Positions 1-53,264 of a stretch of 53,264 bases of DNA are shown here, piece by piece. The position numbers and the translations under genes were made by a program. Position 1 is the stretch's first letter. Every line of letters starts with the position of its first letter. The stretch is from Phenylobacterium sp. (GTDB lineage: Bacteria; Pseudomonadota; Alphaproteobacteria; Caulobacterales; Caulobacteraceae). Below the pieces are notes generated by a model that saw only the letters and a program-made list of their open reading frames with translations, had not been told where the DNA came from and made no database searches. Location: the NCBI RefSeq assembly GCF_004297125.1, contig NZ_SCVD01000011.1, positions 65,286 to 118,549 of the forward strand, given 5' to 3'.

Positions 1-877
1 GATAGGCCGGGCCGCGGGCCAGCGATCGCAGAAGCGGCATCTGAAGCAGCAGATCACCCCCCAGGGCGAGCTGGGCCGGCCCGATATCGCGCAAGAGGTG
101 ATCCCGCAGCGCCTGCGGGATCGAACCCTCGGGCGCCATCGGGTCGCGGGCGGCCAGCTCCAGAAACCGCGCATCGTCGGCCTCTCGATCACCCGACAGG
201 TCGCCGATGCGCTCGAACATCATCACGAAGGCGGTGGGCGTGCGGCCCACGTCGAGCGCCGAGCCCATGGCCAAGCCGTCCAGAATCTCGGCCTTCGGGG
301 TCGCCACCCCGTTGAAGATCCCGAACACCATCGCCCCGCTGGTCACGTCAGCGGCCACGCAGATGATCTGGTTGTGCAGCGGCAGCATCCAGCCCTCGCA
401 GAACGTGCCGCCGGTGCCCATGCGCAGCTCCAGCAGGCCGTTCGCACCCATGCGGATCATCCCGTGGTCGTGCAGGAACCGCCCCGGGTTCAGCACGTAG
501 GGCCGGGTGGAGCGAAAGAAGCCTTCGTAGGCCGCGCCGCGGAGCGTGGTCGTGCCGCGGACCTGGTCGAGGATCGCCAGTGGCAGGCCAGGCGGCGGCG
601 GCTCGAGTCCCGGGATGGCCGCGGGATCGGCGCCCATCAGGACGGCGAAGTCGGCAAGACTCCGATCCCAGTCCAGCTGGGTGAAGTGGGGAACCCGTCC
701 GGCGATCAGCGCCGTCAGCCGGCTCATGTTGTGCGCGGATGGCGTCACGGCGCCCGTCGCCCAGCGTCCCACGACGGACTTGTCCACGCCCAGGTCGGCC
801 GCCAGCCGCCCGCGGCTGAGGCTCAGCACTTTCAGAGCGAGGGTGAATTTCTCCCTGAACGCCGACATGTCCGGCAT
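1..877 (-). CDS. XRE-family helix-turn-helix regulator, 3' end cut by the window edge
   Basis: The reading frame on the minus strand stays open from an ATG at 877 (a second in-frame ATG is at 868) to the window edge, giving about 292 residues without a stop. Residues 5-60 read as an XRE-type helix-turn-helix (REKFTLALKVLSLSRGRLA, then DLGVDKSVVGRWATG). The rest, about 230 residues, does not resemble a domain I can name and could be a ligand-sensing part. It is a likely DNA-binding repressor or activator of unknown targets. It is separated by 132 bp from the acyl-CoA synthetase gene, so it probably has its own promoter. The C-terminus is missing. Confidence 0.72.
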   Translation of the reverse strand, partial: MPDMSAFREKFTLALKVLSLSRGRLAADLGVDKSVVGRWATGAVTPSAHNMSRLTALIAGRVPHFTQLDWDRSLADFAVLMGADPAAIPGLEPPPPGLPLAILDQVRGTTTLRGAAYEGFFRSTRPYVLNPGRFLHDHGMIRMGANGLLELRMGTGGTFCEGWMLPLHNQIICVAADVTSGAMVFGIFNGVATPKAEILDGLAMGSALDVGRTPTAFVMMFERIGDLSGDREADDARFLELAARDPMAPEGSIPQALRDHLLRDIGPAQLALGGDLLLQMPLLRSLARGPAY

Positions 878-1009
878 CTTGCCTGCTGAGCGCCCCGACG
901 CCACCCCCGATGAGGGGATATTCGGTCTGGATCCAGCGCGAAGGGCGGCGGCGAGCTGGCGTTGGCCGCCCCCGCCCAGTTTCTGGCCAGGGTCTGCGCG
1001 CCGCCCCGG

Positions 1010-2545
1010 CTAGATCCTGCGCTCAAGACCTTCCCAGAACGGCTCGCGCAGCTTGCGTTTGAAGATCTTTCCCGAGTCCTCGCGCGGCAGTTCCGCAGCC
1101 AGGTCCACGCGCCGCGGCATCTTGTAGCCGGCGACATGGGCGCGGAGATACGCCTTCACCGACGCTTCGGTGACATCCGCCCCTTCGCTGGGCTGGACGA
1201 CGGCGTAGACGCCTTCCCCGAACTCGTCGTCGGGGATGCCGAACACCGCGCAGTCGGCGATACCGGGCATCTTGAGCAGCTCCGCCTCGATCTCGGCGGG
1301 ATAGATGTTCACCCCGCCGGAAATGATCATGTCCTTGGCCCGGTCGCAGAGGTACAGGAACCCGTCGCGGTCGAAATAGCCGATGTCGCCGGGCGCGATC
1401 AGCCCGGCCTTCTCGCTGTCGCGCCGCTTCTGGTCGTCGCCGTGGTAGGTGAAATCGGCCATGCCGCGGATGCGGGCCACCACCTCGCCGACCTCGCCGG
1501 CGGGCAGGGATTGGCCGTCGGCGCCGATCACCCGCACATCGGCCTCCGGCCATGGCTTGCCGACCGTGCCGGGGTGGCCGAGCCAGTCCTCCGACGTGCA
1601 GAAGGTGACGGCCGAGACCTCGGTGGAGCCGTAGTACTCGTTGATCACCGGCCCCCACCACTCGATCATCGAACGCTTGATGGGCGGCGGGCAGGGCGCC
1701 GCGGCATGGACCACGAACTTCAGGGACGAGAGGTCGTACTTCGCCTTGATGTCCTCCGGCAGTTTCAAGAGCCGGTGGAACATGATCGGCACCATGTGCA
1801 GGTGCGTCACCCGGTGGCGCTCGATCATCGCCAGCAGCTCCTCGGGGTCGAACCGCGGCTGCAGGATCACCGTCCCGCCGACCCGCGCGGCCGTCAGGCC
1901 GTAGGCGTTGGGCGCCGAGTGGTACATCGGCCCCGTCACCACCGTCACCATCTCGTCCGGCGGTCCGTGGCCCATGAAGCCGAACGCCCGGCCGATGACC
2001 ATGGCGGTGGTCATCGCCTGCTCGGCGCTGGGCGGCGCTCGACGGACCCCCTTGGGACGCCCGGTGGTGCCGGAGGTGTAGATGATCGTGCCGGGCGCCT
2101 CGGCGCCGCTCGGGGGCAGGGGTTCGAAGCCTTCCAGCCAGGTTCCCCACTCCAGCATGCCGGCGGGCGTGGGCGCCGGGTCGATGCCATAGGCCTCGGC
2201 GATCTCCGGCGGCGTCGGCACGACCAACACCGGCACGCCCGGCGGCAGGGCGTCGCGGATCGGCGGGATCAGGTCGGCGTGGATGACGATGGCCTTGGCG
2301 CCGGAGTTCTCGAATAGATAGGCCGCCTCGTCGGGCGTGTAGTGCCAGTTCACCGGGGTGGGATAGGCGCCCAGCAGGCCGGCCGCCGCGCTGGCCTCGA
2401 AGAACGGCAGGTCGTTGCGCAGGTAGAGCGCGATGAGGTCGCCGGGCCCTATCCCCAGGCTGGCCAGCCCCGCCGCCGCCCGCGCGGCCCGTTCGGCGAG
2501 CGCTTCCGGGGACAGGCTGCGCGCGCCGCTGATCACTCCGCCCAT
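1010..2545 (-). CDS. AMP-forming acyl-CoA synthetase (FadD-like)
   Basis: A 511-residue adenylate-forming enzyme that would activate a carboxylic acid with ATP and join it to CoA in the cytoplasm. Visible motifs in order are the P-loop IIYTSGTTGRPKGV (about residue 155), YGSTEVS (A5), GDIGYFDRDGFLYLCDRAKD with the hinge Asp, the GGVNIYPAEIE segment, and a C-terminal DSGKIFKRKLRE with the catalytic Lys. It starts 9 nt after the exported lactonase gene on the same strand, so the two are probably one transcript. That suggests it activates a hydroxy or fatty acid released from a lactone. Substrate chain length cannot be read from the sequence. Confidence 0.88.
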   Translation of the reverse strand: MGGVISGARSLSPEALAERAARAAAGLASLGIGPGDLIALYLRNDLPFFEASAAAGLLGAYPTPVNWHYTPDEAAYLFENSGAKAIVIHADLIPPIRDALPPGVPVLVVPTPPEIAEAYGIDPAPTPAGMLEWGTWLEGFEPLPPSGAEAPGTIIYTSGTTGRPKGVRRAPPSAEQAMTTAMVIGRAFGFMGHGPPDEMVTVVTGPMYHSAPNAYGLTAARVGGTVILQPRFDPEELLAMIERHRVTHLHMVPIMFHRLLKLPEDIKAKYDLSSLKFVVHAAAPCPPPIKRSMIEWWGPVINEYYGSTEVSAVTFCTSEDWLGHPGTVGKPWPEADVRVIGADGQSLPAGEVGEVVARIRGMADFTYHGDDQKRRDSEKAGLIAPGDIGYFDRDGFLYLCDRAKDMIISGGVNIYPAEIEAELLKMPGIADCAVFGIPDDEFGEGVYAVVQPSEGADVTEASVKAYLRAHVAGYKMPRRVDLAAELPREDSGKIFKRKLREPFWEGLERRI

Positions 2546-2554
2546 GGGAGCCCC

Positions 2555-3358
2555 TTACTTCAGCGCCGCAGGGAACTTGGGCATGGCTTCGAAGTCCTCC
2601 ATCACGTGCTCGCGCACGACCCGGGCCTTGGTCTCGGCGGCGAGCGCCTCGGCGGCCTCGTAACTCTTCAGCGTATCGGGCCGATTGAAGTTGAAACGCG
2701 GCACCCGCTTGGCCGCGCGGCTCTCGGCGAGGTGCCAGAGGTCGCCGGTGAGCAGCACCGTGCCGGCGTCCTGCAGCTTCACCTCCAGGATGGTGTGCCC
2801 GGGGGTGTGGCCGGGCGCCTGGTGGATCACCACGGTCTTGTCGCCGAAGAGATCTAGGGTAGGGGTCTCGATCAGCCTGGCCTTCGACGTCTCCAGCGCG
2901 GAGTAGGCGGCGAACTGCGCCGCATTCTTGCGAGCCGCCTCGCTGAACGCAGTGGCCCTCTCATCCGGATCCACGACCCAGATCGAGCCGGCGAACAGGC
3001 CGGCGTTGCCGATGTGGTCGAAGTGGCTGTGCGAGACCGAGAGGAACTCGATGTCCGCCGGCGTCAGGTCGAGCTGCTTCAGCGCGTCGAGCAGCATCTG
3101 CTTCGATTGCGGGACACCGGTGTCCCAGACCAGATCGCCCTTGGGATGGCGGATCAGGTAGCACGGCACGATCAGCGTCCGCTGCACGCCCTTGTAGGCC
3201 CCGTCGTCCGAGAACATGTCGGCGTCGGGCACAGGGAACTTGCCGCACTCGATGGCGTACAGCTCCACGCCCTTCGGCGGCGCCTTCGCGGCCGAGGCGG
3301 CCCCGGCGCCGAACAGGAGCGCGGCCGCCACCGCGGGGGCCAGCAAGCGGAACATCAT
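2555..3358 (-). CDS. Exported metallo-beta-lactamase-fold lactonase (N-acyl homoserine lactonase family)
   Basis: A 267-residue protein with an N-terminal signal peptide (MMFRLLAPAVAAALLFGAGA, then ASAA-K) and the zinc motif HSHFDH at residues 110-115, followed by H in APGHTPGH and D in LTGDLWH. This is the AHL-lactonase type of metallo-hydrolase, which opens lactone rings, here probably in the periplasm. The start at 3358 is chosen because GAGGAAA lies 7 nt upstream and the signal peptide begins there; the frame stays open to 3517 without a better start. It is first in a two-gene unit with the acyl-CoA synthetase and divergent from a GntR gene. Quorum quenching is possible, but so is general lactone catabolism. 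Confidence 0.8.
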   Translation of the reverse strand: MMFRLLAPAVAAALLFGAGAASAAKAPPKGVELYAIECGKFPVPDADMFSDDGAYKGVQRTLIVPCYLIRHPKGDLVWDTGVPQSKQMLLDALKQLDLTPADIEFLSVSHSHFDHIGNAGLFAGSIWVVDPDERATAFSEAARKNAAQFAAYSALETSKARLIETPTLDLFGDKTVVIHQAPGHTPGHTILEVKLQDAGTVLLTGDLWHLAESRAAKRVPRFNFNRPDTLKSYEAAEALAAETKARVVREHVMEDFEAMPKFPAALK

Positions 3359-3435
3359 CGCAGTTTCCTCAGGCTTGTTGTCGTTGAACCGAGCGTGGCC
3401 CGAGACCGCCGCGGAGTCACGCCCGCCGATTCGGA

Positions 3436-3480
3436 TTGACCGAACGCGCTTTTCCGTATTGTATGAGTGTATGCATACAC
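3436..3480 (+). promoter_or_regulatory. Promoter with perfect palindromic operator at the GntR gene start
   Basis: TTGACC (3436-3441), a 17-bp spacer and TTGTAT (3459-3464) form a plausible promoter whose start point would fall at about 3471, the A of the GntR ATG. The perfect 14-bp palindrome GTGTATGCATACAC covers 3467-3480. Operators of YtrA-subfamily GntR proteins have GTGTA/TACAC arms, so autorepression is a reasonable inference, and the site could also affect the divergent lactonase operon, 108 bp away. Confidence 0.55.
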
Positions 3481-3878
3481 AGGAGCAATTGCTGAGCGGC
3501 ATCCGAATCGAAGACAACGGCGTCCCGATCTATGTGCAGCTCCGCGAGCAGTTCCTGCGGGCCATGGGCGCGGGGGTCCTGAAGCCCGGCGATCAGATGC
3601 CCACCATGCGCCAGGTGGCCGTGGCCTTCCGCATCGACCTGAACACCGTCCGCCACGCCTACGACGAGCTGGAGCGCGCCGGAGCCGTGGTGCTGATCCG
3701 CGGCCGGGGCAGCTTCGTCGCGGAGCCGCCGGCTGCCCTGCAGGGCGCCGATCACGACGCCGAGGCCGAACGGCTCGCCCGCCAGGTGCTCGCCACCGCC
3801 GCCGCGGCCGGGGTCGATCCCCTGGTCCTGGCCAGCAAGATCACGGCGCTCGCCGCCGCGAAGGAGGAAGTCCAATGA
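3471..3878 (+). CDS. GntR regulator, YtrA subfamily
   Basis: About 135 residues: an N-terminal winged helix (VPIYVQLREQFLRAMGAG, MPTMRQVAVAFRIDLNTVRHAY, RGRGSFV) followed by only about 50 residues of helical tail. This is the short architecture of the YtrA subfamily. The ATG at 3471 lies inside a palindromic operator and would give a leaderless mRNA. An AGGAG at 3481-3485 followed by in-frame TTG (3489) or CTG (3492) is the alternative start. The stop codon overlaps the slipin ATG (ATGA), so the two genes are translated from one message. It probably represses its own operon. Confidence 0.85.
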   Translation: MHTQEQLLSGIRIEDNGVPIYVQLREQFLRAMGAGVLKPGDQMPTMRQVAVAFRIDLNTVRHAYDELERAGAVVLIRGRGSFVAEPPAALQGADHDAEAERLARQVLATAAAAGVDPLVLASKITALAAAKEEVQ

Positions 3879-4795
3879 TGAACGCCGCCAGCCCCAACCT
3901 CAGGCTCGAGGCCGGTTCGCTCTCGAAGCTGAAAGATGTGAATCCGGTCTCCCTCGTGCTCTCCGGCCTGGTCGTCGCCGGCGGGATCACCCTTGCCGCC
4001 GCCATCGACGGGCTGACCGCCAAGTGGATCGGCGCTGGCGTGGTGGTGCTGGGCTCGCTGGTGCCGTTGTGGCTCAAGATGGCCAACCAATGGGAACGGG
4101 CGGTGGTCCTGCGGTTGGGGCGCCTCGACAGGATCGCCGGGCCAGGCCTCTTCCTGGTCATTCCGGTGGTCGACCAGGTCGCCTACTGGATCGACCAGCG
4201 GATCCAGACCACCGAGTTCAACGCCCAGCAGGCGCTCTCCAAGGACACGGTGCCGGTCAACATCGACGCGGTGATCTTCTGGCAGGTTCACGACACCGAG
4301 CGCGCGGCCCTGGAGATCCAGGACTACCGCCGCGCCATCCAGCAGGTCGCCGAGACGTCGCTGCGCGAGATCGTCGGCTCCTCGATGCTGGCGACGCTGC
4401 TCGCCGAACGGACCAAGGGCGACGAGATCCTGCGCGAGGTGATCGGGCGCAAGACCGGCGACTGGGGCATCTCGGTGATCTCGGTGGAGATTCGCGACAT
4501 CGGCGTGCCGGCCGGCCTGCAGGACGCCATGAGCCGCCAGGCGCAGGCGGAACGCGAGCGGCTGGCGCGGGTGGCCCTGGGCCAGGCCGAGCAGGAGGTC
4601 GCCATCAAGTTCGTGGAGGCGGCCGACATCTACGCGCGCTCGCCCGCGGCGCTGCAGCTACGCGCCATGAACATCATCTACGAGACCACCAAGGAGGGTG
4701 GGGCCACGATCCTGCTGCCCACTTCGATGGTCGACGCCATGAACCCCGGCGGGATCCTCGGTCTGGCCCAGGCCGCCGCGCAACCCAAGGCCTGA
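3875..4795 (+). CDS. Slipin-type SPFH/band-7 membrane protein
   Basis: 306 residues. Two hydrophobic segments near the N-terminus (about residues 25-65) form a membrane hairpin, followed by the SPFH domain (QWERAVVLRLGRLDRIAGPG, then LFLVIPVVDQV) and a long Ala/Glu/Gln-rich helical region (QAQAERERLARVALGQAEQE) typical of stomatin/slipin oligomers. Such proteins scaffold membrane microdomains. The gene overlaps the upstream GntR gene by 4 nt, an arrangement implying that the regulator controls it. No NfeD partner is visible nearby. The start is the first of two ATGs (3875, 3878), with AAGGAGGAAG just upstream. Confidence 0.87.
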   Translation: MMNAASPNLRLEAGSLSKLKDVNPVSLVLSGLVVAGGITLAAAIDGLTAKWIGAGVVVLGSLVPLWLKMANQWERAVVLRLGRLDRIAGPGLFLVIPVVDQVAYWIDQRIQTTEFNAQQALSKDTVPVNIDAVIFWQVHDTERAALEIQDYRRAIQQVAETSLREIVGSSMLATLLAERTKGDEILREVIGRKTGDWGISVISVEIRDIGVPAGLQDAMSRQAQAERERLARVALGQAEQEVAIKFVEAADIYARSPAALQLRAMNIIYETTKEGGATILLPTSMVDAMNPGGILGLAQAAAQPKA

Positions 4796-4848
4796 GGAGG
4801 CGTCGAGCCGTCGATGTCGGCCAGCGCGGGCGTGGTGGCGATCAAGCG

Positions 4849-5433
4849 TCAGCGGCCCGGCCGCAGCGAGGGGTCGAGGGTTTGTGCGAGGGTCTTGCGG
4901 GCCCGATAGAGGCGCGTCTCGATCGTCTTCACGGTGACGTCGAGGATCTCGGCCGCCTCCTGCTGGGACAGGCCTTCGATGGCGGTCAGCAGCAACGCCT
5001 CCTTCAGCGGGCCAGGCAGGCGGGCGATGCCGTGGTCCAGGTGGGCCAGCCGCTCCCGCTCCAGGAGCGTGGCCTCGGCGTCCGGCTTGGGGTCCGGGTG
5101 CTCGTGAGCGCCGGAGTCCTCGAAGTCGCGGTCCCCGAAGATCATGCGGCGGAACGCCAGCCGCCTGCCACGATCGCGCGCCTTGTTGATGGCGATGGTG
5201 CGCAGCCAAGCCCCGAAGGGCCGCGCGGGATCGTAGCGGCCCAGCGCAGCCCAGGCGGCGATGAACGCCTCGTGGGCGGCCTCTCGGGCCTCCTCGGGAT
5301 CGCCGAGATACCTGCGGAGCAGGCCGTAGAGACGATCCTTGTGGCGTGCGACCAAGACGCCGTAGGCGCGCTCGCTGCCCTCGGCCGCCTGGCGCGCCAG
5401 GTCCGCGTCGCTCGGCTCGTCCGGCCGGCTCAC
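4849..5433 (-). CDS. ECF RNA polymerase sigma factor, CnrH-like
   Basis: 194 residues with sigma-2 (ARQAAEGSERAYGVLVARHK, later AHEAFIAAWAALGRYDPARP) and sigma-4 (LLTAIEGLSQQEAAEILDVT, then KTIETRLYRARK). There is no extra C-terminal domain. It starts with GTG overlapping the stop of the sensor gene (GTGA) and is third in a Y-X-H order identical to cnrYXH of Cupriavidus. It should be released when the periplasmic sensor binds metal, and would direct transcription of unknown targets. No efflux genes follow: the gene converges on the slipin gene 53 bp away. Confidence 0.88.
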   Translation of the reverse strand: MSRPDEPSDADLARQAAEGSERAYGVLVARHKDRLYGLLRRYLGDPEEAREAAHEAFIAAWAALGRYDPARPFGAWLRTIAINKARDRGRRLAFRRMIFGDRDFEDSGAHEHPDPKPDAEATLLERERLAHLDHGIARLPGPLKEALLLTAIEGLSQQEAAEILDVTVKTIETRLYRARKTLAQTLDPSLRPGR

Positions 5434-5870
5434 GTGTTCTCGTCTGTGAGCGCCTTCACCACGGTGTCGTCGAAACGGGTCGCCTGCTCCGGCGTCAGCA
5501 CCTGGCGCATCGCCAAAACGTGCAGGATCGTTTCCTTCTGCAGCTGTCCCATGGCGCGATGGAAGCGATCGACCGCCTGCTGCACCGCTGGGGAATAGGC
5601 ATGCTCCTGCCCGATGGCCCGCGCCAGGTCGGCGTTCGCGGCGCGCATCTCCGTCTCAAGGGCCCGGCGCCGCACCGCGAAGTCCCGTTCGAGGCCTGCG
5701 ATCCGCCGATCCTGTTCGGCGGTGAGACGGAGCTTCTCATGCACCATCTCGTGGAGCGGCGGCTCATCGTGCATCCGCGAGACAATGTATTGGGCGCCGC
5801 CCCAGGCCCCCGCGAACGCCGCGACGACCGAAAGGACGACGGTGATCAGGAGGCCGCGGGCGAAACTCAA
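5430..5870 (-). CDS. CnrX-like periplasmic metal sensor
   Basis: 146 residues: one N-terminal membrane anchor (residues 5-28) and a four-helix periplasmic domain of the Metal_resist/CnrX type. Residues H40, H44, E61, H117 and M121 occur at exactly the spacing of the CnrX Ni/Co ligands H42, H46, E63, H119 and M123, shifted by two. Nickel or cobalt sensing is therefore well supported. It starts with TTG overlapping the upstream stop codon and overlaps the sigma gene by 4 nt. A CpxP-like chaperone role is the less likely alternative. Confidence 0.82.
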   Translation of the reverse strand: MSFARGLLITVVLSVVAAFAGAWGGAQYIVSRMHDEPPLHEMVHEKLRLTAEQDRRIAGLERDFAVRRRALETEMRAANADLARAIGQEHAYSPAVQQAVDRFHRAMGQLQKETILHVLAMRQVLTPEQATRFDDTVVKALTDENT

Positions 5871-6160
5871 TCCCGGCCCTCGAGCAGCGTCGACGGTGCG
5901 AGGTGCGCGCCGGTCGAGAAGGTGTCGAAGCGGTGGGGCTCGGTGAGGGTGGTGGCGGCGGCCATCCCGCCGGCCGCGATGCCGACCACCAGGGCCAGCC
6001 CAACCGAGACCGCGCGGATCGGCGCGAGCGCACGGGCGGCGCGAAGATCCTCACGCCGCCGGGCAAGGCTGGCCAGCACGCCGCCCTCGAACCCGTCAAG
6101 GGATACGTCGGGCGGTTGCTGCGCCAATCGCGCCAGCATGTGGTCCAGATCGTTCGCCAT
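5867..6160 (-). CDS. CnrY-like membrane anti-sigma factor
   Basis: 97 residues: a cytoplasmic N-terminal half (MANDLDHMLARLAQQPPDVS) of the short helical kind that clamps ECF sigma factors, one membrane segment (about residues 49-70, AVSVGLALVVGIAAGGMAAA) and a short periplasmic tail. The size and position match CnrY, first gene of cnrYXH. GAGGA lies 7 nt before the ATG. It overlaps the sensor gene by 4 nt. The assignment rests mainly on gene order and topology, since anti-sigma factors of this size conserve little sequence. Confidence 0.7.
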   Translation of the reverse strand: MANDLDHMLARLAQQPPDVSLDGFEGGVLASLARRREDLRAARALAPIRAVSVGLALVVGIAAGGMAAATTLTEPHRFDTFSTGAHLAPSTLLEGRD

Positions 6161-6293
6161 CGGTGGTCCTCGGCTTCAGCCCCTATGGATATACGCCCGG
6201 GGAACGCCGATCCCGCAAGACGTCAAAGCCCAGCTCCGGGGACGCGCGGTCTTCGAGGGCCTTGAGGGGTCCGGGGGCGGCCGTGCGTATCCT

Positions 6294-6325
6294 CTTCGCC
6301 CGGTGTGACCTTCCTGGGGCGAAGG
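6294..6325. promoter_or_regulatory. Inverted repeats upstream of the CueR-like gene
   Basis: Between the divergent cnrYXH-like and CueR-like genes there are two overlapping dyads: CTTCGCCC (6294-6301) with GGGCGAAG (6317-6324), and CCTTC-N7-GAAGG (6309-6325). The second resembles the CCTTCC/GGAAGG arms of CueR boxes, but the arm spacing is 2 bp shorter than in the E. coli copA operator. Either could be the autoregulatory site, and neither is certain. Confidence 0.35.
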
Positions 6326-6362
6326 CGCGGCGCCGGGCGCGGCAGGGTGGCGGGAGCCTAGG

Positions 6363-6842
6363 ATGAACATCGGTCAGGCGGCCCGCGCATCGGGCGTCAG
6401 CGCGAAGATGATCCGCTACTACGAGCAGATCGGCCTGGTGCAGCCGGCCGACCGGACGGACAGCAACTACCGGAACTTCGACGATCGGAACGTCAACGAG
6501 CTGCGGTTCATCAAGCGCGCGCGGGGCCTGGGATTCTCGGTGGAAGAGATCACCAATCTGCTGTCGCTGTGGCGTGACCGCGCCAGACCCAGCCGCGACG
6601 TGAAAGCGATCGCCGAAGAGCATGTCGCGGAGCTCGAAGGCCGCATCGCGGAGATGCAGGCGATGGCCGACGCGCTGCGCCATCTTTCCGGGTCGTGCGC
6701 GGGAGACGACCGGCCCGATTGTCCGATCCTCGCCGATCTCCAGGTGGGTGAAGCGCGGCCGGCGCAGGCGGCCCGGCGCTCCCCGAACCTCGACACCTAT
6801 CGAGAGACCATAGCTATCCCTTCACCCGCAGCACCGTCCTGA
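6363..6842 (+). CDS. cueR: MerR-family copper regulator (CueR/HmrR type)
   Basis: 159 residues. The MerR winged helix (MNIGQAARASGVSAKMIRYY, then EQIGLVQPADRT) is followed by the dimerization helix and a metal loop with C112 and C120 (CAGDDRPDC), the exact positions and spacing of the Cu(I)-binding cysteines of E. coli CueR. It should activate copper-export genes when Cu(I) binds, but no copper ATPase or oxidase is in the window. The C-terminal tail is about 25 residues longer than usual and runs 29 bp into the convergent FGE-like gene. Confidence 0.86.
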   Translation: MNIGQAARASGVSAKMIRYYEQIGLVQPADRTDSNYRNFDDRNVNELRFIKRARGLGFSVEEITNLLSLWRDRARPSRDVKAIAEEHVAELEGRIAEMQAMADALRHLSGSCAGDDRPDCPILADLQVGEARPAQAARRSPNLDTYRETIAIPSPAAPS

Positions 6843-7860
6843 ACCCCACATGGTCCGAACCCGTGTCCGTGGGGCCGGCCTCCCGCGCCGGGGGGCGATA
6901 GCGGAAGCAGAAGTTGTCGGCGCAGAGGAAGGAGCCGCCCTTGATGACGTGGCGCTTCTCGTCCGGCGTGGCGGGCAGGTAGGCCTCGCGCTCGGTGGGG
7001 CCGACGGGATCGACGATCTGGCTGGGGTCGAGGTTGGGTGCGTACCAGTCCTTGGTCCATTCCCAGACGTTGCCGGCCATGTCGACCAGGCCGTAGCCGT
7101 TGGCGGCGAAGCAGCCGACCGGCGCGGTCTGCGCCTTGTAGCCGTCGGTCCCGGCGTCGGACTGCGGGAAGGGGCCCTGCCAGACGTTGGCCTGCGGCTT
7201 CTGCAGGTCGAGCGGCCGGTCGCCCCAGGTGTAGGCCGCGTCCTTCAAGCCTCCGCGCGCGGCGTACTCCCACTCGGCCTCGGTAGGCAGGTCGCGGCCC
7301 AGCCAGCGGGCGTAGGCCAGCGCGTCGTCGTAGGCGATCTGGACGACGGGATGGTTGTCCTTGCCGGCGATGGAGCTCGCGGGCCCCTCGGGATGGCGCC
7401 AGTCAGCGCCCTGGACCACCTGCCACCACTGGCCGGGTCCGTCGCTCGGGCTCTTCGCGCCCACGAAGACGATGGCCGAGGGCTTGAGCTGGTCGCCCAC
7501 GAGCGTGGGGTAGGCCTTCGGATCGAGCGGCCTCTCGGCCAGGGTCACGTAGCCGGTGGCGGCGACGAAGCGGGCGAAGTCGGCGTTGGTGACCTCGGTC
7601 CGGTCGATCCAGAACGCCCCCACCTTGGTGGCGCGGGGCGGGCCTTCCTCGCGGCGGGCGGGCTGGGCGCCTTGCAGGAACTCGCCGCCCTTCACCAGCA
7701 CCATGCCGGCTGTCGAGGGCGCGGCGGCGGGCGCCGGCTGGGCGGCCAGGCAGGTGCGCTTCGCGGCGACGGCTTCCGTCCTGGCCGAGGGGCGGCCGCA
7801 GGCGGCCAGCGACAGCGACGCCATCACGAGGACGGCGGGGATACTGGTTACTCTACGCAT
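6814..7860 (-). CDS. Formylglycine-generating-enzyme family lipoprotein
   Basis: 348 residues. The start at 7860 is preferred over the in-frame ATG at 7893 because it begins a lipoprotein signal (MRRVTSIPAVLVMASLSLAA-C, lipobox LAAC) and overlaps the upstream gene by only 8 nt. The rest is a full FGE-sulfatase domain (EGPPRATKVGAFWIDRTEVT, DLPTEAEWEYAARGG, MAGNVWEW). The catalytic pair is present as C313 and C318 in GGSFLC-x4-CFRYR, the C-x4-C spacing of true formylglycine-generating enzymes, which use Cu(I) to oxidize a sulfatase Cys. No sulfatase is in the window. A true FGE on the outer face of the membrane would be unusual. Confidence 0.82.
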   Translation of the reverse strand: MRRVTSIPAVLVMASLSLAACGRPSARTEAVAAKRTCLAAQPAPAAAPSTAGMVLVKGGEFLQGAQPARREEGPPRATKVGAFWIDRTEVTNADFARFVAATGYVTLAERPLDPKAYPTLVGDQLKPSAIVFVGAKSPSDGPGQWWQVVQGADWRHPEGPASSIAGKDNHPVVQIAYDDALAYARWLGRDLPTEAEWEYAARGGLKDAAYTWGDRPLDLQKPQANVWQGPFPQSDAGTDGYKAQTAPVGCFAANGYGLVDMAGNVWEWTKDWYAPNLDPSQIVDPVGPTEREAYLPATPDEKRHVIKGGSFLCADNFCFRYRPPAREAGPTDTGSDHVGFRTVLRVKG

Positions 7861-8752
7861 GCGCCGCGGTCGGCTCCTCTTCGGGAATGACATCCACCTC
7901 GACCTTCAGTGTCTGGTCGCCGGACGCCAGGATCACCCCGTCGATCGGCGCCACGTCGGCGTAGTCGCGGCCGATAGCTAGCACCAGGTGGTCGTTGCCG
8001 GCCAGGATGGCGTTGGTGGGGTCGAAGCCGACCCAGCCGGCCGCGTCGCCGCACCAGACCGCGACCCAGGCGTGGGTGGCGTCGGCGCCCTCCAGCCGGG
8101 GCTGGCCGGGCGGCGGGATCGTGCGCAGGTAGCCCGAGACGTACTTCACCGGCAGGCCCAGGCCGCGCAGGCCGCAGATCATGATCTGGGCGAAGTCCTG
8201 GCAGACGCCGTGCCGCGCCGCGAAGGCCTGGGCGACGGGCGTGGAGACCTCGGTCGCGCCGGGGTCGTACTTGAACTCTTGGTTGATGCGGTCGTTGAGC
8301 TCGGACGCCGCGGCGATGATCGGGCGGCCCGGGGGGAAGCTCTGGCGCGTGTACTCGGTGATCTCCGGCACGATCGGCGTGCGCACGGTTGGGAAAAGGT
8401 AGGAGGCGGGGCCGTCGGGGCTGAGGTCGGCGGTGTTGAGCGCGCGGGTTCTGACCACCTCCCAGGGCTGGCTCGCGTCCGGGTCGCCGGCCGGCGGCAC
8501 ATGGACGTCGATGCGGGAGTTGGCTTCGATGACCAGGGCCTTGTGGGGCTTGTCGACGGTCACCGTCAGGATCTCGGCCCCGAACGGGCCGATGCGGACC
8601 AGGCGCGCCGACGGCTCGGGCGTCACGGTGATGGCGCTCTCCAGCACCGTCTGGGTCGCCGACGAGCGCGGCGTCAGGCGCAACACGCATCGCGCAAAGC
8701 TGACCTCCCGCTCGTAAGCGTAGGTCGTGCGGTGACGCAGCCGGTACTTCAA
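7853..8752 (-). CDS. Transglutaminase-like cysteine peptidase family protein
   Basis: 299 residues: an N-terminal bacterial transglutaminase-associated beta domain (MKYRLRHRTTYAYEREVSFA) and the catalytic core with C184 (GVCQDFA), H227 (DATHAW) and D244 (FDPTN). No signal peptide is seen, so it is cytoplasmic. It begins with TTG overlapping the stop of the ATP-grasp/alpha-E gene. This pairing is a known conserved neighbourhood predicted to make and cut peptide-like amide linkages. The substrate is unknown. Confidence 0.88.
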   Translation of the reverse strand: MKYRLRHRTTYAYEREVSFARCVLRLTPRSSATQTVLESAITVTPEPSARLVRIGPFGAEILTVTVDKPHKALVIEANSRIDVHVPPAGDPDASQPWEVVRTRALNTADLSPDGPASYLFPTVRTPIVPEITEYTRQSFPPGRPIIAAASELNDRINQEFKYDPGATEVSTPVAQAFAARHGVCQDFAQIMICGLRGLGLPVKYVSGYLRTIPPPGQPRLEGADATHAWVAVWCGDAAGWVGFDPTNAILAGNDHLVLAIGRDYADVAPIDGVILASGDQTLKVEVDVIPEEEPTAAHA

Positions 8753-11265
8753 GCGAGGCCCACCAGCTTCACCGTCGGTACGGCGTTGGCGCCCTGCAGG
8801 AAGAAGCGGTCGGCGACGGCGTTGGACAGCCGCATCAGGGCGGCCTCATAGGTCTTGACCTTGTCGGCGTGGAGGGTGGCGGCGTCCTCGGTCTCGAGTT
8901 CGGCGGCCAGCGGCAGCAGGATCTTCGACGGTTCCTCCAGGATCCCGTCCTCCTGCAGGGTCGGCAGCACCGCCAGGTGGTCCTTCAGCGCCGCCACCTG
9001 GAAGGCGACGGAGCGAGTGTTGAACGGGTCCAGCATGACCAGGTCACGGACGGCGTTCAGCGCCAGGCCGACGAGGTAGCGGGCGCGGTAGGTGATCTGG
9101 CTGTCGTTGAGGTCCAGCAGCAGGTCGAGGTCGTCGATGGTCGCGGCGTCGTGTGCCAAGGTGCGGGCGAGCTGGCAGGTGTTGGCGCCGCGCTCGATGC
9201 GGCGACCCATGTCCAGGAAGCGCCAGCCGGCGACGCGGTTCATGTTCTCCTGGGTCAGTCCCGACAGGCCGGCCAAGTGGCGCAGGGCCTTCTCCACCTG
9301 CTCCAGCGCCTGGGCCTCGGAGTGGATCTCGTTGGCGCCGCCGGCGAGGTCGCCCTCCAGGTCGACCAACAGGCCCCAGAAGTCCGCCGACAGCCGTTCG
9401 CGCATGCCGGAGGCCGTGCGCTTGGCCGAACGGACGAGGTAGGTCACCGAGCCCCAGGCGCTGGCGTCGTGCAGGGCGTCGCGGGCGGAATCCAGCGCGC
9501 GGGCCGGCCGTGTCTCACCGTCCAGCGCGCCCCAGTCGACCAGCACCCTGCGCAGGGACTCGAAGGTCTGGCCGCGGCCGTGCAGCGAACTCTCGGAATC
9601 CATCAGGCTGGAGCAGAGGGCGCGGACCAGCCGCAGGGTCGCCTCGGTGCGCTCGATGTAGCGGCCCAGCCAGAACAGGTTGTCGGCGGCGCGGCTGGGC
9701 AGGTGGCCCAGGATGCGGCGGACTTTCACCTCGTCGCCGCTGGCGATCAGGCTGAGGCGCTCCACCGGCTTGTCGTCGACCACCCAGACGTCGGCCGTGC
9801 GCGCGCCCTCGCCCATGGAGATGACCCGGGCGTCGGGCCGGTCCGAGGTGCGGCAGAAGCCGCCGGGCAGGATGCGGACGCCCTCTGGCGTCACCGCCGC
9901 GAAGACCCGGAGCGCGAAGGGCGCCGGCTGGAGCTGGCCGTCGCGCAAGACGGGCATGGTGGAGAGCTGGGCCACCTCCTGGCCCACGAAGTCGCCGGGG
10001 CGCTCGGCCAGGCGCTGGCGCAGGACAGCCATTTCCTGCGGCGACAGGTCGGCGGCCAGCCGGGGCTCGGCGAAGTGGCCGCTGCCGGGAAAGGCCGGGG
10101 CGACGGCGAGTTCGTCCAGTCGGGCTTCGACCAGGGCCTGCTCGGCGGCCTGGCCGCACCACCAGGTGGCGATGTTGGGCAGCTTCAGCTCCTCGCCCAG
10201 CAGCCGCCGGCAGAGGCCGGGCATGAAGCTCAGCAGGGCGCGGCTCTCCAGCACGCCGGAGCCCGGCATGTTGAGGACGGTGACCCCGCCGGCGCGGATC
10301 GCCTCCAGCATGCCGGGCGTCCCCAGCCGCGAGGCGGCGTTCAGCTCCAGCGGATCCAGGAAGTCGGCGTCCACCCGGCGCAGGATCACGTCGGCCCGCT
10401 TCAGGCCGGCGATGGTGCGGACCCAGACCTTGCCGTCGCGGGCCACCAGGTCGTCGCCCTCGACCAGCAGGAAGCCCAGGTAGCGGGCCAGGTGGGCCTG
10501 TTCGAAATAGGTCTGGCTGAACGGGCCGGGGGTCAGCAGGCAGATGCGCGGCTCGCTACGGTCGGCGGTGGCGGCCATGCCGCGGCGCAGGGCGTCGAAG
10601 AAGGGGGCCAGGCGGTGGACGTTGAGCCTGTTGTAGAGGTTGGGATAGGCCCTGGAGACCACCAGCCGGTTCTCCAGCGCGTAGCCGGCGCCCGACGGCG
10701 CCTGGGCCCGGTCGTCCAGCACCCACCAGCGGCCGTCGGGGCCGCGCCCCAGGTCGGCGGCGTAGATCTGCAGGTAGCGGCCGGCGGGCGGGGCCACTCC
10801 GCGCATGGCCCGCAGGAAGTCCGGGCTGCCGGTGATGGCCGCGGCTGGCAGCACGCCCTCGTTGACGAGGCGGCCTTCGCCGTAGATGTCGCGGAGGATG
10901 GCCTCCATCAGTTCGGCGCGCTGGGTGACCCCGGCGGCGATCTGGTCCCACTCGGCCTGGGGGATGATCAGCGGCAGCGGGTCCAGCGGCCAGCTGCGCT
11001 CGGTCTCCTCGCCATAGATGCGGTACGAGGCGCCTGAATCGCGGATGTGGCGGGCGGCCATGCCGAAGCGGCCGTCGGAATCGGCGTCCGGATAACTGGC
11101 GAACTCACGCAGGAAGCCCAGCCAATGCCCGCGCGGCTTTCCTGCCGCGTCGAAAAGCTCGTCCGGCACGCCGGGCAGGGGGCGGTAGCCCGCCAGCCAT
11201 TGCGACAGACGCTCGGGGGACGCCCCCGCTGGCGGTCGCGGCGCCATGGTGGTGTCAGACGCCAC
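8749..11265 (-). CDS. Circularly permuted ATP-grasp fused to alpha-E domain
   Basis: 838 residues. Roughly the first 510 form a circularly permuted type 2 ATP-grasp ligase (ASYRIYGEETERSWPLDPLP, WVLDDRAQAPSGAGYALENR, ILRRVDADFLDPLELN). The remainder, from LPSRAADNLFWLGRYIERTE on, is the all-helical alpha-E domain. In many bacteria these are two adjacent genes; here they are fused. With the transglutaminase gene that overlaps it by 4 nt, it belongs to a predicted peptide-synthesis or protein-tagging system described from comparative genomics. The GTG at 11265 has AGGGA upstream; ATG at 11247 is an alternative start. Confidence 0.87.
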   Translation of the reverse strand: MASDTTMAPRPPAGASPERLSQWLAGYRPLPGVPDELFDAAGKPRGHWLGFLREFASYPDADSDGRFGMAARHIRDSGASYRIYGEETERSWPLDPLPLIIPQAEWDQIAAGVTQRAELMEAILRDIYGEGRLVNEGVLPAAAITGSPDFLRAMRGVAPPAGRYLQIYAADLGRGPDGRWWVLDDRAQAPSGAGYALENRLVVSRAYPNLYNRLNVHRLAPFFDALRRGMAATADRSEPRICLLTPGPFSQTYFEQAHLARYLGFLLVEGDDLVARDGKVWVRTIAGLKRADVILRRVDADFLDPLELNAASRLGTPGMLEAIRAGGVTVLNMPGSGVLESRALLSFMPGLCRRLLGEELKLPNIATWWCGQAAEQALVEARLDELAVAPAFPGSGHFAEPRLAADLSPQEMAVLRQRLAERPGDFVGQEVAQLSTMPVLRDGQLQPAPFALRVFAAVTPEGVRILPGGFCRTSDRPDARVISMGEGARTADVWVVDDKPVERLSLIASGDEVKVRRILGHLPSRAADNLFWLGRYIERTEATLRLVRALCSSLMDSESSLHGRGQTFESLRRVLVDWGALDGETRPARALDSARDALHDASAWGSVTYLVRSAKRTASGMRERLSADFWGLLVDLEGDLAGGANEIHSEAQALEQVEKALRHLAGLSGLTQENMNRVAGWRFLDMGRRIERGANTCQLARTLAHDAATIDDLDLLLDLNDSQITYRARYLVGLALNAVRDLVMLDPFNTRSVAFQVAALKDHLAVLPTLQEDGILEEPSKILLPLAAELETEDAATLHADKVKTYEAALMRLSNAVADRFFLQGANAVPTVKLVGLA

Positions 11266-11407
11266 CGGCTGTTCCCTGTTCCGGAGTTCTCATCGCCGCT
11301 CCCTTTTCGAACCGTAGCATAGGTCGGCGCCCGGTCACCCGGCCTCGCGGCTATGGTCCGGTTCCGATCCGTCTAGTATGGCGGGCCTGAGCTGATCTGG
11401 GGGATCC

Positions 11408-12196
11408 ATGCTGCGCCTGTTCCTGTCGGTCGACATGGTCGGTTCGACCGAATTCAAGGCCCGGTTCACCGGCCAGGGCTCGGAGGGCTGGCTGGGCATC
11501 TTCCAGACCTTCTTCACCAGCTTCCCGCTGATGGCGGCCGGCCAGGTCGGGCTGGAATTTCTCGACGACGACCGGACCCCGGCGATCGACGTCTGGAAGG
11601 TGATGGGCGACGAGGTGGTGTTCGTGACCACCCCGTCCAGCGCCGAGGAGCTGACCTCGATCCTCATCGCGCTGCTCAGGACCATGCAGCTCTACGAAGA
11701 GCGGCATTTCCAGCAGCTGCCCCTGCGCCTGAAGGGCACGGCTTGGCTGGCGGGGTTCGACGGCCAGAATATCGAGATCGAGATCCCCGAGCTCAGCAGC
11801 GGCGCGGGCGCGCACCTGGACTTCATCGGCCCCGACATCGACCTGGGCTTCCGGATCAGCAAGTTCGCCCGGCCGGGCAGCCTCGTGATCTCTCTGGACG
11901 TGCTGGAGACCGTGCTGGGCGCACGCAACGCCGCCCGCGCCGCGCTCTACCTGATGGGCAAGGAGCCGCTGAAGGGCGTGATGTTCGGGCGGCCCTATCC
12001 GATCGTCTGGATGCTGGAGGCCGGGCAGTCGTTCGCCTTCCTGCCGTGGGAGGTCGAGCAGGACGCGCTGATGGCGATGGCCGCGACCCAGAAGCCGGCG
12101 TCGGAGGCCGAGCTGGGCCGGACGATCGAGGACATGCGCCACTACCTGCGCAAGATGCACGGCCGCGAGCGCAGGCCGGTGAAGCTGGGCGGCTAA
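11408..12196 (+). CDS. Class III nucleotidyl cyclase-like protein
   Basis: 262 residues. The fold signature of class III cyclases is visible: LFLSVDMVGST with the first metal Asp (D9), WKVMGDEVVF with the second (D68), and GPDIDLGFRISKFARPGSLV matching the VNxAAR region. The Asn that normally stabilizes the transition state is Asp (D145), while the Arg (R149) is kept. It is a stand-alone soluble domain without a visible sensor. Activity and base specificity are uncertain. It lies beside a cluster containing a degenerate cNMP-binding protein, but on a separate transcription unit. Confidence 0.65.
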   Translation: MLRLFLSVDMVGSTEFKARFTGQGSEGWLGIFQTFFTSFPLMAAGQVGLEFLDDDRTPAIDVWKVMGDEVVFVTTPSSAEELTSILIALLRTMQLYEERHFQQLPLRLKGTAWLAGFDGQNIEIEIPELSSGAGAHLDFIGPDIDLGFRISKFARPGSLVISLDVLETVLGARNAARAALYLMGKEPLKGVMFGRPYPIVWMLEAGQSFAFLPWEVEQDALMAMAATQKPASEAELGRTIEDMRHYLRKMHGRERRPVKLGG

Positions 12197-12197
12197 T

Positions 12198-12325
12198 TGG
12201 CGCGTCAGCGCCGAAAGGATTCAACCGCGGAAAATGCAGAAAGACGCAGAAGGCGCATCAGCCACGGCCTCTTCCGCGCCCTTCTGCGTTTTCCGCGGTT
12301 CAAATATACAGCGCCCGCGGCGCGC
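12198..12325. repeat. Palindromic intergenic repeat, copy A
   Basis: 128 bp between convergent genes. The left end TGGCGCGTCAGCGCCGAAAG and right end ACAGCGCCCGCGGCGCGC (12308-12325) match those of the element at 46610-46743 almost base for base. Inside is a long stem: AACCGCGGAAAA (12223-12234) pairs with TTTTCCGCGGTT (12289-12300), and ACGCAGAAGG (12244-12253) pairs with CCTTCTGCGT (12280-12289). The right end reaches the stop codon of the phosphatase gene. It could act as a bidirectional terminator. Confidence 0.8.
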
Positions 12326-13962
12326 TAGGCCGCCGGTCCCTCGTAGCGGACCACCAGGATCGCGATGTCGTCGGATTGCGGCGTCGCCCCGACGAACACG
12401 CGGACGTCGCAGGCCAAGCCCTCGGCCAGCCGGCGCGCCGAGTTGTCGGCCCGGGCGGTGGCGAGCGCGGTCTCGATGCGGTCGGTGGTGAAGAGGTCGT
12501 CCTCGGCGTTGGCGGCCTCGGAGACGCCGTCGGTGAACAGGATCAGGGCGTCGCCGGGCGCCATCTGGAAGGTGGCGCTGCCGTAGGGCACGTCGCCGAT
12601 CACGCCCAGCGCCATGCCCTTCAGCTTCGGCAGGCGCGCCACCGACCCGTCGGCGCGGCGCACGAAGGGCGCCTCGTGGCCGCCGTCCGAGTACTCCACC
12701 GCCCCGGTGCGCAGGTCGAGGATGCCGCTGAAGGCGGTGACGAACATCTCCTGGGCGTTGTCGCGGGCCAGCTCGGTGTTCACGCGGGCCATGATCTCGC
12801 CGGTCGACCCAGCGGTGAGCGCGGTGGCTTTAAACAGCGTCGTGGTCATGGCCATGAACAGGGCGGCCGGCACGCCCTTGCCCGAGACGTCGCCCACCAC
12901 GAAGAACAGGCGGTTCTCGTCGATCAGGGCGTAGTCGTAGAGGTCGCCGCCCACGTGCTTGGCGGACTCCAGCAGGGCGAAGACGTCGACGTCGTGGCGC
13001 TGGGGGAAGGGCGGGAAGGTGCGGGGCAGCATCCCCACCTGGATGTCGCGCGCGGCGGAGAGCTCGCCCTCGACGCGCTCGCGGGCGGCGGTGGCCTGCT
13101 GCATCTCGAGCAGGTAGCGCTGGAGCCGGGCGATCATGGCGGTCATGGCCTCGGCGAGGCTACCGACCTCGTCGGGCCGGCGGCGGCTGATGGCGTTCAT
13201 GGCGGCCAGCTCGCGCTCGTCGGGCTGGAAGTTGCGCTGACCGATGTTGCGGGTGAATTCCGTGAGCCGGATCAGCGGCCCGACGATCCGGTCCACGAGC
13301 AGCCAGCCCAGCAGCATGGACAGCCCGAACATCGCCGCGCCCACGCCGATCGACATCCGCAGCGCCTGGATCAGCCGCTGCTGCACCATGGCCAGGTCGA
13401 CGTCGGCGCCGATCACATAGGTCCGGGCGTCGACGCCCTGAACCGGCACGTAGATCGAGCGAAAGCGCCCGAAGGCGTCGCTGTACTCGTCGAACCGCGG
13501 CTGGCCGTCGTTGAAGGATTGGTGCAGCAGCTTGGGCGCGGTGTCGTAGAGCGCGAAGAACTTCGTCTGGGCGCGCTTCTCGATCTCGCGCGGCGTGGCG
13601 CTGGTGGAGACCGTGCGGATCTCGTCGCCGAACTTCATGTAGGTGTAGACGTAGACGAGGTCGGAGCGCGCGGCGAAGCGCGAGAGGCGGTACTGCAGGC
13701 GGTCGTATTCGGCCGTCGGGATCGACTCAGGGCCGATGATGCGGGCGTGGTATTCGTCCGGGACAATCTCGTTCACGGCCAGGGCGGCGGTGCGCAGGCG
13801 GCCGTCGATGCCCGCCATGATCTCGGTGCGGTCGATATTGTACAGCACCGCCGAGTAGGCCGCGGCCGACACCAAACTGAGCGTGAACAGCAGCAGCAGG
13901 AGCTGGGTCTTGAGCCCGAATCTCCGACGCGGCGCGGCGATCTCGGATGCGGGCTCATTCAT
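12325..13962 (-). CDS. Membrane Cache-HAMP-PP2C (SpoIIE/RsbU type) phosphatase
   Basis: 545 residues: a membrane segment (residues 17-42), a periplasmic Cache-like domain (about 45-200), a second membrane segment (about 205-230), HAMP (to about 290), a short coiled coil, and a PP2C domain with GGDLYDY, GDVSGKGVPAALFM, DGGHEAPF and FTDGVSEA carrying the metal-binding Asp residues. It should dephosphorylate a STAS-domain antagonist, and one is encoded at 19402-19734. Transcribed away from the rest of the signalling cluster, from a divergent promoter region shared with the transporter-HEAT gene. Confidence 0.86.
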   Translation of the reverse strand: MNEPASEIAAPRRRFGLKTQLLLLLFTLSLVSAAAYSAVLYNIDRTEIMAGIDGRLRTAALAVNEIVPDEYHARIIGPESIPTAEYDRLQYRLSRFAARSDLVYVYTYMKFGDEIRTVSTSATPREIEKRAQTKFFALYDTAPKLLHQSFNDGQPRFDEYSDAFGRFRSIYVPVQGVDARTYVIGADVDLAMVQQRLIQALRMSIGVGAAMFGLSMLLGWLLVDRIVGPLIRLTEFTRNIGQRNFQPDERELAAMNAISRRRPDEVGSLAEAMTAMIARLQRYLLEMQQATAARERVEGELSAARDIQVGMLPRTFPPFPQRHDVDVFALLESAKHVGGDLYDYALIDENRLFFVVGDVSGKGVPAALFMAMTTTLFKATALTAGSTGEIMARVNTELARDNAQEMFVTAFSGILDLRTGAVEYSDGGHEAPFVRRADGSVARLPKLKGMALGVIGDVPYGSATFQMAPGDALILFTDGVSEAANAEDDLFTTDRIETALATARADNSARRLAEGLACDVRVFVGATPQSDDIAILVVRYEGPAA

Positions 13963-14074
13963 CGCGGGGCGCGGACCTGTCGGCGGGCGTTCGGGGAAGT
14001 CGAAGCTAGTCTATAGAAAATTAGGCGATGGACGTTAACGCGGTGCGAGCGGCGCCGCCGCGCGAGGGGAATGC

Positions 14075-16711
14075 GTGCAGGGGCTGTTGAACCGTGTGTT
14101 CCGGGTCGAGCGCGGCGAGTGGCCGAAGCTCCTGCAGTTCGGGCTGTTCGGCCTCCTGCTGCAGACCGGAATGGGCATCGGCTTCGCGGCCGGCGACGCG
14201 GCGTTCCTGACCCACGTGGGGCCTGACAAGCTGCCGGTGATCTTCCTGCTGACGCCGGCGGTGATGCTCATCTACACGGCGATCTTCTCGTTTCTGCTGG
14301 TCCGCTTCTCGATCGACCACGTCGTGGACGTGACGCTGGCGGCGCTGATCGGCGGCGGGGCGATCCTGTGGGGGCTGATCCAGGTGGGCCTGCCGGAACC
14401 GTACGAGACCGGGCTCTACTACGTCCTGAAGTTGTACCTGGCGATGTGGTACATCGCGCTCTACTCGCTGTTCTGGAACTTCACCGACGCCTATTTCGAC
14501 ATCCAGGACGCCAAGCGGCTGTTCCCGCTGTTCTCGGCCTTCTGCGCGCTGGGCTCCGCCATCGGGGCGCTGATCGTAAGCCTGCTGGCCAGCGTCCTGC
14601 CGATGCATGCCTTCCTGCTGGTCTGGGCGGCCGTGGCGTTCGCGACAGCCCCGGTGGCGCTGCTGTTGCGCCGCCGCTGGCAACGGATCGCCGACAGCGA
14701 CACCGACCTGGACGGCGACAGCAAGAGCGTGCTGAGCCAGTTGGGCCAGGTGGGCCGGGCCTTCAGGACCTCGCCCTATGCGGTGACCCTGGTGCTGACG
14801 CTGTTCGTCACCCTCCTGATGACCAACCTGGCGGAGTACCAGTACTCGACCGTGCTGCAGGCGGGCCGCAACGAGGCCCAACTGGCCACCCTGTTCGGCC
14901 GGCTCTACGCGGGCGCCAGCATCTTCAACCTGATCGTCTGCCTGTTCGTGTTCAACCGGTTGGTGACGCGGATCGGGGTGCGCAACGTCGCCCTGGTGCT
15001 ACCGCTGACCTATTTCGCGGTGTTCGGCTATTTCTTCCTGGCGGGCGGGACGATGGCGGCGCTGGCGGCCTTCTTCGCCTATCACGGCGTGCTCACGTCG
15101 ATCGAGTACAACAACCAGAACCTGCTGTTCAACGCGACGCCGTCGCAGGTGAAGCGGCCGTTCCGCACCGTGGTCGAAGGGCTGTGCGAGCCGCTGGCCA
15201 GCCTGCTTGCGGGCGGCTTCCTCCTGCTGGCGGCCAAGAATTCCGACATGCGCGAGCTGTCAGGGATCGGCGTGCTGCTTGGAGCCACGCTGATCGCCGT
15301 GGTGGCGGCGCTGCGCCACTACTATCCGGCAGCCATGGAGGCCAACATGCGGCGCGGCTGGCTGAACTTCGGCGACTCGGACCTGCATGCGCCGCAGTTC
15401 GACGAGGCCGCCGCGGACCTGCTGCGCGAGAAGGCGGCCGAGGCCGACTCCGGCGCCGCGCAGGCGGCCCGCTCGCTGCTGCACCGTCGCGGCGCCCGGC
15501 CGGCCCGCGACGCCCTGGCCGCCCAGGCCTCTGACGCCACCGAGGCCTTCGCCGCCAAGCTGTCCGATCCCTCGCCGTCGGTGCGCAAATATGCGTTGCA
15601 GGCGCTGGCCAGCGTGGTCGGCCCCGGCGACATCGCCCTGGTGGCGCCGCTGGTCCAGAACCTGCCCCTCACGGACCGAGCCAGCCGCGCGACGATCCTG
15701 GAGCTGCTGGGCGCCATCGGCGACGTGGAGGCGATCCCCCAGATCCTGGGCGCCGCCGCGCGCCTCAGCCCGCGCGAGCTGCGCGCCACCGAGACAATGC
15801 TGGCCGGGCTAGGCGACGCGGCGATCCCGCGCCTGATGCAGGTGCTGTCCAACTACCAGGCGTCCTACCGCGCCCGGGCCGTGGCCGCGCGCGCGCTCAG
15901 CACGCTCTCCCATGCCCAGTTCGTCTCGCAACTGGAACGGCTGGTCACCGAGGAGCTGGACGAGACGGGCCGCCGGCTGGGCGTGGCCGAGCGGTTCGCG
16001 GCCGAGGGTCGGCGTTCGCCGGCGCTCAGGCTGCTGGCTGACGCCTATCGGCAGCGGATCGGCGAGTCGGTGGACTTCACTCTGGAACTGCTGGCCCTGG
16101 GCGGGCGGCTGCCCGACTTCGACCTGCTCATCGTCTCGCTGCACTCGGCCAATCCGAAGGTGCGCGGCAATGCGGTGGAGGCCATCGCCAGCGGTGTGGG
16201 CCACGCCACGTGGGAGCGGCTGGACCCCCTGGTCAACCGCAGGGCCGCCGGTGAGGCGGCGGCCGGCGACTTGGTCGATCTGCTGAAGGCCGCCGTCGAG
16301 AGCGGTCACGGGTTCGAGGCCGCCGCCGCGGCGCAGGCGCTGCGCGACCTGCTTCCGCCCGCCGAACTGGCCGCCGCCCTGCGCCGCGGCCTGACGTCCG
16401 ACATGGCGCCCATCTTCCGCGATAGCTTCACCAACCTGTTGGGACTGGACGCGGAGCCCCGGCCGACCGCCGTCGATCTTGTCGAGGCCATCCGCGGCGT
16501 GTCCGACCTGGCGAACGCCTCCATCGACGCCCAGGTGGCGCTGGCCGAGCGGGCGACGCCCACGCCCGCCGCCCGCGGGCCCGTCGAGCTGAAGCTTGAG
16601 GGCCGGTCCTTCTGGATCACGCGCGCCGACGTCGACGAGGTGGCCGCCCGCTACGCCGACCTCGCGCTGACCATGCTCAAGGCCAGGGACGACCGGTCCT
16701 ATGCCGCCTGA
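14075..16711 (+). CDS. Nucleotide-transporter-like (NTT/MFS) membrane protein fused to HEAT repeats
   Basis: 878 residues. The first 430 or so contain about 12 hydrophobic segments with features of the ATP/ADP translocase (TLC/Npt) superfamily, such as EWPKLLQFGLFGLLLQTGMG and ALYSLFWNFTDAYFDIQDAK; the middle part EYNNQNLLFNATPSQVKRPF fits too. Residues about 480-830 are helical HEAT-type repeats (LSDPSPSVRKYALQALASVV, ANPKVRGNAVEAIASGVGHA). The start is GTG with GAGGGG upstream. It overlaps the next gene by 11 bp, heading a four-gene operon of signalling proteins, so a sensory role for the transporter part is likely. Plain MFS membership is the alternative. Confidence 0.66.
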   Translation: MQGLLNRVFRVERGEWPKLLQFGLFGLLLQTGMGIGFAAGDAAFLTHVGPDKLPVIFLLTPAVMLIYTAIFSFLLVRFSIDHVVDVTLAALIGGGAILWGLIQVGLPEPYETGLYYVLKLYLAMWYIALYSLFWNFTDAYFDIQDAKRLFPLFSAFCALGSAIGALIVSLLASVLPMHAFLLVWAAVAFATAPVALLLRRRWQRIADSDTDLDGDSKSVLSQLGQVGRAFRTSPYAVTLVLTLFVTLLMTNLAEYQYSTVLQAGRNEAQLATLFGRLYAGASIFNLIVCLFVFNRLVTRIGVRNVALVLPLTYFAVFGYFFLAGGTMAALAAFFAYHGVLTSIEYNNQNLLFNATPSQVKRPFRTVVEGLCEPLASLLAGGFLLLAAKNSDMRELSGIGVLLGATLIAVVAALRHYYPAAMEANMRRGWLNFGDSDLHAPQFDEAAADLLREKAAEADSGAAQAARSLLHRRGARPARDALAAQASDATEAFAAKLSDPSPSVRKYALQALASVVGPGDIALVAPLVQNLPLTDRASRATILELLGAIGDVEAIPQILGAAARLSPRELRATETMLAGLGDAAIPRLMQVLSNYQASYRARAVAARALSTLSHAQFVSQLERLVTEELDETGRRLGVAERFAAEGRRSPALRLLADAYRQRIGESVDFTLELLALGGRLPDFDLLIVSLHSANPKVRGNAVEAIASGVGHATWERLDPLVNRRAAGEAAAGDLVDLLKAAVESGHGFEAAAAAQALRDLLPPAELAAALRRGLTSDMAPIFRDSFTNLLGLDAEPRPTAVDLVEAIRGVSDLANASIDAQVALAERATPTPAARGPVELKLEGRSFWITRADVDEVAARYADLALTMLKARDDRSYAA

Positions 16712-17801
16712 CGGGACGCCGATCAAAACCCTGCTGTGGCGGACCTTCACGCCGGCGATCCTGGTCCTGGCGGTGGTGCTGGGCGCGCTGGTCTACAACC
16801 GGCTCTACGACACCATCCTGGACGGCTTCTCGCGCAAGCTGGTCACCACCAGCGCGATCGCCGGCGCCCTGATCGATCCGGCCGACCACGACTTCCTGAT
16901 CCGCGCCGCCCAGGTCCGCGCCCCGGCCGAGGCGGTGGAGGCGATGCCGCAATACCGGCGCAACGTCGAGCCGATGCGGCGCGTGCGGCGCGAGCTGGGC
17001 CTGACCTATCTCTATTCCCAGGTGCTGGGCGGGCCAAAGGACGTGATCTATGTCCTGGACGCCACCGAGGGCGAGGAACACTCGACCATCGGGTCGGAAG
17101 ACGAGCTGACGCCCGAGACCCGCATCGGCCTGCGCCGCACGATCGCCGACGGGACGATCTATGTCTCGCCGATCGAATTCCAGGAGCAGTGGGGCCTGCT
17201 GAAGACCGCCGCCGCGCCGATCCGGGCGCAGGACGGGCGCATCGTCGCCACGGCGGGCGCCGACGTGAACATCTCGGTGATCGAGGTTGCGACGCAGAAC
17301 GCCCTGTTCGCCAGCGCCCTGATCGGCGTGGCCTCGCTGATCGCCTCGGCGCTGGTGACCTTGCTGATCGTGCGGTGGGTGGCGCGGCCGATCGAGGGGC
17401 TCAAGGCCGACGCGCTCAGGATCGCGGCGGGCGACCGAGCCCCGCCGGCCGTGGTGGCGGCGCCGCGGGAGGTCGCGCGGCTGCGCGAAGCGCTGGCGGA
17501 GCTGGCGACGCACCTGATGGCCGCCATGCGCGAGGCATGGAGCGACACGCTCGCCCTGGACCGCGCACGCAACGCCGCCAGGCTGGAGGCCGCTCTGCCT
17601 GCCGCGAAGCCCGTGACGTTGGTGGCCGACGGCAAGCACCGCGTCGTCTGGACGCCCGCGGGCGATACGCTGGAGGCCCGGCTTGAGCACCGGGCCATGA
17701 CCCTGCTGGCCGAACGCTTCGCCGCGCAGCCCAGGCTGGCGGCGGCGTGGCGGGACCTGGCGAACCCGGCGTACGGCGCCGTGCAAGAGGTCCGGGCATG
17801 A
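16701..17801 (+). CDS. Cache-HAMP membrane sensor without an output domain
   Basis: 366 residues: a membrane segment at about 14-33, a periplasmic Cache-like region (LGLTYLYSQVLGGPKDVIYV, AGADVNISVIE), a second membrane segment (about 195-220) and HAMP (RPIEGLKADALRIAAGDRAP). The cytoplasmic remainder of about 100 residues matches no catalytic domain I know. Its periplasmic part resembles that of the PP2C phosphatase at 12325-13962 (SDLVYVYTY, IGADVDLAMVQ). The stop overlaps the next ATG, so the cNMP-like and degenerate PP2C proteins that follow may act as its detached output. Confidence 0.7.
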   Translation: MPPDGTPIKTLLWRTFTPAILVLAVVLGALVYNRLYDTILDGFSRKLVTTSAIAGALIDPADHDFLIRAAQVRAPAEAVEAMPQYRRNVEPMRRVRRELGLTYLYSQVLGGPKDVIYVLDATEGEEHSTIGSEDELTPETRIGLRRTIADGTIYVSPIEFQEQWGLLKTAAAPIRAQDGRIVATAGADVNISVIEVATQNALFASALIGVASLIASALVTLLIVRWVARPIEGLKADALRIAAGDRAPPAVVAAPREVARLREALAELATHLMAAMREAWSDTLALDRARNAARLEAALPAAKPVTLVADGKHRVVWTPAGDTLEARLEHRAMTLLAERFAAQPRLAAAWRDLANPAYGAVQEVRA

Positions 17802-18187
17802 TCGGCGCCGAGGCCGTCCAGCGCCTGTTCATCCTGCGCGCCGTCGGACCGTTTCAGCGGCTGGAGGATGCGGAACTCCTGCTCATCGCGCGCCACGCCC
17901 GCGTGAGGACCTTCCCGCCCGGCAAGGTGGTGATCGCGGCGGGCGTGGTGGCCGAGGCCATGTTCGTGGCGCCGCTGGGCGGCGTCGAGGTCGGGGGCGC
18001 GGCGGCTCCGGTGGTGTTCGACGCGCCTGGCCTGCTGTTCGGCCTGGCCGCGCGCGCCGACTACGTGGCGGGGCCCGAGGGTGTTGAGGCGCTGGTCATC
18101 GCCAAGCCGCATGTGTTCACCATCGCGCGCGAGTGCCCGGAGTTCGTGGTGGGCCTGCGCGACCTGGCGGAACGGACGGCGCCGTGA
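17798..18187 (+). CDS. Degenerate cyclic-nucleotide-binding-like protein
   Basis: 129 residues. The beginning is like a CNB domain (LRAVGPFQRLEDAELLLIAR, RTFPPGKVVIAAGVVAEAMF), but the phosphate-binding cassette with its Glu and Arg is not seen: the corresponding part reads FDAPGLLFGLAARADYVAGP. It may therefore not bind a cyclic nucleotide and could serve as an interaction module. It overlaps both neighbours by 4 nt (ATGA and GTGA), so stoichiometric production with the sensors either side is likely. Confidence 0.6.
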   Translation: MIGAEAVQRLFILRAVGPFQRLEDAELLLIARHARVRTFPPGKVVIAAGVVAEAMFVAPLGGVEVGGAAAPVVFDAPGLLFGLAARADYVAGPEGVEALVIAKPHVFTIARECPEFVVGLRDLAERTAP

Positions 18188-19425
18188 GCATCCGGCGCAC
18201 CTTCCTGCTGCTGATCGCGCCGCTGTTTCTGCTGCTGGCGGGCGTGAACGGAGCGTTGCTGTACCTCTGGGAGCGGGCCGAGGCCGAGCGCGGCCTGGCT
18301 GGCCAGGCGATCGCCGCGGCGGTCACCACGGCGGCCTTCGCCGACGCGTCGGACGACCTGGCGCACGCACTGGCGGATCGGGCCCGCACGGAGGCGCTGC
18401 GCGACGCCGCGCGACGCGTGACGGGGCTGCAAGGCCTCTACATCGTGCGGCCGGATGGCCAGACCGTGCAAATCGTCGGACGCCCGTCCGCGTTCTGGCC
18501 GGGGCGCTTCGAAGCGCCGCGCGCGCCGGTGGCGGCGCCGATCCGGTCCGACCCGACCGGAAGGCGGATGGCCACGGGCCTGGCCCCTGTCGCGCGCGGC
18601 GGCTACGTCATCGCCCAGATCGACGCTGACCCCCTGTTCGCCCAGGTGGAGGGCTTGCAGCGGCTGATCGCCGGTGTCGTGGCGGCGGCGGGTCTGCTCG
18701 GCCTGGCGCTGGCGCTGGCGATAGCCCGGCTGATCGTGCGCGAACTGGCCCGCAACAGCGCCATGATCGCGGCGATCCGGGCCGACCAGCCGCCCGGGGA
18801 CGCGGATCGGTTCGCGATCCGCGAGACCCGCGACCTGGCGCTGGCCGTGCGGCTGATGCGGGCCAGCGTCTCCGGCCGCATGGCCCGAGGCCGCCATGAG
18901 CTGGCGCGCCGCGACCGGGAACGCGACGAGGCGGGCGCCGTGGCGGCCCACCGCGAGACCGCCTTCGCGGCGCTCGCCACCACCGCGGCGGGCGCCGCCC
19001 TGGCGGTCCGGATGCTGGGCGCCGCGCCGGCGGGAAGCTTCTACGCCCTGTGCGATGGCGATGGCCGCGCGACGCTGGTGCTCGGAGACTGCGCCGGAGA
19101 CACGCCCTCTGACGCCCTGGCCCGTGCTGTGGCGGCGCGACGGTTCTTCGAGGCGAACCTGGCGACAACCGCGCGCGTCGCCCAGGGCGAGGCGGCCTTC
19201 GCCCTGACGCGGGTGGCCTGGATCGCGTGGTCCGTCGAGGCGCCGCCCGCGGCCCAGGCGCTGGCCCTGCTGGACGGCGACGACGCGGACCGGGTCGCGG
19301 CCTATGTGGTCCGCGCGGAGGGCCTGGATCCCAGCGCGATCATCGACGACCTGGCGACGCTGCTGCGCTTGGACGGCGTGGTGGCGGTGGTGCGGCCGGG
19401 CTCAGCCCAGGCTGGCGAGGGCTGA
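18184..19425 (+). CDS. Membrane protein with HAMP-like linker and degenerate PP2C domain
   Basis: 413 residues from a GTG overlapping the previous stop. There are membrane segments at about 6-28 and 160-183, a small periplasmic part between them, a HAMP-like helix pair and a C-terminal region aligning with SpoIIE PP2C. GSFYALCDGDGRATLVLGDC corresponds to GGDLYDY...VVGDVSG of the active phosphatase, with the first metal Asp replaced and the second kept. The domain also stops short. It probably lacks phosphatase activity and may regulate the partner-switch proteins by binding. Its 3' end overlaps the convergent STAS gene by 24 bp. Confidence 0.62.
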   Translation: MSIRRTFLLLIAPLFLLLAGVNGALLYLWERAEAERGLAGQAIAAAVTTAAFADASDDLAHALADRARTEALRDAARRVTGLQGLYIVRPDGQTVQIVGRPSAFWPGRFEAPRAPVAAPIRSDPTGRRMATGLAPVARGGYVIAQIDADPLFAQVEGLQRLIAGVVAAAGLLGLALALAIARLIVRELARNSAMIAAIRADQPPGDADRFAIRETRDLALAVRLMRASVSGRMARGRHELARRDRERDEAGAVAAHRETAFAALATTAAGAALAVRMLGAAPAGSFYALCDGDGRATLVLGDCAGDTPSDALARAVAARRFFEANLATTARVAQGEAAFALTRVAWIAWSVEAPPAAQALALLDGDDADRVAAYVVRAEGLDPSAIIDDLATLLRLDGVVAVVRPGSAQAGEG

Positions 19426-19734
19426 CTCCACGTCGGCCTCGATGGCGAAGATGCTGGTGAAGCCGCTGATGTCGAACACCTCGCGCACGGTCTGGGCGAG
19501 GCCGGTGAGCACCAGCTTGTGGCCCTTGGCGCGAGCCGCCTTGGCGCCGATCAGCATCACGCGCAGGCCGGCGGAACTGACGTAGGGCACTTCGGCCAGG
19601 TCCAGGATGACCTTGTCATGGGTCTGCACGCGGGCGGGCAGGACGGCTTCAAGTTCGCCGGCGGAACCGGAGTCCAGCCGGCCCGTCGCCGCCACCACGA
19701 GCACGTCGCCGCGGGTCTCTTCGTTGATCTGCAT
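19402..19734 (-). CDS. STAS-domain anti-sigma factor antagonist (RsbV/SpoIIAA type)
   Basis: 110 residues covering exactly one STAS domain. DLAEVPYVSSAGLRVMLIGA carries the serine normally phosphorylated by an RsbW kinase (S54 by alignment with SpoIIAA). The start at 19734 is chosen for a GAGGGG 6 nt upstream; the frame is open to 19779. It is divergent from the RsbW-like kinase gene, so both may share regulation. The PP2C at 12325-13962 is the obvious candidate phosphatase. No anti-sigma target sigma gene is adjacent. Confidence 0.9.
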   Translation of the reverse strand: MQINEETRGDVLVVAATGRLDSGSAGELEAVLPARVQTHDKVILDLAEVPYVSSAGLRVMLIGAKAARAKGHKLVLTGLAQTVREVFDISGFTSIFAIEADVESALASLG

Positions 19735-19840
19735 CGGGGCCCCTCGCGATCCCGCCGTCGCCGCGGCCTTTGAGATCATTCGCCGCGCGACTAGACTGGC
19801 AACCGTGAGTCACCGCAAGGCCCCAGAGCGGGCGAGCGAT

Positions 19841-20287
19841 ATGGAACCGGACTTCTCCCATACGCTCCTCGACGGGGCCGTGGGCCTTTCGGCGCTGCTC
19901 GACACCCTGGAGGAGGAATTGGTCGCACGCGGCGTGCCCCTGGCCGCCGTCAGCTCGCTGCTGATCGCTGCCGACGAGGTTATCAGCAACGCGCTGAACC
20001 ATGGCGGCGGAGCGCCCGTCGTGGAGGTCGCGGCCCGGGTGGCCGGCGGCCAGGTGACGATGCGGATCACCGACGATGGCGTGGCCTTCGACCCTCTGGC
20101 CGCCGCGCCCCCGGACACCAGCCTGTCGATCGAGGACCGGGAGATCGGCGGCCTCGGCATCCACCTGGTGCGCAAGCTGATGGACCAGGTCGACTACGAG
20201 CGCAGCGGTAAACATAACCGTTTGCAGTTTTCCAAGAGCTTCGCGTCACCGTCGCCTTCTCGACGGACGGCCGACGAGGCATCCTAG
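19841..20287 (+). CDS. RsbW-like serine kinase / anti-sigma factor (HATPase_c)
   Basis: 148 residues. The GHKL ATPase boxes are present: N box AADEVISNALNHG, G1 box DDGVAFDP and G2 box GGLGIHLVRKLMD. There is no histidine-kinase dimerization domain, so it fits the RsbW/SpoIIAB class that phosphorylates a STAS partner and binds either it or a sigma factor. The ATG at 19841 is used; an in-frame GTG at 19805 would add 12 residues. It is followed after 7 nt by the SET-domain gene, suggesting one transcript. Confidence 0.86.
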   Translation: MEPDFSHTLLDGAVGLSALLDTLEEELVARGVPLAAVSSLLIAADEVISNALNHGGGAPVVEVAARVAGGQVTMRITDDGVAFDPLAAAPPDTSLSIEDREIGGLGIHLVRKLMDQVDYERSGKHNRLQFSKSFASPSPSRRTADEAS

Positions 20288-20294
20288 GGCCGAC

Positions 20295-20759
20295 ATGCCA
20301 GCCAACACCGAATCGCCCTCGACCGCCGGGGTCCAGCCGGACGCGTCCCTCGAAGTCTGCGACACCGACTCCGAGTACGGCCTCGGCGTCCGCACGCTGG
20401 CTCCACGCCGCAAGGGCCAGGTGATCCACCATTTCACGGGCGTGCTGACGCCCGAGCTGTTGCAGCACAGCCTGCAGGTCAGCCCGGGCATGCACATCAC
20501 CCAGACGGAGATCATCGGCTTCCTGTCGCACAGCTGCGAGCCGGACTGCCGGCTGGACATGGCGCGCTCGGAGCTGGTGGCGCTGCGGGATATCCGGCCC
20601 GGCGATCTGTTGACGATCGACTACGCCGAGACCGAGGACGTGCTCTACCGCCAGTTCGCCTGCCACTGCGGCGCCGCGCGTTGCCGCCATTGGATCACCG
20701 GGCGCACGGAACAGCCCAACGCCGAGGGGCGCGCCTATCTCGCGACGCTGGCGCCATGA
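20295..20759 (+). CDS. SET-domain protein (possible protein-lysine methyltransferase)
   Basis: 154 residues of bare SET domain: YGLGVRTLAPRRKGQVI at the start, the pseudoknot motif FLSHSCEPDC (residues 77-85) in place of NHSCxPN, and LLTIDYAETE. It ends with a Cys-rich post-SET-like FACHCGAARC that could bind zinc. Such small bacterial SET proteins methylate protein lysines or have unknown targets. The stop overlaps the decarboxylase-like gene (ATGA), so the two are translationally coupled and may act together. Confidence 0.82.
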   Translation: MPANTESPSTAGVQPDASLEVCDTDSEYGLGVRTLAPRRKGQVIHHFTGVLTPELLQHSLQVSPGMHITQTEIIGFLSHSCEPDCRLDMARSELVALRDIRPGDLLTIDYAETEDVLYRQFACHCGAARCRHWITGRTEQPNAEGRAYLATLAP

Positions 20760-21991
20760 GCCTGGCCCCGGCTACCCGGCCGGACGCGGGGTTCTGGTGG
20801 GCGCGCGACGACCTGGATTTCCGGGACGGGCGGCTGCATCTGGCGGGCCACGACGTGGGCGCCCTGGCCGAGACGGTCGAGGGGCCGCTGCACCTCTACA
20901 GCGCGGCCCGCATCTCGGCGAACCTGAGGCGGGTCCGGGACGCCCTGGCGGGCACGGGGCTCCGGTCGCGCCTCTACTACGCCATGAAGGCCAATCGCTA
21001 CGAGCCGCTGCTGCGGCATCTGGCGAAGGGCGGCCAGTGCGGGATCGACGTCTGTTCGCCGGCCGAACTGGACCGCGCGCTGGCCTGCGGGTTCGCGGCG
21101 GCGGACATCAGCTTCACCGGCACGGGGGTCTCGAACCGCGACCTGGAACGGCTGCTGGCGCACCCGGACCTGACCATCAACTGCGACGGGGTCGGCATGA
21201 TTCGCCGGATCGGCGAGCGCGCGCCGGGCCGCGCCATCGGCGTGCGGGTCAACCCCGAGCGCGGGGCCAGCTACGGCGGGGCCGAGAAGCTGAGCTATGC
21301 CGGCGACGTAGCAACGAAGTTCGGAATCTACCGCGAGCAATGGCCCCAGGCGCTGGCCATGGCGCGCGCGCATGGCCTGACGATCACCAGCCTGCATTTC
21401 CATGTCGGTTGCGGCTACCTCACCCGCGAGCTCGACGACTGGGACGCGGCGGTAGGGGCGGGCCTGGCGTTCCTCGACGATCTGCCGGACGTCACGACGG
21501 TGAACGTCGGCGGTGGCCTGGGCCTGCCGCACCGCGAGGGCGACGCCCCGCTGGACCTTGGTCGCTGGGCGGCGCTGCTGGCGCAGCGGTTCGCGGGGCG
21601 GGGCGTGACCGTCGCAGTCGAGCCGGGCGACTACATCGTCAAGGACGCCGGCGTGCTGGTCCTGGGCGTCACCGACGTGGAGCAGAAGCGCGATGTGACC
21701 TTCGTCAGCGTCGACGGTGGGTTCAACCTGGCGCCCGAGCCCGCCTACTACGAGCTACCCTGCGAACCCGTCGCCTGCGCGCCGCGCAGCTTCGAGACCG
21801 CGGCCTGGAAGCCGGTGACCATCGCCGGTAACATCAACGAGGCGCTGGATATCTGGGCCCACGCCCAACCGATGCCGGAGCTGCGCGAGGGCGACCGGAT
21901 CGCCTTGCTGAACGCCGGCGGCTACGGGTCTTCGATGAGCTCCAATCACTGCATGCGCGGCGAATTCACCGAGATGCTGCTTCCGGCCTGA
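20756..21991 (+). CDS. PLP-dependent DAP/ornithine decarboxylase-family protein lacking the active-site Cys
   Basis: 411 residues with the alanine-racemase-fold barrel and the C-terminal beta domain of group IV decarboxylases. K78 (YYAMKANRY) would bind PLP; H216, GGGLG (252-256) and E289 (VEPGDYIV) are conserved cofactor contacts. The Cys-Glu/Asp motif (GPxCES in DAP decarboxylase) reads GNINEALD, with N361 at the Cys position. The last motif is GGYGSSMSSNH rather than GAYxxSMSSNYN. The substrate is therefore probably not diaminopimelate. Coupled by a 4-nt overlap to the SET gene. Confidence 0.8.
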   Translation: MSLAPATRPDAGFWWARDDLDFRDGRLHLAGHDVGALAETVEGPLHLYSAARISANLRRVRDALAGTGLRSRLYYAMKANRYEPLLRHLAKGGQCGIDVCSPAELDRALACGFAAADISFTGTGVSNRDLERLLAHPDLTINCDGVGMIRRIGERAPGRAIGVRVNPERGASYGGAEKLSYAGDVATKFGIYREQWPQALAMARAHGLTITSLHFHVGCGYLTRELDDWDAAVGAGLAFLDDLPDVTTVNVGGGLGLPHREGDAPLDLGRWAALLAQRFAGRGVTVAVEPGDYIVKDAGVLVLGVTDVEQKRDVTFVSVDGGFNLAPEPAYYELPCEPVACAPRSFETAAWKPVTIAGNINEALDIWAHAQPMPELREGDRIALLNAGGYGSSMSSNHCMRGEFTEMLLPA

Positions 21992-22054
21992 CGCGCCAAG
22001 CTCCCGTTAAGTGAATCGCGTGCTGATGGGCGCTCGGCTTTCCAAGGACCCGGC

Positions 22055-22735
22055 ATGACCCCTCGCCTCGCGCTGTTCGCCGCCGCCGCCCTCGCCGTCG
22101 CGAGTTCAGCCGCGGCGCAGGACGGGCCCGGCTTCGACTTCAATCTCGGGGTCGCCAGCGACTACGTCTTCCGGGGCGTCAGCCAGACCGACGAGAACCC
22201 GCAGGTGTTCGGCGGCGCCGACCTGTCGGTCGGCAGGTTCTACGCTGGCGCATGGGGGTCCAACGTCGACTTCAACGACACGACCGACGCCGAGTTCGAC
22301 CTCTATGCCGGCTTCACGCCGACCGTGGGCGTGGTCTCGCTGGACCTGGGCTTGCTCTACTACGGTTACGTCGATCAGCCGTCGGGCGCGGACCTGGACT
22401 ATCTCGAGCTGAAGGCCGCCGGCAGCGTCCCGCTGGGTCCGGCGACCCTCGGGGCCCAAGCCTACTACTCACCGAACTATTACGCCGGGGTCGACCACGC
22501 CTTCTATTACGAGGTGAACGGGGCGTTCTCGCCCACCGAGAAGCTGTCGTTCAGCGCCGCGCTCGGGCGCCAGCAGGTTTCCGGGGCGGGCGACTACACC
22601 ACCTGGAATGTGGGCGTGGGCTATGCGCTGACCGATCACCTGGGCCTGGATCTGCGCTATCACGATACGGACAAGCACAGCTTGGGCGACACCTACGGCA
22701 GCCGCGCCGTGGTCAGCCTGAAAGCCGCGTTCTAG
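22055..22735 (+). CDS. TorF-family putative outer-membrane porin
   Basis: 226 residues with a signal peptide (MTPRLALFAAAALAVASSAA, cut near AAQDG) and alternating beta-strand sequence ending in F (VVSLKAAF), as in outer-membrane barrels. The motif FNLGVASDYVFRGVSQTDEN is the hallmark of the TorF/Gcw_chp family. It has its own upstream spacer of 63 bp. The transported solute is not known. Confidence 0.86.
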   Translation: MTPRLALFAAAALAVASSAAAQDGPGFDFNLGVASDYVFRGVSQTDENPQVFGGADLSVGRFYAGAWGSNVDFNDTTDAEFDLYAGFTPTVGVVSLDLGLLYYGYVDQPSGADLDYLELKAAGSVPLGPATLGAQAYYSPNYYAGVDHAFYYEVNGAFSPTEKLSFSAALGRQQVSGAGDYTTWNVGVGYALTDHLGLDLRYHDTDKHSLGDTYGSRAVVSLKAAF

Positions 22736-22756
22736 CCCTTCGCCAAGGTTCCGCCC

Positions 22757-23689
22757 ATGACGACCGAAAGCCTGGCCCAGATCGTCGCCGCGGTGGGCAA
22801 GGAGGTCGCCGACGCCCACCGGGGCGAGGGCAAGGTGGCCGACTACATCCCGGCCCTGGCCCGCGTCGACGCCAACCGCTTCGGCATGGCGGTCGTCACC
22901 TGCGAGGGCGAGCTGGCGGAGTACGGCGACGCCTGGCTGCCGTTCTCGATCCAGAGCATCTCCAAGGTCTTCACCCTGACCATGGCGCTGGAACGCCTGG
23001 GCGAGAACCTGTGGGGGCGGGTCGGGCGCGAACCGTCTGGGTCGCGCTTCAACTCCATCGTCCAGCTCGAGGCGGAGAAGGGCGTGCCGCGGAACCCCTT
23101 CATCAACGCCGGCGCCATCGTGGTCACAGACGCGGTCCTGGCCGGCCGGACGCCGCAGGAAGCGATTGCCGACATCCGCGACACGATCCGCCGCCTCGCC
23201 GACAACGACACCATCGACGTCGACAAGGAGGTGGCGGCCTCCGAGGCGGCCACGGGTTTTCGGAACTACAGCCTGGCCAACTTCATGCGCGGCTTCGACA
23301 ATCTGAACAGCCCCGTCGAGGACGTGCTGCAGGCCTACTTCCACCAGTGTTCGCTGCGCATCACATGCCGGCAGCTTGCGCGGGCGGGCCTGTTTCTGGC
23401 CAACGAGGGCGTGGATCCCCTGACCGGAGACGTGATCATCAGCCCCGAGCATGCGCGGCGGATCAACGCCATCATGATGACCTGCGGCCACTACGACGCC
23501 TCGGGGGAGTTCGCCTTCCAGGTGGGGCTGCCGGGTAAGAGCGGCGTCGGGGGCGGCATCCTCACGGTCGTGCCGGAGGTCGGCGCGGTGGCGGTCTGGT
23601 CGCCGGGCCTGAACGAGGTCGGCAACTCCCTCGTCGGCACGCTCGCGCTGCAGCGGCTGGCGTCGCGAATGGGCTGGTCGGTGTTCTGA
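22757..23689 (+). CDS. glsA: Glutaminase A
   Basis: 310 residues, the normal length for bacterial serine-dependent glutaminases, which hydrolyse L-glutamine to glutamate and ammonia. The beta-lactamase-like nucleophile motif is [11 protein letters not shown] (SxxK), followed by [42 protein letters not shown] and [12 protein letters not shown], all family signatures. It begins 21 bp after the porin gene on the same strand, so co-transcription is possible. No ankyrin or STAS extension is present. Confidence 0.95.
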
Positions 23690-23766
23690 TTCCGCGCTCG
23701 CCGCTTGACCGTCATCCGGGCGGCTTCTCTAGTTCGCGCAAAGAACAAGAGACCGGGAGGAAGACG

Positions 23767-24510
23767 ATGCGCCTTCGACAGATCGCCCTGGTGGGCCAGG
23801 ACCTGGAGGCCGCCCGCGCGGAGATCGTGGACGTGCTGGGCCTGGGCGCCGCCTACGCCGACCCGGGCGTGAAGAAGTACGGCCTGCACAACGCCGTCTG
23901 GCCGGTGGGTGACACCTTCCTCGAGGTGGTCTCGCCGACGCGGGAGGGCACGACCGCCGGCCGCTTGCTGGAGAAGCGACAGGGCGATGGCGGCTACATG
24001 GTCATCCTGCAGACCGACGATCTGGAGGGCGCCCGGACACGCGTGGCCGAGCAGGGCGTGCGGATCGCCGACCAGTTCGATGGCGATGGTGTGGCCTTCA
24101 CCCACCTGCACCCCAAGGACGTCGGCGGCGCCATCGTCTCCATCGACCATATGGTTCCGAAGGCGCGCTGGGAGTGGGGCGGGCCCGACTGGGAGAAGAA
24201 CGTCCGCACCGACACCTCGCTGGAGATCGTGGGCGCCGAGATCCAGGCCGACGATCCGGGCGCGATGGCGAAACGCTGGGGCGAGGTCCTGGGGCTGGAG
24301 GCGCGCGGCGACGGCCTGCACCTCGACCTTGATGGCGGCGAGATTCGCTTCGTGCTGGCGTTCGACGGCCGGGGCGAAGGCCTGCGCGCCTTCGACGTGA
24401 AGGTGCGAAACCCGGCCGCGGTCCGCGCCCGGGCCGAAGCGCGCGGGAACCTCGACGCCCACGGCCAGGTCACGCTGTGCGGAACGCAGGTCAGGCTGGT
24501 GCAGGGCTAA
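23767..24510 (+). CDS. VOC/glyoxalase-like protein
   Basis: 247 residues with two VOC-type beta-alpha modules (MRLRQIALVGQDLEAARAEI, VDVLGLGAAYADPG; second module from TDTSLEIVGAEIQADDPGAM). Good ribosome site GGGAGGAAG before the ATG. The expected metal ligands are not all recognizable, so it may be a non-dioxygenase VOC protein. It sits immediately upstream of the TGACYAAATGGTCA operators and at the edge of the aromatic catabolic genes, but its own promoter is separate from theirs. Confidence 0.75.
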   Translation: MRLRQIALVGQDLEAARAEIVDVLGLGAAYADPGVKKYGLHNAVWPVGDTFLEVVSPTREGTTAGRLLEKRQGDGGYMVILQTDDLEGARTRVAEQGVRIADQFDGDGVAFTHLHPKDVGGAIVSIDHMVPKARWEWGGPDWEKNVRTDTSLEIVGAEIQADDPGAMAKRWGEVLGLEARGDGLHLDLDGGEIRFVLAFDGRGEGLRAFDVKVRNPAAVRARAEARGNLDAHGQVTLCGTQVRLVQG

Positions 24511-24513
24511 GTC

Positions 24514-24527
24514 TGACCAAATGGTCA
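24514..24527. promoter_or_regulatory. Operator TGACCAAATGGTCA (first of two)
   Basis: A perfect TGACC/GGTCA inverted repeat around AAAT, 4 nt after the stop of the VOC gene. A near-identical copy lies 64 bp downstream. The flanks are also shared (TCTGACYAAATGGTCACWAA), indicating a specific regulator, possibly the TetR at 28040-28705. Confidence 0.65.
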
Positions 24528-24577
24528 CAAAATTGTGAAAGGTCGCGCATTGTTCTAGGGAGTCGCTCGCCGTAATC

Positions 24578-24591
24578 TGACTAAATGGTCA
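24578..24591. promoter_or_regulatory. Operator TGACTAAATGGTCA (second of two)
   Basis: It differs by one base from the copy at 24514-24527 and contains the ATG (24585) taken as the dioxygenase start. Occupancy would block transcription and cover the start codon. Confidence 0.65.
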
Positions 24592-25517
24592 CTAACAGCC
24601 TGATCAAGGTCGAAGACATCGCCTTCGTGCGCTTCCGGGCGCCGGACCTGCGGGAGATGGATGGCTTCCTGCGGGACTTCGGCTTTCCCGAACGGCGGGT
24701 GGAGGGCGGCCGCCTCTATGCTCGCGGAGCCGGGCATGCGGCCTTCCTGCACGTGACCGAGCCGGGCGAGGCCGGCTTTGCCGGCGTGGGCCTGCGGGCG
24801 GCGTCGGTGGACGACTTGCATATCCTGGCGCGGGCTGAGGGCGCCGAGGTCCGGCCGCTCGACGCCCCGGGCGGCGGCTTCGTGGTCACCCTGGCCGATC
24901 CCGACGGCCACGTCGTGGAGGTGACGGCCGGCCAGGCGCCGGCGCCGGAACTGGCCCTGCCGCAGCGGCCGCCGTGGAACGCCGCCGCCGACCGGCCCCG
25001 GCGGCGGCAGACGAAGCGGACGGGCGAGGGCGCGCACGTCGTGCGCCTGGGCCACTGTGTGCTCAACATCTCGAATTTCCGCGCCTCCGAGAGCTGGTGG
25101 AAGGCCCGCTTCGGCTTCATCACCTCGGACGAGATCGCGATCACGCCGGAGTTCTCGGTGGGCGCCTTCCTGCGCTGCGACCGAGGCGATGTCCCGACCG
25201 ACCACCACACCCTGTTTCTGGTGCAGTCGCCGAAGGGGCCGGGCTTCAACCATGCCGCGTTCGAGGTCGCCGACTTGGACGACCTGATGGCCGGCCACGA
25301 CCGCCTGAAGGCCGCGGGCCGCACCCAGGAGTGGGGCGTGGGACGGCATATCCTGGGCAGCCAGGTTTTCGACTACTGGCGCGACCCCTGGGGCCACACG
25401 CTGGAACACTGGACCGACGGCGACCTGTTCACCGCGGCAGATCCCTCGAATACCGCCACCTTGCAGGACCTGATGGCCGTGCAGTGGGGCCCGCCCCCGC
25501 CGCCGACCATGGGCTGA
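24585..25517 (+). CDS. Extradiol ring-cleavage dioxygenase (type I, VOC fold)
   Basis: 310 residues in two VOC modules. The C-terminal module carries the 2-His-1-Glu iron site as H157 (LGHCVLN), H223 (FNHAAFEV) and E274 (HTLEHWTDGD), as in BphC-type enzymes. It would open a catechol-like ring next to the hydroxyls. The ATG at 24585 lies inside an operator and has no clear ribosome site, so the mRNA may be leaderless or the start may be slightly downstream. First gene of an operon with the FAH hydrolase and the hydroxylase. The catechol substrate is unknown. Confidence 0.84.
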   Translation: MVTNSLIKVEDIAFVRFRAPDLREMDGFLRDFGFPERRVEGGRLYARGAGHAAFLHVTEPGEAGFAGVGLRAASVDDLHILARAEGAEVRPLDAPGGGFVVTLADPDGHVVEVTAGQAPAPELALPQRPPWNAAADRPRRRQTKRTGEGAHVVRLGHCVLNISNFRASESWWKARFGFITSDEIAITPEFSVGAFLRCDRGDVPTDHHTLFLVQSPKGPGFNHAAFEVADLDDLMAGHDRLKAAGRTQEWGVGRHILGSQVFDYWRDPWGHTLEHWTDGDLFTAADPSNTATLQDLMAVQWGPPPPPTMG

Positions 25518-25541
25518 TCGAGCAGAAGCAGAACCCCTTCC

Positions 25542-26414
25542 ATGAAACTCGCGACCTTCACCGCCGGCGGGCCGCCGGAACTCGGCCTCGTGCAGACCGG
25601 CGACGCCGGCGCCGACCGCATCGTCTCGATCTCGCGCGCGGCGCCGCAGCTCGCGGCGGACATGATCGAACTGATCGCCGCCTGGCCGACGGCCCAGCGC
25701 GAGGTGCGCGCCATCGGCGAGCTCGGCGATCATGCGCTGGGCCTATGCGAGGTGCGCCTGCTCGCCCCGGTGACGCGGCCGGGGAAGATCTTCGCCATCG
25801 GTCTAAATTACGCCGACCACATCGCCGAGAGCGGCGTGGCGGCCCCCGAACACCAGGTCTGGTTCGCCAAGGCCGCGACCGCCGCCAACGGCCCCTTCGA
25901 CCCCATCGCGATCCCGCCGGGCGGCTACGTCGACTACGAGGCCGAGATGGTGGCGGTGGTGGGCGTCGGAGGACGCAACATCGACCGCGACGCCGCGGCC
26001 GATGCGGTGTTCGGCTACTGTGTCGGCAACGACGCGACGGAGCGAGCCTGGCAGCATCGCACGCCGCAGTGGACCCTGGGCAAGTCGTTCGACACCCACG
26101 CGCCCTTCGGCCCCTGGATCACCACGGCCGATGAGGCCGGCGATCCCCACGCCCTGGCGATCCGCGGCCTGGTGAACGGCGAGATGCGTCAGGAGTCGAA
26201 CACGCGCCATCTGGTTTTCGACGTCTGGGACCAGGTGACCCATCTCAGCCAGGCGATGACCCTGGAGCCCGGCGACCTGATCTTCACCGGAACCCCCGGC
26301 GGGGTCGGGGCGGCGATGAAGCCGCCGAGGTTCCTGAAGGACGGCGACCGGGTGCGCATCGAGATCGAGGGACTCGGCGCCATCGAGAACCCCTGCGCGC
26401 AGGACGCAGCGTGA
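25542..26414 (+). CDS. Fumarylacetoacetate hydrolase-family protein
   Basis: 290 residues. FAH-fold signatures: KIFAIGLNYADHIAESG, the metal motif DYEAEMVAVVG (Glu-x-Glu), GNDATERAWQ, GKSFDTHAPFGPW and IFTGTPGGVG. These enzymes hydrolyse, hydrate or decarboxylate ring-cleavage products. It follows the extradiol dioxygenase by 24 bp and overlaps the hydroxylase gene, so it probably processes the meta-cleavage product. Which reaction it performs cannot be decided here. Confidence 0.88.
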   Translation: MKLATFTAGGPPELGLVQTGDAGADRIVSISRAAPQLAADMIELIAAWPTAQREVRAIGELGDHALGLCEVRLLAPVTRPGKIFAIGLNYADHIAESGVAAPEHQVWFAKAATAANGPFDPIAIPPGGYVDYEAEMVAVVGVGGRNIDRDAAADAVFGYCVGNDATERAWQHRTPQWTLGKSFDTHAPFGPWITTADEAGDPHALAIRGLVNGEMRQESNTRHLVFDVWDQVTHLSQAMTLEPGDLIFTGTPGGVGAAMKPPRFLKDGDRVRIEIEGLGAIENPCAQDAA

Positions 26415-27871
26415 TGGACATCGATGTCCTGATCGTGGGCCTGGGGCCGGTGGGAGCGACCCTGGCCTGCCTGCTTGGGGACCTGGGCGTGAAGACTCTG
26501 GTGGTGGAGAAGGAGGCGCAGGTCTATCCGCTGCCCCGCGCCGCCCACTTCGACCACGAGGCCATGCGCTTGTTCCAGCAGCTGGGCATCGCCGAGGCCG
26601 TCGGCCGCCACGCGCGCCCGGCCCCGGCCTACGAGTTCCGCGCCGACGACGGCCGCCTGCTGATGCGCTTCGACGCGCCGGCGGCGATGGCCTCGTCGGG
26701 CTGGCAGGCCAGTTACATGTTCCACCAGCCGGGCCTGGAAAGCGCCCTGCGGACGAAGCTGGCCGGGGCGCGTTCGGTCGAGGTGCGGACCGGCTGGCGC
26801 TTTGCGGGCTACGAGCCGGATGGCGACGGTGTCCTGGTGAGGATCGAGGGGCCTGAGACGGCCGAGGTGGTCCGCGCCCGATGGCTGGTGGGCTGCGACG
26901 GCGCGGCCAGCGCGGTCCGCGCTGCCATGGGTGGCCAGCTTTTCGACTACGGCTTCGACGAGCCCTGGCTGGTGGTCGACGCCAAGGTGGACGAGTACGC
27001 CCGCGTGCCCGACGTCAACCTGCAGGTCTGCGATCCCGAGCGGCCGACCACCTGCGTCCTGATGGGACCGGGCCGGCGCCGCTGGGAGTTCATGCTGCGC
27101 CCGGGCGAGGACCCGAACGCGGCCCTGACCGACGCCTTCATCCAGCCGCTGATCGCGCCGTGGGACTGCGGCCCCGTCGAGATCGAGCGGCGCGCGGTCT
27201 ACCGCTTCCACGGGCTGGTGGCCACGCGCTGGCGGGCCGATCGGGTGCTGCTGGCGGGGGACGCCGCGCACCAGATGCCGCCCTTCGCCGGGCAGGGCAT
27301 GTGCTCGGGCCTGCGCGACGCGACCAACCTGGCCTGGAAGCTGACCGCGGCGCTGGGCGGCGCGGACCCCGCGTGGCTGGACACCTACCAGGCCGAGCGC
27401 GAGCCCCATGTGCGGGCCTATATCGAGCAGGCCATCGGCATGGGCCGGGTGGTCTGCACCCTAAATCCTGAGGCCGCCGCCCGGCGCGACGCCGCCATGT
27501 TGGCGTCCGGCCGTTCGCCGGCGATGCCCGACCGGCCCCCGCCCATCCTGGTGGCCGGGCACGTCGCCAAGGGCGCGCCGGCGGCGGGCAGCCTCTTCCT
27601 CCAGACCTGGGCGGACGGCCGCGGACTGGACGACGTACTGGGGCCAGGCGCCTGGCTGATCGCGCGCGATCCCGTCCGGCCGGTTCCGGGCCTGACCGCC
27701 GTCAGCCTGGCCGACCCGCGGCTGGCGGGACACCGCGCCGCGCTCGCCGCCTGGCTGGAGCGCCACGGGGCGTCGGCCGTCCTGGTGCGGCCCGACCGCT
27801 ATGTCTTCGGCGCGGGGGATCCGGCCGAACTGGCCACAGCCTGGGCCGCGCCGTTCCTTGTCTCCGCCTGA
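26414..27871 (+). CDS. FAD-dependent aromatic hydroxylase (MhpA-like)
   Basis: 485 residues of class A flavin monooxygenase: GxGxxG-type DVLIVGLGPVGATLACLLG, the DG motif WLVGCDGAASAVRAAMG, the GD motif RVLLAGDAAHQMPPFAGQG and a thioredoxin-like C-terminal domain (PGAWLIARDPVRPVPGL). It resembles 3-(3-hydroxyphenyl)propionate hydroxylase and would add a hydroxyl ortho to a phenol, giving the catechol for the dioxygenase upstream. The ATG at 26414 overlaps the previous stop (TGATG); GTG at 26411 is also possible. Confidence 0.86.
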   Translation: MDIDVLIVGLGPVGATLACLLGDLGVKTLVVEKEAQVYPLPRAAHFDHEAMRLFQQLGIAEAVGRHARPAPAYEFRADDGRLLMRFDAPAAMASSGWQASYMFHQPGLESALRTKLAGARSVEVRTGWRFAGYEPDGDGVLVRIEGPETAEVVRARWLVGCDGAASAVRAAMGGQLFDYGFDEPWLVVDAKVDEYARVPDVNLQVCDPERPTTCVLMGPGRRRWEFMLRPGEDPNAALTDAFIQPLIAPWDCGPVEIERRAVYRFHGLVATRWRADRVLLAGDAAHQMPPFAGQGMCSGLRDATNLAWKLTAALGGADPAWLDTYQAEREPHVRAYIEQAIGMGRVVCTLNPEAAARRDAAMLASGRSPAMPDRPPPILVAGHVAKGAPAAGSLFLQTWADGRGLDDVLGPGAWLIARDPVRPVPGLTAVSLADPRLAGHRAALAAWLERHGASAVLVRPDRYVFGAGDPAELATAWAAPFLVSA

Positions 27872-27880
27872 GGGATCCCG

Positions 27881-28015
27881 ATGCTCCGCCTGCACCACGC
27901 CCCGGGGCTGCCCGCGCTGCCCAATCTGGACGCCTTCCAGCCGCGGATGCTGGCGCGGCCGGGAATCGCGCCTACCATCGCGGAGGAATTCCGCCTGCGC
28001 GCCCAGGCGGCCTGA
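27881..28015 (+). CDS. Small ORF, 44 residues, after the hydroxylase
   Basis: An ATG 9 nt after the hydroxylase stop, preceded by GAGGG at good spacing, opens a 44-codon frame (MLRLHHAPGLPALPNLDAFQ at its start) ending at TGA 28013-28015. The third-position G+C is high, as in real genes here. No domain is recognizable. It could be a small accessory protein of the operon or the worn end of a longer gene. Confidence 0.5.
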   Translation: MLRLHHAPGLPALPNLDAFQPRMLARPGIAPTIAEEFRLRAQAA

Positions 28016-28039
28016 CACCTCCGAGTTTCCCGAGTTCCG

Positions 28040-28705
28040 ATGAGTGAACCCCAACCCGACAAGGTGATCTTGCCTGCGAAGACGGGCCGCGCGGCGCGCA
28101 CGCGCGAAGCTCTGATCCGCGCCGGCCGCGAGCTGTTCGCGGCGCGTCCCGTGGATGCGGTGGCCATTGACGACATCGTCCAGGCCGCCGAGGTGGCCAA
28201 GGGCAGCTTCTACAACCACTTCCCCGACCGCGAGGCGCTGGTGAAGGCGGTGGTCTACGAGATCCGCGAGGGGCTGGAGGCGGCGGTCGCTGCGGTGAAC
28301 GAAGGCGTGGAGGATCCGGCCCGGCGCGTGGCGCGCGCCGTCTGCGTCTACCAGCGGTACGCCGTCGACGAACCCCTGCGCGCCAAGGTGCTGGTGCGCA
28401 TCCAGAGCGGCTTTTCGCGCACCGACGAGCCGATGAACCGGGGCGGCGTCGCGGACGTCACGGCGGGCCTGGCCAGCGGCCGGTTCTCGATCGCCACGAC
28501 CGACGCCGGCGTCCTGTTCGTGATGGGCGTGTCGCAGGCGGCGCTGGCGCGGACCTGCCGGGACCCGCAGCTGGGCCCTGCCGTCAGCCTGTCGCAGCAG
28601 ATGTGTGCGCTGATCCTGCGAGGCCTGGGCGTGCCGAGCGGCGAAGCCGAGACCATCGCGGCCCAGGCGGCCGACGAACTGGTGCGGCGCGGCGGCAGCG
28701 CCTGA
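28040..28705 (+). CDS. TetR-family transcriptional regulator
   Basis: 221 residues. The TetR N-terminal HTH is clear (TREALIRAGRELFAARPVDA, then IDDIVQAAEVAKGSFYNHFP). The C-terminal ligand domain is long and helical, without a recognized subfamily mark. It follows the catabolic operon closely and is the best candidate for the TGACYAAATGGTCA operators before the dioxygenase gene; that link is inferred from position only. Confidence 0.9.
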   Translation: MSEPQPDKVILPAKTGRAARTREALIRAGRELFAARPVDAVAIDDIVQAAEVAKGSFYNHFPDREALVKAVVYEIREGLEAAVAAVNEGVEDPARRVARAVCVYQRYAVDEPLRAKVLVRIQSGFSRTDEPMNRGGVADVTAGLASGRFSIATTDAGVLFVMGVSQAALARTCRDPQLGPAVSLSQQMCALILRGLGVPSGEAETIAAQAADELVRRGGSA

Positions 28706-28730
28706 TCGCTTCCCCTTGGGACTCAAATAT

Positions 28731-28742
28731 GTAGAGTTCTAA
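28731..28742. promoter_or_regulatory. Regulon A operator, GTAGAGTTCTAA
   Basis: Matches the shared palindrome TTAGANNTCTAA at 9 of 10 defined positions. It ends 18 nt before the ATG of the first DUF3237 gene, where it would overlap the promoter or start site. Other copies: 30572, 41045, 41863, 48085 and 51316. Confidence 0.6.
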
Positions 28743-28760
28743 GGAAAATGAGGGGAAGCG

Positions 28761-29249
28761 ATGACGGACACGCTGAAGGCCCGGCTGCTGTGCGCGGTCG
28801 ACATCCGGCTGGACGACGACGCCCCCATTCCACTGGGCAAGTCGCCCTGGCGTAACCGCCGGGTCAGCTACATCTCTGGCGGGGTGGTCGAGGGCGAGCG
28901 GCTGCGCGGCGAGGTCATGGCCGGCGGAGGCGACTGGTCCGAGCTGGGGCAGGGGGCCGACGGCGCGGCGCTGACCCTGGTGGACGTGCGCTCGCTCTGG
29001 AGGACCCACGACGGGGCGATCATCGATGTCCGCTACGGCGGCCGGCTGGTGATCCCGCAGGCGGTGCTGGGCGACTTCCGCGACCCGGCCAAGGTCGAGG
29101 GCCTGAGCGAGGACGCCTACTACTTCCGCATCCAGCCCATCTTCGAGACCGCCGACGCGCGCTACGGCTGGCTGAACGCGCTGGTGGCTGTCGGCTACGG
29201 CAGGCGCACCGCCAAGGGCGTCCGCTACCGGATCTTCGGCCTTGAGTAG
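28761..29249 (+). CDS. DUF3237 protein, paralog 1
   Basis: 162 residues of the DUF3237 beta-barrel family, with GKSPWRNRRVSYISGG, GGGDWSELGQGADGAALT and a C-terminal FRIQPIFETADARYGWLNAL. The function is not established; members occur in aromatic and terpenoid catabolic clusters. GAGGGG precedes the ATG. The last 8 nt overlap the MFS transporter gene. A paralog at 50797-51312 shares the SPWRNRRV and FETADxRYxWLN segments and also has the same operator. Confidence 0.85.
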   Translation: MTDTLKARLLCAVDIRLDDDAPIPLGKSPWRNRRVSYISGGVVEGERLRGEVMAGGGDWSELGQGADGAALTLVDVRSLWRTHDGAIIDVRYGGRLVIPQAVLGDFRDPAKVEGLSEDAYYFRIQPIFETADARYGWLNALVAVGYGRRTAKGVRYRIFGLE

Positions 29250-30567
29250 CCCAAGCGCGAAGAGGGGGGGGCGTTCGGGCGCCTACGCCTGGTATGTCGT
29301 GGCGGTCCTGCTGCTGGCCTACACGCTCTCGTTCATCGACCGGATGATCCTCAGCCTGCTGGTCGGGCCGATCCGGGCCGACCTCGGCATCTCCGACACC
29401 CAGATGAGCCTGCTCATGGGGTTCGCCTTCGCGATCTTCTACAGCGTGCTGGGCATTCCGCTGGGCTGGCTGGCCGATCGGGGCAGCCGGCGCGGGCTGA
29501 TGGTCGCGGGCGTCGCCGCCTGGAGCCTGATGACTGCGGTCTGCGGCCTGACCCGCAGCTATGTGGGCCTGTTCCTGGCGCGGATCGGCGTCGGCGTGGG
29601 CGAGGCGACCCTGTCGCCGGCCGCCTATTCGCTGCTGGGCGACTATTTTCCGCGCGAGAAGCTGGGCCGCGCCATGGCGGTCTATTCCATCGGCGTTCCG
29701 CTGGGCTCGGGCATCGCCCTGGTGGCCGGGGCGTTGGTGGTGAAGTTCGTGACCGAGGGACCGCCGCTGATCGTGCCGATGCTGGGGGCGATGGAGCCGT
29801 GGCGGCTGACCTTCGTGGTCATCGGCCTGCCGGGCCTGCTGGTGGCCCTGCTGATCGCGCTGACGGTGCGCGAGCCGGAGCGCAAGGGCGGCAAGCAGGG
29901 CCTGGCGAAGGGCGAGTTCACCGCCTTCCTGCGGACCCACCCGGCGGCGCTGGCCGCGCACATGGGCGGGATGTCGATGATCACGCTGGTGATGTACGGC
30001 GCCATGGCCTGGATCCCACAGTTCCTGCACCGGACTTACGCCATGCCGATCCCGGAGGCGGGCCTGTGGTTCGGCGCGGCGACCGCGATCTGCGGCGCGG
30101 CCGGGCTGATGCTGGGCGGCTGGATGGCGGACCGGCTGTACCGCCGGGGCTTCAAGGACGCGCATCTGCGGGTGATCCGCCTGAACGCGGGCGTGCTGCT
30201 GGTCACCCTGACCGGCATGGCGCTGGCGCCCACGGCGGGGATCGCGCTGGTCCTGATGATCCTGACCATGCTGCTGGGCACGATCCACGGCGGGGTGGCC
30301 GGGGCGGCGCTCCAGATGGTGAGCCCGAACCGCCTGAGGGCGCGGATCGTGGCGCTCTACTTCCTGGTCGCCAACCTGATCGGCCTGGGCTGCGGCCCGA
30401 CCGCCATGGCGCTGGTGACCGACCGGGTGTTCGGCGACGACGCGGCGCTGCGCTACGCCATCGCCGTCGTCACGGCGCTGGCCATGCCGGTCTCGATCCT
30501 GATCCTCAGCCTGGGCCTCAAGCCCTTCGCCCGGGCCGTTCGCGAAGCGGAAGCGACCGTCGCATAA
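29242..30567 (+). CDS. MFS transporter, paralog 1
   Basis: 441 residues, 12 membrane segments, with the MFS signature GIPLGWLADRGSRRGLMVAG after TM2 and GVGVGEATLSPAAYSLLGDY in TM4, as in the spinster-like/aromatic acid group. It starts with TTG overlapping the DUF3237 stop. Codons 8-10 contain a run of eight G (29264-29271), which could slip and shift frame right after the start. It likely imports the regulon's substrate across the inner membrane. Confidence 0.86.
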   Translation: MSSPSAKRGGRSGAYAWYVVAVLLLAYTLSFIDRMILSLLVGPIRADLGISDTQMSLLMGFAFAIFYSVLGIPLGWLADRGSRRGLMVAGVAAWSLMTAVCGLTRSYVGLFLARIGVGVGEATLSPAAYSLLGDYFPREKLGRAMAVYSIGVPLGSGIALVAGALVVKFVTEGPPLIVPMLGAMEPWRLTFVVIGLPGLLVALLIALTVREPERKGGKQGLAKGEFTAFLRTHPAALAAHMGGMSMITLVMYGAMAWIPQFLHRTYAMPIPEAGLWFGAATAICGAAGLMLGGWMADRLYRRGFKDAHLRVIRLNAGVLLVTLTGMALAPTAGIALVLMILTMLLGTIHGGVAGAALQMVSPNRLRARIVALYFLVANLIGLGCGPTAMALVTDRVFGDDAALRYAIAVVTALAMPVSILILSLGLKPFARAVREAEATVA

Positions 30568-30571
30568 ATAC

Positions 30572-30583
30572 TTAGCAATCTAT
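30572..30583. promoter_or_regulatory. Regulon A operator, TTAGCAATCTAT
   Basis: Eight of 10 matches to TTAGANNTCTAA, and very like the SlyA consensus TTAGCAAGCTAA. The flanking bases 30566-30591 closely match the reverse complement of 48079-48104, the site before the Rieske gene. It lies 61 nt before the TonB receptor ATG. Confidence 0.62.
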
Positions 30584-30644
30584 CGAATTTGATGTAGCGT
30601 CCCGTCAAGGACTCGCCTTGAGACGAGCAGACGGGGAGGTCGCG

Positions 30645-32819
30645 ATGTTGAATTCACTGAGGTATGGCGTCTCGTGGGCGGCGCTGGGCGCGGCTCTGAT
30701 GGCGGGGGGACAGGCTGCGGCACAGGCCCGGCCCAACGACGTCGAGGAGGTCGTGGTCACGGCCCAGCGCGTCGAGGAGAACATCCAGCAGGTGCCAATC
30801 GCGGTCAGCGCCTATTCCAGCGCGATGCTGGAGCGGCAGTCGATCGAGACGGTCCAGGACATCGCCACCCGCACCCCCGGCTTCAGCGCCGGCGCCGTCG
30901 ACCCGATCCAGACCAATTTCGCCATCCGCGGCATCGGCTCGGCCTTCGGGATCAGCCAGAACGCCGGCGGTGACGCCTCAGTGGTCGTCTTCGTCGACGG
31001 GGTCTACGCCGGCCGCGGCGGCACGCCCGACATCGACGCGCTGAACCTGGAGCGTGTCGAGGTGCTGCGCGGGCCGCAGGGCACGCTGTTCGGCAAGAAC
31101 GCCGTGGGCGGCCTGATCCAGTTCGTCAGCCGCAAGCCGTCGGCCGACCCGTCGTTCCGCATCGAGGGCCAGTACGGCAACTACGACCGCCGCCAGCTCA
31201 ACGCCCGCGGTAACCTGCCGATCAATGACAAGCTGTTCGTGTCGGTGGGTGGCTCGATCAAGCTGCGCGACGGCTACGAGTTCAACGAGACCACCGGCCA
31301 CGACGTCAACGACCAGGACCTGAAGACGGCCACCGTGGCGGTGCGCTTCCTGCCCAGCGACGATCTGGATATCGTGCTGGCCGCCGACTTCACCGACCAG
31401 GACCAGCGGGGCAATCCGCGCCACAACATCTGCGACGCCACCTTCCAGGCGGGCATCCATTGCGTCGGCGTGAACCCCGACCCGCGGGTGGTGAACGCCT
31501 ATACCGACGGCTACCTGCGCCGCTGGCTCAGGACCTATCGCGGCGAGGTGAACTGGACGACGCCGTTCGGGGTGCTGACCTCGATCACCGCCCTACGCGA
31601 CGTGACGCTCAACTTCCGCACGCCGTTCTTCTCCAACCCGGTGAACCCGCCGGCCCAGATCGAGTCCACCGAGACCGATCACGAGAACAACAGCCAGTTC
31701 AGCCAGGAGCTGCGCCTGTCGTTCGACGCCCTGGAAGGCCGGCTGAAGGGGCAGGTGGGCGCCTACTACCTGCACGAGGACAACGAGCGGATCGAGGATC
31801 TGCGGCAGGATTTCCCGGCGCCGGCCCAGACCGGGATCGCCACCTATCCGCAGGAGGTCACCGGCAAGAGCTACGCCCTGTTCGGCCAGTTCAGCTATGC
31901 GATCACCGACCAGCTCACCGCCACGGCGGGCCTGCGCCAGACCTGGGAACGCAAGAGCGGCCACTTCATCGGCCGCAAGGTTTCCGGCCCCGGCCTGCCG
32001 CCGCCGCTGGCCGCCAACTACGACGTGACCGGCTCCAAGAAGTGGAATGCGCTGACGCCGCGCTTCGCCCTGGACTACCAGGTTACGCCCGACGCCCTAG
32101 TCTACGCCTCGGCGACCCGCGGCTTCAAGAGCGGCGGCTTCCAGGGCATCGCCGGCTCCGGTCCCAGCCAGGCCACACCGTACGATCCGGAATTCGCCTG
32201 GAGCTACGAGACGGGCTTCAAGACCCAGTGGTGGGAACGGCGCCTGCGCCTCAACGGGTCGATCTTCCAGACCAACTACAAGGACCTGCAGGTCTCTCAG
32301 CTCGTGCCGCTGTGCTGCGTGGTGGTGGGCAACGCCGCGACGGCCAAGATCAAGGGCGCCGAGGTCGAGTTCATGATCCAGCCGGTGGCGGGCCTGCAGA
32401 TCGACGGCAGCTACGCGCGGCTCAACGCCGAGTTCACCAGCTTCGCCAACGGCGCCACCGCCAACTTCACCGGTAACGACCTGCCGCGCTCGCCCAAGGA
32501 CAAGTTCCACCTGGGCGTCCAGTACATCGCCGACCTGGAGGGCTGGGAGGCGCTGGCCCGCGTCGACTACACCAACCAGTCGCACATGTACTTCGAGGCC
32601 TCGAACATCCCGACGCAGAAGCAGGAGGGCTACATCAACGTCGACGCGCGGGTGTCGCTGACCTCTCCAGACAAGCGCTGGCAGGTTGCGGTCTGGGGCA
32701 AGAACCTGACCGATGAGCTGGTGGCGACCTACGTCACCGCATTTGCCCCCTATCGCCAGGTGCTGGTGCCCTACGCTCCGCCGAAGACCTATGGGGTGAC
32801 CCTGGTCTGGAAGATGTAG
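30645..32819 (+). CDS. TonB-dependent outer-membrane receptor, paralog 1
   Basis: 724 residues: signal peptide (cut near AAAQARP), TonB box region DVEEVVVTAQR, plug domain (RTPGFSAGAVDPIQTNFAIR, VEVLRGPQGTLFGKNAVGGL) and a barrel ending in the aromatic-rich YGVTLVWKM. The start at 30645 has GGGAGG upstream and directly begins the signal sequence; the frame opens earlier at 30618. It imports an unknown substrate, probably an aromatic compound or conjugate given the neighbours. Under a regulon A operator. Confidence 0.93.
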   Translation: MLNSLRYGVSWAALGAALMAGGQAAAQARPNDVEEVVVTAQRVEENIQQVPIAVSAYSSAMLERQSIETVQDIATRTPGFSAGAVDPIQTNFAIRGIGSAFGISQNAGGDASVVVFVDGVYAGRGGTPDIDALNLERVEVLRGPQGTLFGKNAVGGLIQFVSRKPSADPSFRIEGQYGNYDRRQLNARGNLPINDKLFVSVGGSIKLRDGYEFNETTGHDVNDQDLKTATVAVRFLPSDDLDIVLAADFTDQDQRGNPRHNICDATFQAGIHCVGVNPDPRVVNAYTDGYLRRWLRTYRGEVNWTTPFGVLTSITALRDVTLNFRTPFFSNPVNPPAQIESTETDHENNSQFSQELRLSFDALEGRLKGQVGAYYLHEDNERIEDLRQDFPAPAQTGIATYPQEVTGKSYALFGQFSYAITDQLTATAGLRQTWERKSGHFIGRKVSGPGLPPPLAANYDVTGSKKWNALTPRFALDYQVTPDALVYASATRGFKSGGFQGIAGSGPSQATPYDPEFAWSYETGFKTQWWERRLRLNGSIFQTNYKDLQVSQLVPLCCVVVGNAATAKIKGAEVEFMIQPVAGLQIDGSYARLNAEFTSFANGATANFTGNDLPRSPKDKFHLGVQYIADLEGWEALARVDYTNQSHMYFEASNIPTQKQEGYINVDARVSLTSPDKRWQVAVWGKNLTDELVATYVTAFAPYRQVLVPYAPPKTYGVTLVWKM

Positions 32820-32825
32820 GTTTCA

Positions 32826-32855
32826 CGGCCCTTCACCCTTGCGGGAGAAGGGCCG
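32826..32855. terminator. Bidirectional terminator-like hairpin
   Basis: CGGCCCTTC (32826-32834) pairs with GAAGGGCCG (32847-32855), and the stem continues with CCC/GGG after one A-A mismatch around a TTGC tetraloop. It lies between the convergent stops of the TonB receptor and the CMD-family gene, so it can serve both. Similar hairpins recur as intergenic repeats in many proteobacteria. Confidence 0.7.
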
Positions 32856-32861
32856 CAGGGA

Positions 32862-33506
32862 CTACCGCCGCTGCGGCGCGCTCAGGAAGTCCTGGGCGTT
32901 GAAGCCTTCGGGCGCGGCGACTTCGGTGATCCGCTCCGGGACGTTGTCGAATTCCATGCGCAGCGCCCGCGTGATCACCGCATGCATCGAATAGAGCGTG
33001 GTGATGTAGGTGAACTCGAAGATCTCCTCGTCGCCCCAGAAGGTGCGGAGCTTGTCGAACACCTCCAGCGGCGTGCGGCCGTCCCCGGCGGTCAGGCAGT
33101 CGGCGTAGGCCAGCACCGCGCGCTCCTGCTCGTCGAACACGTCGGACACCGTCCAGTGGGGGATCGCGGCGATCTTCTCGTCGGAAACGCCCAGCGCGCG
33201 CAGCGACTTGCAGTGCTGGGAGAACACGAACTGGCTTTCCTTGACCCATCCGGCACGGGTCTGGCCCAGCTCGCGCAGCACCGGGTCCAGCTTGCGGTCC
33301 GGGTGGCGATAGACCGCGAAACCATCGACGGCGTGCTTGAAGATGTCCGGGGCGATGGCGAACACCGTCCACCAGTCGCCGGGCGTGCCGGTGGCGGTGC
33401 CGGGGCTGGCGACGGGATCGCGGTCGGGTCCGAAGAGGCGGTCGTAGTAGGCCTTGACGACGTCCGAGGTGACGTCGGAGCGGGGGATCTGCTTAAGGAC
33501 GGGCAT
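32862..33506 (-). CDS. Carboxymuconolactone decarboxylase/AhpD-family protein
   Basis: 214 residues of the all-helical AhpD-like fold (VKESQFVFSQHCKSLRALGV, then SDEKIAAIPHW). The redox CxxC motif of AhpD is absent: the segment reads FSQHC, with a single Cys. It is thus unlikely to be a peroxidase and may be a catabolic enzyme. AGGAG precedes the ATG. It is the last gene of a five-gene operon beginning with the MFS gene at 36866. Confidence 0.82.
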   Translation of the reverse strand: MPVLKQIPRSDVTSDVVKAYYDRLFGPDRDPVASPGTATGTPGDWWTVFAIAPDIFKHAVDGFAVYRHPDRKLDPVLRELGQTRAGWVKESQFVFSQHCKSLRALGVSDEKIAAIPHWTVSDVFDEQERAVLAYADCLTAGDGRTPLEVFDKLRTFWGDEEIFEFTYITTLYSMHAVITRALRMEFDNVPERITEVAAPEGFNAQDFLSAPQRR

Positions 33507-33523
33507 CGGGAGCTCCTTGGACG

Positions 33524-33913
33524 TCAGGCGAACTTGCGGAACTCCGCCACGCGGGCGGAGTCGAAATACTCGTCGAGGCGGGTGATCCTGCCGTCCTTCA
33601 CCGCGCAGACGATGCAGGCGGGCAGAGCCAGGCGCTCGCCGTCATGCTTGCGGGTGCCGCGCAGGACGTGCTGCTGCACGAAGCCGCCGGGGAACACCTC
33701 GACGCGCCGGTTGTCGTACACGCGGTCGAGGATGCGGGTGACCATGCCGGCCAGGGTCTTCCGGTTGTCGTCCGGCCCCTGGATCTGCTCGTCGGTGTTG
33801 TGCCAGATCTCGGCGTCCGGGGCGTAGCAGGCCACCAGCCCGTCGATGTCGCCGGCCTCCACACAGTCGAAAAAGCGCTTGGCCAGGGCCCGCATCGCGG
33901 CGTCGTCGGACAT
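33524..33913 (-). CDS. SnoaL-like (NTF2-fold) protein
   Basis: 129 residues, one NTF2-like cone: MRALAKRFFDCVEAGDIDGL, YAPDAEIWHNTDEQIQGPDD and ITRLDEYFDSARVAEF. Members act as isomerases, cyclases or dehydratases on small ring substrates; the activity here is unknown. GAGGAGA precedes the ATG. Spacing of 15-17 nt from both neighbours places it in the MFS-SDR-GST operon. Confidence 0.85.
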   Translation of the reverse strand: MSDDAAMRALAKRFFDCVEAGDIDGLVACYAPDAEIWHNTDEQIQGPDDNRKTLAGMVTRILDRVYDNRRVEVFPGGFVQQHVLRGTRKHDGERLALPACIVCAVKDGRITRLDEYFDSARVAEFRKFA

Positions 33914-33928
33914 GACGGTCTCCTCTTC

Positions 33929-34663
33929 CTAGGCTTCGGGCTCGGTGTACGGCCGGCCCTGCATGTCGTGCTGGAACAGCTTCGCCCACTGCTCCGGGGT
34001 GACCGGCATCTTGCGCGAGCCGCTCTGGAGCTGGTGGTTGTCGGGCGGCACGTGGGCTCCCTGCCGGACGGCCGGCCGCTCGCCCACGCGGGCGAACCAG
34101 TCGGCCAGGGCGGGGTAGTCGGCGATGTCGATGTCGATGGCCCGCGCCGCGCGGATCCAGGACCAGCAGGCGATGTCGGCGATGGAGTATTCGTCGCCGG
34201 CCAAGTAAGGCGCTTCGGCTAGCCGCGCGTCCATCACGGAGAGCAGCCGCTTCGCCTCGGTGAGGTAGCGGTTGACTGCATAGGCCGGCGGATCGGGCGC
34301 ATAGCGGATGAAGTGGTGGGCCTGGCCATGCATGGGCCCCAGGCCGGACATCTGCCACATCAGCCACTGGTGGGCGCGGTAACGGGCGCGGGGCTCGGCC
34401 GGCAGGAGCCGGCCCGCCTTCTCGGCCAGGTAGATCAGGATCGCGCCGGTCTCGAACATCGGATAGGGCGGCCCGCCGCCGATCGGGTCGTGGTCGACGA
34501 TGGCGGGCGCGCGGCCGTTGGGGCTGATGGCGCGGAACTCGGGCGTGCGCAGGTCGCCGGCCAGCAGGTTGTAGGGAACGATCCGGTGCGGCAGCCCGGT
34601 CTCGAGCAGCATGATCGACAGCTTGTGGCCGTTGGGCGTGGGCACGAAGTGAAGGTCGATCAT
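33929..34663 (-). CDS. Nu-class-like glutathione S-transferase, paralog 1
   Basis: 244 residues. N-terminal thioredoxin fold MIDLHFVPTPNGHKLSIMLL with the Thr-Pro-Asn motif of Nu-class/YfcG-like enzymes, cis-Pro region RAPAIVDHDP, and C-terminal helical domain (QWLMWQMSGLGPMHGQAHHF). Start at 34663 overlaps the SDR stop by 4 nt. Nu-class GSTs act as glutathione lyases in lignin beta-ether breakdown in sphingomonads, but no LigE/LigF partner is seen here. A close paralog is at 37779-38492. Confidence 0.87.
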   Translation of the reverse strand: MIDLHFVPTPNGHKLSIMLLETGLPHRIVPYNLLAGDLRTPEFRAISPNGRAPAIVDHDPIGGGPPYPMFETGAILIYLAEKAGRLLPAEPRARYRAHQWLMWQMSGLGPMHGQAHHFIRYAPDPPAYAVNRYLTEAKRLLSVMDARLAEAPYLAGDEYSIADIACWSWIRAARAIDIDIADYPALADWFARVGERPAVRQGAHVPPDNHQLQSGSRKMPVTPEQWAKLFQHDMQGRPYTEPEA

Positions 34664-35553
34664 CGGCCGGTCACCACGTTCATGCGTCTGGCGCCATTGG
34701 CCGCGATCAGGCCGTCGATGTCGTCCCCGCCATAGTCGGGGTCGGCGGACTCTCCGAACGCCGCTAGGATCTCGGCGAACTGCGCCTCGGCCATCCGCTT
34801 CCATTCCGGGTGGGTGAAGACGAAGAACTCGCCGGCCTCGATGGCGCGGGCGACCCGCTCGCCGATCGCGGCGGGCGACATGCCGGAGGCCAGGATGCCG
34901 CTCATGTTCTGTGCGGTCTGGGCGGCGGCGCCCTGCTCGCCCGCCCCGGGCCGCAGCTTGGCGGTGGTGGCCACGATGTTGGTCGCCGACATGCCGGGAC
35001 AGAGGACGGAGAGTCCCACCCGGGTGTCCGCCAGCTCGTTGCGCAGCGCCATGGCGATGCCCAGGGTCGCGTACTTCGAGGAGATATAGGCCACCGAGAT
35101 CGGCGGCGGCACGATGGCGACCATCGAGGCGGTGATCGCCAGATGCGCGGGCTCGCCCGCGGCCTTCATGGGTCCCAGGAACGTTCGGCACGCGTAGAGA
35201 TGGGCGTGGGCGTTGACGGCGTAGGCCCAGCGCCAGACCTCGGTGTCGTAGGTCTCGAAGCCGCCCGAGCCGCCGCCGACCCCGGCGTTGGAGAACAGGA
35301 TGCGGACGTCGCCGAAGCGCACGGCCGCTTCGCCGGCGCGGGCCCACTCGGCCTCCTCCGCCACGTTGAGCTGCAGGCCGATGGCGTCGGCCCCCTCGGC
35401 GCGGAGTTCCGCCGCAGCGGCCTCGGCGCGGGCGCCCTCGATGTCGGCCAGGATCGGGCGTGCGCCGCGGGCGGCCAGGGCGCGGGCGGTTTCCAGCCCG
35501 ATGCCGCTGGCGCCGCCGGTGACGAAGGCGGTCTTGTCCTTGAGATCCTTCAT
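34660..35553 (-). CDS. Short-chain dehydrogenase/reductase, paralog 1
   Basis: 297 residues. NAD(P) motif TGGASGIG, NAG at about residue 90, catalytic Ser in ITASMVAIV and YxxxK in YISSK. GAGGA stands 6 nt before the ATG at 35553; the frame is open further upstream inside the MFS gene. A C-terminal extension (TTAKLRPGAGEQGAAAQTAQ onward) is longer than in classical SDRs. It would oxidize an alcohol or reduce a ketone. Overlaps the MFS and GST genes by 4 nt each. Confidence 0.9.
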   Translation of the reverse strand: MKDLKDKTAFVTGGASGIGLETARALAARGARPILADIEGARAEAAAAELRAEGADAIGLQLNVAEEAEWARAGEAAVRFGDVRILFSNAGVGGGSGGFETYDTEVWRWAYAVNAHAHLYACRTFLGPMKAAGEPAHLAITASMVAIVPPPISVAYISSKYATLGIAMALRNELADTRVGLSVLCPGMSATNIVATTAKLRPGAGEQGAAAQTAQNMSGILASGMSPAAIGERVARAIEAGEFFVFTHPEWKRMAEAQFAEILAAFGESADPDYGGDDIDGLIAANGARRMNVVTGR

Positions 35554-36866
35554 GCGGCGTCCTCGAGAACGGCCTTGGCGTCGCCGCCCACCACGCGAGA
35601 GACCGCGAGATAGCCAACCGACGCCAGCACGGCCACGGGCGTCACCCACAACAGGGCCACGCGCAGCGGGTCGGCCACGCCGCCGGCCGCCAAGGCGTCG
35701 CTGAGCATGCCGATGGCCAGGGGACCGCCGCCCAGGCCGACGATGTTGAAAGCCAGCAGGATCAGGGCGGTGACCGTAGCCCGCGCCGCCACCGGTGACA
35801 GGTTCTGAACCAGCGCCAGGGCCGGCGCGACGTAGATGGTGCAGAGGATCATCGGCACGGTCATCAGCGCCAGCGAGGTCTGCCAGTCAGGCGCCATCAC
35901 CGCGAAGGCGAGGGTCGGCGCGGTCAGCAGCATCGATATGCCCGGCACCCAGGCATAGGCCTTGATGCTGCGCTTGCCGGCCCAGTTCACCAGCGCGCCG
36001 CCGCCCCAGATGCCGATGCCGAAGCAGAGGCCCGCGGCGGGCCCGAACCACTTGGCCATCTCCGACAGCGGCATGTGCTGCACGCGCATCAGATAGGCGG
36101 GGATCCAGTTCAGCATGCCGTAGCTGACGAAGGCCGACACGCCGCTAGATATCAGCAGCAGACGCAGGGTGGGTCGCGACAGGAACAGCCGGAGCGTCGG
36201 CCCCAGCCGGGCCGCCTCGGGGTTCGGCGCGCGGACCGGCGCCGGATCCAGACCGCCCCGGACGGGCTCGCGGACGAAGATCGCCAGCAACGCCGCGGCG
36301 ACGACGCCGATGCCCGCGACCATGACGAACGCGCCGCGCCAGCCGAACTGCTCCGCCGCCCAGCCGCCGAGGCTGGCGCCGATGAACACGCCCAGGGGGC
36401 CGTTGCAGGTGAAGAGACCGATGATCGCCGGGCGCCGCTCGGGCGGATAGTAGTCAGCGAGGATCGAGAGCGACGGCGCCGTCCCGCCAGCCTCGCCGAC
36501 GCCCACGCCGAAGCGGGCGAGCGCGAGCTGCCAGAACGAGCCGGCGAAGGCGCAGGCGCCAGTGAAGCCGCTCCAGATCAGGCAGGCCGCCGCAACCAGC
36601 CGCACCCGGTGGACGCGGTCGGCCAGCATCGCCGCCGGCACGCCCATGATGGCGTAGAACAGCGCGAAGCTGAGGCCGGTCAGCAGGCCGAGCTGGGTGT
36701 CGCTGAGATGCAGTTCCTGGCGGATCGGCTCGGCGAGCACCGAGAGGATCTGGCGGTCGACGAAGTTCACCGTGCCAACGGCGGTGAGCAGCAGCAGGGC
36801 CAGGGTCCGGCCGGGTCGCGCCACGTCGCGCGGCGGGGTCAGAACGGCGGTGGCGGCTTGGTCCAT
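35550..36866 (-). CDS. MFS transporter, paralog 2
   Basis: 438 residues, 12 membrane segments, TLALLLLTAVGTVNFVDRQI in TM1 and GVPAAMLADRVHRVRLVAAA after TM2, same group as the transporter at 29242. First gene of the operon MFS-SDR-GST-SnoaL-CMD on the minus strand. A regulon B site lies 59 nt before its ATG, between it and the divergent SDR gene. Confidence 0.9.
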   Translation of the reverse strand: MDQAATAVLTPPRDVARPGRTLALLLLTAVGTVNFVDRQILSVLAEPIRQELHLSDTQLGLLTGLSFALFYAIMGVPAAMLADRVHRVRLVAAACLIWSGFTGACAFAGSFWQLALARFGVGVGEAGGTAPSLSILADYYPPERRPAIIGLFTCNGPLGVFIGASLGGWAAEQFGWRGAFVMVAGIGVVAAALLAIFVREPVRGGLDPAPVRAPNPEAARLGPTLRLFLSRPTLRLLLISSGVSAFVSYGMLNWIPAYLMRVQHMPLSEMAKWFGPAAGLCFGIGIWGGGALVNWAGKRSIKAYAWVPGISMLLTAPTLAFAVMAPDWQTSLALMTVPMILCTIYVAPALALVQNLSPVAARATVTALILLAFNIVGLGGGPLAIGMLSDALAAGGVADPLRVALLWVTPVAVLASVGYLAVSRVVGGDAKAVLEDAA

Positions 36867-36925
36867 GTCTCTCCCAACGGCGCCGTTCCGCGCCTTGCGG
36901 GCACCCTAAAACGGCGCCCCTCAGT

Positions 36926-36940
36926 GTCAATCAAGTTTAC
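36926..36940. promoter_or_regulatory. Regulon B operator, GTCAA-TCAAG-TTTAC
   Basis: Nine of 10 arm matches to GTCAA-N5-TTGAC. It lies in the 130-bp divergent region, 59 nt from the MFS start and 56 nt from the SDR start, so one site could serve both. Related sites: 40857, 41819, 46546. Confidence 0.55.
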
Positions 36941-36996
36941 GGTTTGCTCGCCAGCGCGCTAGGCTGTCCGCAACGAAGAAACGGGAGCCGAACGCC

Positions 36997-37782
36997 ATGG
37001 ATATCGAAGGCAGGACCTGCGTCGTGACCGGCGCCGCGGCCGGCATCGGAAGGGCCTCCGCCCTGGCTTTCGCCGCCCGGCGCGCCAACGTCATCCACAT
37101 CGCCGACGTGGACGAGCCGGGGATGGCCGAGACCGCCCGATTGATCGACGACCTGGGCCTCCAGACCCGCGCGAAGACCTGGATCGTGGACCTTGCCGAC
37201 CTCAGGGCGCTGCAGGCGTGGATGGCCGCCCTCGCGGACGCGGGCGGCTATGACGTGCTCTACAACAATGCCGGAGTCGTCATGGGCGAGCCCCAGTTTC
37301 CCGAGGCGCCGGTTGAGCGCCTGGAGTGGATCATCGACGTGAACCTCACCTCGGTGGTCGCGGCGAGCCAGATCGCCGCCCAGGCGATGCGCGACCGCGG
37401 CGGCGGCGTGATCGTGAACACCGTCTCGACCGTGGCGCTGGGCAAGGGATTCTCGGACGTGATGTACGCAACGACCAAGGCGGGGGTGATGATGTTCACC
37501 CGGAGCTGCGCGGGTCTGAAGGAGAGCTGGAACGTCCGCGTCTGCGGCGTGCTGCCGGGCCTGACCCGGACGCCGATCCTGAAGAAGACCGGCGCCGACG
37601 GCGACTATGCGCCCTGGATGGCGCCGATCCTGGCCAACAACGCGATGTGCATGCCGCAGGACATCGCCGACGCCGTGATCGACATGGTCGAGGACGACGG
37701 CCTGCCGGGCGGCGACTGGGTGGCCGTGCGCCACATCGACGGCAAGATCGAACGCCAGTGGGGACATGACGAGGGCGGCTAG
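36997..37782 (+). CDS. Short-chain dehydrogenase/reductase, paralog 2
   Basis: 261 residues with TGAAAGIG, the NNAG motif (LYNNAGVV), the catalytic Ser in NTVSTVALG and YATTK. GGGAG precedes the ATG. It is transcribed alone, divergent from the MFS operon, and its stop overlaps that of the convergent GST gene by 4 bp. A role in the same pathway as the neighbouring genes is inferred from the shared operator. Confidence 0.9.
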   Translation: MDIEGRTCVVTGAAAGIGRASALAFAARRANVIHIADVDEPGMAETARLIDDLGLQTRAKTWIVDLADLRALQAWMAALADAGGYDVLYNNAGVVMGEPQFPEAPVERLEWIIDVNLTSVVAASQIAAQAMRDRGGGVIVNTVSTVALGKGFSDVMYATTKAGVMMFTRSCAGLKESWNVRVCGVLPGLTRTPILKKTGADGDYAPWMAPILANNAMCMPQDIADAVIDMVEDDGLPGGDWVAVRHIDGKIERQWGHDEGG

Positions 37783-38492
37783 ACCTCGCTGCTCTTGAGC
37801 ATGTTCTCGCCGAACAGGTTGGACCATTCCTCCGGCGTCAGGGCGGGGCGCAGGCTGGAGAGGTTGGGGGCGTTCCTGACCTCTGTGCCGCGCATCACCG
37901 CCGGCCGCTCGCCCACCGCGGCGAACCAGCGGCTGATGTTGGCATAGGGCTGCAGGTCCATCGCGATGGCGCGGGTCGCGCGAACCCAGGGCCAGGCGGC
38001 CATGTCTGCGACGGAGTACTCCTCCGCCAGATAGTCGGCCTGACCCAGCCGGCGCTCCAGCACGGCCAGCAGGCGGCGCGCCTCGTTGGTGTAGCGGGCG
38101 ACGCCGTAGTCCTGGCCCTCGGGGGCGTAGCGGATGAAATGGTGCGCCTGGCCGTGGGAGGGGCCGAGACCCGACATCTGCCACATCAGCCACTGCATCG
38201 CGAGCGAGCGGCGACGGGGCGCGCTGGGCATGAACGCGCCGCCGGTCTTCTCGGACAGGTAGAGCAGGATCGCGCCCGACTCCATGACCGCGAAGGGCTC
38301 GCCGCCTCCGATCGGGTCATGGTCGACAATGGCCGGCAACCGGCCATTGGGGTTCACCTGCCGGTATTCCGGCGTCAGGTGGTCGCCCTTCAGCATGTCG
38401 TAGGGGATCAGCCGGTAGGGGAGGCCGGTCTCCTCCAGCATGATGCTGACCTTGTGCCCGTTGGGCGTCGGCACGAAGTGGACGTCGATCAT
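37779..38492 (-). CDS. Nu-class-like glutathione S-transferase, paralog 2
   Basis: 237 residues, closely similar throughout to the GST at 33929-34663 (VPTPNGHK, PNGRLPAIVDHDPIGGGEP, QWLMWQMSGLGPSHGQAHHF, IRYAP). The Thr-Pro-Asn motif is kept. It begins 61 bp after the TonB receptor stop on the same strand with no visible operator of its own, so it is probably co-transcribed with that receptor. Confidence 0.87.
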   Translation of the reverse strand: MIDVHFVPTPNGHKVSIMLEETGLPYRLIPYDMLKGDHLTPEYRQVNPNGRLPAIVDHDPIGGGEPFAVMESGAILLYLSEKTGGAFMPSAPRRRSLAMQWLMWQMSGLGPSHGQAHHFIRYAPEGQDYGVARYTNEARRLLAVLERRLGQADYLAEEYSVADMAAWPWVRATRAIAMDLQPYANISRWFAAVGERPAVMRGTEVRNAPNLSSLRPALTPEEWSNLFGENMLKSSEV

Positions 38493-38553
38493 GGGCGCCC
38501 TCTATTGACCGAGCGGCGGACGCCTCTGGTGCGAGGTGCCCGCCTTTCTCGAG

Positions 38554-40776
38554 TTAGAACTTCAGGCCGGCCTCGACGGCGATGCTGCGGGTCTCCTCGA
38601 GGTAGAGGATCGCCCGCGGCGCGGCCGTGATCGGGGCGGGCAGGTTGAAGGCGCTGCCGGTGGTCAGTTCGTCGTTCAGGTTCTTGCCGACCACGGCGAC
38701 GTGCCAGCGCTCGTCCATCGGCCCGTACTGGATCCGGGCGTCCAGCTTGGCATAGCCCTTCTGGCGGCCGTACAGCGGGCTCTGGTTGTCGCTGTCGAAG
38801 TACTTCGAGCGCCCGTGCAACGCGATCGTGGTGTCCAGCGCCATGTCGTTGGCGAACTCGAACCGATAGTGGCCCTGGGCGCTGAAGCTGAACTTCGACG
38901 TGTAGGGAAGCGGCGCGCCCTTGATGTTGTTGGCCGCGATGCTGGCCGGGACCGCCGGATTGCATTCCGTGATCGGCTGCGTCGCCAGGCAGGCCGCGCC
39001 AGGATAGTCGTCGTACTTGGCGTCCTGGTAGGCGGCCGCGAACGTGAAGTCGAAGCCGCGGAACGGATAGAAGGCCGCCGAGCCTTCGACGCCCTTCGAG
39101 CTGGCGTTGGCCGCATTGCCCGTCTGGTAGGCCGAGATGGTCGGATTGTAGACCGAGACCTGCAGATCCTTGAAGCTGGTGTCGTAGACCGAGACGTTCA
39201 GCACCACGCGGCCGTCGGCCAGGGTCGACTTGATCCCCGCCTCGATGTTTTCCGACTTCTCGGGCTTGTAGGCGAAGGTCGCGTTTGTCGTGCCGTAGGT
39301 GTTCGAGACGAAACCGCCCGACTTCGAGCCGCGTCCATAAGTGGCGTAGACCATAATCTGCGGGGCGATGTCGTATTGCAGCGTGACCGACGGGTCCCAG
39401 TTGTCCTCGCCGTTGATCTTGCCGTTGGCCACGGTGTTGACCGGGCGCAGGGCGAATGGGCCGTACAGGAGCTTGCCGTAGAAGTGGCCGCGCTTGTCGG
39501 TGGAGGTGTAGCGCAGGCTGCCCACCACCCGCAGGTCGTCGGTAACGTGGTAGGTTCCCTGGCCGAACACCGAGAACGACTGGCTGCGCTGGCGGAATTC
39601 CGTGTTGAGCAGGCCGAAGTAGTTCAGCGACGCGATGTTGAAGCCGCCGAGCTGCGTCAGCTGGTAGAGCGCGGTGTCGTAGTAAGCGCCGACGACGTAC
39701 TCGAACTTCCTGCCGGTCGGCGACAGCAGCCGGACCTCCTGAGACCACTGGCGGAAGTGCTCGGGATAGCTGTTGTAGACGCTGTTGGGCGTGACCCCGC
39801 CGGTGGGGATGCTCTGGTCGAAACCGTTGATGATGTTCGACCGGAAGAACGAGTAGCCGGTCACCGACGTCAGGGTGAACTCGCCGATCGACAGGTTGCC
39901 GGTGCCGGACACCAGCCAGGAGGTGGCCTCCGTGCCTTCCGGGCCGAGGGCCGACTGGGCCAGATAACGCGTCTTGTGCGGGTCCTGGCCGCTGGTCAGC
40001 GGGCTGGAGACGGTGAGGCCTCCCTTGACCTGCCGGTCGCTGTATTCCGCCTTGAGCGTGTAGTCGAAGGTGTCGGTGGGCGCGAAGCGCAGGGTCAGGC
40101 GGGCCAGGGCCATCTTGTTGCCCGGGTCGTCATGGCCGGTCGCCAGGTTCTTGATGTAGCCGTCCTGGTCGACGAGCTTCACCGCCAGGCGCGCGCCCAC
40201 CGTGTCGCTAATCGGGCCCGAGACGTAGCCCGACACTTCCGGGCCTTCGAGGTTGAAGTTGTAGAGGGCGGTCACGCCGCCCTCGAACGACGACGTCGGG
40301 CCGGCCGAGACGATGCTGACGGCGCCGGCCGGGGTGTTCTTGCCGAACAGCGCGCCCTGCGGACCACGCAGCACTTCCACCCGCTGCAGGTCGAAGAACG
40401 GCGCCTGGGCCTGGCGGTTACGACCGGCGTAGACGCCGTCCATGTAGAGGCTGACGGCCTGGTCGAACGAGAAGTTGGCCGGGGGCGAGCCGAAGCCCCG
40501 GATATAGATGGTGTCGTTGCCGGCGGTGGTCTCGACCGAGACGTTCGGCGTGAACTTCACCATCTGCTTGAAGTCGTTGGTGGCGAAGTCGGAGAGCTTC
40601 TCGCCGGAGACCACCTCCATCGAGATCGGCACGTCCTGCAGCTTCTCGGCGCGCTTCTGGGCGGTGACGACCACTTCGCCCAGCGTCGGCTGAACAACAT
40701 CGGCCTCGGCGGCCATGGCGGAGCCTGCGCACAGGCTCACAAGCATCGTGGTGGAAAGTAGCATCCGGGCGATCAT
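38554..40776 (-). CDS. TonB-dependent outer-membrane receptor, paralog 2
   Basis: 740 residues: signal peptide (MIARMLLSTTMLVSLCAGSA-MAAEA), TonB box region LGEVVVTAQKR, plug (NDTIYIRGFGSPPANFSFDQ, VEVLRGPQGALFGKNTPAGA) and a barrel ending in VEAGLKF. The start at 40776 has GAGGGG 8 nt upstream and begins the signal peptide. A regulon B site lies 80 nt upstream. It differs strongly from the receptor at 30645, so the two may take different substrates. Confidence 0.93.
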   Translation of the reverse strand: MIARMLLSTTMLVSLCAGSAMAAEADVVQPTLGEVVVTAQKRAEKLQDVPISMEVVSGEKLSDFATNDFKQMVKFTPNVSVETTAGNDTIYIRGFGSPPANFSFDQAVSLYMDGVYAGRNRQAQAPFFDLQRVEVLRGPQGALFGKNTPAGAVSIVSAGPTSSFEGGVTALYNFNLEGPEVSGYVSGPISDTVGARLAVKLVDQDGYIKNLATGHDDPGNKMALARLTLRFAPTDTFDYTLKAEYSDRQVKGGLTVSSPLTSGQDPHKTRYLAQSALGPEGTEATSWLVSGTGNLSIGEFTLTSVTGYSFFRSNIINGFDQSIPTGGVTPNSVYNSYPEHFRQWSQEVRLLSPTGRKFEYVVGAYYDTALYQLTQLGGFNIASLNYFGLLNTEFRQRSQSFSVFGQGTYHVTDDLRVVGSLRYTSTDKRGHFYGKLLYGPFALRPVNTVANGKINGEDNWDPSVTLQYDIAPQIMVYATYGRGSKSGGFVSNTYGTTNATFAYKPEKSENIEAGIKSTLADGRVVLNVSVYDTSFKDLQVSVYNPTISAYQTGNAANASSKGVEGSAAFYPFRGFDFTFAAAYQDAKYDDYPGAACLATQPITECNPAVPASIAANNIKGAPLPYTSKFSFSAQGHYRFEFANDMALDTTIALHGRSKYFDSDNQSPLYGRQKGYAKLDARIQYGPMDERWHVAVVGKNLNDELTTGSAFNLPAPITAAPRAILYLEETRSIAVEAGLKF

Positions 40777-40856
40777 CGCCGTTTCCCCTCTTGATCTCGA
40801 TATCGGCGTTCTGTTGGTCGAACGTTGCGGAATATCTGCGCTGGTGCGCACAAAGT

Positions 40857-40871
40857 GTCAATTTACTTGAC
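40857..40871. promoter_or_regulatory. Regulon B operator, GTCAA-TTTAC-TTGAC
   Basis: Perfect 5-bp arms, 80 nt before the ATG of the second TonB receptor. Same motif as at 36926, 41819 and 46546. Confidence 0.65.
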
Positions 40872-40931
40872 GGTCATGAACCGTCGCGGAAGAACCTCTA
40901 CGCCAGGTCGTGGCGGCGTCCATTTCGCCTT

Positions 40932-41042
40932 TCAGTAGTTGTGGATAGCGAAGAAGGCCTTGCGCGGGTGGCGCTTGCGATCGGGCGTGGGACGCAGGCC
41001 GAGCAGTACATCCGCGCCTTCCTGGTTGGGCGTCGGGCGCAT
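40932..41042 (-). CDS. Small ORF of 36 residues directly behind an operator
   Basis: The 344 bp between the TonB receptor and VOC genes hold two operators and this ORF. On the minus strand the palindrome TTAGTAATCTAA is followed after two bases by ATG (41042), opening a 36-codon frame that begins MRPTPNQEGADVLLGLRPTP and ends FFAIHNY. Third-position G+C is high. A start this close to an operator, with no room for a ribosome site, fits a leaderless mRNA. It has a repeated RPTP and many Arg/Lys; no family is recognized. Confidence 0.45.
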   Translation of the reverse strand: MRPTPNQEGADVLLGLRPTPDRKRHPRKAFFAIHNY

Positions 41043-41044
41043 AA

Positions 41045-41056
41045 TTAGATTACTAA
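41045..41056. promoter_or_regulatory. Regulon A operator, TTAGATTACTAA
   Basis: Nine of 10 matches to TTAGANNTCTAA. It lies 2 nt before the ATG of the 36-residue ORF (minus strand), and 269 nt before the TonB receptor start. Confidence 0.6.
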
Positions 41057-41120
41057 GTGTTTCTGTCAATCGCCTCCCGCGCGGTGGGCGCCGTAGCGGG
41101 AGGGACGCCAGGGGCCGGCG

Positions 41121-41750
41121 CTACTTCGCCGTTTCGAGGGTCCGCTCGTCGTTCTCGGCGAGCAGTGTCTCGGCCTTCAGGACAACGGGCCGTGACTTCT
41201 TGCCCTCGGCGTCCACGGCTTCGTGAGCGACGTCCCGCTCGGTGAACCCGGTGTGCGTCCAGGATGCGAACTCCAGCATCACCCCGTCCGGATCCCAGAA
41301 GTAGACCGAGCGGACGAAGACGTCGTCATGCAGTTCGGAGGCGACCTGTGTCTCGGAGTTGTCGTGGTTGAGCACCTTGCCGAGCTTGACGCCCTTGGCC
41401 TTCAGCTTCTCGACATACTCATCGAACTTCTCGGCGGGGATATTGAAGGCGATGTGGTTCATCGAACCATGGGCCGAACGGATGTCGCCGCCGCCGGGCA
41501 GGTCGGCCGGAGCCGATACGCCAGGCACGGCCTCCGGCGCCCCAGGAAACCAGAAGAAGGCCAGCGAATCGCCGTTGCCGATGTCGAAGAAGAAATGCTG
41601 GCCGCGGCCGCTGGGCAGGTCGAGCGTCTTGACCAGCGGCATGCCCAGCACGTCGCGGTAGAACTCCACCGTCTTGGCCATGTCCTTGCAGACCAGGGCC
41701 AGGTGGTTGACGCCGCGGATGTCGAATTCGCGGTTGATTGGGGTGGCCAT
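41121..41750 (-). CDS. VOC-family dioxygenase-like protein
   Basis: 209 residues with VOC motifs GVNHLALVCKDMAKTVEFYR, FFFDIGNGDSLAFFW, SMNHIAFNIP and YFWDPDGVMLEFASWTH, which supply His, His and Glu as potential metal ligands. GGAGGA precedes the ATG at 41750. It could be a ring-cleavage or lyase enzyme; the reaction is unknown. A regulon B site lies 68 nt upstream. Confidence 0.84.
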   Translation of the reverse strand: MATPINREFDIRGVNHLALVCKDMAKTVEFYRDVLGMPLVKTLDLPSGRGQHFFFDIGNGDSLAFFWFPGAPEAVPGVSAPADLPGGGDIRSAHGSMNHIAFNIPAEKFDEYVEKLKAKGVKLGKVLNHDNSETQVASELHDDVFVRSVYFWDPDGVMLEFASWTHTGFTERDVAHEAVDAEGKKSRPVVLKAETLLAENDERTLETAK

Positions 41751-41818
41751 GACGTCCTCCTGCCGAGCGCTTAGCCCGATCATCGTTCGCTACAATTAAA
41801 CGCCCCTCGGAGCATGAC

Positions 41819-41833
41819 GTCAATTTGATTGAC
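41819..41833. promoter_or_regulatory. Regulon B operator, GTCAA-TTTGA-TTGAC
   Basis: Perfect arms, extended to CGTCAA/TTGACG by one base on each side. 68 nt before the VOC gene and 30 bp from the regulon A site of the divergent kinase operon, so both regulators meet in this spacer. Confidence 0.68.
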
Positions 41834-41862
41834 GCTTCAGGCTCGCGCTGGACCGCCGTCGC

Positions 41863-41874
41863 TTAGAGTTCTAA
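41863..41874. promoter_or_regulatory. Regulon A operator, TTAGAGTTCTAA
   Basis: Ten of 10 matches to the consensus. It ends 11 nt before the GTG chosen for the kinase gene. Confidence 0.7.
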
Positions 41875-41885
41875 CTATCCACACC

Positions 41886-42890
41886 GTGCCATCGGAAAAC
41901 GACATCGTCGAGGCCTTGAAGGCGGGAGGATTTCTTCCCGCCGACGCAGAGCCGCGTCTGGAATCGCTGACGGGGGGCGTCTCCAGCGACGTCTTCCGCC
42001 TGGACACCGCGGACGGTCCGGTCTGCGTGAAGCAGGCGCTGGCCAAGCTGCGGGTGGCGGCGGACTGGCGCGCGCCAGTGGAGCGGTCGCACTACGAGGT
42101 GGAGTGGCTGAAGACCGCGCGTCCGTTCGCCGGGAACGCGGTTCCCGAGGTGCTGTTCGAGGACGAGGCCGCCAACCTCTTCGTGATGAGTTTCTACGAC
42201 CCGGCGACCCACAGCGTCTGGAAGTCGGACCTGGCGGATGGGAGGGTCGACGCGACCTTCGCGGGTCGGGTGGGCCGGATGCTGGCGGCGATCCACGCGG
42301 GCGCGGCGGGGTCGGCGGAGGTCGAGGCCAGGTTCCAGACCACCGCGCTGTTCGAGGACCTCCGGCTGGCGCCCTTCCTGCGCCACTCGGCGGCCGTCCA
42401 TCCCGATCTCGCCGAGCGGCTGGTGGGCCTAGCCGACCGCACGGCGGCGGCGCGGATCACCCTGGTCCACGGCGACGTCAGCCCGAAGAACATCCTGCAC
42501 GGCCCGAACGGCCCTGTGCTGCTGGACGCCGAGTGCGCCTGGTACGGGGACCCGGCCTTCGACCTGGCGTTCTGCTCGGCGCATCTGCTGCTGAAGGCGG
42601 TGTGGAAGCCGGCCCACGCCGGCGCGTACCTGGACGCATTCTACGCCCTGCAGCGCGGCTACCTGCCGGGTGTGGACTGGGAGAGCGCGGCTGCCCTGGA
42701 TTCGCGCGCGGCGCCGCTGGCCGCCGCGATCCTGCTGGCGCGCGTGGACGGCAAGTCGCCCGCCGACTACGTCCGTACCCCGGAGGACAAGGGATTCGTA
42801 CGCGACGTCGCGCGTCGGCTGATCCGCGAAGGATCACCCGCCATGGCGGCGTTGGCCGCGGTCTGGAAGGAAGCTCTGGGGACACGATGA
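41886..42890 (+). CDS. APH-family small-molecule kinase (phosphotransferase)
   Basis: 334 residues from GTG 41886. The frame is open to 41829, but that would put both operators into coding sequence. Kinase motifs: GGVSSDVFRLD (nucleotide loop), VCVKQALAKLR (Lys), the Brenner loop VHGDVSPKNIL with catalytic Asp, and LLDAECAWYGDPAFDLAF (metal Asp). KQAL-x-K-x-R is reminiscent of methylthioribose kinase. It would phosphorylate a hydroxyl group of a small metabolite in the cytoplasm. First gene of a tight four-gene operon. Confidence 0.82.
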   Translation: MPSENDIVEALKAGGFLPADAEPRLESLTGGVSSDVFRLDTADGPVCVKQALAKLRVAADWRAPVERSHYEVEWLKTARPFAGNAVPEVLFEDEAANLFVMSFYDPATHSVWKSDLADGRVDATFAGRVGRMLAAIHAGAAGSAEVEARFQTTALFEDLRLAPFLRHSAAVHPDLAERLVGLADRTAAARITLVHGDVSPKNILHGPNGPVLLDAECAWYGDPAFDLAFCSAHLLLKAVWKPAHAGAYLDAFYALQRGYLPGVDWESAAALDSRAAPLAAAILLARVDGKSPADYVRTPEDKGFVRDVARRLIREGSPAMAALAAVWKEALGTR

Positions 42891-44188
42891 AGACGACGAT
42901 CACGGCCGTTCGGGGCCGCCAGATCTGGGACTCGCGCGGCCGCCCGACGGTCGAGGCGGAGGTCATGCTGGCAAGCGGCGCCGTGGGCCGGGCGATGGCT
43001 CCGGCCGGCGCCTCGCGCGGCGCGCACGAGGCCATCGACCTGCGCGACGGCGGCGACCGCTTCGGCGGGATGGGCGTGGAGCGGGCCGTCGCGGCGGTGA
43101 ACGGCGAGATCGCAGCCCTGCTCGCGGGCCGCGACGCCGCGGACCAGGCCGGACTGGACGAGGCGATGACCCAGGCCGACGGAACGGCCAACCTGGCGCG
43201 GTTGGGCGGCAACGCCACCGTGGCGGTGTCCCTGGCCGGGCTGCACGCGACCGCCGCCGCCGAGGGACTGCCGCTGTGGGCGCACTTGGCCGCGGGCCGC
43301 AAGGTGCGCACGCCGCTGCCGGAGATCCAGATCTTCGGGGGCGGGGCGCACGCGGGACGGCGCACCGACGTGCAGGACTTCATGATCATGACGCCGCGCG
43401 CGGCCACGATCCGCGAGGCGTTCGAGATCACCGCCGACGTGTTCCGTGCCGCGGGCCGGCTGATGGAGCAAACCGGGCGTCTCGCCGGCGCCGCCGACGA
43501 GGGCGGCTGGTGGCCGATGTTCTCGTCGAACGAGGACGCCCTGAGCGCCCTGGTCCAGGCCATCGAGATGTCCGGCCACCGGCCTGGCGAGGACGTGTTC
43601 ATCTCGCTGGACGTGGCGGCCAACGAGCTGGACAGCGGCGACGGCCGCTACCGCCTGGGCCTGGACGGCTCGGAATTCGGGCGCGAGGCGATGGTCGAGC
43701 GGGTGGCCGACTGGGTGCGGCGCTATCCGATCCTGTCCATCGAGGACCCGGTCAGCCAGGACGACCTGGAGGGCTTCGCCATGGCGACGCAGGCCTATGG
43801 CGACAAGGTCCAGCTGATCGGCGACGACATCCTGGTCACCAACGCCGAGCGGGTCCGCAAGGCGGCTGCGGCGAATGCCGGCAACGCCGTGCTGGTGAAG
43901 GTCAACCAGGCCGGCACGGTGACGCGGGCCAAGGCCGCGCTGGACGCCTCCAAGGCGCTGGGCTGGGCGGCCATCGTCTCGGCGCGCTCGGGCGAGACCG
44001 AGGACGTCTCCATCGCCCATCTGGCGACGGGCTGGGACGCTGGCCAGATCAAGGTCGGGAGCTTCTCGCGCTCCGAGCGGATGGCCAAGTGGAACGAGCT
44101 GCTGCGGATCGAGGAGGCCATGGGTGCGGACGCGGTCTTCGCCGGCCCCTCGGCCTTCGCGGCGTCGGTGGCGGCGGGGCTGAAATGA
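42887..44188 (+). CDS. Enolase homologue with altered active site
   Basis: 433 residues, full enolase length. By alignment with E. coli enolase, E205 (E209), D242 (D246), E286 (E290), D313 (D317), K338 (K341), R368, S369 and K389 (K392) are kept. E168 is replaced by D164 (VQDFMI), H369 by A367 (SARSGETED), and the loop GAST by GASR. Metal site and acid/base pair are therefore present, but the phosphate/C3-side contacts are changed, so it is probably not glycolytic. The start overlaps the kinase stop (ATGA). It likely acts on a phosphorylated product of that kinase. Confidence 0.85.
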   Translation: MKTTITAVRGRQIWDSRGRPTVEAEVMLASGAVGRAMAPAGASRGAHEAIDLRDGGDRFGGMGVERAVAAVNGEIAALLAGRDAADQAGLDEAMTQADGTANLARLGGNATVAVSLAGLHATAAAEGLPLWAHLAAGRKVRTPLPEIQIFGGGAHAGRRTDVQDFMIMTPRAATIREAFEITADVFRAAGRLMEQTGRLAGAADEGGWWPMFSSNEDALSALVQAIEMSGHRPGEDVFISLDVAANELDSGDGRYRLGLDGSEFGREAMVERVADWVRRYPILSIEDPVSQDDLEGFAMATQAYGDKVQLIGDDILVTNAERVRKAAAANAGNAVLVKVNQAGTVTRAKAALDASKALGWAAIVSARSGETEDVSIAHLATGWDAGQIKVGSFSRSERMAKWNELLRIEEAMGADAVFAGPSAFAASVAAGLK

Positions 44189-45132
44189 AGGCGGTGCTGC
44201 ACTACCGGGCCAGCGAGGGGTTCCGCGCGGCGCTCGCCGCCTATGCCCGCACGGCGGGCGTCACGGCCGTGGTGGTCGACGAGTTCGACGACGCCGCCTT
44301 CGCCCGCGAGATCGCCGACGCCGAGGTCCTGCTCCATGTGCTGAAGCCGGTGACCGCCCAGATGCTGGGTGGCGCGCTGAACCTGCGCCTGGTCCAGAAG
44401 CTGGGCGTCGGCGTCAACACCATCGACCTGGAGGCCGCCAAGGCTGCCGGCGTCGCGGTCTCCAACATGCCGGGGACCAACAGCCAGGCGGTGGCCGAGA
44501 TGGCGCTGGCCCTGATGATGTCGGTGCTGCGCCGGCTCTCCTATCTCGACCCGCTGACCCGCCAGGGGCAGGGGTGGGCCCCCGACCCCGACCTGATCGA
44601 CGGGGTGGGCGAGCTCTGCGGCCGCACGGTGGGCTTCGTCGGCTACGGCGGCTCGGCCTCGCGGCTGGGGCCGGCGCTGGAGGCCCTGGGCGCCAAGGTC
44701 ATCTACACGGCCCGCAGCGAGAAGCCGGACCTGCCGGGCCGTTTCACGACCCTGGAGGGCGTGCTGACCGGGGCCGACATCGTCTCGCTGCATCTGCCGC
44801 TGACCCCGCAGACCCAGCGGATGATCGACGCCAAGGCGCTGGCCTCGATGAAGCGGGGCGCGATCCTGATCAACACGGCGCGGGGCGGACTTGTGGACGA
44901 GCCGGCGCTGGTGAGCGCGCTCTGCTCCGGCCACCTGCGCGGCGCGGGGCTGGACGTGTTCGGCCAGGAGCCGGTCGATCCGGACAATCCGCTGCTGGGC
45001 CTGCCCAATGTGGTGCTGGCGCCGCACCAGGCCTGGCTGACGCCGGAGACGCTTGACCGCAGCCTGGCCGCGGCCTTCGAAAACATCCGCCGGCTGCAGG
45101 CCGGCGAACCGCTGCTGAACCAGGTCGCCTGA
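44185..45132 (+). CDS. D-isomer-specific 2-hydroxyacid dehydrogenase (SerA-like)
   Basis: 315 residues. Rossmann region GRTVGFVGYGGSASRLGPAL, and the catalytic triad as Arg in NTARGGLVDE, Glu in FGQEPVDPDNP and His in LAPHQAWLTPE. No ACT domain, so it is not a full PGDH. It would oxidize a 2-hydroxyacid or reduce a 2-ketoacid with NAD(H). Overlaps the enolase-like gene by 4 nt and the hydrolase gene by 1 nt. Confidence 0.88.
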   Translation: MKAVLHYRASEGFRAALAAYARTAGVTAVVVDEFDDAAFAREIADAEVLLHVLKPVTAQMLGGALNLRLVQKLGVGVNTIDLEAAKAAGVAVSNMPGTNSQAVAEMALALMMSVLRRLSYLDPLTRQGQGWAPDPDLIDGVGELCGRTVGFVGYGGSASRLGPALEALGAKVIYTARSEKPDLPGRFTTLEGVLTGADIVSLHLPLTPQTQRMIDAKALASMKRGAILINTARGGLVDEPALVSALCSGHLRGAGLDVFGQEPVDPDNPLLGLPNVVLAPHQAWLTPETLDRSLAAAFENIRRLQAGEPLLNQVA

Positions 45133-45857
45133 TGCCCCGCCCCGCCGTCGTCTTCGCCTCCGGCCAGCTCCTGACCGCGGAATGCTGGGCGCCCCAGGTG
45201 GCGGCTCTGTCGGCGGACTACGACCTGCGCTTCTCCGACCACACCCGCGACGAGACCATCGCCGGCATGGCCGCCCGCCTGCTCGGCGAGGCGCCGCCGC
45301 GGTTCCACCTGGTCGCCCACGCCATGGGCGGCTTCACCGCCTTCGAGGTGCTGCGCCAGGCGCCGGAGCGGGTGATCAGCCTGGTGTTGATCGCCACCCT
45401 GGCCGCCAACGACGGCCCCGCCCAGACCGAGCGGCGCCAGGGCTATATCCGTCTGGTGGAGGACGGGAAGTTCGCCGAGGTGGTGGAGGAGCGCATCCCG
45501 ATCCTGGTCCATCCCGCCCGCCGGGAAGACGAGCCGCTGCTGGCGGTGGTGCGCCGCATGGCCGCCGACACCGGCGCGGAGACTTTCCTGCGCCAGCAGC
45601 GGGCGATCATGGGCCGGCCCGACAGTCGCCCGTCGCTTGCGGCCATCGCGGTTCCGACCCTGGTGGTGCGCGGCGCCCAGGACGGGATCACCACCCCGGC
45701 CCATGTGGACGAGATCATCGGCGGGATCGCGGGCGCGCGGTTCGAGGAAATCGCCGACTGCGGACACCTGCCCACGCTTGAGAAGCCGGTCACGACGAAC
45801 CGGCTGCTGGCGGGGTGGCTGGCGGAGCACGACCAGCGTCCTGGCTCCGAAGCCTAG
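45132..45857 (+). CDS. Alpha/beta-hydrolase-fold protein lacking the nucleophile Ser
   Basis: 241 residues. The fold is clear (FHLVAHAMGGFTAFEVLRQA, VPTLVVRGAQDGITTP, IADCGHLPTLEKP), with the triad Asp and His in place. The nucleophile elbow, normally GHSMGG, reads AHAMGG: codon GCC encodes A64 at the Ser position. Classical ester hydrolysis is therefore unlikely; it may be a lyase, a binding protein or inactive. The last codons overlap an IS630 remnant on the other strand, so the C-terminus may have been altered by insertion. Confidence 0.83.
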   Translation: MPRPAVVFASGQLLTAECWAPQVAALSADYDLRFSDHTRDETIAGMAARLLGEAPPRFHLVAHAMGGFTAFEVLRQAPERVISLVLIATLAANDGPAQTERRQGYIRLVEDGKFAEVVEERIPILVHPARREDEPLLAVVRRMAADTGAETFLRQQRAIMGRPDSRPSLAAIAVPTLVVRGAQDGITTPAHVDEIIGGIAGARFEEIADCGHLPTLEKPVTTNRLLAGWLAEHDQRPGSEA

Positions 45858-45997
45858 GTGCTTTGGAGAGGCCGCAAGCAGAAGCGGTTGACGCCAGCGA
45901 GGGCGTCGTCAGCGGACGTGGCCCAGCGGAAGGGCTTGGGATCGGCGTTGGTCGTGTCGATGTGAGCGTCGATAGCGGCTTCGATGTCGGCGGCGGG
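45854..45997 (-). pseudogene. IS630-family transposase, C-terminal remnant
   Basis: A 47-codon open stretch on the minus strand, closed upstream by a stop at 45998-46000, reads PAADIEAAIDAHIDTTNADP, then KPFRWATSADDALAGVNRFC. The segment TNADPKPFRW followed by SADD-x-L is the typical C-terminal end of IS630 transposases. The catalytic DDE part and the left end are missing. Its last 4 bp overlap the hydrolase stop codon, showing a former insertion at this point. Confidence 0.75.
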
Positions 45998-46022
45998 TCA
46001 GGACATGACGCCCCAGCCATCC

Positions 46023-46490
46023 TCAGGCGTCGTTCGCCACGCCCTTGGGGTCGAAGGTCATGGCCGGGCCCCAGTCCTCGTTGAGCAGGTGGGCGGCCTT
46101 CAGGAACTGGGCCTTGCCGAGCCTGCGGCCCAGCTCCTCGCCCATCAGGATCATCGAGCGTTGCGCGTCTATGCGCATCGTCTCGCCCATCCTGGTGGGC
46201 GCGATCACCTTGACGCGGCCATTGGTGGGATCGTCCACCAGTTCGACGATGCCGGACTCGACCATCTGGTTGATGGTGGCGTGGATCGCCTGGCGGCTGA
46301 CGCCCATGTTGCGGGCGATGTCCGAGGGGCGGCGGACGCCCAGCACCAGGTTCGCCATGACCATGGACTGCGGCCGCGTCACCACCGGCCAGCCGCGGGC
46401 CTGGAGGTAGTTCTGCAGGCCCTCGTCGAACCAGTAGAAGCCCCGCAGCAGCGACAGCAGTACGTGCCTGACATCCTCCTCCGCCGTCAC
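46023..46490 (-). CDS. MarR-like winged-helix regulator (candidate regulon B regulator)
   Basis: 155 residues from GTG 46490; AGGAGG lies 10 nt upstream. The frame is open to 46685 but without a better start. Winged helix: RRPSDIARNMGVSRQAIHAT, INQMVESGIVELVDDPTNGR and VKVIAPTRMGETM, with flanking helices as in MarR proteins. A GTCAA-N5-TTGAC-type site (46546-46560) sits 55 nt before the start, so it may control itself and the other genes carrying that motif. Confidence 0.8.
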   Translation of the reverse strand: MTAEEDVRHVLLSLLRGFYWFDEGLQNYLQARGWPVVTRPQSMVMANLVLGVRRPSDIARNMGVSRQAIHATINQMVESGIVELVDDPTNGRVKVIAPTRMGETMRIDAQRSMILMGEELGRRLGKAQFLKAAHLLNEDWGPAMTFDPKGVANDA

Positions 46491-46545
46491 GCCCTCAACG
46501 CCTCCTGAAACCCCATGAATCTCAGTGAGGCGGTTCCGGCGGATT

Positions 46546-46560
46546 GTCAAAGAGATGGAC
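46546..46560. promoter_or_regulatory. Regulon B operator, GTCAA-AGAGA-TGGAC
   Basis: Nine of 10 arm positions match. It is 55 nt before the MarR-like gene, the same distance class (55-80 nt) as the other three sites. Confidence 0.5.
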
Positions 46561-46609
46561 GTTTGAGGGGCGGGCCGGATGAGGGCGAGCGCAGGCCGTG
46601 CAGCCGCCG

Positions 46610-46743
46610 TGGCGCGCCAGCGCCGAAGGATTTGACCACGAACCACACGAACCACACGAACAAGCAGGACGGGCGCAATACTCAATCTGAATTGGGCTCG
46701 TTCGTGTGGTTCGTAGTCAAGCTAGACAGCGCCTGCGGCGCGC
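46610..46743. repeat. Palindromic intergenic repeat, copy B
   Basis: 134 bp. The left end TGGCGCGCCAGCGCCGAAGG and right end ACAGCGCCTGCGGCGCGC (46726-46743) match copy A at 12198-12325. The interior differs: ACGAACCACACGAAC occurs twice in overlap (46638-46652, 46647-46661) and pairs with GTTCGTGTGGTTCGT (46700-46714). It lies between the Rieske gene end and the MarR-like gene. Confidence 0.82.
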
Positions 46744-46764
46744 GCTGAGCCGGATAGCGGATCG

Positions 46765-48039
46765 CTACTCCGCCGCCTCCGAGCCTGCATTTCGGGTGGT
46801 GTAGGTGCGCCAGTCGGCGGTGCGGGGGACGACGCCTTCGAACGAGGCCAGGTCCACGGTGCGCGACGCGCTCTGGGTTCCGATCGCCGGCTCGCCGGCC
46901 GCGCAGGCCTTGGCGGCGGCGACCATCTGGCGGCGGAACTGGATGATGGCCACGTCCGAGGACCCCAGGTGGTCCTCGCTGCGGTCGGCGATCGGGCCCA
47001 TGCTTTCCCACATGGCCATGTCCTGCATGGGGATGCCCTGGATGCCGGTGAAATCGCCGGCCTTCATCGCCACGCGGTCCTGCCGGAAGTTGTTGGTCAG
47101 GTTCCGCCGCTTGGTGAAGTCGGGATTCAGGTCGGGTCCGACCTCGGCCGCGCAGAACCTGCGCCAGGCGTCCTGCCCGATGCCCTTCGTCGGGTGCCAG
47201 GCGATCCAGTAGAACATGCAGTTCACGTCATCGATCGGCACCAGCATCTGGGCCAGGTTGTACTGGTCGTTGGGTGGGATCAGCACGGTGAACGGGGCGA
47301 TGAACACGGTGCTGCGGATGTAGACGTGGGTCTCCGGATCGCGGATCGGCCGGCGGATGGCGGCATAGTGGAAGCCGTAGTCCGTGGCCTCCACCTCGAG
47401 CTTCGGCGCCTTGTCGTTGGACGGGCGCAGCCAGGCCGTCTCGGTCGCGGTGGATCCCTCCACCTCGGCCGTGGGCATGTTGGTGGAATGCAGGCTGGAG
47501 GAGTGGGCGCTGTCGATCGAGCCTTCCAGCACCTGGGCCCAGTTGCAGGCGGCGTGGATCTTCACGATGGAGATCTTCGTCGTGGCGGTGGGCGCCCAGG
47601 CGGGCGCCTGGAACGGTCGCACGGTCTGCGCGTCGCCCATCCAGACCCAGACGAATCCCCCGGCCTCGAGGGCCGGATAGGCGCGGGCCTTGAGGTTGCG
47701 CATCCGGCTGTCCGCCGGCTCGGAAGCCATCTCCTGGATCTCGCCGTCCACGCCGAACTTCCAGCCGTGGTAGAGGCAGCGCAGGCCGCAGTCCTCGTTG
47801 CGGCCGAAGGCCAGCGAGGCGCCGCGGTGGGGACAACGCTCGTCCAGCACGCCGACCCGGCCCTTGGTGTCGCGGAACACCACCAGGTCCACGCCCAGCA
47901 GCCGCGCGCGCACCGGCGTCCCGTCGGCCTCGGCCACTTCCTCGACCATGCAGGCCGGCAGCCAGTGCTGGCGCATGACCTGGCCCATGGCCGCCTCGCC
48001 CTCGACGCGGCACAGCAGTTCATTGTCGGCGGGTCTCAT
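46765..48039 (-). CDS. Rieske aromatic ring-hydroxylating oxygenase, large subunit (phthalate 4,5-dioxygenase-like)
   Basis: 424 residues. Rieske cluster ligands C69-x-H71 and C88-x2-H91 (CPHRGAS, CLYHGWKF); the mononuclear iron site lies in EGSIDSAHSSSLHS. The architecture and the two divergent genes that follow resemble phthalate 4,5-dioxygenase (Pht3-type). No ferredoxin reductase is in the window. The start at 48039 has GAGAAG upstream. The divergent Gfo/Idh gene starts 101 bp away, with a regulon A operator between them. Confidence 0.88.
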   Translation of the reverse strand: MRPADNELLCRVEGEAAMGQVMRQHWLPACMVEEVAEADGTPVRARLLGVDLVVFRDTKGRVGVLDERCPHRGASLAFGRNEDCGLRCLYHGWKFGVDGEIQEMASEPADSRMRNLKARAYPALEAGGFVWVWMGDAQTVRPFQAPAWAPTATTKISIVKIHAACNWAQVLEGSIDSAHSSSLHSTNMPTAEVEGSTATETAWLRPSNDKAPKLEVEATDYGFHYAAIRRPIRDPETHVYIRSTVFIAPFTVLIPPNDQYNLAQMLVPIDDVNCMFYWIAWHPTKGIGQDAWRRFCAAEVGPDLNPDFTKRRNLTNNFRQDRVAMKAGDFTGIQGIPMQDMAMWESMGPIADRSEDHLGSSDVAIIQFRRQMVAAAKACAAGEPAIGTQSASRTVDLASFEGVVPRTADWRTYTTRNAGSEAAE

Positions 48040-48084
48040 AGGGCGCTTCTCATTGGGGCGGTTCCAGAGAGATCGTTGCAAAAC

Positions 48085-48096
48085 TTAGATAGCGAA
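48085..48096. promoter_or_regulatory. Regulon A operator, TTAGATAGCGAA
   Basis: Eight of 10 matches, supported by extended similarity of 48079-48104 (reversed) to 30566-30591. It lies between the divergent Rieske gene (46 nt) and dehydrogenase gene (44 nt), so it could control both. Confidence 0.52.
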
Positions 48097-48139
48097 GTAT
48101 TTTACGGATCGAGGCCGCGATGTCCAGCGGCCCGCCGGG

Positions 48140-49324
48140 ATGGGAACGACTGACCACATGGCCGACCGCGTGCTGCGCCTGGGCGTCATCGGCCTCAGCC
48201 GCGGCTTCGACCTGACCCGTCCCACCCTGGCCGCCGACGCGCGCGTGCAGCTCGTGGCCGCCGCGGATCCGCGGGACGAGGCGCGCGCCGCGTTCCAGGC
48301 CGAGTTCGGCGCCCCGGCCTTCGAAACCGCGAGCGAGTTGCTGGCCGATCCCCGCGTTGAGGCCGTCTATATCGCCGCCCCCCACCAGGCCCACGTGGCG
48401 CTGGCGATCCAGGCGACGCGCGCCGGCAAGCACATCCTGGTCGAGAAGCCGATGGCGCTGGCCCTGGCCGACTGCCGGCGGATGACCGAGGCGGCGAAGG
48501 CGGCCGGCGTGCAGCTTCTCGTCGGCCCCAGCCATGGCTTCGACCCGCCGGTCGCCTGGGCGGCCGACTTCATCGCCTCGGGGGCATTCGGCCGGCCGCG
48601 GATGGTCACGGCCACGACCTTCACGGATTTCCTCTACCGGCCGCGCCGCCGCGAGGAGCTGGATACGGCCCAGGGCGGAGGGGTGGTGTTCAGCCAGGCG
48701 GCGCACCAGGTCGATGTGGTCCGCCGGCTGGTCGGGTCTCCGGTCCGCAGCGTGCGGGCCGTGACGGGCGCCTGGGACCCCTCCCGGCCCACCGAGGGCG
48801 CCTATCAGGCTCTGCTGACCTTTGAGGGCGGCGCGTCCTCGGTGCTGACCTATTCCGGCTATGGCCGCTACGACACCGACGCCCTGATGGGCTGGGTCGG
48901 GGAGACCGGCGGGGCCAAGGACCCGGAAGCGTACGCCGTCGCGCGGGGTCGGCTGGAGACCACGTCGGAGGACGAGTTGAAGGCCGCGCGCGCCTACGGC
49001 GCGGGCGCCGCGCCGCCCGCGCCGCCGATCGGGCACGAGCACTTCGGCTTCGTCCTCGTGGCCTGCGAAAGCGGCGACCTGCGGCTCACCGCCACCGGGG
49101 TCGAGGTCCATGGTCCCCAGGTCCGGCGCACCGTCCACCTGCCGATGGGGGCCGCCACCCGCCGCGGGGTCATCGACGAGCTGTGTGGCGCGATCGTGGA
49201 GGGGCGGCCCCCGATCCACGACGGGGCCTGGGGAACCGAGAACCTGGCCGTCTGCCTGGCCATCCTGCGCTCCGCCGCCGAGGGCCGCGAGGTCGCCATC
49301 ACCGAGATCGAGGACAACCGATGA
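48140..49324 (+). CDS. Gfo/Idh/MocA dehydrogenase (phthalate dihydrodiol dehydrogenase-like)
   Basis: 394 residues. N-terminal NAD(P) fold (VLRLGVIGLSRGFDLTRPTL), the EKP motif (ILVEKPMAL) and the C-terminal Gfo/Idh beta-sheet domain. The 4,5-dihydrodiol dehydrogenase of phthalate degradation (Pht4) belongs to this family. Next to a Rieske oxygenase and a Pht5-like decarboxylase, this role, or a parallel one, is the best inference. ATG 48140 or 48158 could be the start; neither has a strong ribosome site. Overlaps the next gene by 4 nt. Confidence 0.83.
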   Translation: MGTTDHMADRVLRLGVIGLSRGFDLTRPTLAADARVQLVAAADPRDEARAAFQAEFGAPAFETASELLADPRVEAVYIAAPHQAHVALAIQATRAGKHILVEKPMALALADCRRMTEAAKAAGVQLLVGPSHGFDPPVAWAADFIASGAFGRPRMVTATTFTDFLYRPRRREELDTAQGGGVVFSQAAHQVDVVRRLVGSPVRSVRAVTGAWDPSRPTEGAYQALLTFEGGASSVLTYSGYGRYDTDALMGWVGETGGAKDPEAYAVARGRLETTSEDELKAARAYGAGAAPPAPPIGHEHFGFVLVACESGDLRLTATGVEVHGPQVRRTVHLPMGAATRRGVIDELCGAIVEGRPPIHDGAWGTENLAVCLAILRSAAEGREVAITEIEDNR

Positions 49325-50313
49325 GCAAGCTGCGCCTGACCCTGGCCTGCTGGGACTATGACCGCACCCGCGCGCTCGCCGACGGCCGCGTCCAGGCCGA
49401 GGGGATCGACCTGAACTTCCTGCCGCTGCACGTGGAGGAGACCTTCTTCCGCATGCTGCGGAACCGCGAATTCGACGTGGCCGAGATGTCGCTGTCGTCC
49501 TACTGCGTGTCGCTGATGCGGGACGATCCGGCGTTCGTCGCCATCCCGGTCTTCCCGTCGCGCTTCTTCCGCCACGCCTGCATCTTCGTCTCGGCGACGA
49601 GCGGAATCACTAGGCCCCAGGACCTGGTCGGCAAGCGGTTCGGCGTGCCGGAGTACCAGATGACCGCCCCGGTCTGGATCCGCGGGATTCTGTCCGACGA
49701 GTACGGGGTCGATCCCACGTCGGTGAAGTACTTCACCGGCGGCGAGGAGGAACCCGGCCGCGACGAGAAGCTGAAGCTGAACCTGCCGCCGGCCTTCAGC
49801 GTGACGCCGATCGGGCCGGACCAGACGCTGGCGCAGATGCTGGCCGAGGGCGAGATCGACGCCCTGCACACCGCCCGCACGCCCTCGACCTTCTACTCGC
49901 GGCCCGATCAGGTGAAGCGGCTGTTCCCGAACTTTGTGGAGGCCGAGAAGGACTACTTCCGCCGCACCGGCATCTTCCCGATCATGCACGTGGTGGCGAT
50001 CCGCCGGCCGGTCTACGAGGCCAACCGCTGGATCGCGCAGTCGCTGTTCAAGGCGTTCAGCGCCGCGCAACGGATCACCTACGACAATCTCGCCGTAACC
50101 TCGGCCATGACCTCGATGCTGCCCTGGCAGGTGGCGGCGGTGGAGGAGGCGCGCGCGGAGCTCGGCGACGACTGGTGGCCCTATGGCTTCGCGAAGAACC
50201 GCGCGGTGCTCGACACCTTCCTGCGCTACCACCACGAGCAGGGTCTGTCGTCGCGGCGGCTGCAGCCGGAGGAGCTGTTCGCGCCCGAGACCTTCGAAGC
50301 GTTCAAGATCTGA
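49321..50313 (+). CDS. 4,5-dihydroxyphthalate decarboxylase-like protein
   Basis: 330 residues of the Pht5 family, which has a periplasmic-binding-protein-like fold: LRLTLACWDYDRTRALADGR, FDVAEMSLSSYCVSLMRDDP, FPSRFFRHACIFV and FGVPEYQMTAPVWIRG. It has no signal peptide, which fits an enzyme rather than a transport protein. Product of the Gfo/Idh step would be decarboxylated to a protocatechuate-like catechol. Coupled by 4-nt overlap upstream and 3-nt overlap to the MarR gene. Confidence 0.84.
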   Translation: MSKLRLTLACWDYDRTRALADGRVQAEGIDLNFLPLHVEETFFRMLRNREFDVAEMSLSSYCVSLMRDDPAFVAIPVFPSRFFRHACIFVSATSGITRPQDLVGKRFGVPEYQMTAPVWIRGILSDEYGVDPTSVKYFTGGEEEPGRDEKLKLNLPPAFSVTPIGPDQTLAQMLAEGEIDALHTARTPSTFYSRPDQVKRLFPNFVEAEKDYFRRTGIFPIMHVVAIRRPVYEANRWIAQSLFKAFSAAQRITYDNLAVTSAMTSMLPWQVAAVEEARAELGDDWWPYGFAKNRAVLDTFLRYHHEQGLSSRRLQPEELFAPETFEAFKI

Positions 50314-50777
50314 TGCCCCATCCCTCACAGGACCTTGCCCCGGAACGCAGCCTTGGCTTCCAGGTCCGCCGCTGCCACCGCGCCTTCGACCGGGTGCTGA
50401 ACGGCCACCTGGCGCCGGCCGGCCTCTCCAGCGGCTTCTGGTACTTCCTTCGCGCCCTCTGGCAGGAGAACGGCGCCACCCAGAAGCGGCTGGCGCAGCT
50501 CAACAACGTGACCGAGCCCACCGCCGTGGCCGTGCTGGGCGCCATGGAGCGGCTGGGCGTGATCCGCCGCGAGCGCAACGCCGCCGACCGGCGCAAGGTG
50601 AACGTTTTCCTGACCGAGCGCGGCGACGCGCTGAAGGTCGAGCTGATGCCCACCGCCCAGCGCATCAACGAGATCGCCGGCGCGGGCATTCCGGCCGCCG
50701 ACATCGACACCTGCCTGTCGGTGCTGAAGCGGATGTCCGAGAACCTGACCGCAGAGGCGGCGAGGCTGCAGGCCTAG
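50313..50777 (+). CDS. MarR-family regulator (candidate regulon A regulator)
   Basis: 154 residues, canonical MarR: QKRLAQLNNVTEPTAVAVLG (recognition helix), AMERLGVIRRERNAADRRKV (wing) and VFLTERGDAL, between dimerization helices. It is the last gene of the operon Gfo/Idh-decarboxylase-MarR, whose promoter region contains a TTAGANNTCTAA-like site. SlyA-type MarR proteins bind TTAG-N4-CTAA, so this protein is the leading candidate for the six regulon A sites. The inducer is unknown. Confidence 0.9.
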   Translation: MPHPSQDLAPERSLGFQVRRCHRAFDRVLNGHLAPAGLSSGFWYFLRALWQENGATQKRLAQLNNVTEPTAVAVLGAMERLGVIRRERNAADRRKVNVFLTERGDALKVELMPTAQRINEIAGAGIPAADIDTCLSVLKRMSENLTAEAARLQA

Positions 50778-50796
50778 GGGCCCGGCCCTTGGCGCG

Positions 50797-51312
50797 CTAT
50801 CGGATCGCGTAAATGAAGTGGTTGATGCCCGTGGCAGTGCGCTCGCCGCAGCCGACGGCGAGGACGCCGTTCAGCCAGGCGTAGCGCGGATCGGCGGTCT
50901 CGAAGACCGGGGCGATGCGGATCAGATAGCGGGCGGGGTCCACGTGCGGCTGGGCGGGGTCGCGGAAGGCGGCGGCGACGTCGGCCGGGATCAGGCTGCG
51001 GCCGGAATAGGTGACGTAGATCATCGCCCCGTCGTCGGTCCTCCACACGGTGCGGGCGTCGAAGGTTCCGACCGCCGCGCCGTCCGGTCCGGAGCCGCTC
51101 TCCGACCAGTTGCCGCCGCCCGGCAGGATGTCGCCCTTCAGCCTCGCGCCCTCGAACCGGCCGCCGGTGACGTAGCCGACCCGGCGGTTGCGCCACGGCG
51201 ACTGGCCCAGCGCCATGATCTCCCCGCCGACTTCGAAGGCCGCGACACACAGGGGCTCGCTCTTCAGCGAGCGGCTGCCGAACTCGAACGTGGACACCGG
51301 GCGTCGCTCCAT
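50797..51312 (-). CDS. DUF3237 protein, paralog 2
   Basis: 171 residues, the same family as 28761-29249: GQSPWRNRRVGYVTGG, GGGNWSESGSGPDGAAVG, IRIAPVFETADPRYAWLNGV. The ATG at 51312 is only 3 nt from a perfect regulon A operator, suggesting a leaderless mRNA. The alternative is GTG at codon 6, with GGAG upstream. The function is unknown. It converges on the MarR operon. Confidence 0.84.
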   Translation of the reverse strand: MERRPVSTFEFGSRSLKSEPLCVAAFEVGGEIMALGQSPWRNRRVGYVTGGRFEGARLKGDILPGGGNWSESGSGPDGAAVGTFDARTVWRTDDGAMIYVTYSGRSLIPADVAAAFRDPAQPHVDPARYLIRIAPVFETADPRYAWLNGVLAVGCGERTATGINHFIYAIR

Positions 51313-51315
51313 TGG

Positions 51316-51327
51316 TTAGAAATCTAA
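51316..51327. promoter_or_regulatory. Regulon A operator, TTAGAAATCTAA
   Basis: Ten of 10 matches to the consensus, immediately before the start of the second DUF3237 gene. Confidence 0.7.
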
Positions 51328-51440
51328 GTTATCGGTCGGCTGCCTCGCCGGTCAACGCCAGACGGAGTCCGATAAGCGCCAGCAAATGAACCGCGACGCC
51401 TCCATCTTCGGGCCCGGGGCGTTCGAGCGAAGGACAGATC

Positions 51441-52169
51441 GTGGGCGAGGTACTGGAAGGCGTGAGCATCGCGCGACGCATCGAGGCGGTCGACTGGCCG
51501 CGGGTGTCCGCCGAGCTCGACGGCCAGGGCTGGGCGATCCTGCCGAAGCTGCTGGACGCCGCCGAGGCGGACGCGATCGCGGGGCTTTACGCGCGGGAGG
51601 CGGGCTTCCGCAGCCGGGTGGTGATGGCGCGCCACGGCTTCGGCCGCGGGGAATACCGCTACTTCAGCTATCCGCTGCCGGACCCGGTCCAGTCGCTGCG
51701 CGCGGCGGCCTATCCGCGCCTGGCGCCGATCGCCAACCGCTGGCATGAGCGGATGGGAAATGCGGTCCGCTTCCCGGACGACCACGCCGCGTTCCTGGAC
51801 CGCTGCCATCAGGCCGGCCAGACGCGCCCGACGCCGCTGCTGCTGGAGTATGGGCCGGACGACTACAACTGCCTGCACCGCGACCTCTACGGCGAGCACG
51901 TCTTCCCGCTGCAGATCGCGGTCCTGCTGGACCAGCCCGGCGAGGACTTCATGGGCGGCGAGTTCGTGATGACCGAACAGCGGCCGAGGATGCAGACCCG
52001 GCCGATGGTGCTGCCGCTGCGCAAGGGGGATGCGGCCGTCTTCGCGGTGGCCGGCCGGCCGGTGAAGGGCGTCCGCGGCGACTACCAGGTGAAGCTGAAC
52101 CACGGCGTCAGCAAGCTCCACGCCGGCCGCCGGCACACCCTGGGAATCATCTTCCACGACGCGACCTGA
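51441..52169 (+). CDS. 2-oxoglutarate/Fe(II)-dependent oxygenase
   Basis: 242 residues from GTG. The iron motif HxD is in NCLHRDLYGEHVF and the distal His/Arg are in NHGVSKLHAGRRHTLGIIFH. The layout fits the prokaryotic family annotated as Oxygenase-NA (PF09859), proposed but not well shown to act on damaged nucleic acids. It has no clear link with the regulon A genes before it and converges on the LysR gene with a 3-bp gap. Confidence 0.78.
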   Translation: MGEVLEGVSIARRIEAVDWPRVSAELDGQGWAILPKLLDAAEADAIAGLYAREAGFRSRVVMARHGFGRGEYRYFSYPLPDPVQSLRAAAYPRLAPIANRWHERMGNAVRFPDDHAAFLDRCHQAGQTRPTPLLLEYGPDDYNCLHRDLYGEHVFPLQIAVLLDQPGEDFMGGEFVMTEQRPRMQTRPMVLPLRKGDAAVFAVAGRPVKGVRGDYQVKLNHGVSKLHAGRRHTLGIIFHDAT

Positions 52170-52172
52170 CGA

Positions 52173-53063
52173 TCATGCCGGCCCGCGCAGCCTCTCTCGT
52201 TGGGCGGCCACGGTGGCGAGCAGCCAGTCCCGGACGACGCGGATGCGCAGGGTCTCCTGCAGGTCGCGGTGGACGGCGATCCAGAAGGTGCGGGAGAGCC
52301 GCACGGCCTGCGGCAGGACCGGCTCCAGCGCGGGGCTCGCGTCGGCCATGAAGTGGGGCAGCACGCAGAGGCCGGCGCCGGCGACGGTCAGCTCCAGCTG
52401 CGCGCGGATCGAGGAGCTGGTCGCCCGCACCCGCAGATCCGGATGGATCTCGTTCAGGTAGCGGAGCTCGGCGGCGTAGAGCAGGTCGTCGATGTAGCCG
52501 ACCAGATGGTGCGATCCGAGCTCCTCCACCCGCTGCGGCCGTCCAGCATGGTCCAGGTAGGCGGTGGCGCCGTAGAGGCCGAGGCCGTAGTCGGTCAGGC
52601 GCTCGACGACCAGGCGCGAGGAGGTAGGCGGGGTCAGGGTCACCGCGACGTCGGCCTCTCGGCTGGAGGGCGAGAGGAAGCCGGCGGTGGCCACCAGCTC
52701 CAGGCGCAGGCCCGGGCGGCTGTCCAGCAGCTCCGGCACGGCCGGGGCCAGCACGTGCGCCCCGAAACCCTCCGAGGTGCTGAGGCGGACGACGCCCGTC
52801 GCCGCGGCGAAGGTCTCGGCGGCGCCGACGCGGTCGACCGCGGTCTCGACCCCATGACTGGCCTCGAGCAGCTCCGCGCCGGCGGCGGTGAGCTGCAGGC
52901 CGCGCGGCGAGCGAACGAAGAGGGTGGTGCGCAGCTCGTCCTCCAGCCGCTGCACGCGCCGCGCCACGGTGGTGGGATCGAGCCGCAGGCGCGCAGCGCC
53001 TTCCTTGAAGGAGCCTGTCCGGGCGCAGGCCAGGAACACGCGCAGGTCGTCCCAATCGAGCAT
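52173..53063 (-). CDS. LysR-family regulator, divergent from mmsA
   Basis: 296 residues. N-terminal HTH (DLRVFLACARTGSFKEGAAR, RLRLDPTTVARRVQRLEDEL) and a periplasmic-binding-protein-like effector domain (GVVRLSTSEGFGAHVLAPAV onward). Placed head to head with mmsA, as LysR activators often are with their targets; an inverted repeat lies in between. It probably responds to a valine-pathway intermediate. Confidence 0.92.
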   Translation of the reverse strand: MLDWDDLRVFLACARTGSFKEGAARLRLDPTTVARRVQRLEDELRTTLFVRSPRGLQLTAAGAELLEASHGVETAVDRVGAAETFAAATGVVRLSTSEGFGAHVLAPAVPELLDSRPGLRLELVATAGFLSPSSREADVAVTLTPPTSSRLVVERLTDYGLGLYGATAYLDHAGRPQRVEELGSHHLVGYIDDLLYAAELRYLNEIHPDLRVRATSSSIRAQLELTVAGAGLCVLPHFMADASPALEPVLPQAVRLSRTFWIAVHRDLQETLRIRVVRDWLLATVAAQRERLRGPA

Positions 53064-53094
53064 GCGGCTCTAGTACGGCATTTTTGCAGGTCTA

Positions 53095-53114
53095 GAACGG
53101 ATAATTCTCCGTTC
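53095..53114. promoter_or_regulatory. Inverted repeat between lysR and mmsA
   Basis: GAACGGA (53095-53101) and TCCGTTC (53108-53114) are perfect 7-bp arms around TAATTC. It lies 32 nt from both the LysR and mmsA start codons, a good candidate LysR binding site. Confidence 0.6.
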
Positions 53115-53146
53115 CCCTCGAGCGACAGCCCAGGTAGCGAAGGCCC

Positions 53147-53264
53147 ATGCGAGAGATCACCCACTTCATCGATGGCGCGGCCTATGCGGGCGCGTCGGGC
53201 CGGTATGGCGACGTGTTCAACCCCAACACAGGGGAGGTGCAGGCGCGGGTGCAGTTCGCGACGG
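53147..53264 (+). CDS. mmsA: Methylmalonate-semialdehyde dehydrogenase (CoA-acylating), 5' part only
   Basis: The first 39 residues are visible before the window ends: MREITHFIDGAAYAGASGRY, then GDVFNPNTGEVQARVQF. This is the typical N-terminus of MmsA, which converts methylmalonate semialdehyde to propionyl-CoA in valine degradation. Assignment rests on this stretch and on the LysR neighbour. Confidence 0.75.
   Translation, partial: MREITHFIDGAAYAGASGRYGDVFNPNTGEVQARVQFAT

Follow-up and report, generated by a model that had tools for sequence, protein, structure and literature searches.

A ten-gene cassette (11408-21991, mixed strands) was identified in the analysed stretch of Phenylobacterium sp. 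DNA (53,264 nucleotides, hereafter the window), running from a cyclase-like gene through a decarboxylase gene. In this cassette, an Rsb-type partner switch and an NTT-HEAT membrane unit are linked to a pair of enzymes resembling BurB and BurI, and, on balance, the switch probably turns on this pair. The most likely function of the cassette is that of a partner switch controlling the synthesis of a sulfonium metabolite, a DMSP-type stress compound. A previous sequence-only reading had confined the locus to eight genes (11408..20287) and suggested that it may sense nucleotides or their loss. The eight genes are real, with their order kept in 13 of 14 loci. However, just beyond the end at 20287 lie two enzymes resembling BurB and BurI, which are the likely output, and nucleotide sensing is therefore not the best-supported function.

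Extent and distribution of the cassette

Past the eight genes, the locus is extended by a SET-domain gene (20295-20759), followed by a decarboxylase gene (20756-21991). Neighbourhood comparison covered 14 related loci from two bacterial orders, Caulobacterales and Sphingomonadales, and in 13 of them all ten genes are arranged as in the window, orientation included. In the fourteenth genome the cassette is split, with the cyclase-like gene to the pseudophosphatase on one contig and STAS-RsbW-SET-decarboxylase kept together on another. The STAS reading frames of loci L003 and L011 are intact. In L013, the frames are disrupted in the Cache-HAMP/cNMP region, probably through MAG errors.

The SET and NTT-HEAT genes also travel together in wider samples. 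Within the same genus (101 genomes, the window's own included), each was found in 14 genomes and both in 13 (Fisher p 2.4e-14, with genomes counted as independent and kinship ignored); the two exceptions, G032 and G507, have contigs that stop within the cassette. Among 298 genomes of the Novosphingobium family, to which G512 belongs, the two genes occupied the identical 7. Judging by coordinates, six of the related loci (L002, L003, L004, L005, L007 and L012) belong to genomes that are also in the genus sample, and three (L001, L006 and L009) to genomes that are also in the family sample. The earlier reading had staked its proposal on conservation of the neighbourhood in relatives, and this conservation was found, both in the ten-gene order of 13/14 loci and in the co-occurrence within genus and family. 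In the class and phylum samples, the NTT search returned the own genus only (1/385, the own genome, and 2/349, own included). Weak NTT matches in G011 and G012 (26% identity) were assigned to other transporters; the former lies in a 414-aa frame, and the latter has no further cassette gene in the 9.6 kb around it.

Residue conservation was read from alignments of differing membership. A1 comprises the window protein and 44 others, from 120 listed among 297 found proteins. A2 and A4 are without L003 and L013, A6 without L013, A9 without L001 and L013, and the fold alignment A7 without L003, L013 and L001, while A8 is without L014, where the called ORF ran on in another frame, and L004, where the gene lies elsewhere.

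The partner switch and the membrane unit

Three genes of the cassette carry the hallmarks of a phospho-switch. The first encodes a membrane sensor phosphatase (12325..13962, minus strand) with an extracytoplasmic Cache-like domain, a HAMP domain scoring below cutoff and a SpoIIE/PP2C domain (PF07228, 8.1e-49), whose metal-binding aspartates D340, D358, D478, D531 and D532 are invariant in 15/15 sequences. The second encodes an RsbV/SpoIIAA-type STAS antagonist (19402..19779, minus strand, alternative start 19734; PF01740, 5.1e-18; TIGR00377, 69.6 bits against a cutoff of 53.45), in which SSAGLR at residues 68-73 is present in the window and in all 13 loci whose cassette includes this gene. The third is an RsbW-like serine kinase of the HATPase_c_2 type (19841..20287, plus strand; PF13581, 3.5e-22), and its ATP-site boxes DE..SN, D.G and GGLG are kept in 14/14 aligned sequences. 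Judged by sequence, the gene set of an Rsb/SpoIIAA-type switch appears complete, with a GHKL-type kinase, a STAS serine loop and a metal-Asp PP2C.

Canonical RsbW proteins bind sigma factors, and the target of the switch might accordingly be encoded elsewhere, for example as a sigma factor or a global stress regulator, with the SET protein and decarboxylase as a co-travelling set or regulon members. The linkage of SET and switch could indeed reflect joint transfer rather than control, as the cassette is patchy (14/101 genus genomes, 7/298 family genomes) and one copy sits on an 850-kb plasmid, such that horizontal co-transfer could explain it. Yet Pfam and NCBIfam searches found no sigma-factor gene among the ten, STAS and RsbW stay with the enzymes even in the split cassette, and in the window rsbW, SET and decarboxylase are co-directional and spaced by 7 and -4 nt. 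We consider a target elsewhere rather unlikely. The EcfG-type promoter motif GGAAC-N15-18-CGTT had 0 matches in the window. Two sigma-70-like sites were located where 0.4 would be expected for the region scanned; both lie in the STAS/rsbW gap (19770-19802) and, as weak consensus matches, were given no weight.

No GGDEF domain, as in a SiaD-type diguanylate cyclase, was reported by Pfam in the ten genes. Class III nucleotidyl cyclases are defined by two metal-binding Asp, a substrate-binding Lys/Asp and transition-state Asn and Arg. The cyclase-like protein (11408..12196, plus strand, 262 aa) displays a class III-like signature, D9 / K64-x3-D68 / D138-x6-D145-x3-R149, identical in 15/15 sequences and of fitting spacing, with Asp at the position expected for the transition-state Asn. 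None of its 15 members matched a Pfam cyclase domain, and its PDB match to the cyclase domain 1ybt was weak (E 0.39), beneath an unrelated match at 0.068.

Across a divergent intergenic region from the phosphatase gene (13963..14074, no strand; 96-183 nt long across the window and the 14 loci) lies the gene for the NTT-HEAT protein (14075..16711, plus strand; 878 aa), which combines a transporter fold (about residues 1-430) with HEAT repeats. Plant and chlamydial ATP/ADP translocators were the best fit to the structure model of its NTT part, which points to an NTT (TLC) fold for the transporter domain. PF03219 scored 12.4 bits, under the curated cutoff of 21, and was found at E<=0.1 in 32 of 45 A1 members, the window included; by sequence, the transporter half had no NTT match in the PDB up to E 10. 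C-terminal to it, HEAT_2 was over cutoff (2.8e-9) and was seen in 41/45 A1 members at E<=0.1. The suggested pairing of a transporter-like/HEAT protein with a partner switch holds up.

Three overlapping genes follow on the same strand. The first (16701..17801) encodes a Cache-HAMP protein devoid of a recognised output domain (HAMP 21.6 bits, below cutoff) and akin to the sensor half encoded by the PP2C gene (hhalign 98%, 1.9e-13, 274 columns). The second (17798..18187) encodes a small cNMP-binding-fold protein, the profile of which matched cNMP domains in the PDB (single-domain chain 1u12, 1.9e-5); its top value of 6.8e-11 is a sum over several domains, each 0.16 or weaker, and PF00027 was found in only 2/13 members (best 0.0066). 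CRP-type cNMP-binding domains bind the phosphate through a Glu and an Arg. At position 77, which we take by eye to be the Glu site, the canonical Glu is absent (P/Q/A in 13/13), and at position 86, presumably the Arg site, R is found in 10/13. The third (18184..19425) encodes a putative pseudophosphatase, a Cache-like sensor whose C-terminal domain has a PP2C fold but not the metal-binding Asp. Its profile had 0 matches in the PDB, hhalign against the active PP2C gave 6%, and Foldseek with its model returned nothing at E<=0.001; the PP2C fold was seen only by VIA-align re-examination of the model.

The NTT-HEAT family is widespread (PMC5381601). With NTT translocators as its closest folds, the protein might be a working transporter of nucleotides or another metabolite, the switch matching transport to energy state and the cNMP-fold protein serving as regulatory subunit, an idea put forward in passages of PMC5381601, where an NTT-HEAT gene followed by a cNBD gene is a recurring pair. 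We judge such a putative transport role quite unlikely, since the canonical phosphate-binding Glu is missing in 13/13 and the linkage to two enzymes would be left unexplained. The earlier claim of an unrecognised architecture does not extend to the NTT-HEAT protein, sometimes followed by a cNBD gene, which those passages already describe. In the open-licence PMC literature, no paper was found that mentions dimethylsulfoniopropionate together with partner-switching, none that combines three or more of the terms HEAT repeat, nucleotide transporter, partner switching and STAS domain, and none that joins ADP translocase, HEAT repeats and cyclic nucleotide-binding.

The SET protein and the decarboxylase

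The SET-domain protein (20295..20759, plus strand) is a predicted methionine S-methyltransferase, its closest solved relative being BurB (9l4t/9l4v; 63/136 residues identical, 5.5e-35), with the next-best SET entry in the PDB at 2e-8. Equivalents of BurB H72, H93 and Y124 are invariant in 13/13 sequences, those of R133 and H138 are kept in 11/13 and 9/13, and that of the SAM-binding Arg42 is lost. SET proteins with roughly the same similarity to BurB (44-47%) also occur in other Alphaproteobacteria (L026, L027), this decarboxylase not being nearby; similarity alone therefore does not settle methionine as the substrate. In the SET tree, support for a single group of the cassette rows was only 75/81 and long branches were flagged; this grouping was not taken as membership evidence.

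The adjoining PLP-dependent decarboxylase gene (20756..21991, plus strand), which shares 4 nt with the SET gene, encodes a BurI/SMM-decarboxylase-like protein. It scored 217 bits on the LysA model TIGR01048, under the cutoff of 297.9; the true lysA, a paralogue at another place in the genome, scored 450 bits. In a tree in which the DMSP-type references were the enzymes from Eleftheria, Rhizobium lusitanum and Rhodovulum, the cassette decarboxylase falls on a 99/99 branch with 3/3 decarboxylases of DMSP-type clusters and 16/16 paralogues outside; these are the paralogues with loci, of 21 listed, and with midpoint rooting the clade assumes a root outside it. The neighbours of the three reference genes are, respectively, a SET gene with an aminotransferase and an aldehyde dehydrogenase, an MmtN relative (3.9e-105 to 7vvv), and an aminotransferase. 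These comparisons suggest a decarboxylase of the SMM type, apart from LysA.

The copy in S. paeninsulae is annotated as 'protein-lysine N-methyltransferase' and 'diaminopimelate decarboxylase', in line with a protein-modification or polyamine system in which the decarboxylase makes polyamine or lysine. We find this very unlikely, given that BurB is the best solved relative with histone-type SET domains behind (5.5e-35 versus 2e-8), that the decarboxylase is under the lysA cutoff with the true lysA elsewhere, and that the tree places it among DMSP-cluster decarboxylases. The predicted pathway of the SET protein and decarboxylase leads instead from methionine through S-methylmethionine to DMSP-amine. 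Neither an aminotransferase nor an aldehyde dehydrogenase (BurD/BurE) is present in the cassette, so that going on to DMSP would require enzymes from other loci.

Proposed working and comparison with known systems

From the gene content, order, co-occurrence, catalytic-residue conservation, decarboxylase grouping and predicted folds observed here, we infer the protein interactions, activities and signal of the following scheme, with DMSP-amine or DMSP as the final product. At rest, the RsbW-like kinase would hold STAS phosphorylated on the conserved SSAGL serine, until the SpoIIE-type phosphatase reads a signal through its extracytoplasmic Cache domain and STAS is dephosphorylated. The NTT-HEAT, output-less Cache-HAMP and cNMP-fold proteins and the pseudophosphatase may assemble into another receptor complex, which would adjust the phosphatase or compete for phospho-STAS. 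Dephosphorylated STAS might then activate the SET/decarboxylase pair directly, by analogy only with the action of SiaC on SiaD. In its fullest form, which we advance tentatively, a dedicated membrane complex, derived from an ATP/ADP translocator and acting as receptor, not carrier, would set the STAS phosphorylation that directly gates the BurB/BurI pair, making this the first phospho-partner-switch over sulfonium (S-methylmethionine / DMSP-amine / DMSP) synthesis and its hosts new alphaproteobacterial sulfonium producers.

If true, the enzyme pair would mark unrecognised sulfonium producers in Caulobacterales and Sphingomonadales; passages of PMC9135737 (2022) and PMC13360808 (2026) place BurB only in Burkholderia, and one of PMC12542666 calls a Streptomyces enzyme a BurB homologue. 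The fixed tie to a partner switch would offer a handle on how a sulfonium pathway gets turned on, and the NTT-HEAT family described in part of PMC5381601 would gain a testable signalling role.

The closest parallel to such direct control is SiaABCD of Pseudomonas aeruginosa, where the enzyme acted on by the partner switch is encoded in the switch's own operon and is activated by the dephosphorylated antagonist (PMC7278518). There, too, a membrane PP2C phosphatase, kinase, antagonist and effector enzyme are encoded together, but the effector SiaD is a diguanylate cyclase rather than a candidate SET methyltransferase and decarboxylase, SiaB is an unusual kinase whereas ours is HATPase_c_2 with a PF01740 STAS antagonist, and the operon, as described, has four genes and no NTT-HEAT unit (PMC7278518). 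Chlamydia trachomatis likewise possesses a membrane HAMP-PP2C phosphatase, RsbU, with RsbW and STAS antagonists, and a membrane PP2C paralogue without metal-binding residues, CT589, that adjoins RsbU by locus number (ct588, ct589) (passages of PMC4552016), as well as an NTT-HEAT protein (passages of PMC5381601). However, its rsbW and two rsbV genes lie elsewhere by locus number, its target is sigma-66 (PMC4552016, same passages), and the passages of both papers do not tie the NTT-HEAT protein to the switch.

In the NTT-HEAT and NTT-HEAT-cNBD family, as portrayed in part of PMC5381601, NTT is fused to HEAT, sometimes with a cNBD gene within a few nucleotides. The cassette differs in placing a Cache-HAMP gene between the NTT-HEAT and cNMP-fold genes and a pseudophosphatase after them, in adding the partner switch and the sulfonium enzymes, and in having a protein under the PF03219 cutoff. 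With Burkholderia thailandensis it shares a small SET protein and a PLP decarboxylase in one locus (passages of PMC12542666 and PMC7496086); BurB, a methionine S-methyltransferase of DMSP synthesis, resembles our protein in its conserved SAM-site His and active-site Tyr. Unlike that natural-product cluster, as those passages present it, the regulatory cassette lacks aminotransferase, dehydrogenase and thiotemplate genes, and the Arg42 equivalent is lost. Finally, RbaV/RbaW/RbaY of Rhodobacter capsulatus is also an alphaproteobacterial STAS/kinase/PP2C switch, although RbaY takes its input through a REC domain and the genes are described, in the relevant passages of PMC3999984, without an NTT-HEAT unit or enzyme cassette. 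According to the same passages, that switch affects the gene transfer agent and stationary-phase viability, and, a cognate sigma factor having been sought without success, the STAS protein itself is the proposed output.

Layout and conservation of the ten-gene cassette

The cassette lies in a genome of 5.77 Mb and contains all eight genes named by the sequence-only reading, including the tightly overlapping middle four, which share three overlaps of 11, 4 and 4 nt. The end proposed for the locus, at the RsbW gene, did not hold, as a SET-domain gene follows directly after a gap of 7 nt and is itself overlapped by a PLP-decarboxylase gene (4 nt), extending the cassette to 21991. The PP2C and STAS genes are encoded on the opposite strand and thus create two divergent gaps, one at 13963-14074 and the other between the STAS and RsbW genes. 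At its stop, the STAS gene shares 24 nt with the pseudophosphatase gene end. Two divergent sigma-70-like sites were found in the STAS/RsbW gap at 19770-19802 (2 vs 0.4 expected for the scanned region); their overlap with the annotated start of the STAS gene is consistent with the alternative start at 19734.

The comparison covered 14 loci, 13 from a scan of 84,980 species genomes and one from a plasmid, with hosts in Phenylobacterium, Novosphingobium, Sphingopyxis and Sphingomonas as well as two metagenome-assembled genomes (Alphaproteobacteria; Sphingomonadales). The neighborhood, proposed earlier as a single system, proved to be conserved in these relatives, with all ten genes in identical order and orientation at 13 of the 14 loci, including L003 and L011, whose STAS frames proved intact on inspection. 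The exception, L004, retains only the left half, from the cyclase-like gene to the pseudophosphatase gene, and another contig of the same genome (L037) carries the STAS, RsbW, SET, decarboxylase, TorF and glutaminase genes together. By eye, a SIMPL-like gene and a recombinase-like frame adjoin the end of the left half (L004 15404-18167), suggesting a past insertion or rearrangement. In a second rearranged genome, G507, the SET-decarboxylase pair is inverted and still adjoins the switch.

Several flanking genes were also observed. Downstream of the decarboxylase (22055-23689) lie genes for a TorF-family porin and a glutaminase, which remain linked to it in the split genome and at several Phenylobacterium loci; six sphingomonad loci show weaker TorF matches (28-34%) before the cyclase-like gene. 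A circularly permuted ATP-grasp/Alpha-E gene is located just upstream of the cassette (8749-11265), also at several Phenylobacterium loci. Further downstream, an apparent aromatic-degradation set (23767-32819) includes glyoxalase-like, extradiol-dioxygenase-like, FAA hydrolase, FAD hydroxylase, MFS transporter and TonB receptor genes.

Co-occurrence of the SET and NTT-HEAT genes

Of 101 genomes of the genus Phenylobacterium (order Caulobacterales), including the source genome, 14 carried the SET gene, 14 carried NTT-HEAT and 13 carried both (Fisher p 2.4e-14, a value that ignores relatedness). The absence of SET from G032 is explained by a contig that stops within the pseudophosphatase gene, and G507 apparently lacks NTT-HEAT because its contig, too, ends inside the cassette. 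Within the family of the Novosphingobium mathurense genome (n=298), both genes occur in the same 7 genomes. In the class sample (n=385), NTT-HEAT was found in the source genome only, and in the phylum sample (n=349) in only two genomes, both of the source genome's genus. SET relatives at E<=1e-12 were identified in 12 genomes of the class sample, of which the source genome alone carries NTT-HEAT at 1e-20; SET matches stronger than 1e-30 were confined to the source genome, G365 and G275.

Predicted SET and decarboxylase enzymes

The best solved relative of the SET protein is BurB, the methionine S-methyltransferase of dimethylsulfoniopropionate (DMSP) synthesis, with 63/136 identical residues, and the next SET protein among solved structures matches at 2e-8. 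For comparison, PMC7496086 reports only 35% identity between BurB and its Streptomyces counterpart. We compared the SAM-contacting residues listed in PMC12542666. The cassette SET proteins retain H72 and H93 in 13/13, R133 in 11/13 and H138 in 9/13, and the Y124 equivalent is present in 13/13; R42 is lost, and the A44 position is occupied by Leu in 13/13.

BurB-like SET genes were also observed elsewhere. Two, from other Alphaproteobacteria (L041 8111-8626 and L042 8756-9163), are 40-45% identical to the window protein, and neither the cassette nor its decarboxylase was found near them. A third, on Rhizobium bangladeshense plasmid p7 (L124 4980-5849; 42%), is preceded by an asparagine-synthase-like gene and directly followed by an S-adenosylmethionine-decarboxylase gene, perhaps another S-methylmethionine-type pathway.

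The cassette decarboxylase is a paralogue of a second, non-cassette decarboxylase, present in all 14 genomes tested at 29-36% identity. In the source genome this paralogue is a full diaminopimelate decarboxylase (LysA; 450 bits, cutoff 298), and the cassette enzyme misses that cutoff (217 bits). In a tree of 34 rows, a 99/99 branch places the 15 cassette enzymes with three decarboxylases from DMSP-type clusters on one side and all 16 paralogues on the other. The Eleftheria terrae decarboxylase cluster contains a SET protein, an aminotransferase, an aldehyde dehydrogenase and thiotemplate genes; the Rhizobium lusitanum decarboxylase adjoins a methyltransferase with a 3.9e-105 match to the structure of MmtN (7vvv), and that of Rhodovulum sp. 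P5 adjoins an aminotransferase. By eye, the decarboxylase frame on the Rhodovulum plasmid (L122 6926-10678) leads straight into a methyltransferase-like stretch, followed by an aldehyde-dehydrogenase-like frame; the methyltransferase seems to continue in another frame and looks broken in the record.

Possible product and working of the switch

No aminotransferase or dehydrogenase is encoded within the cassette, and its product may therefore be DMSP-amine, or DMSP with enzymes supplied from elsewhere. For B. thailandensis, PMC7496086 suggests that housekeeping enzymes can fill these two steps.

BurB is described as confined to Burkholderia in PMC9135737 and PMC13360808, and a Streptomyces mobaraensis enzyme is termed homologous to it in PMC12542666. 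No paper combining dimethylsulfoniopropionate and partner-switching was found among open-licence PMC papers. We predict that the cassette is a partner switch with a new output and a new receptor unit. The NTT-HEAT unit, together with the Cache domains, would supply the input; the ligand, the part played by NTT-HEAT and the route from the STAS protein to the enzymes are inferred. The most economical reading, by analogy, is that the switch would act on the enzymes encoded alongside it, as in SiaABCD of Pseudomonas aeruginosa, whose partner switch likewise acts on a co-encoded enzyme (PMC7278518).
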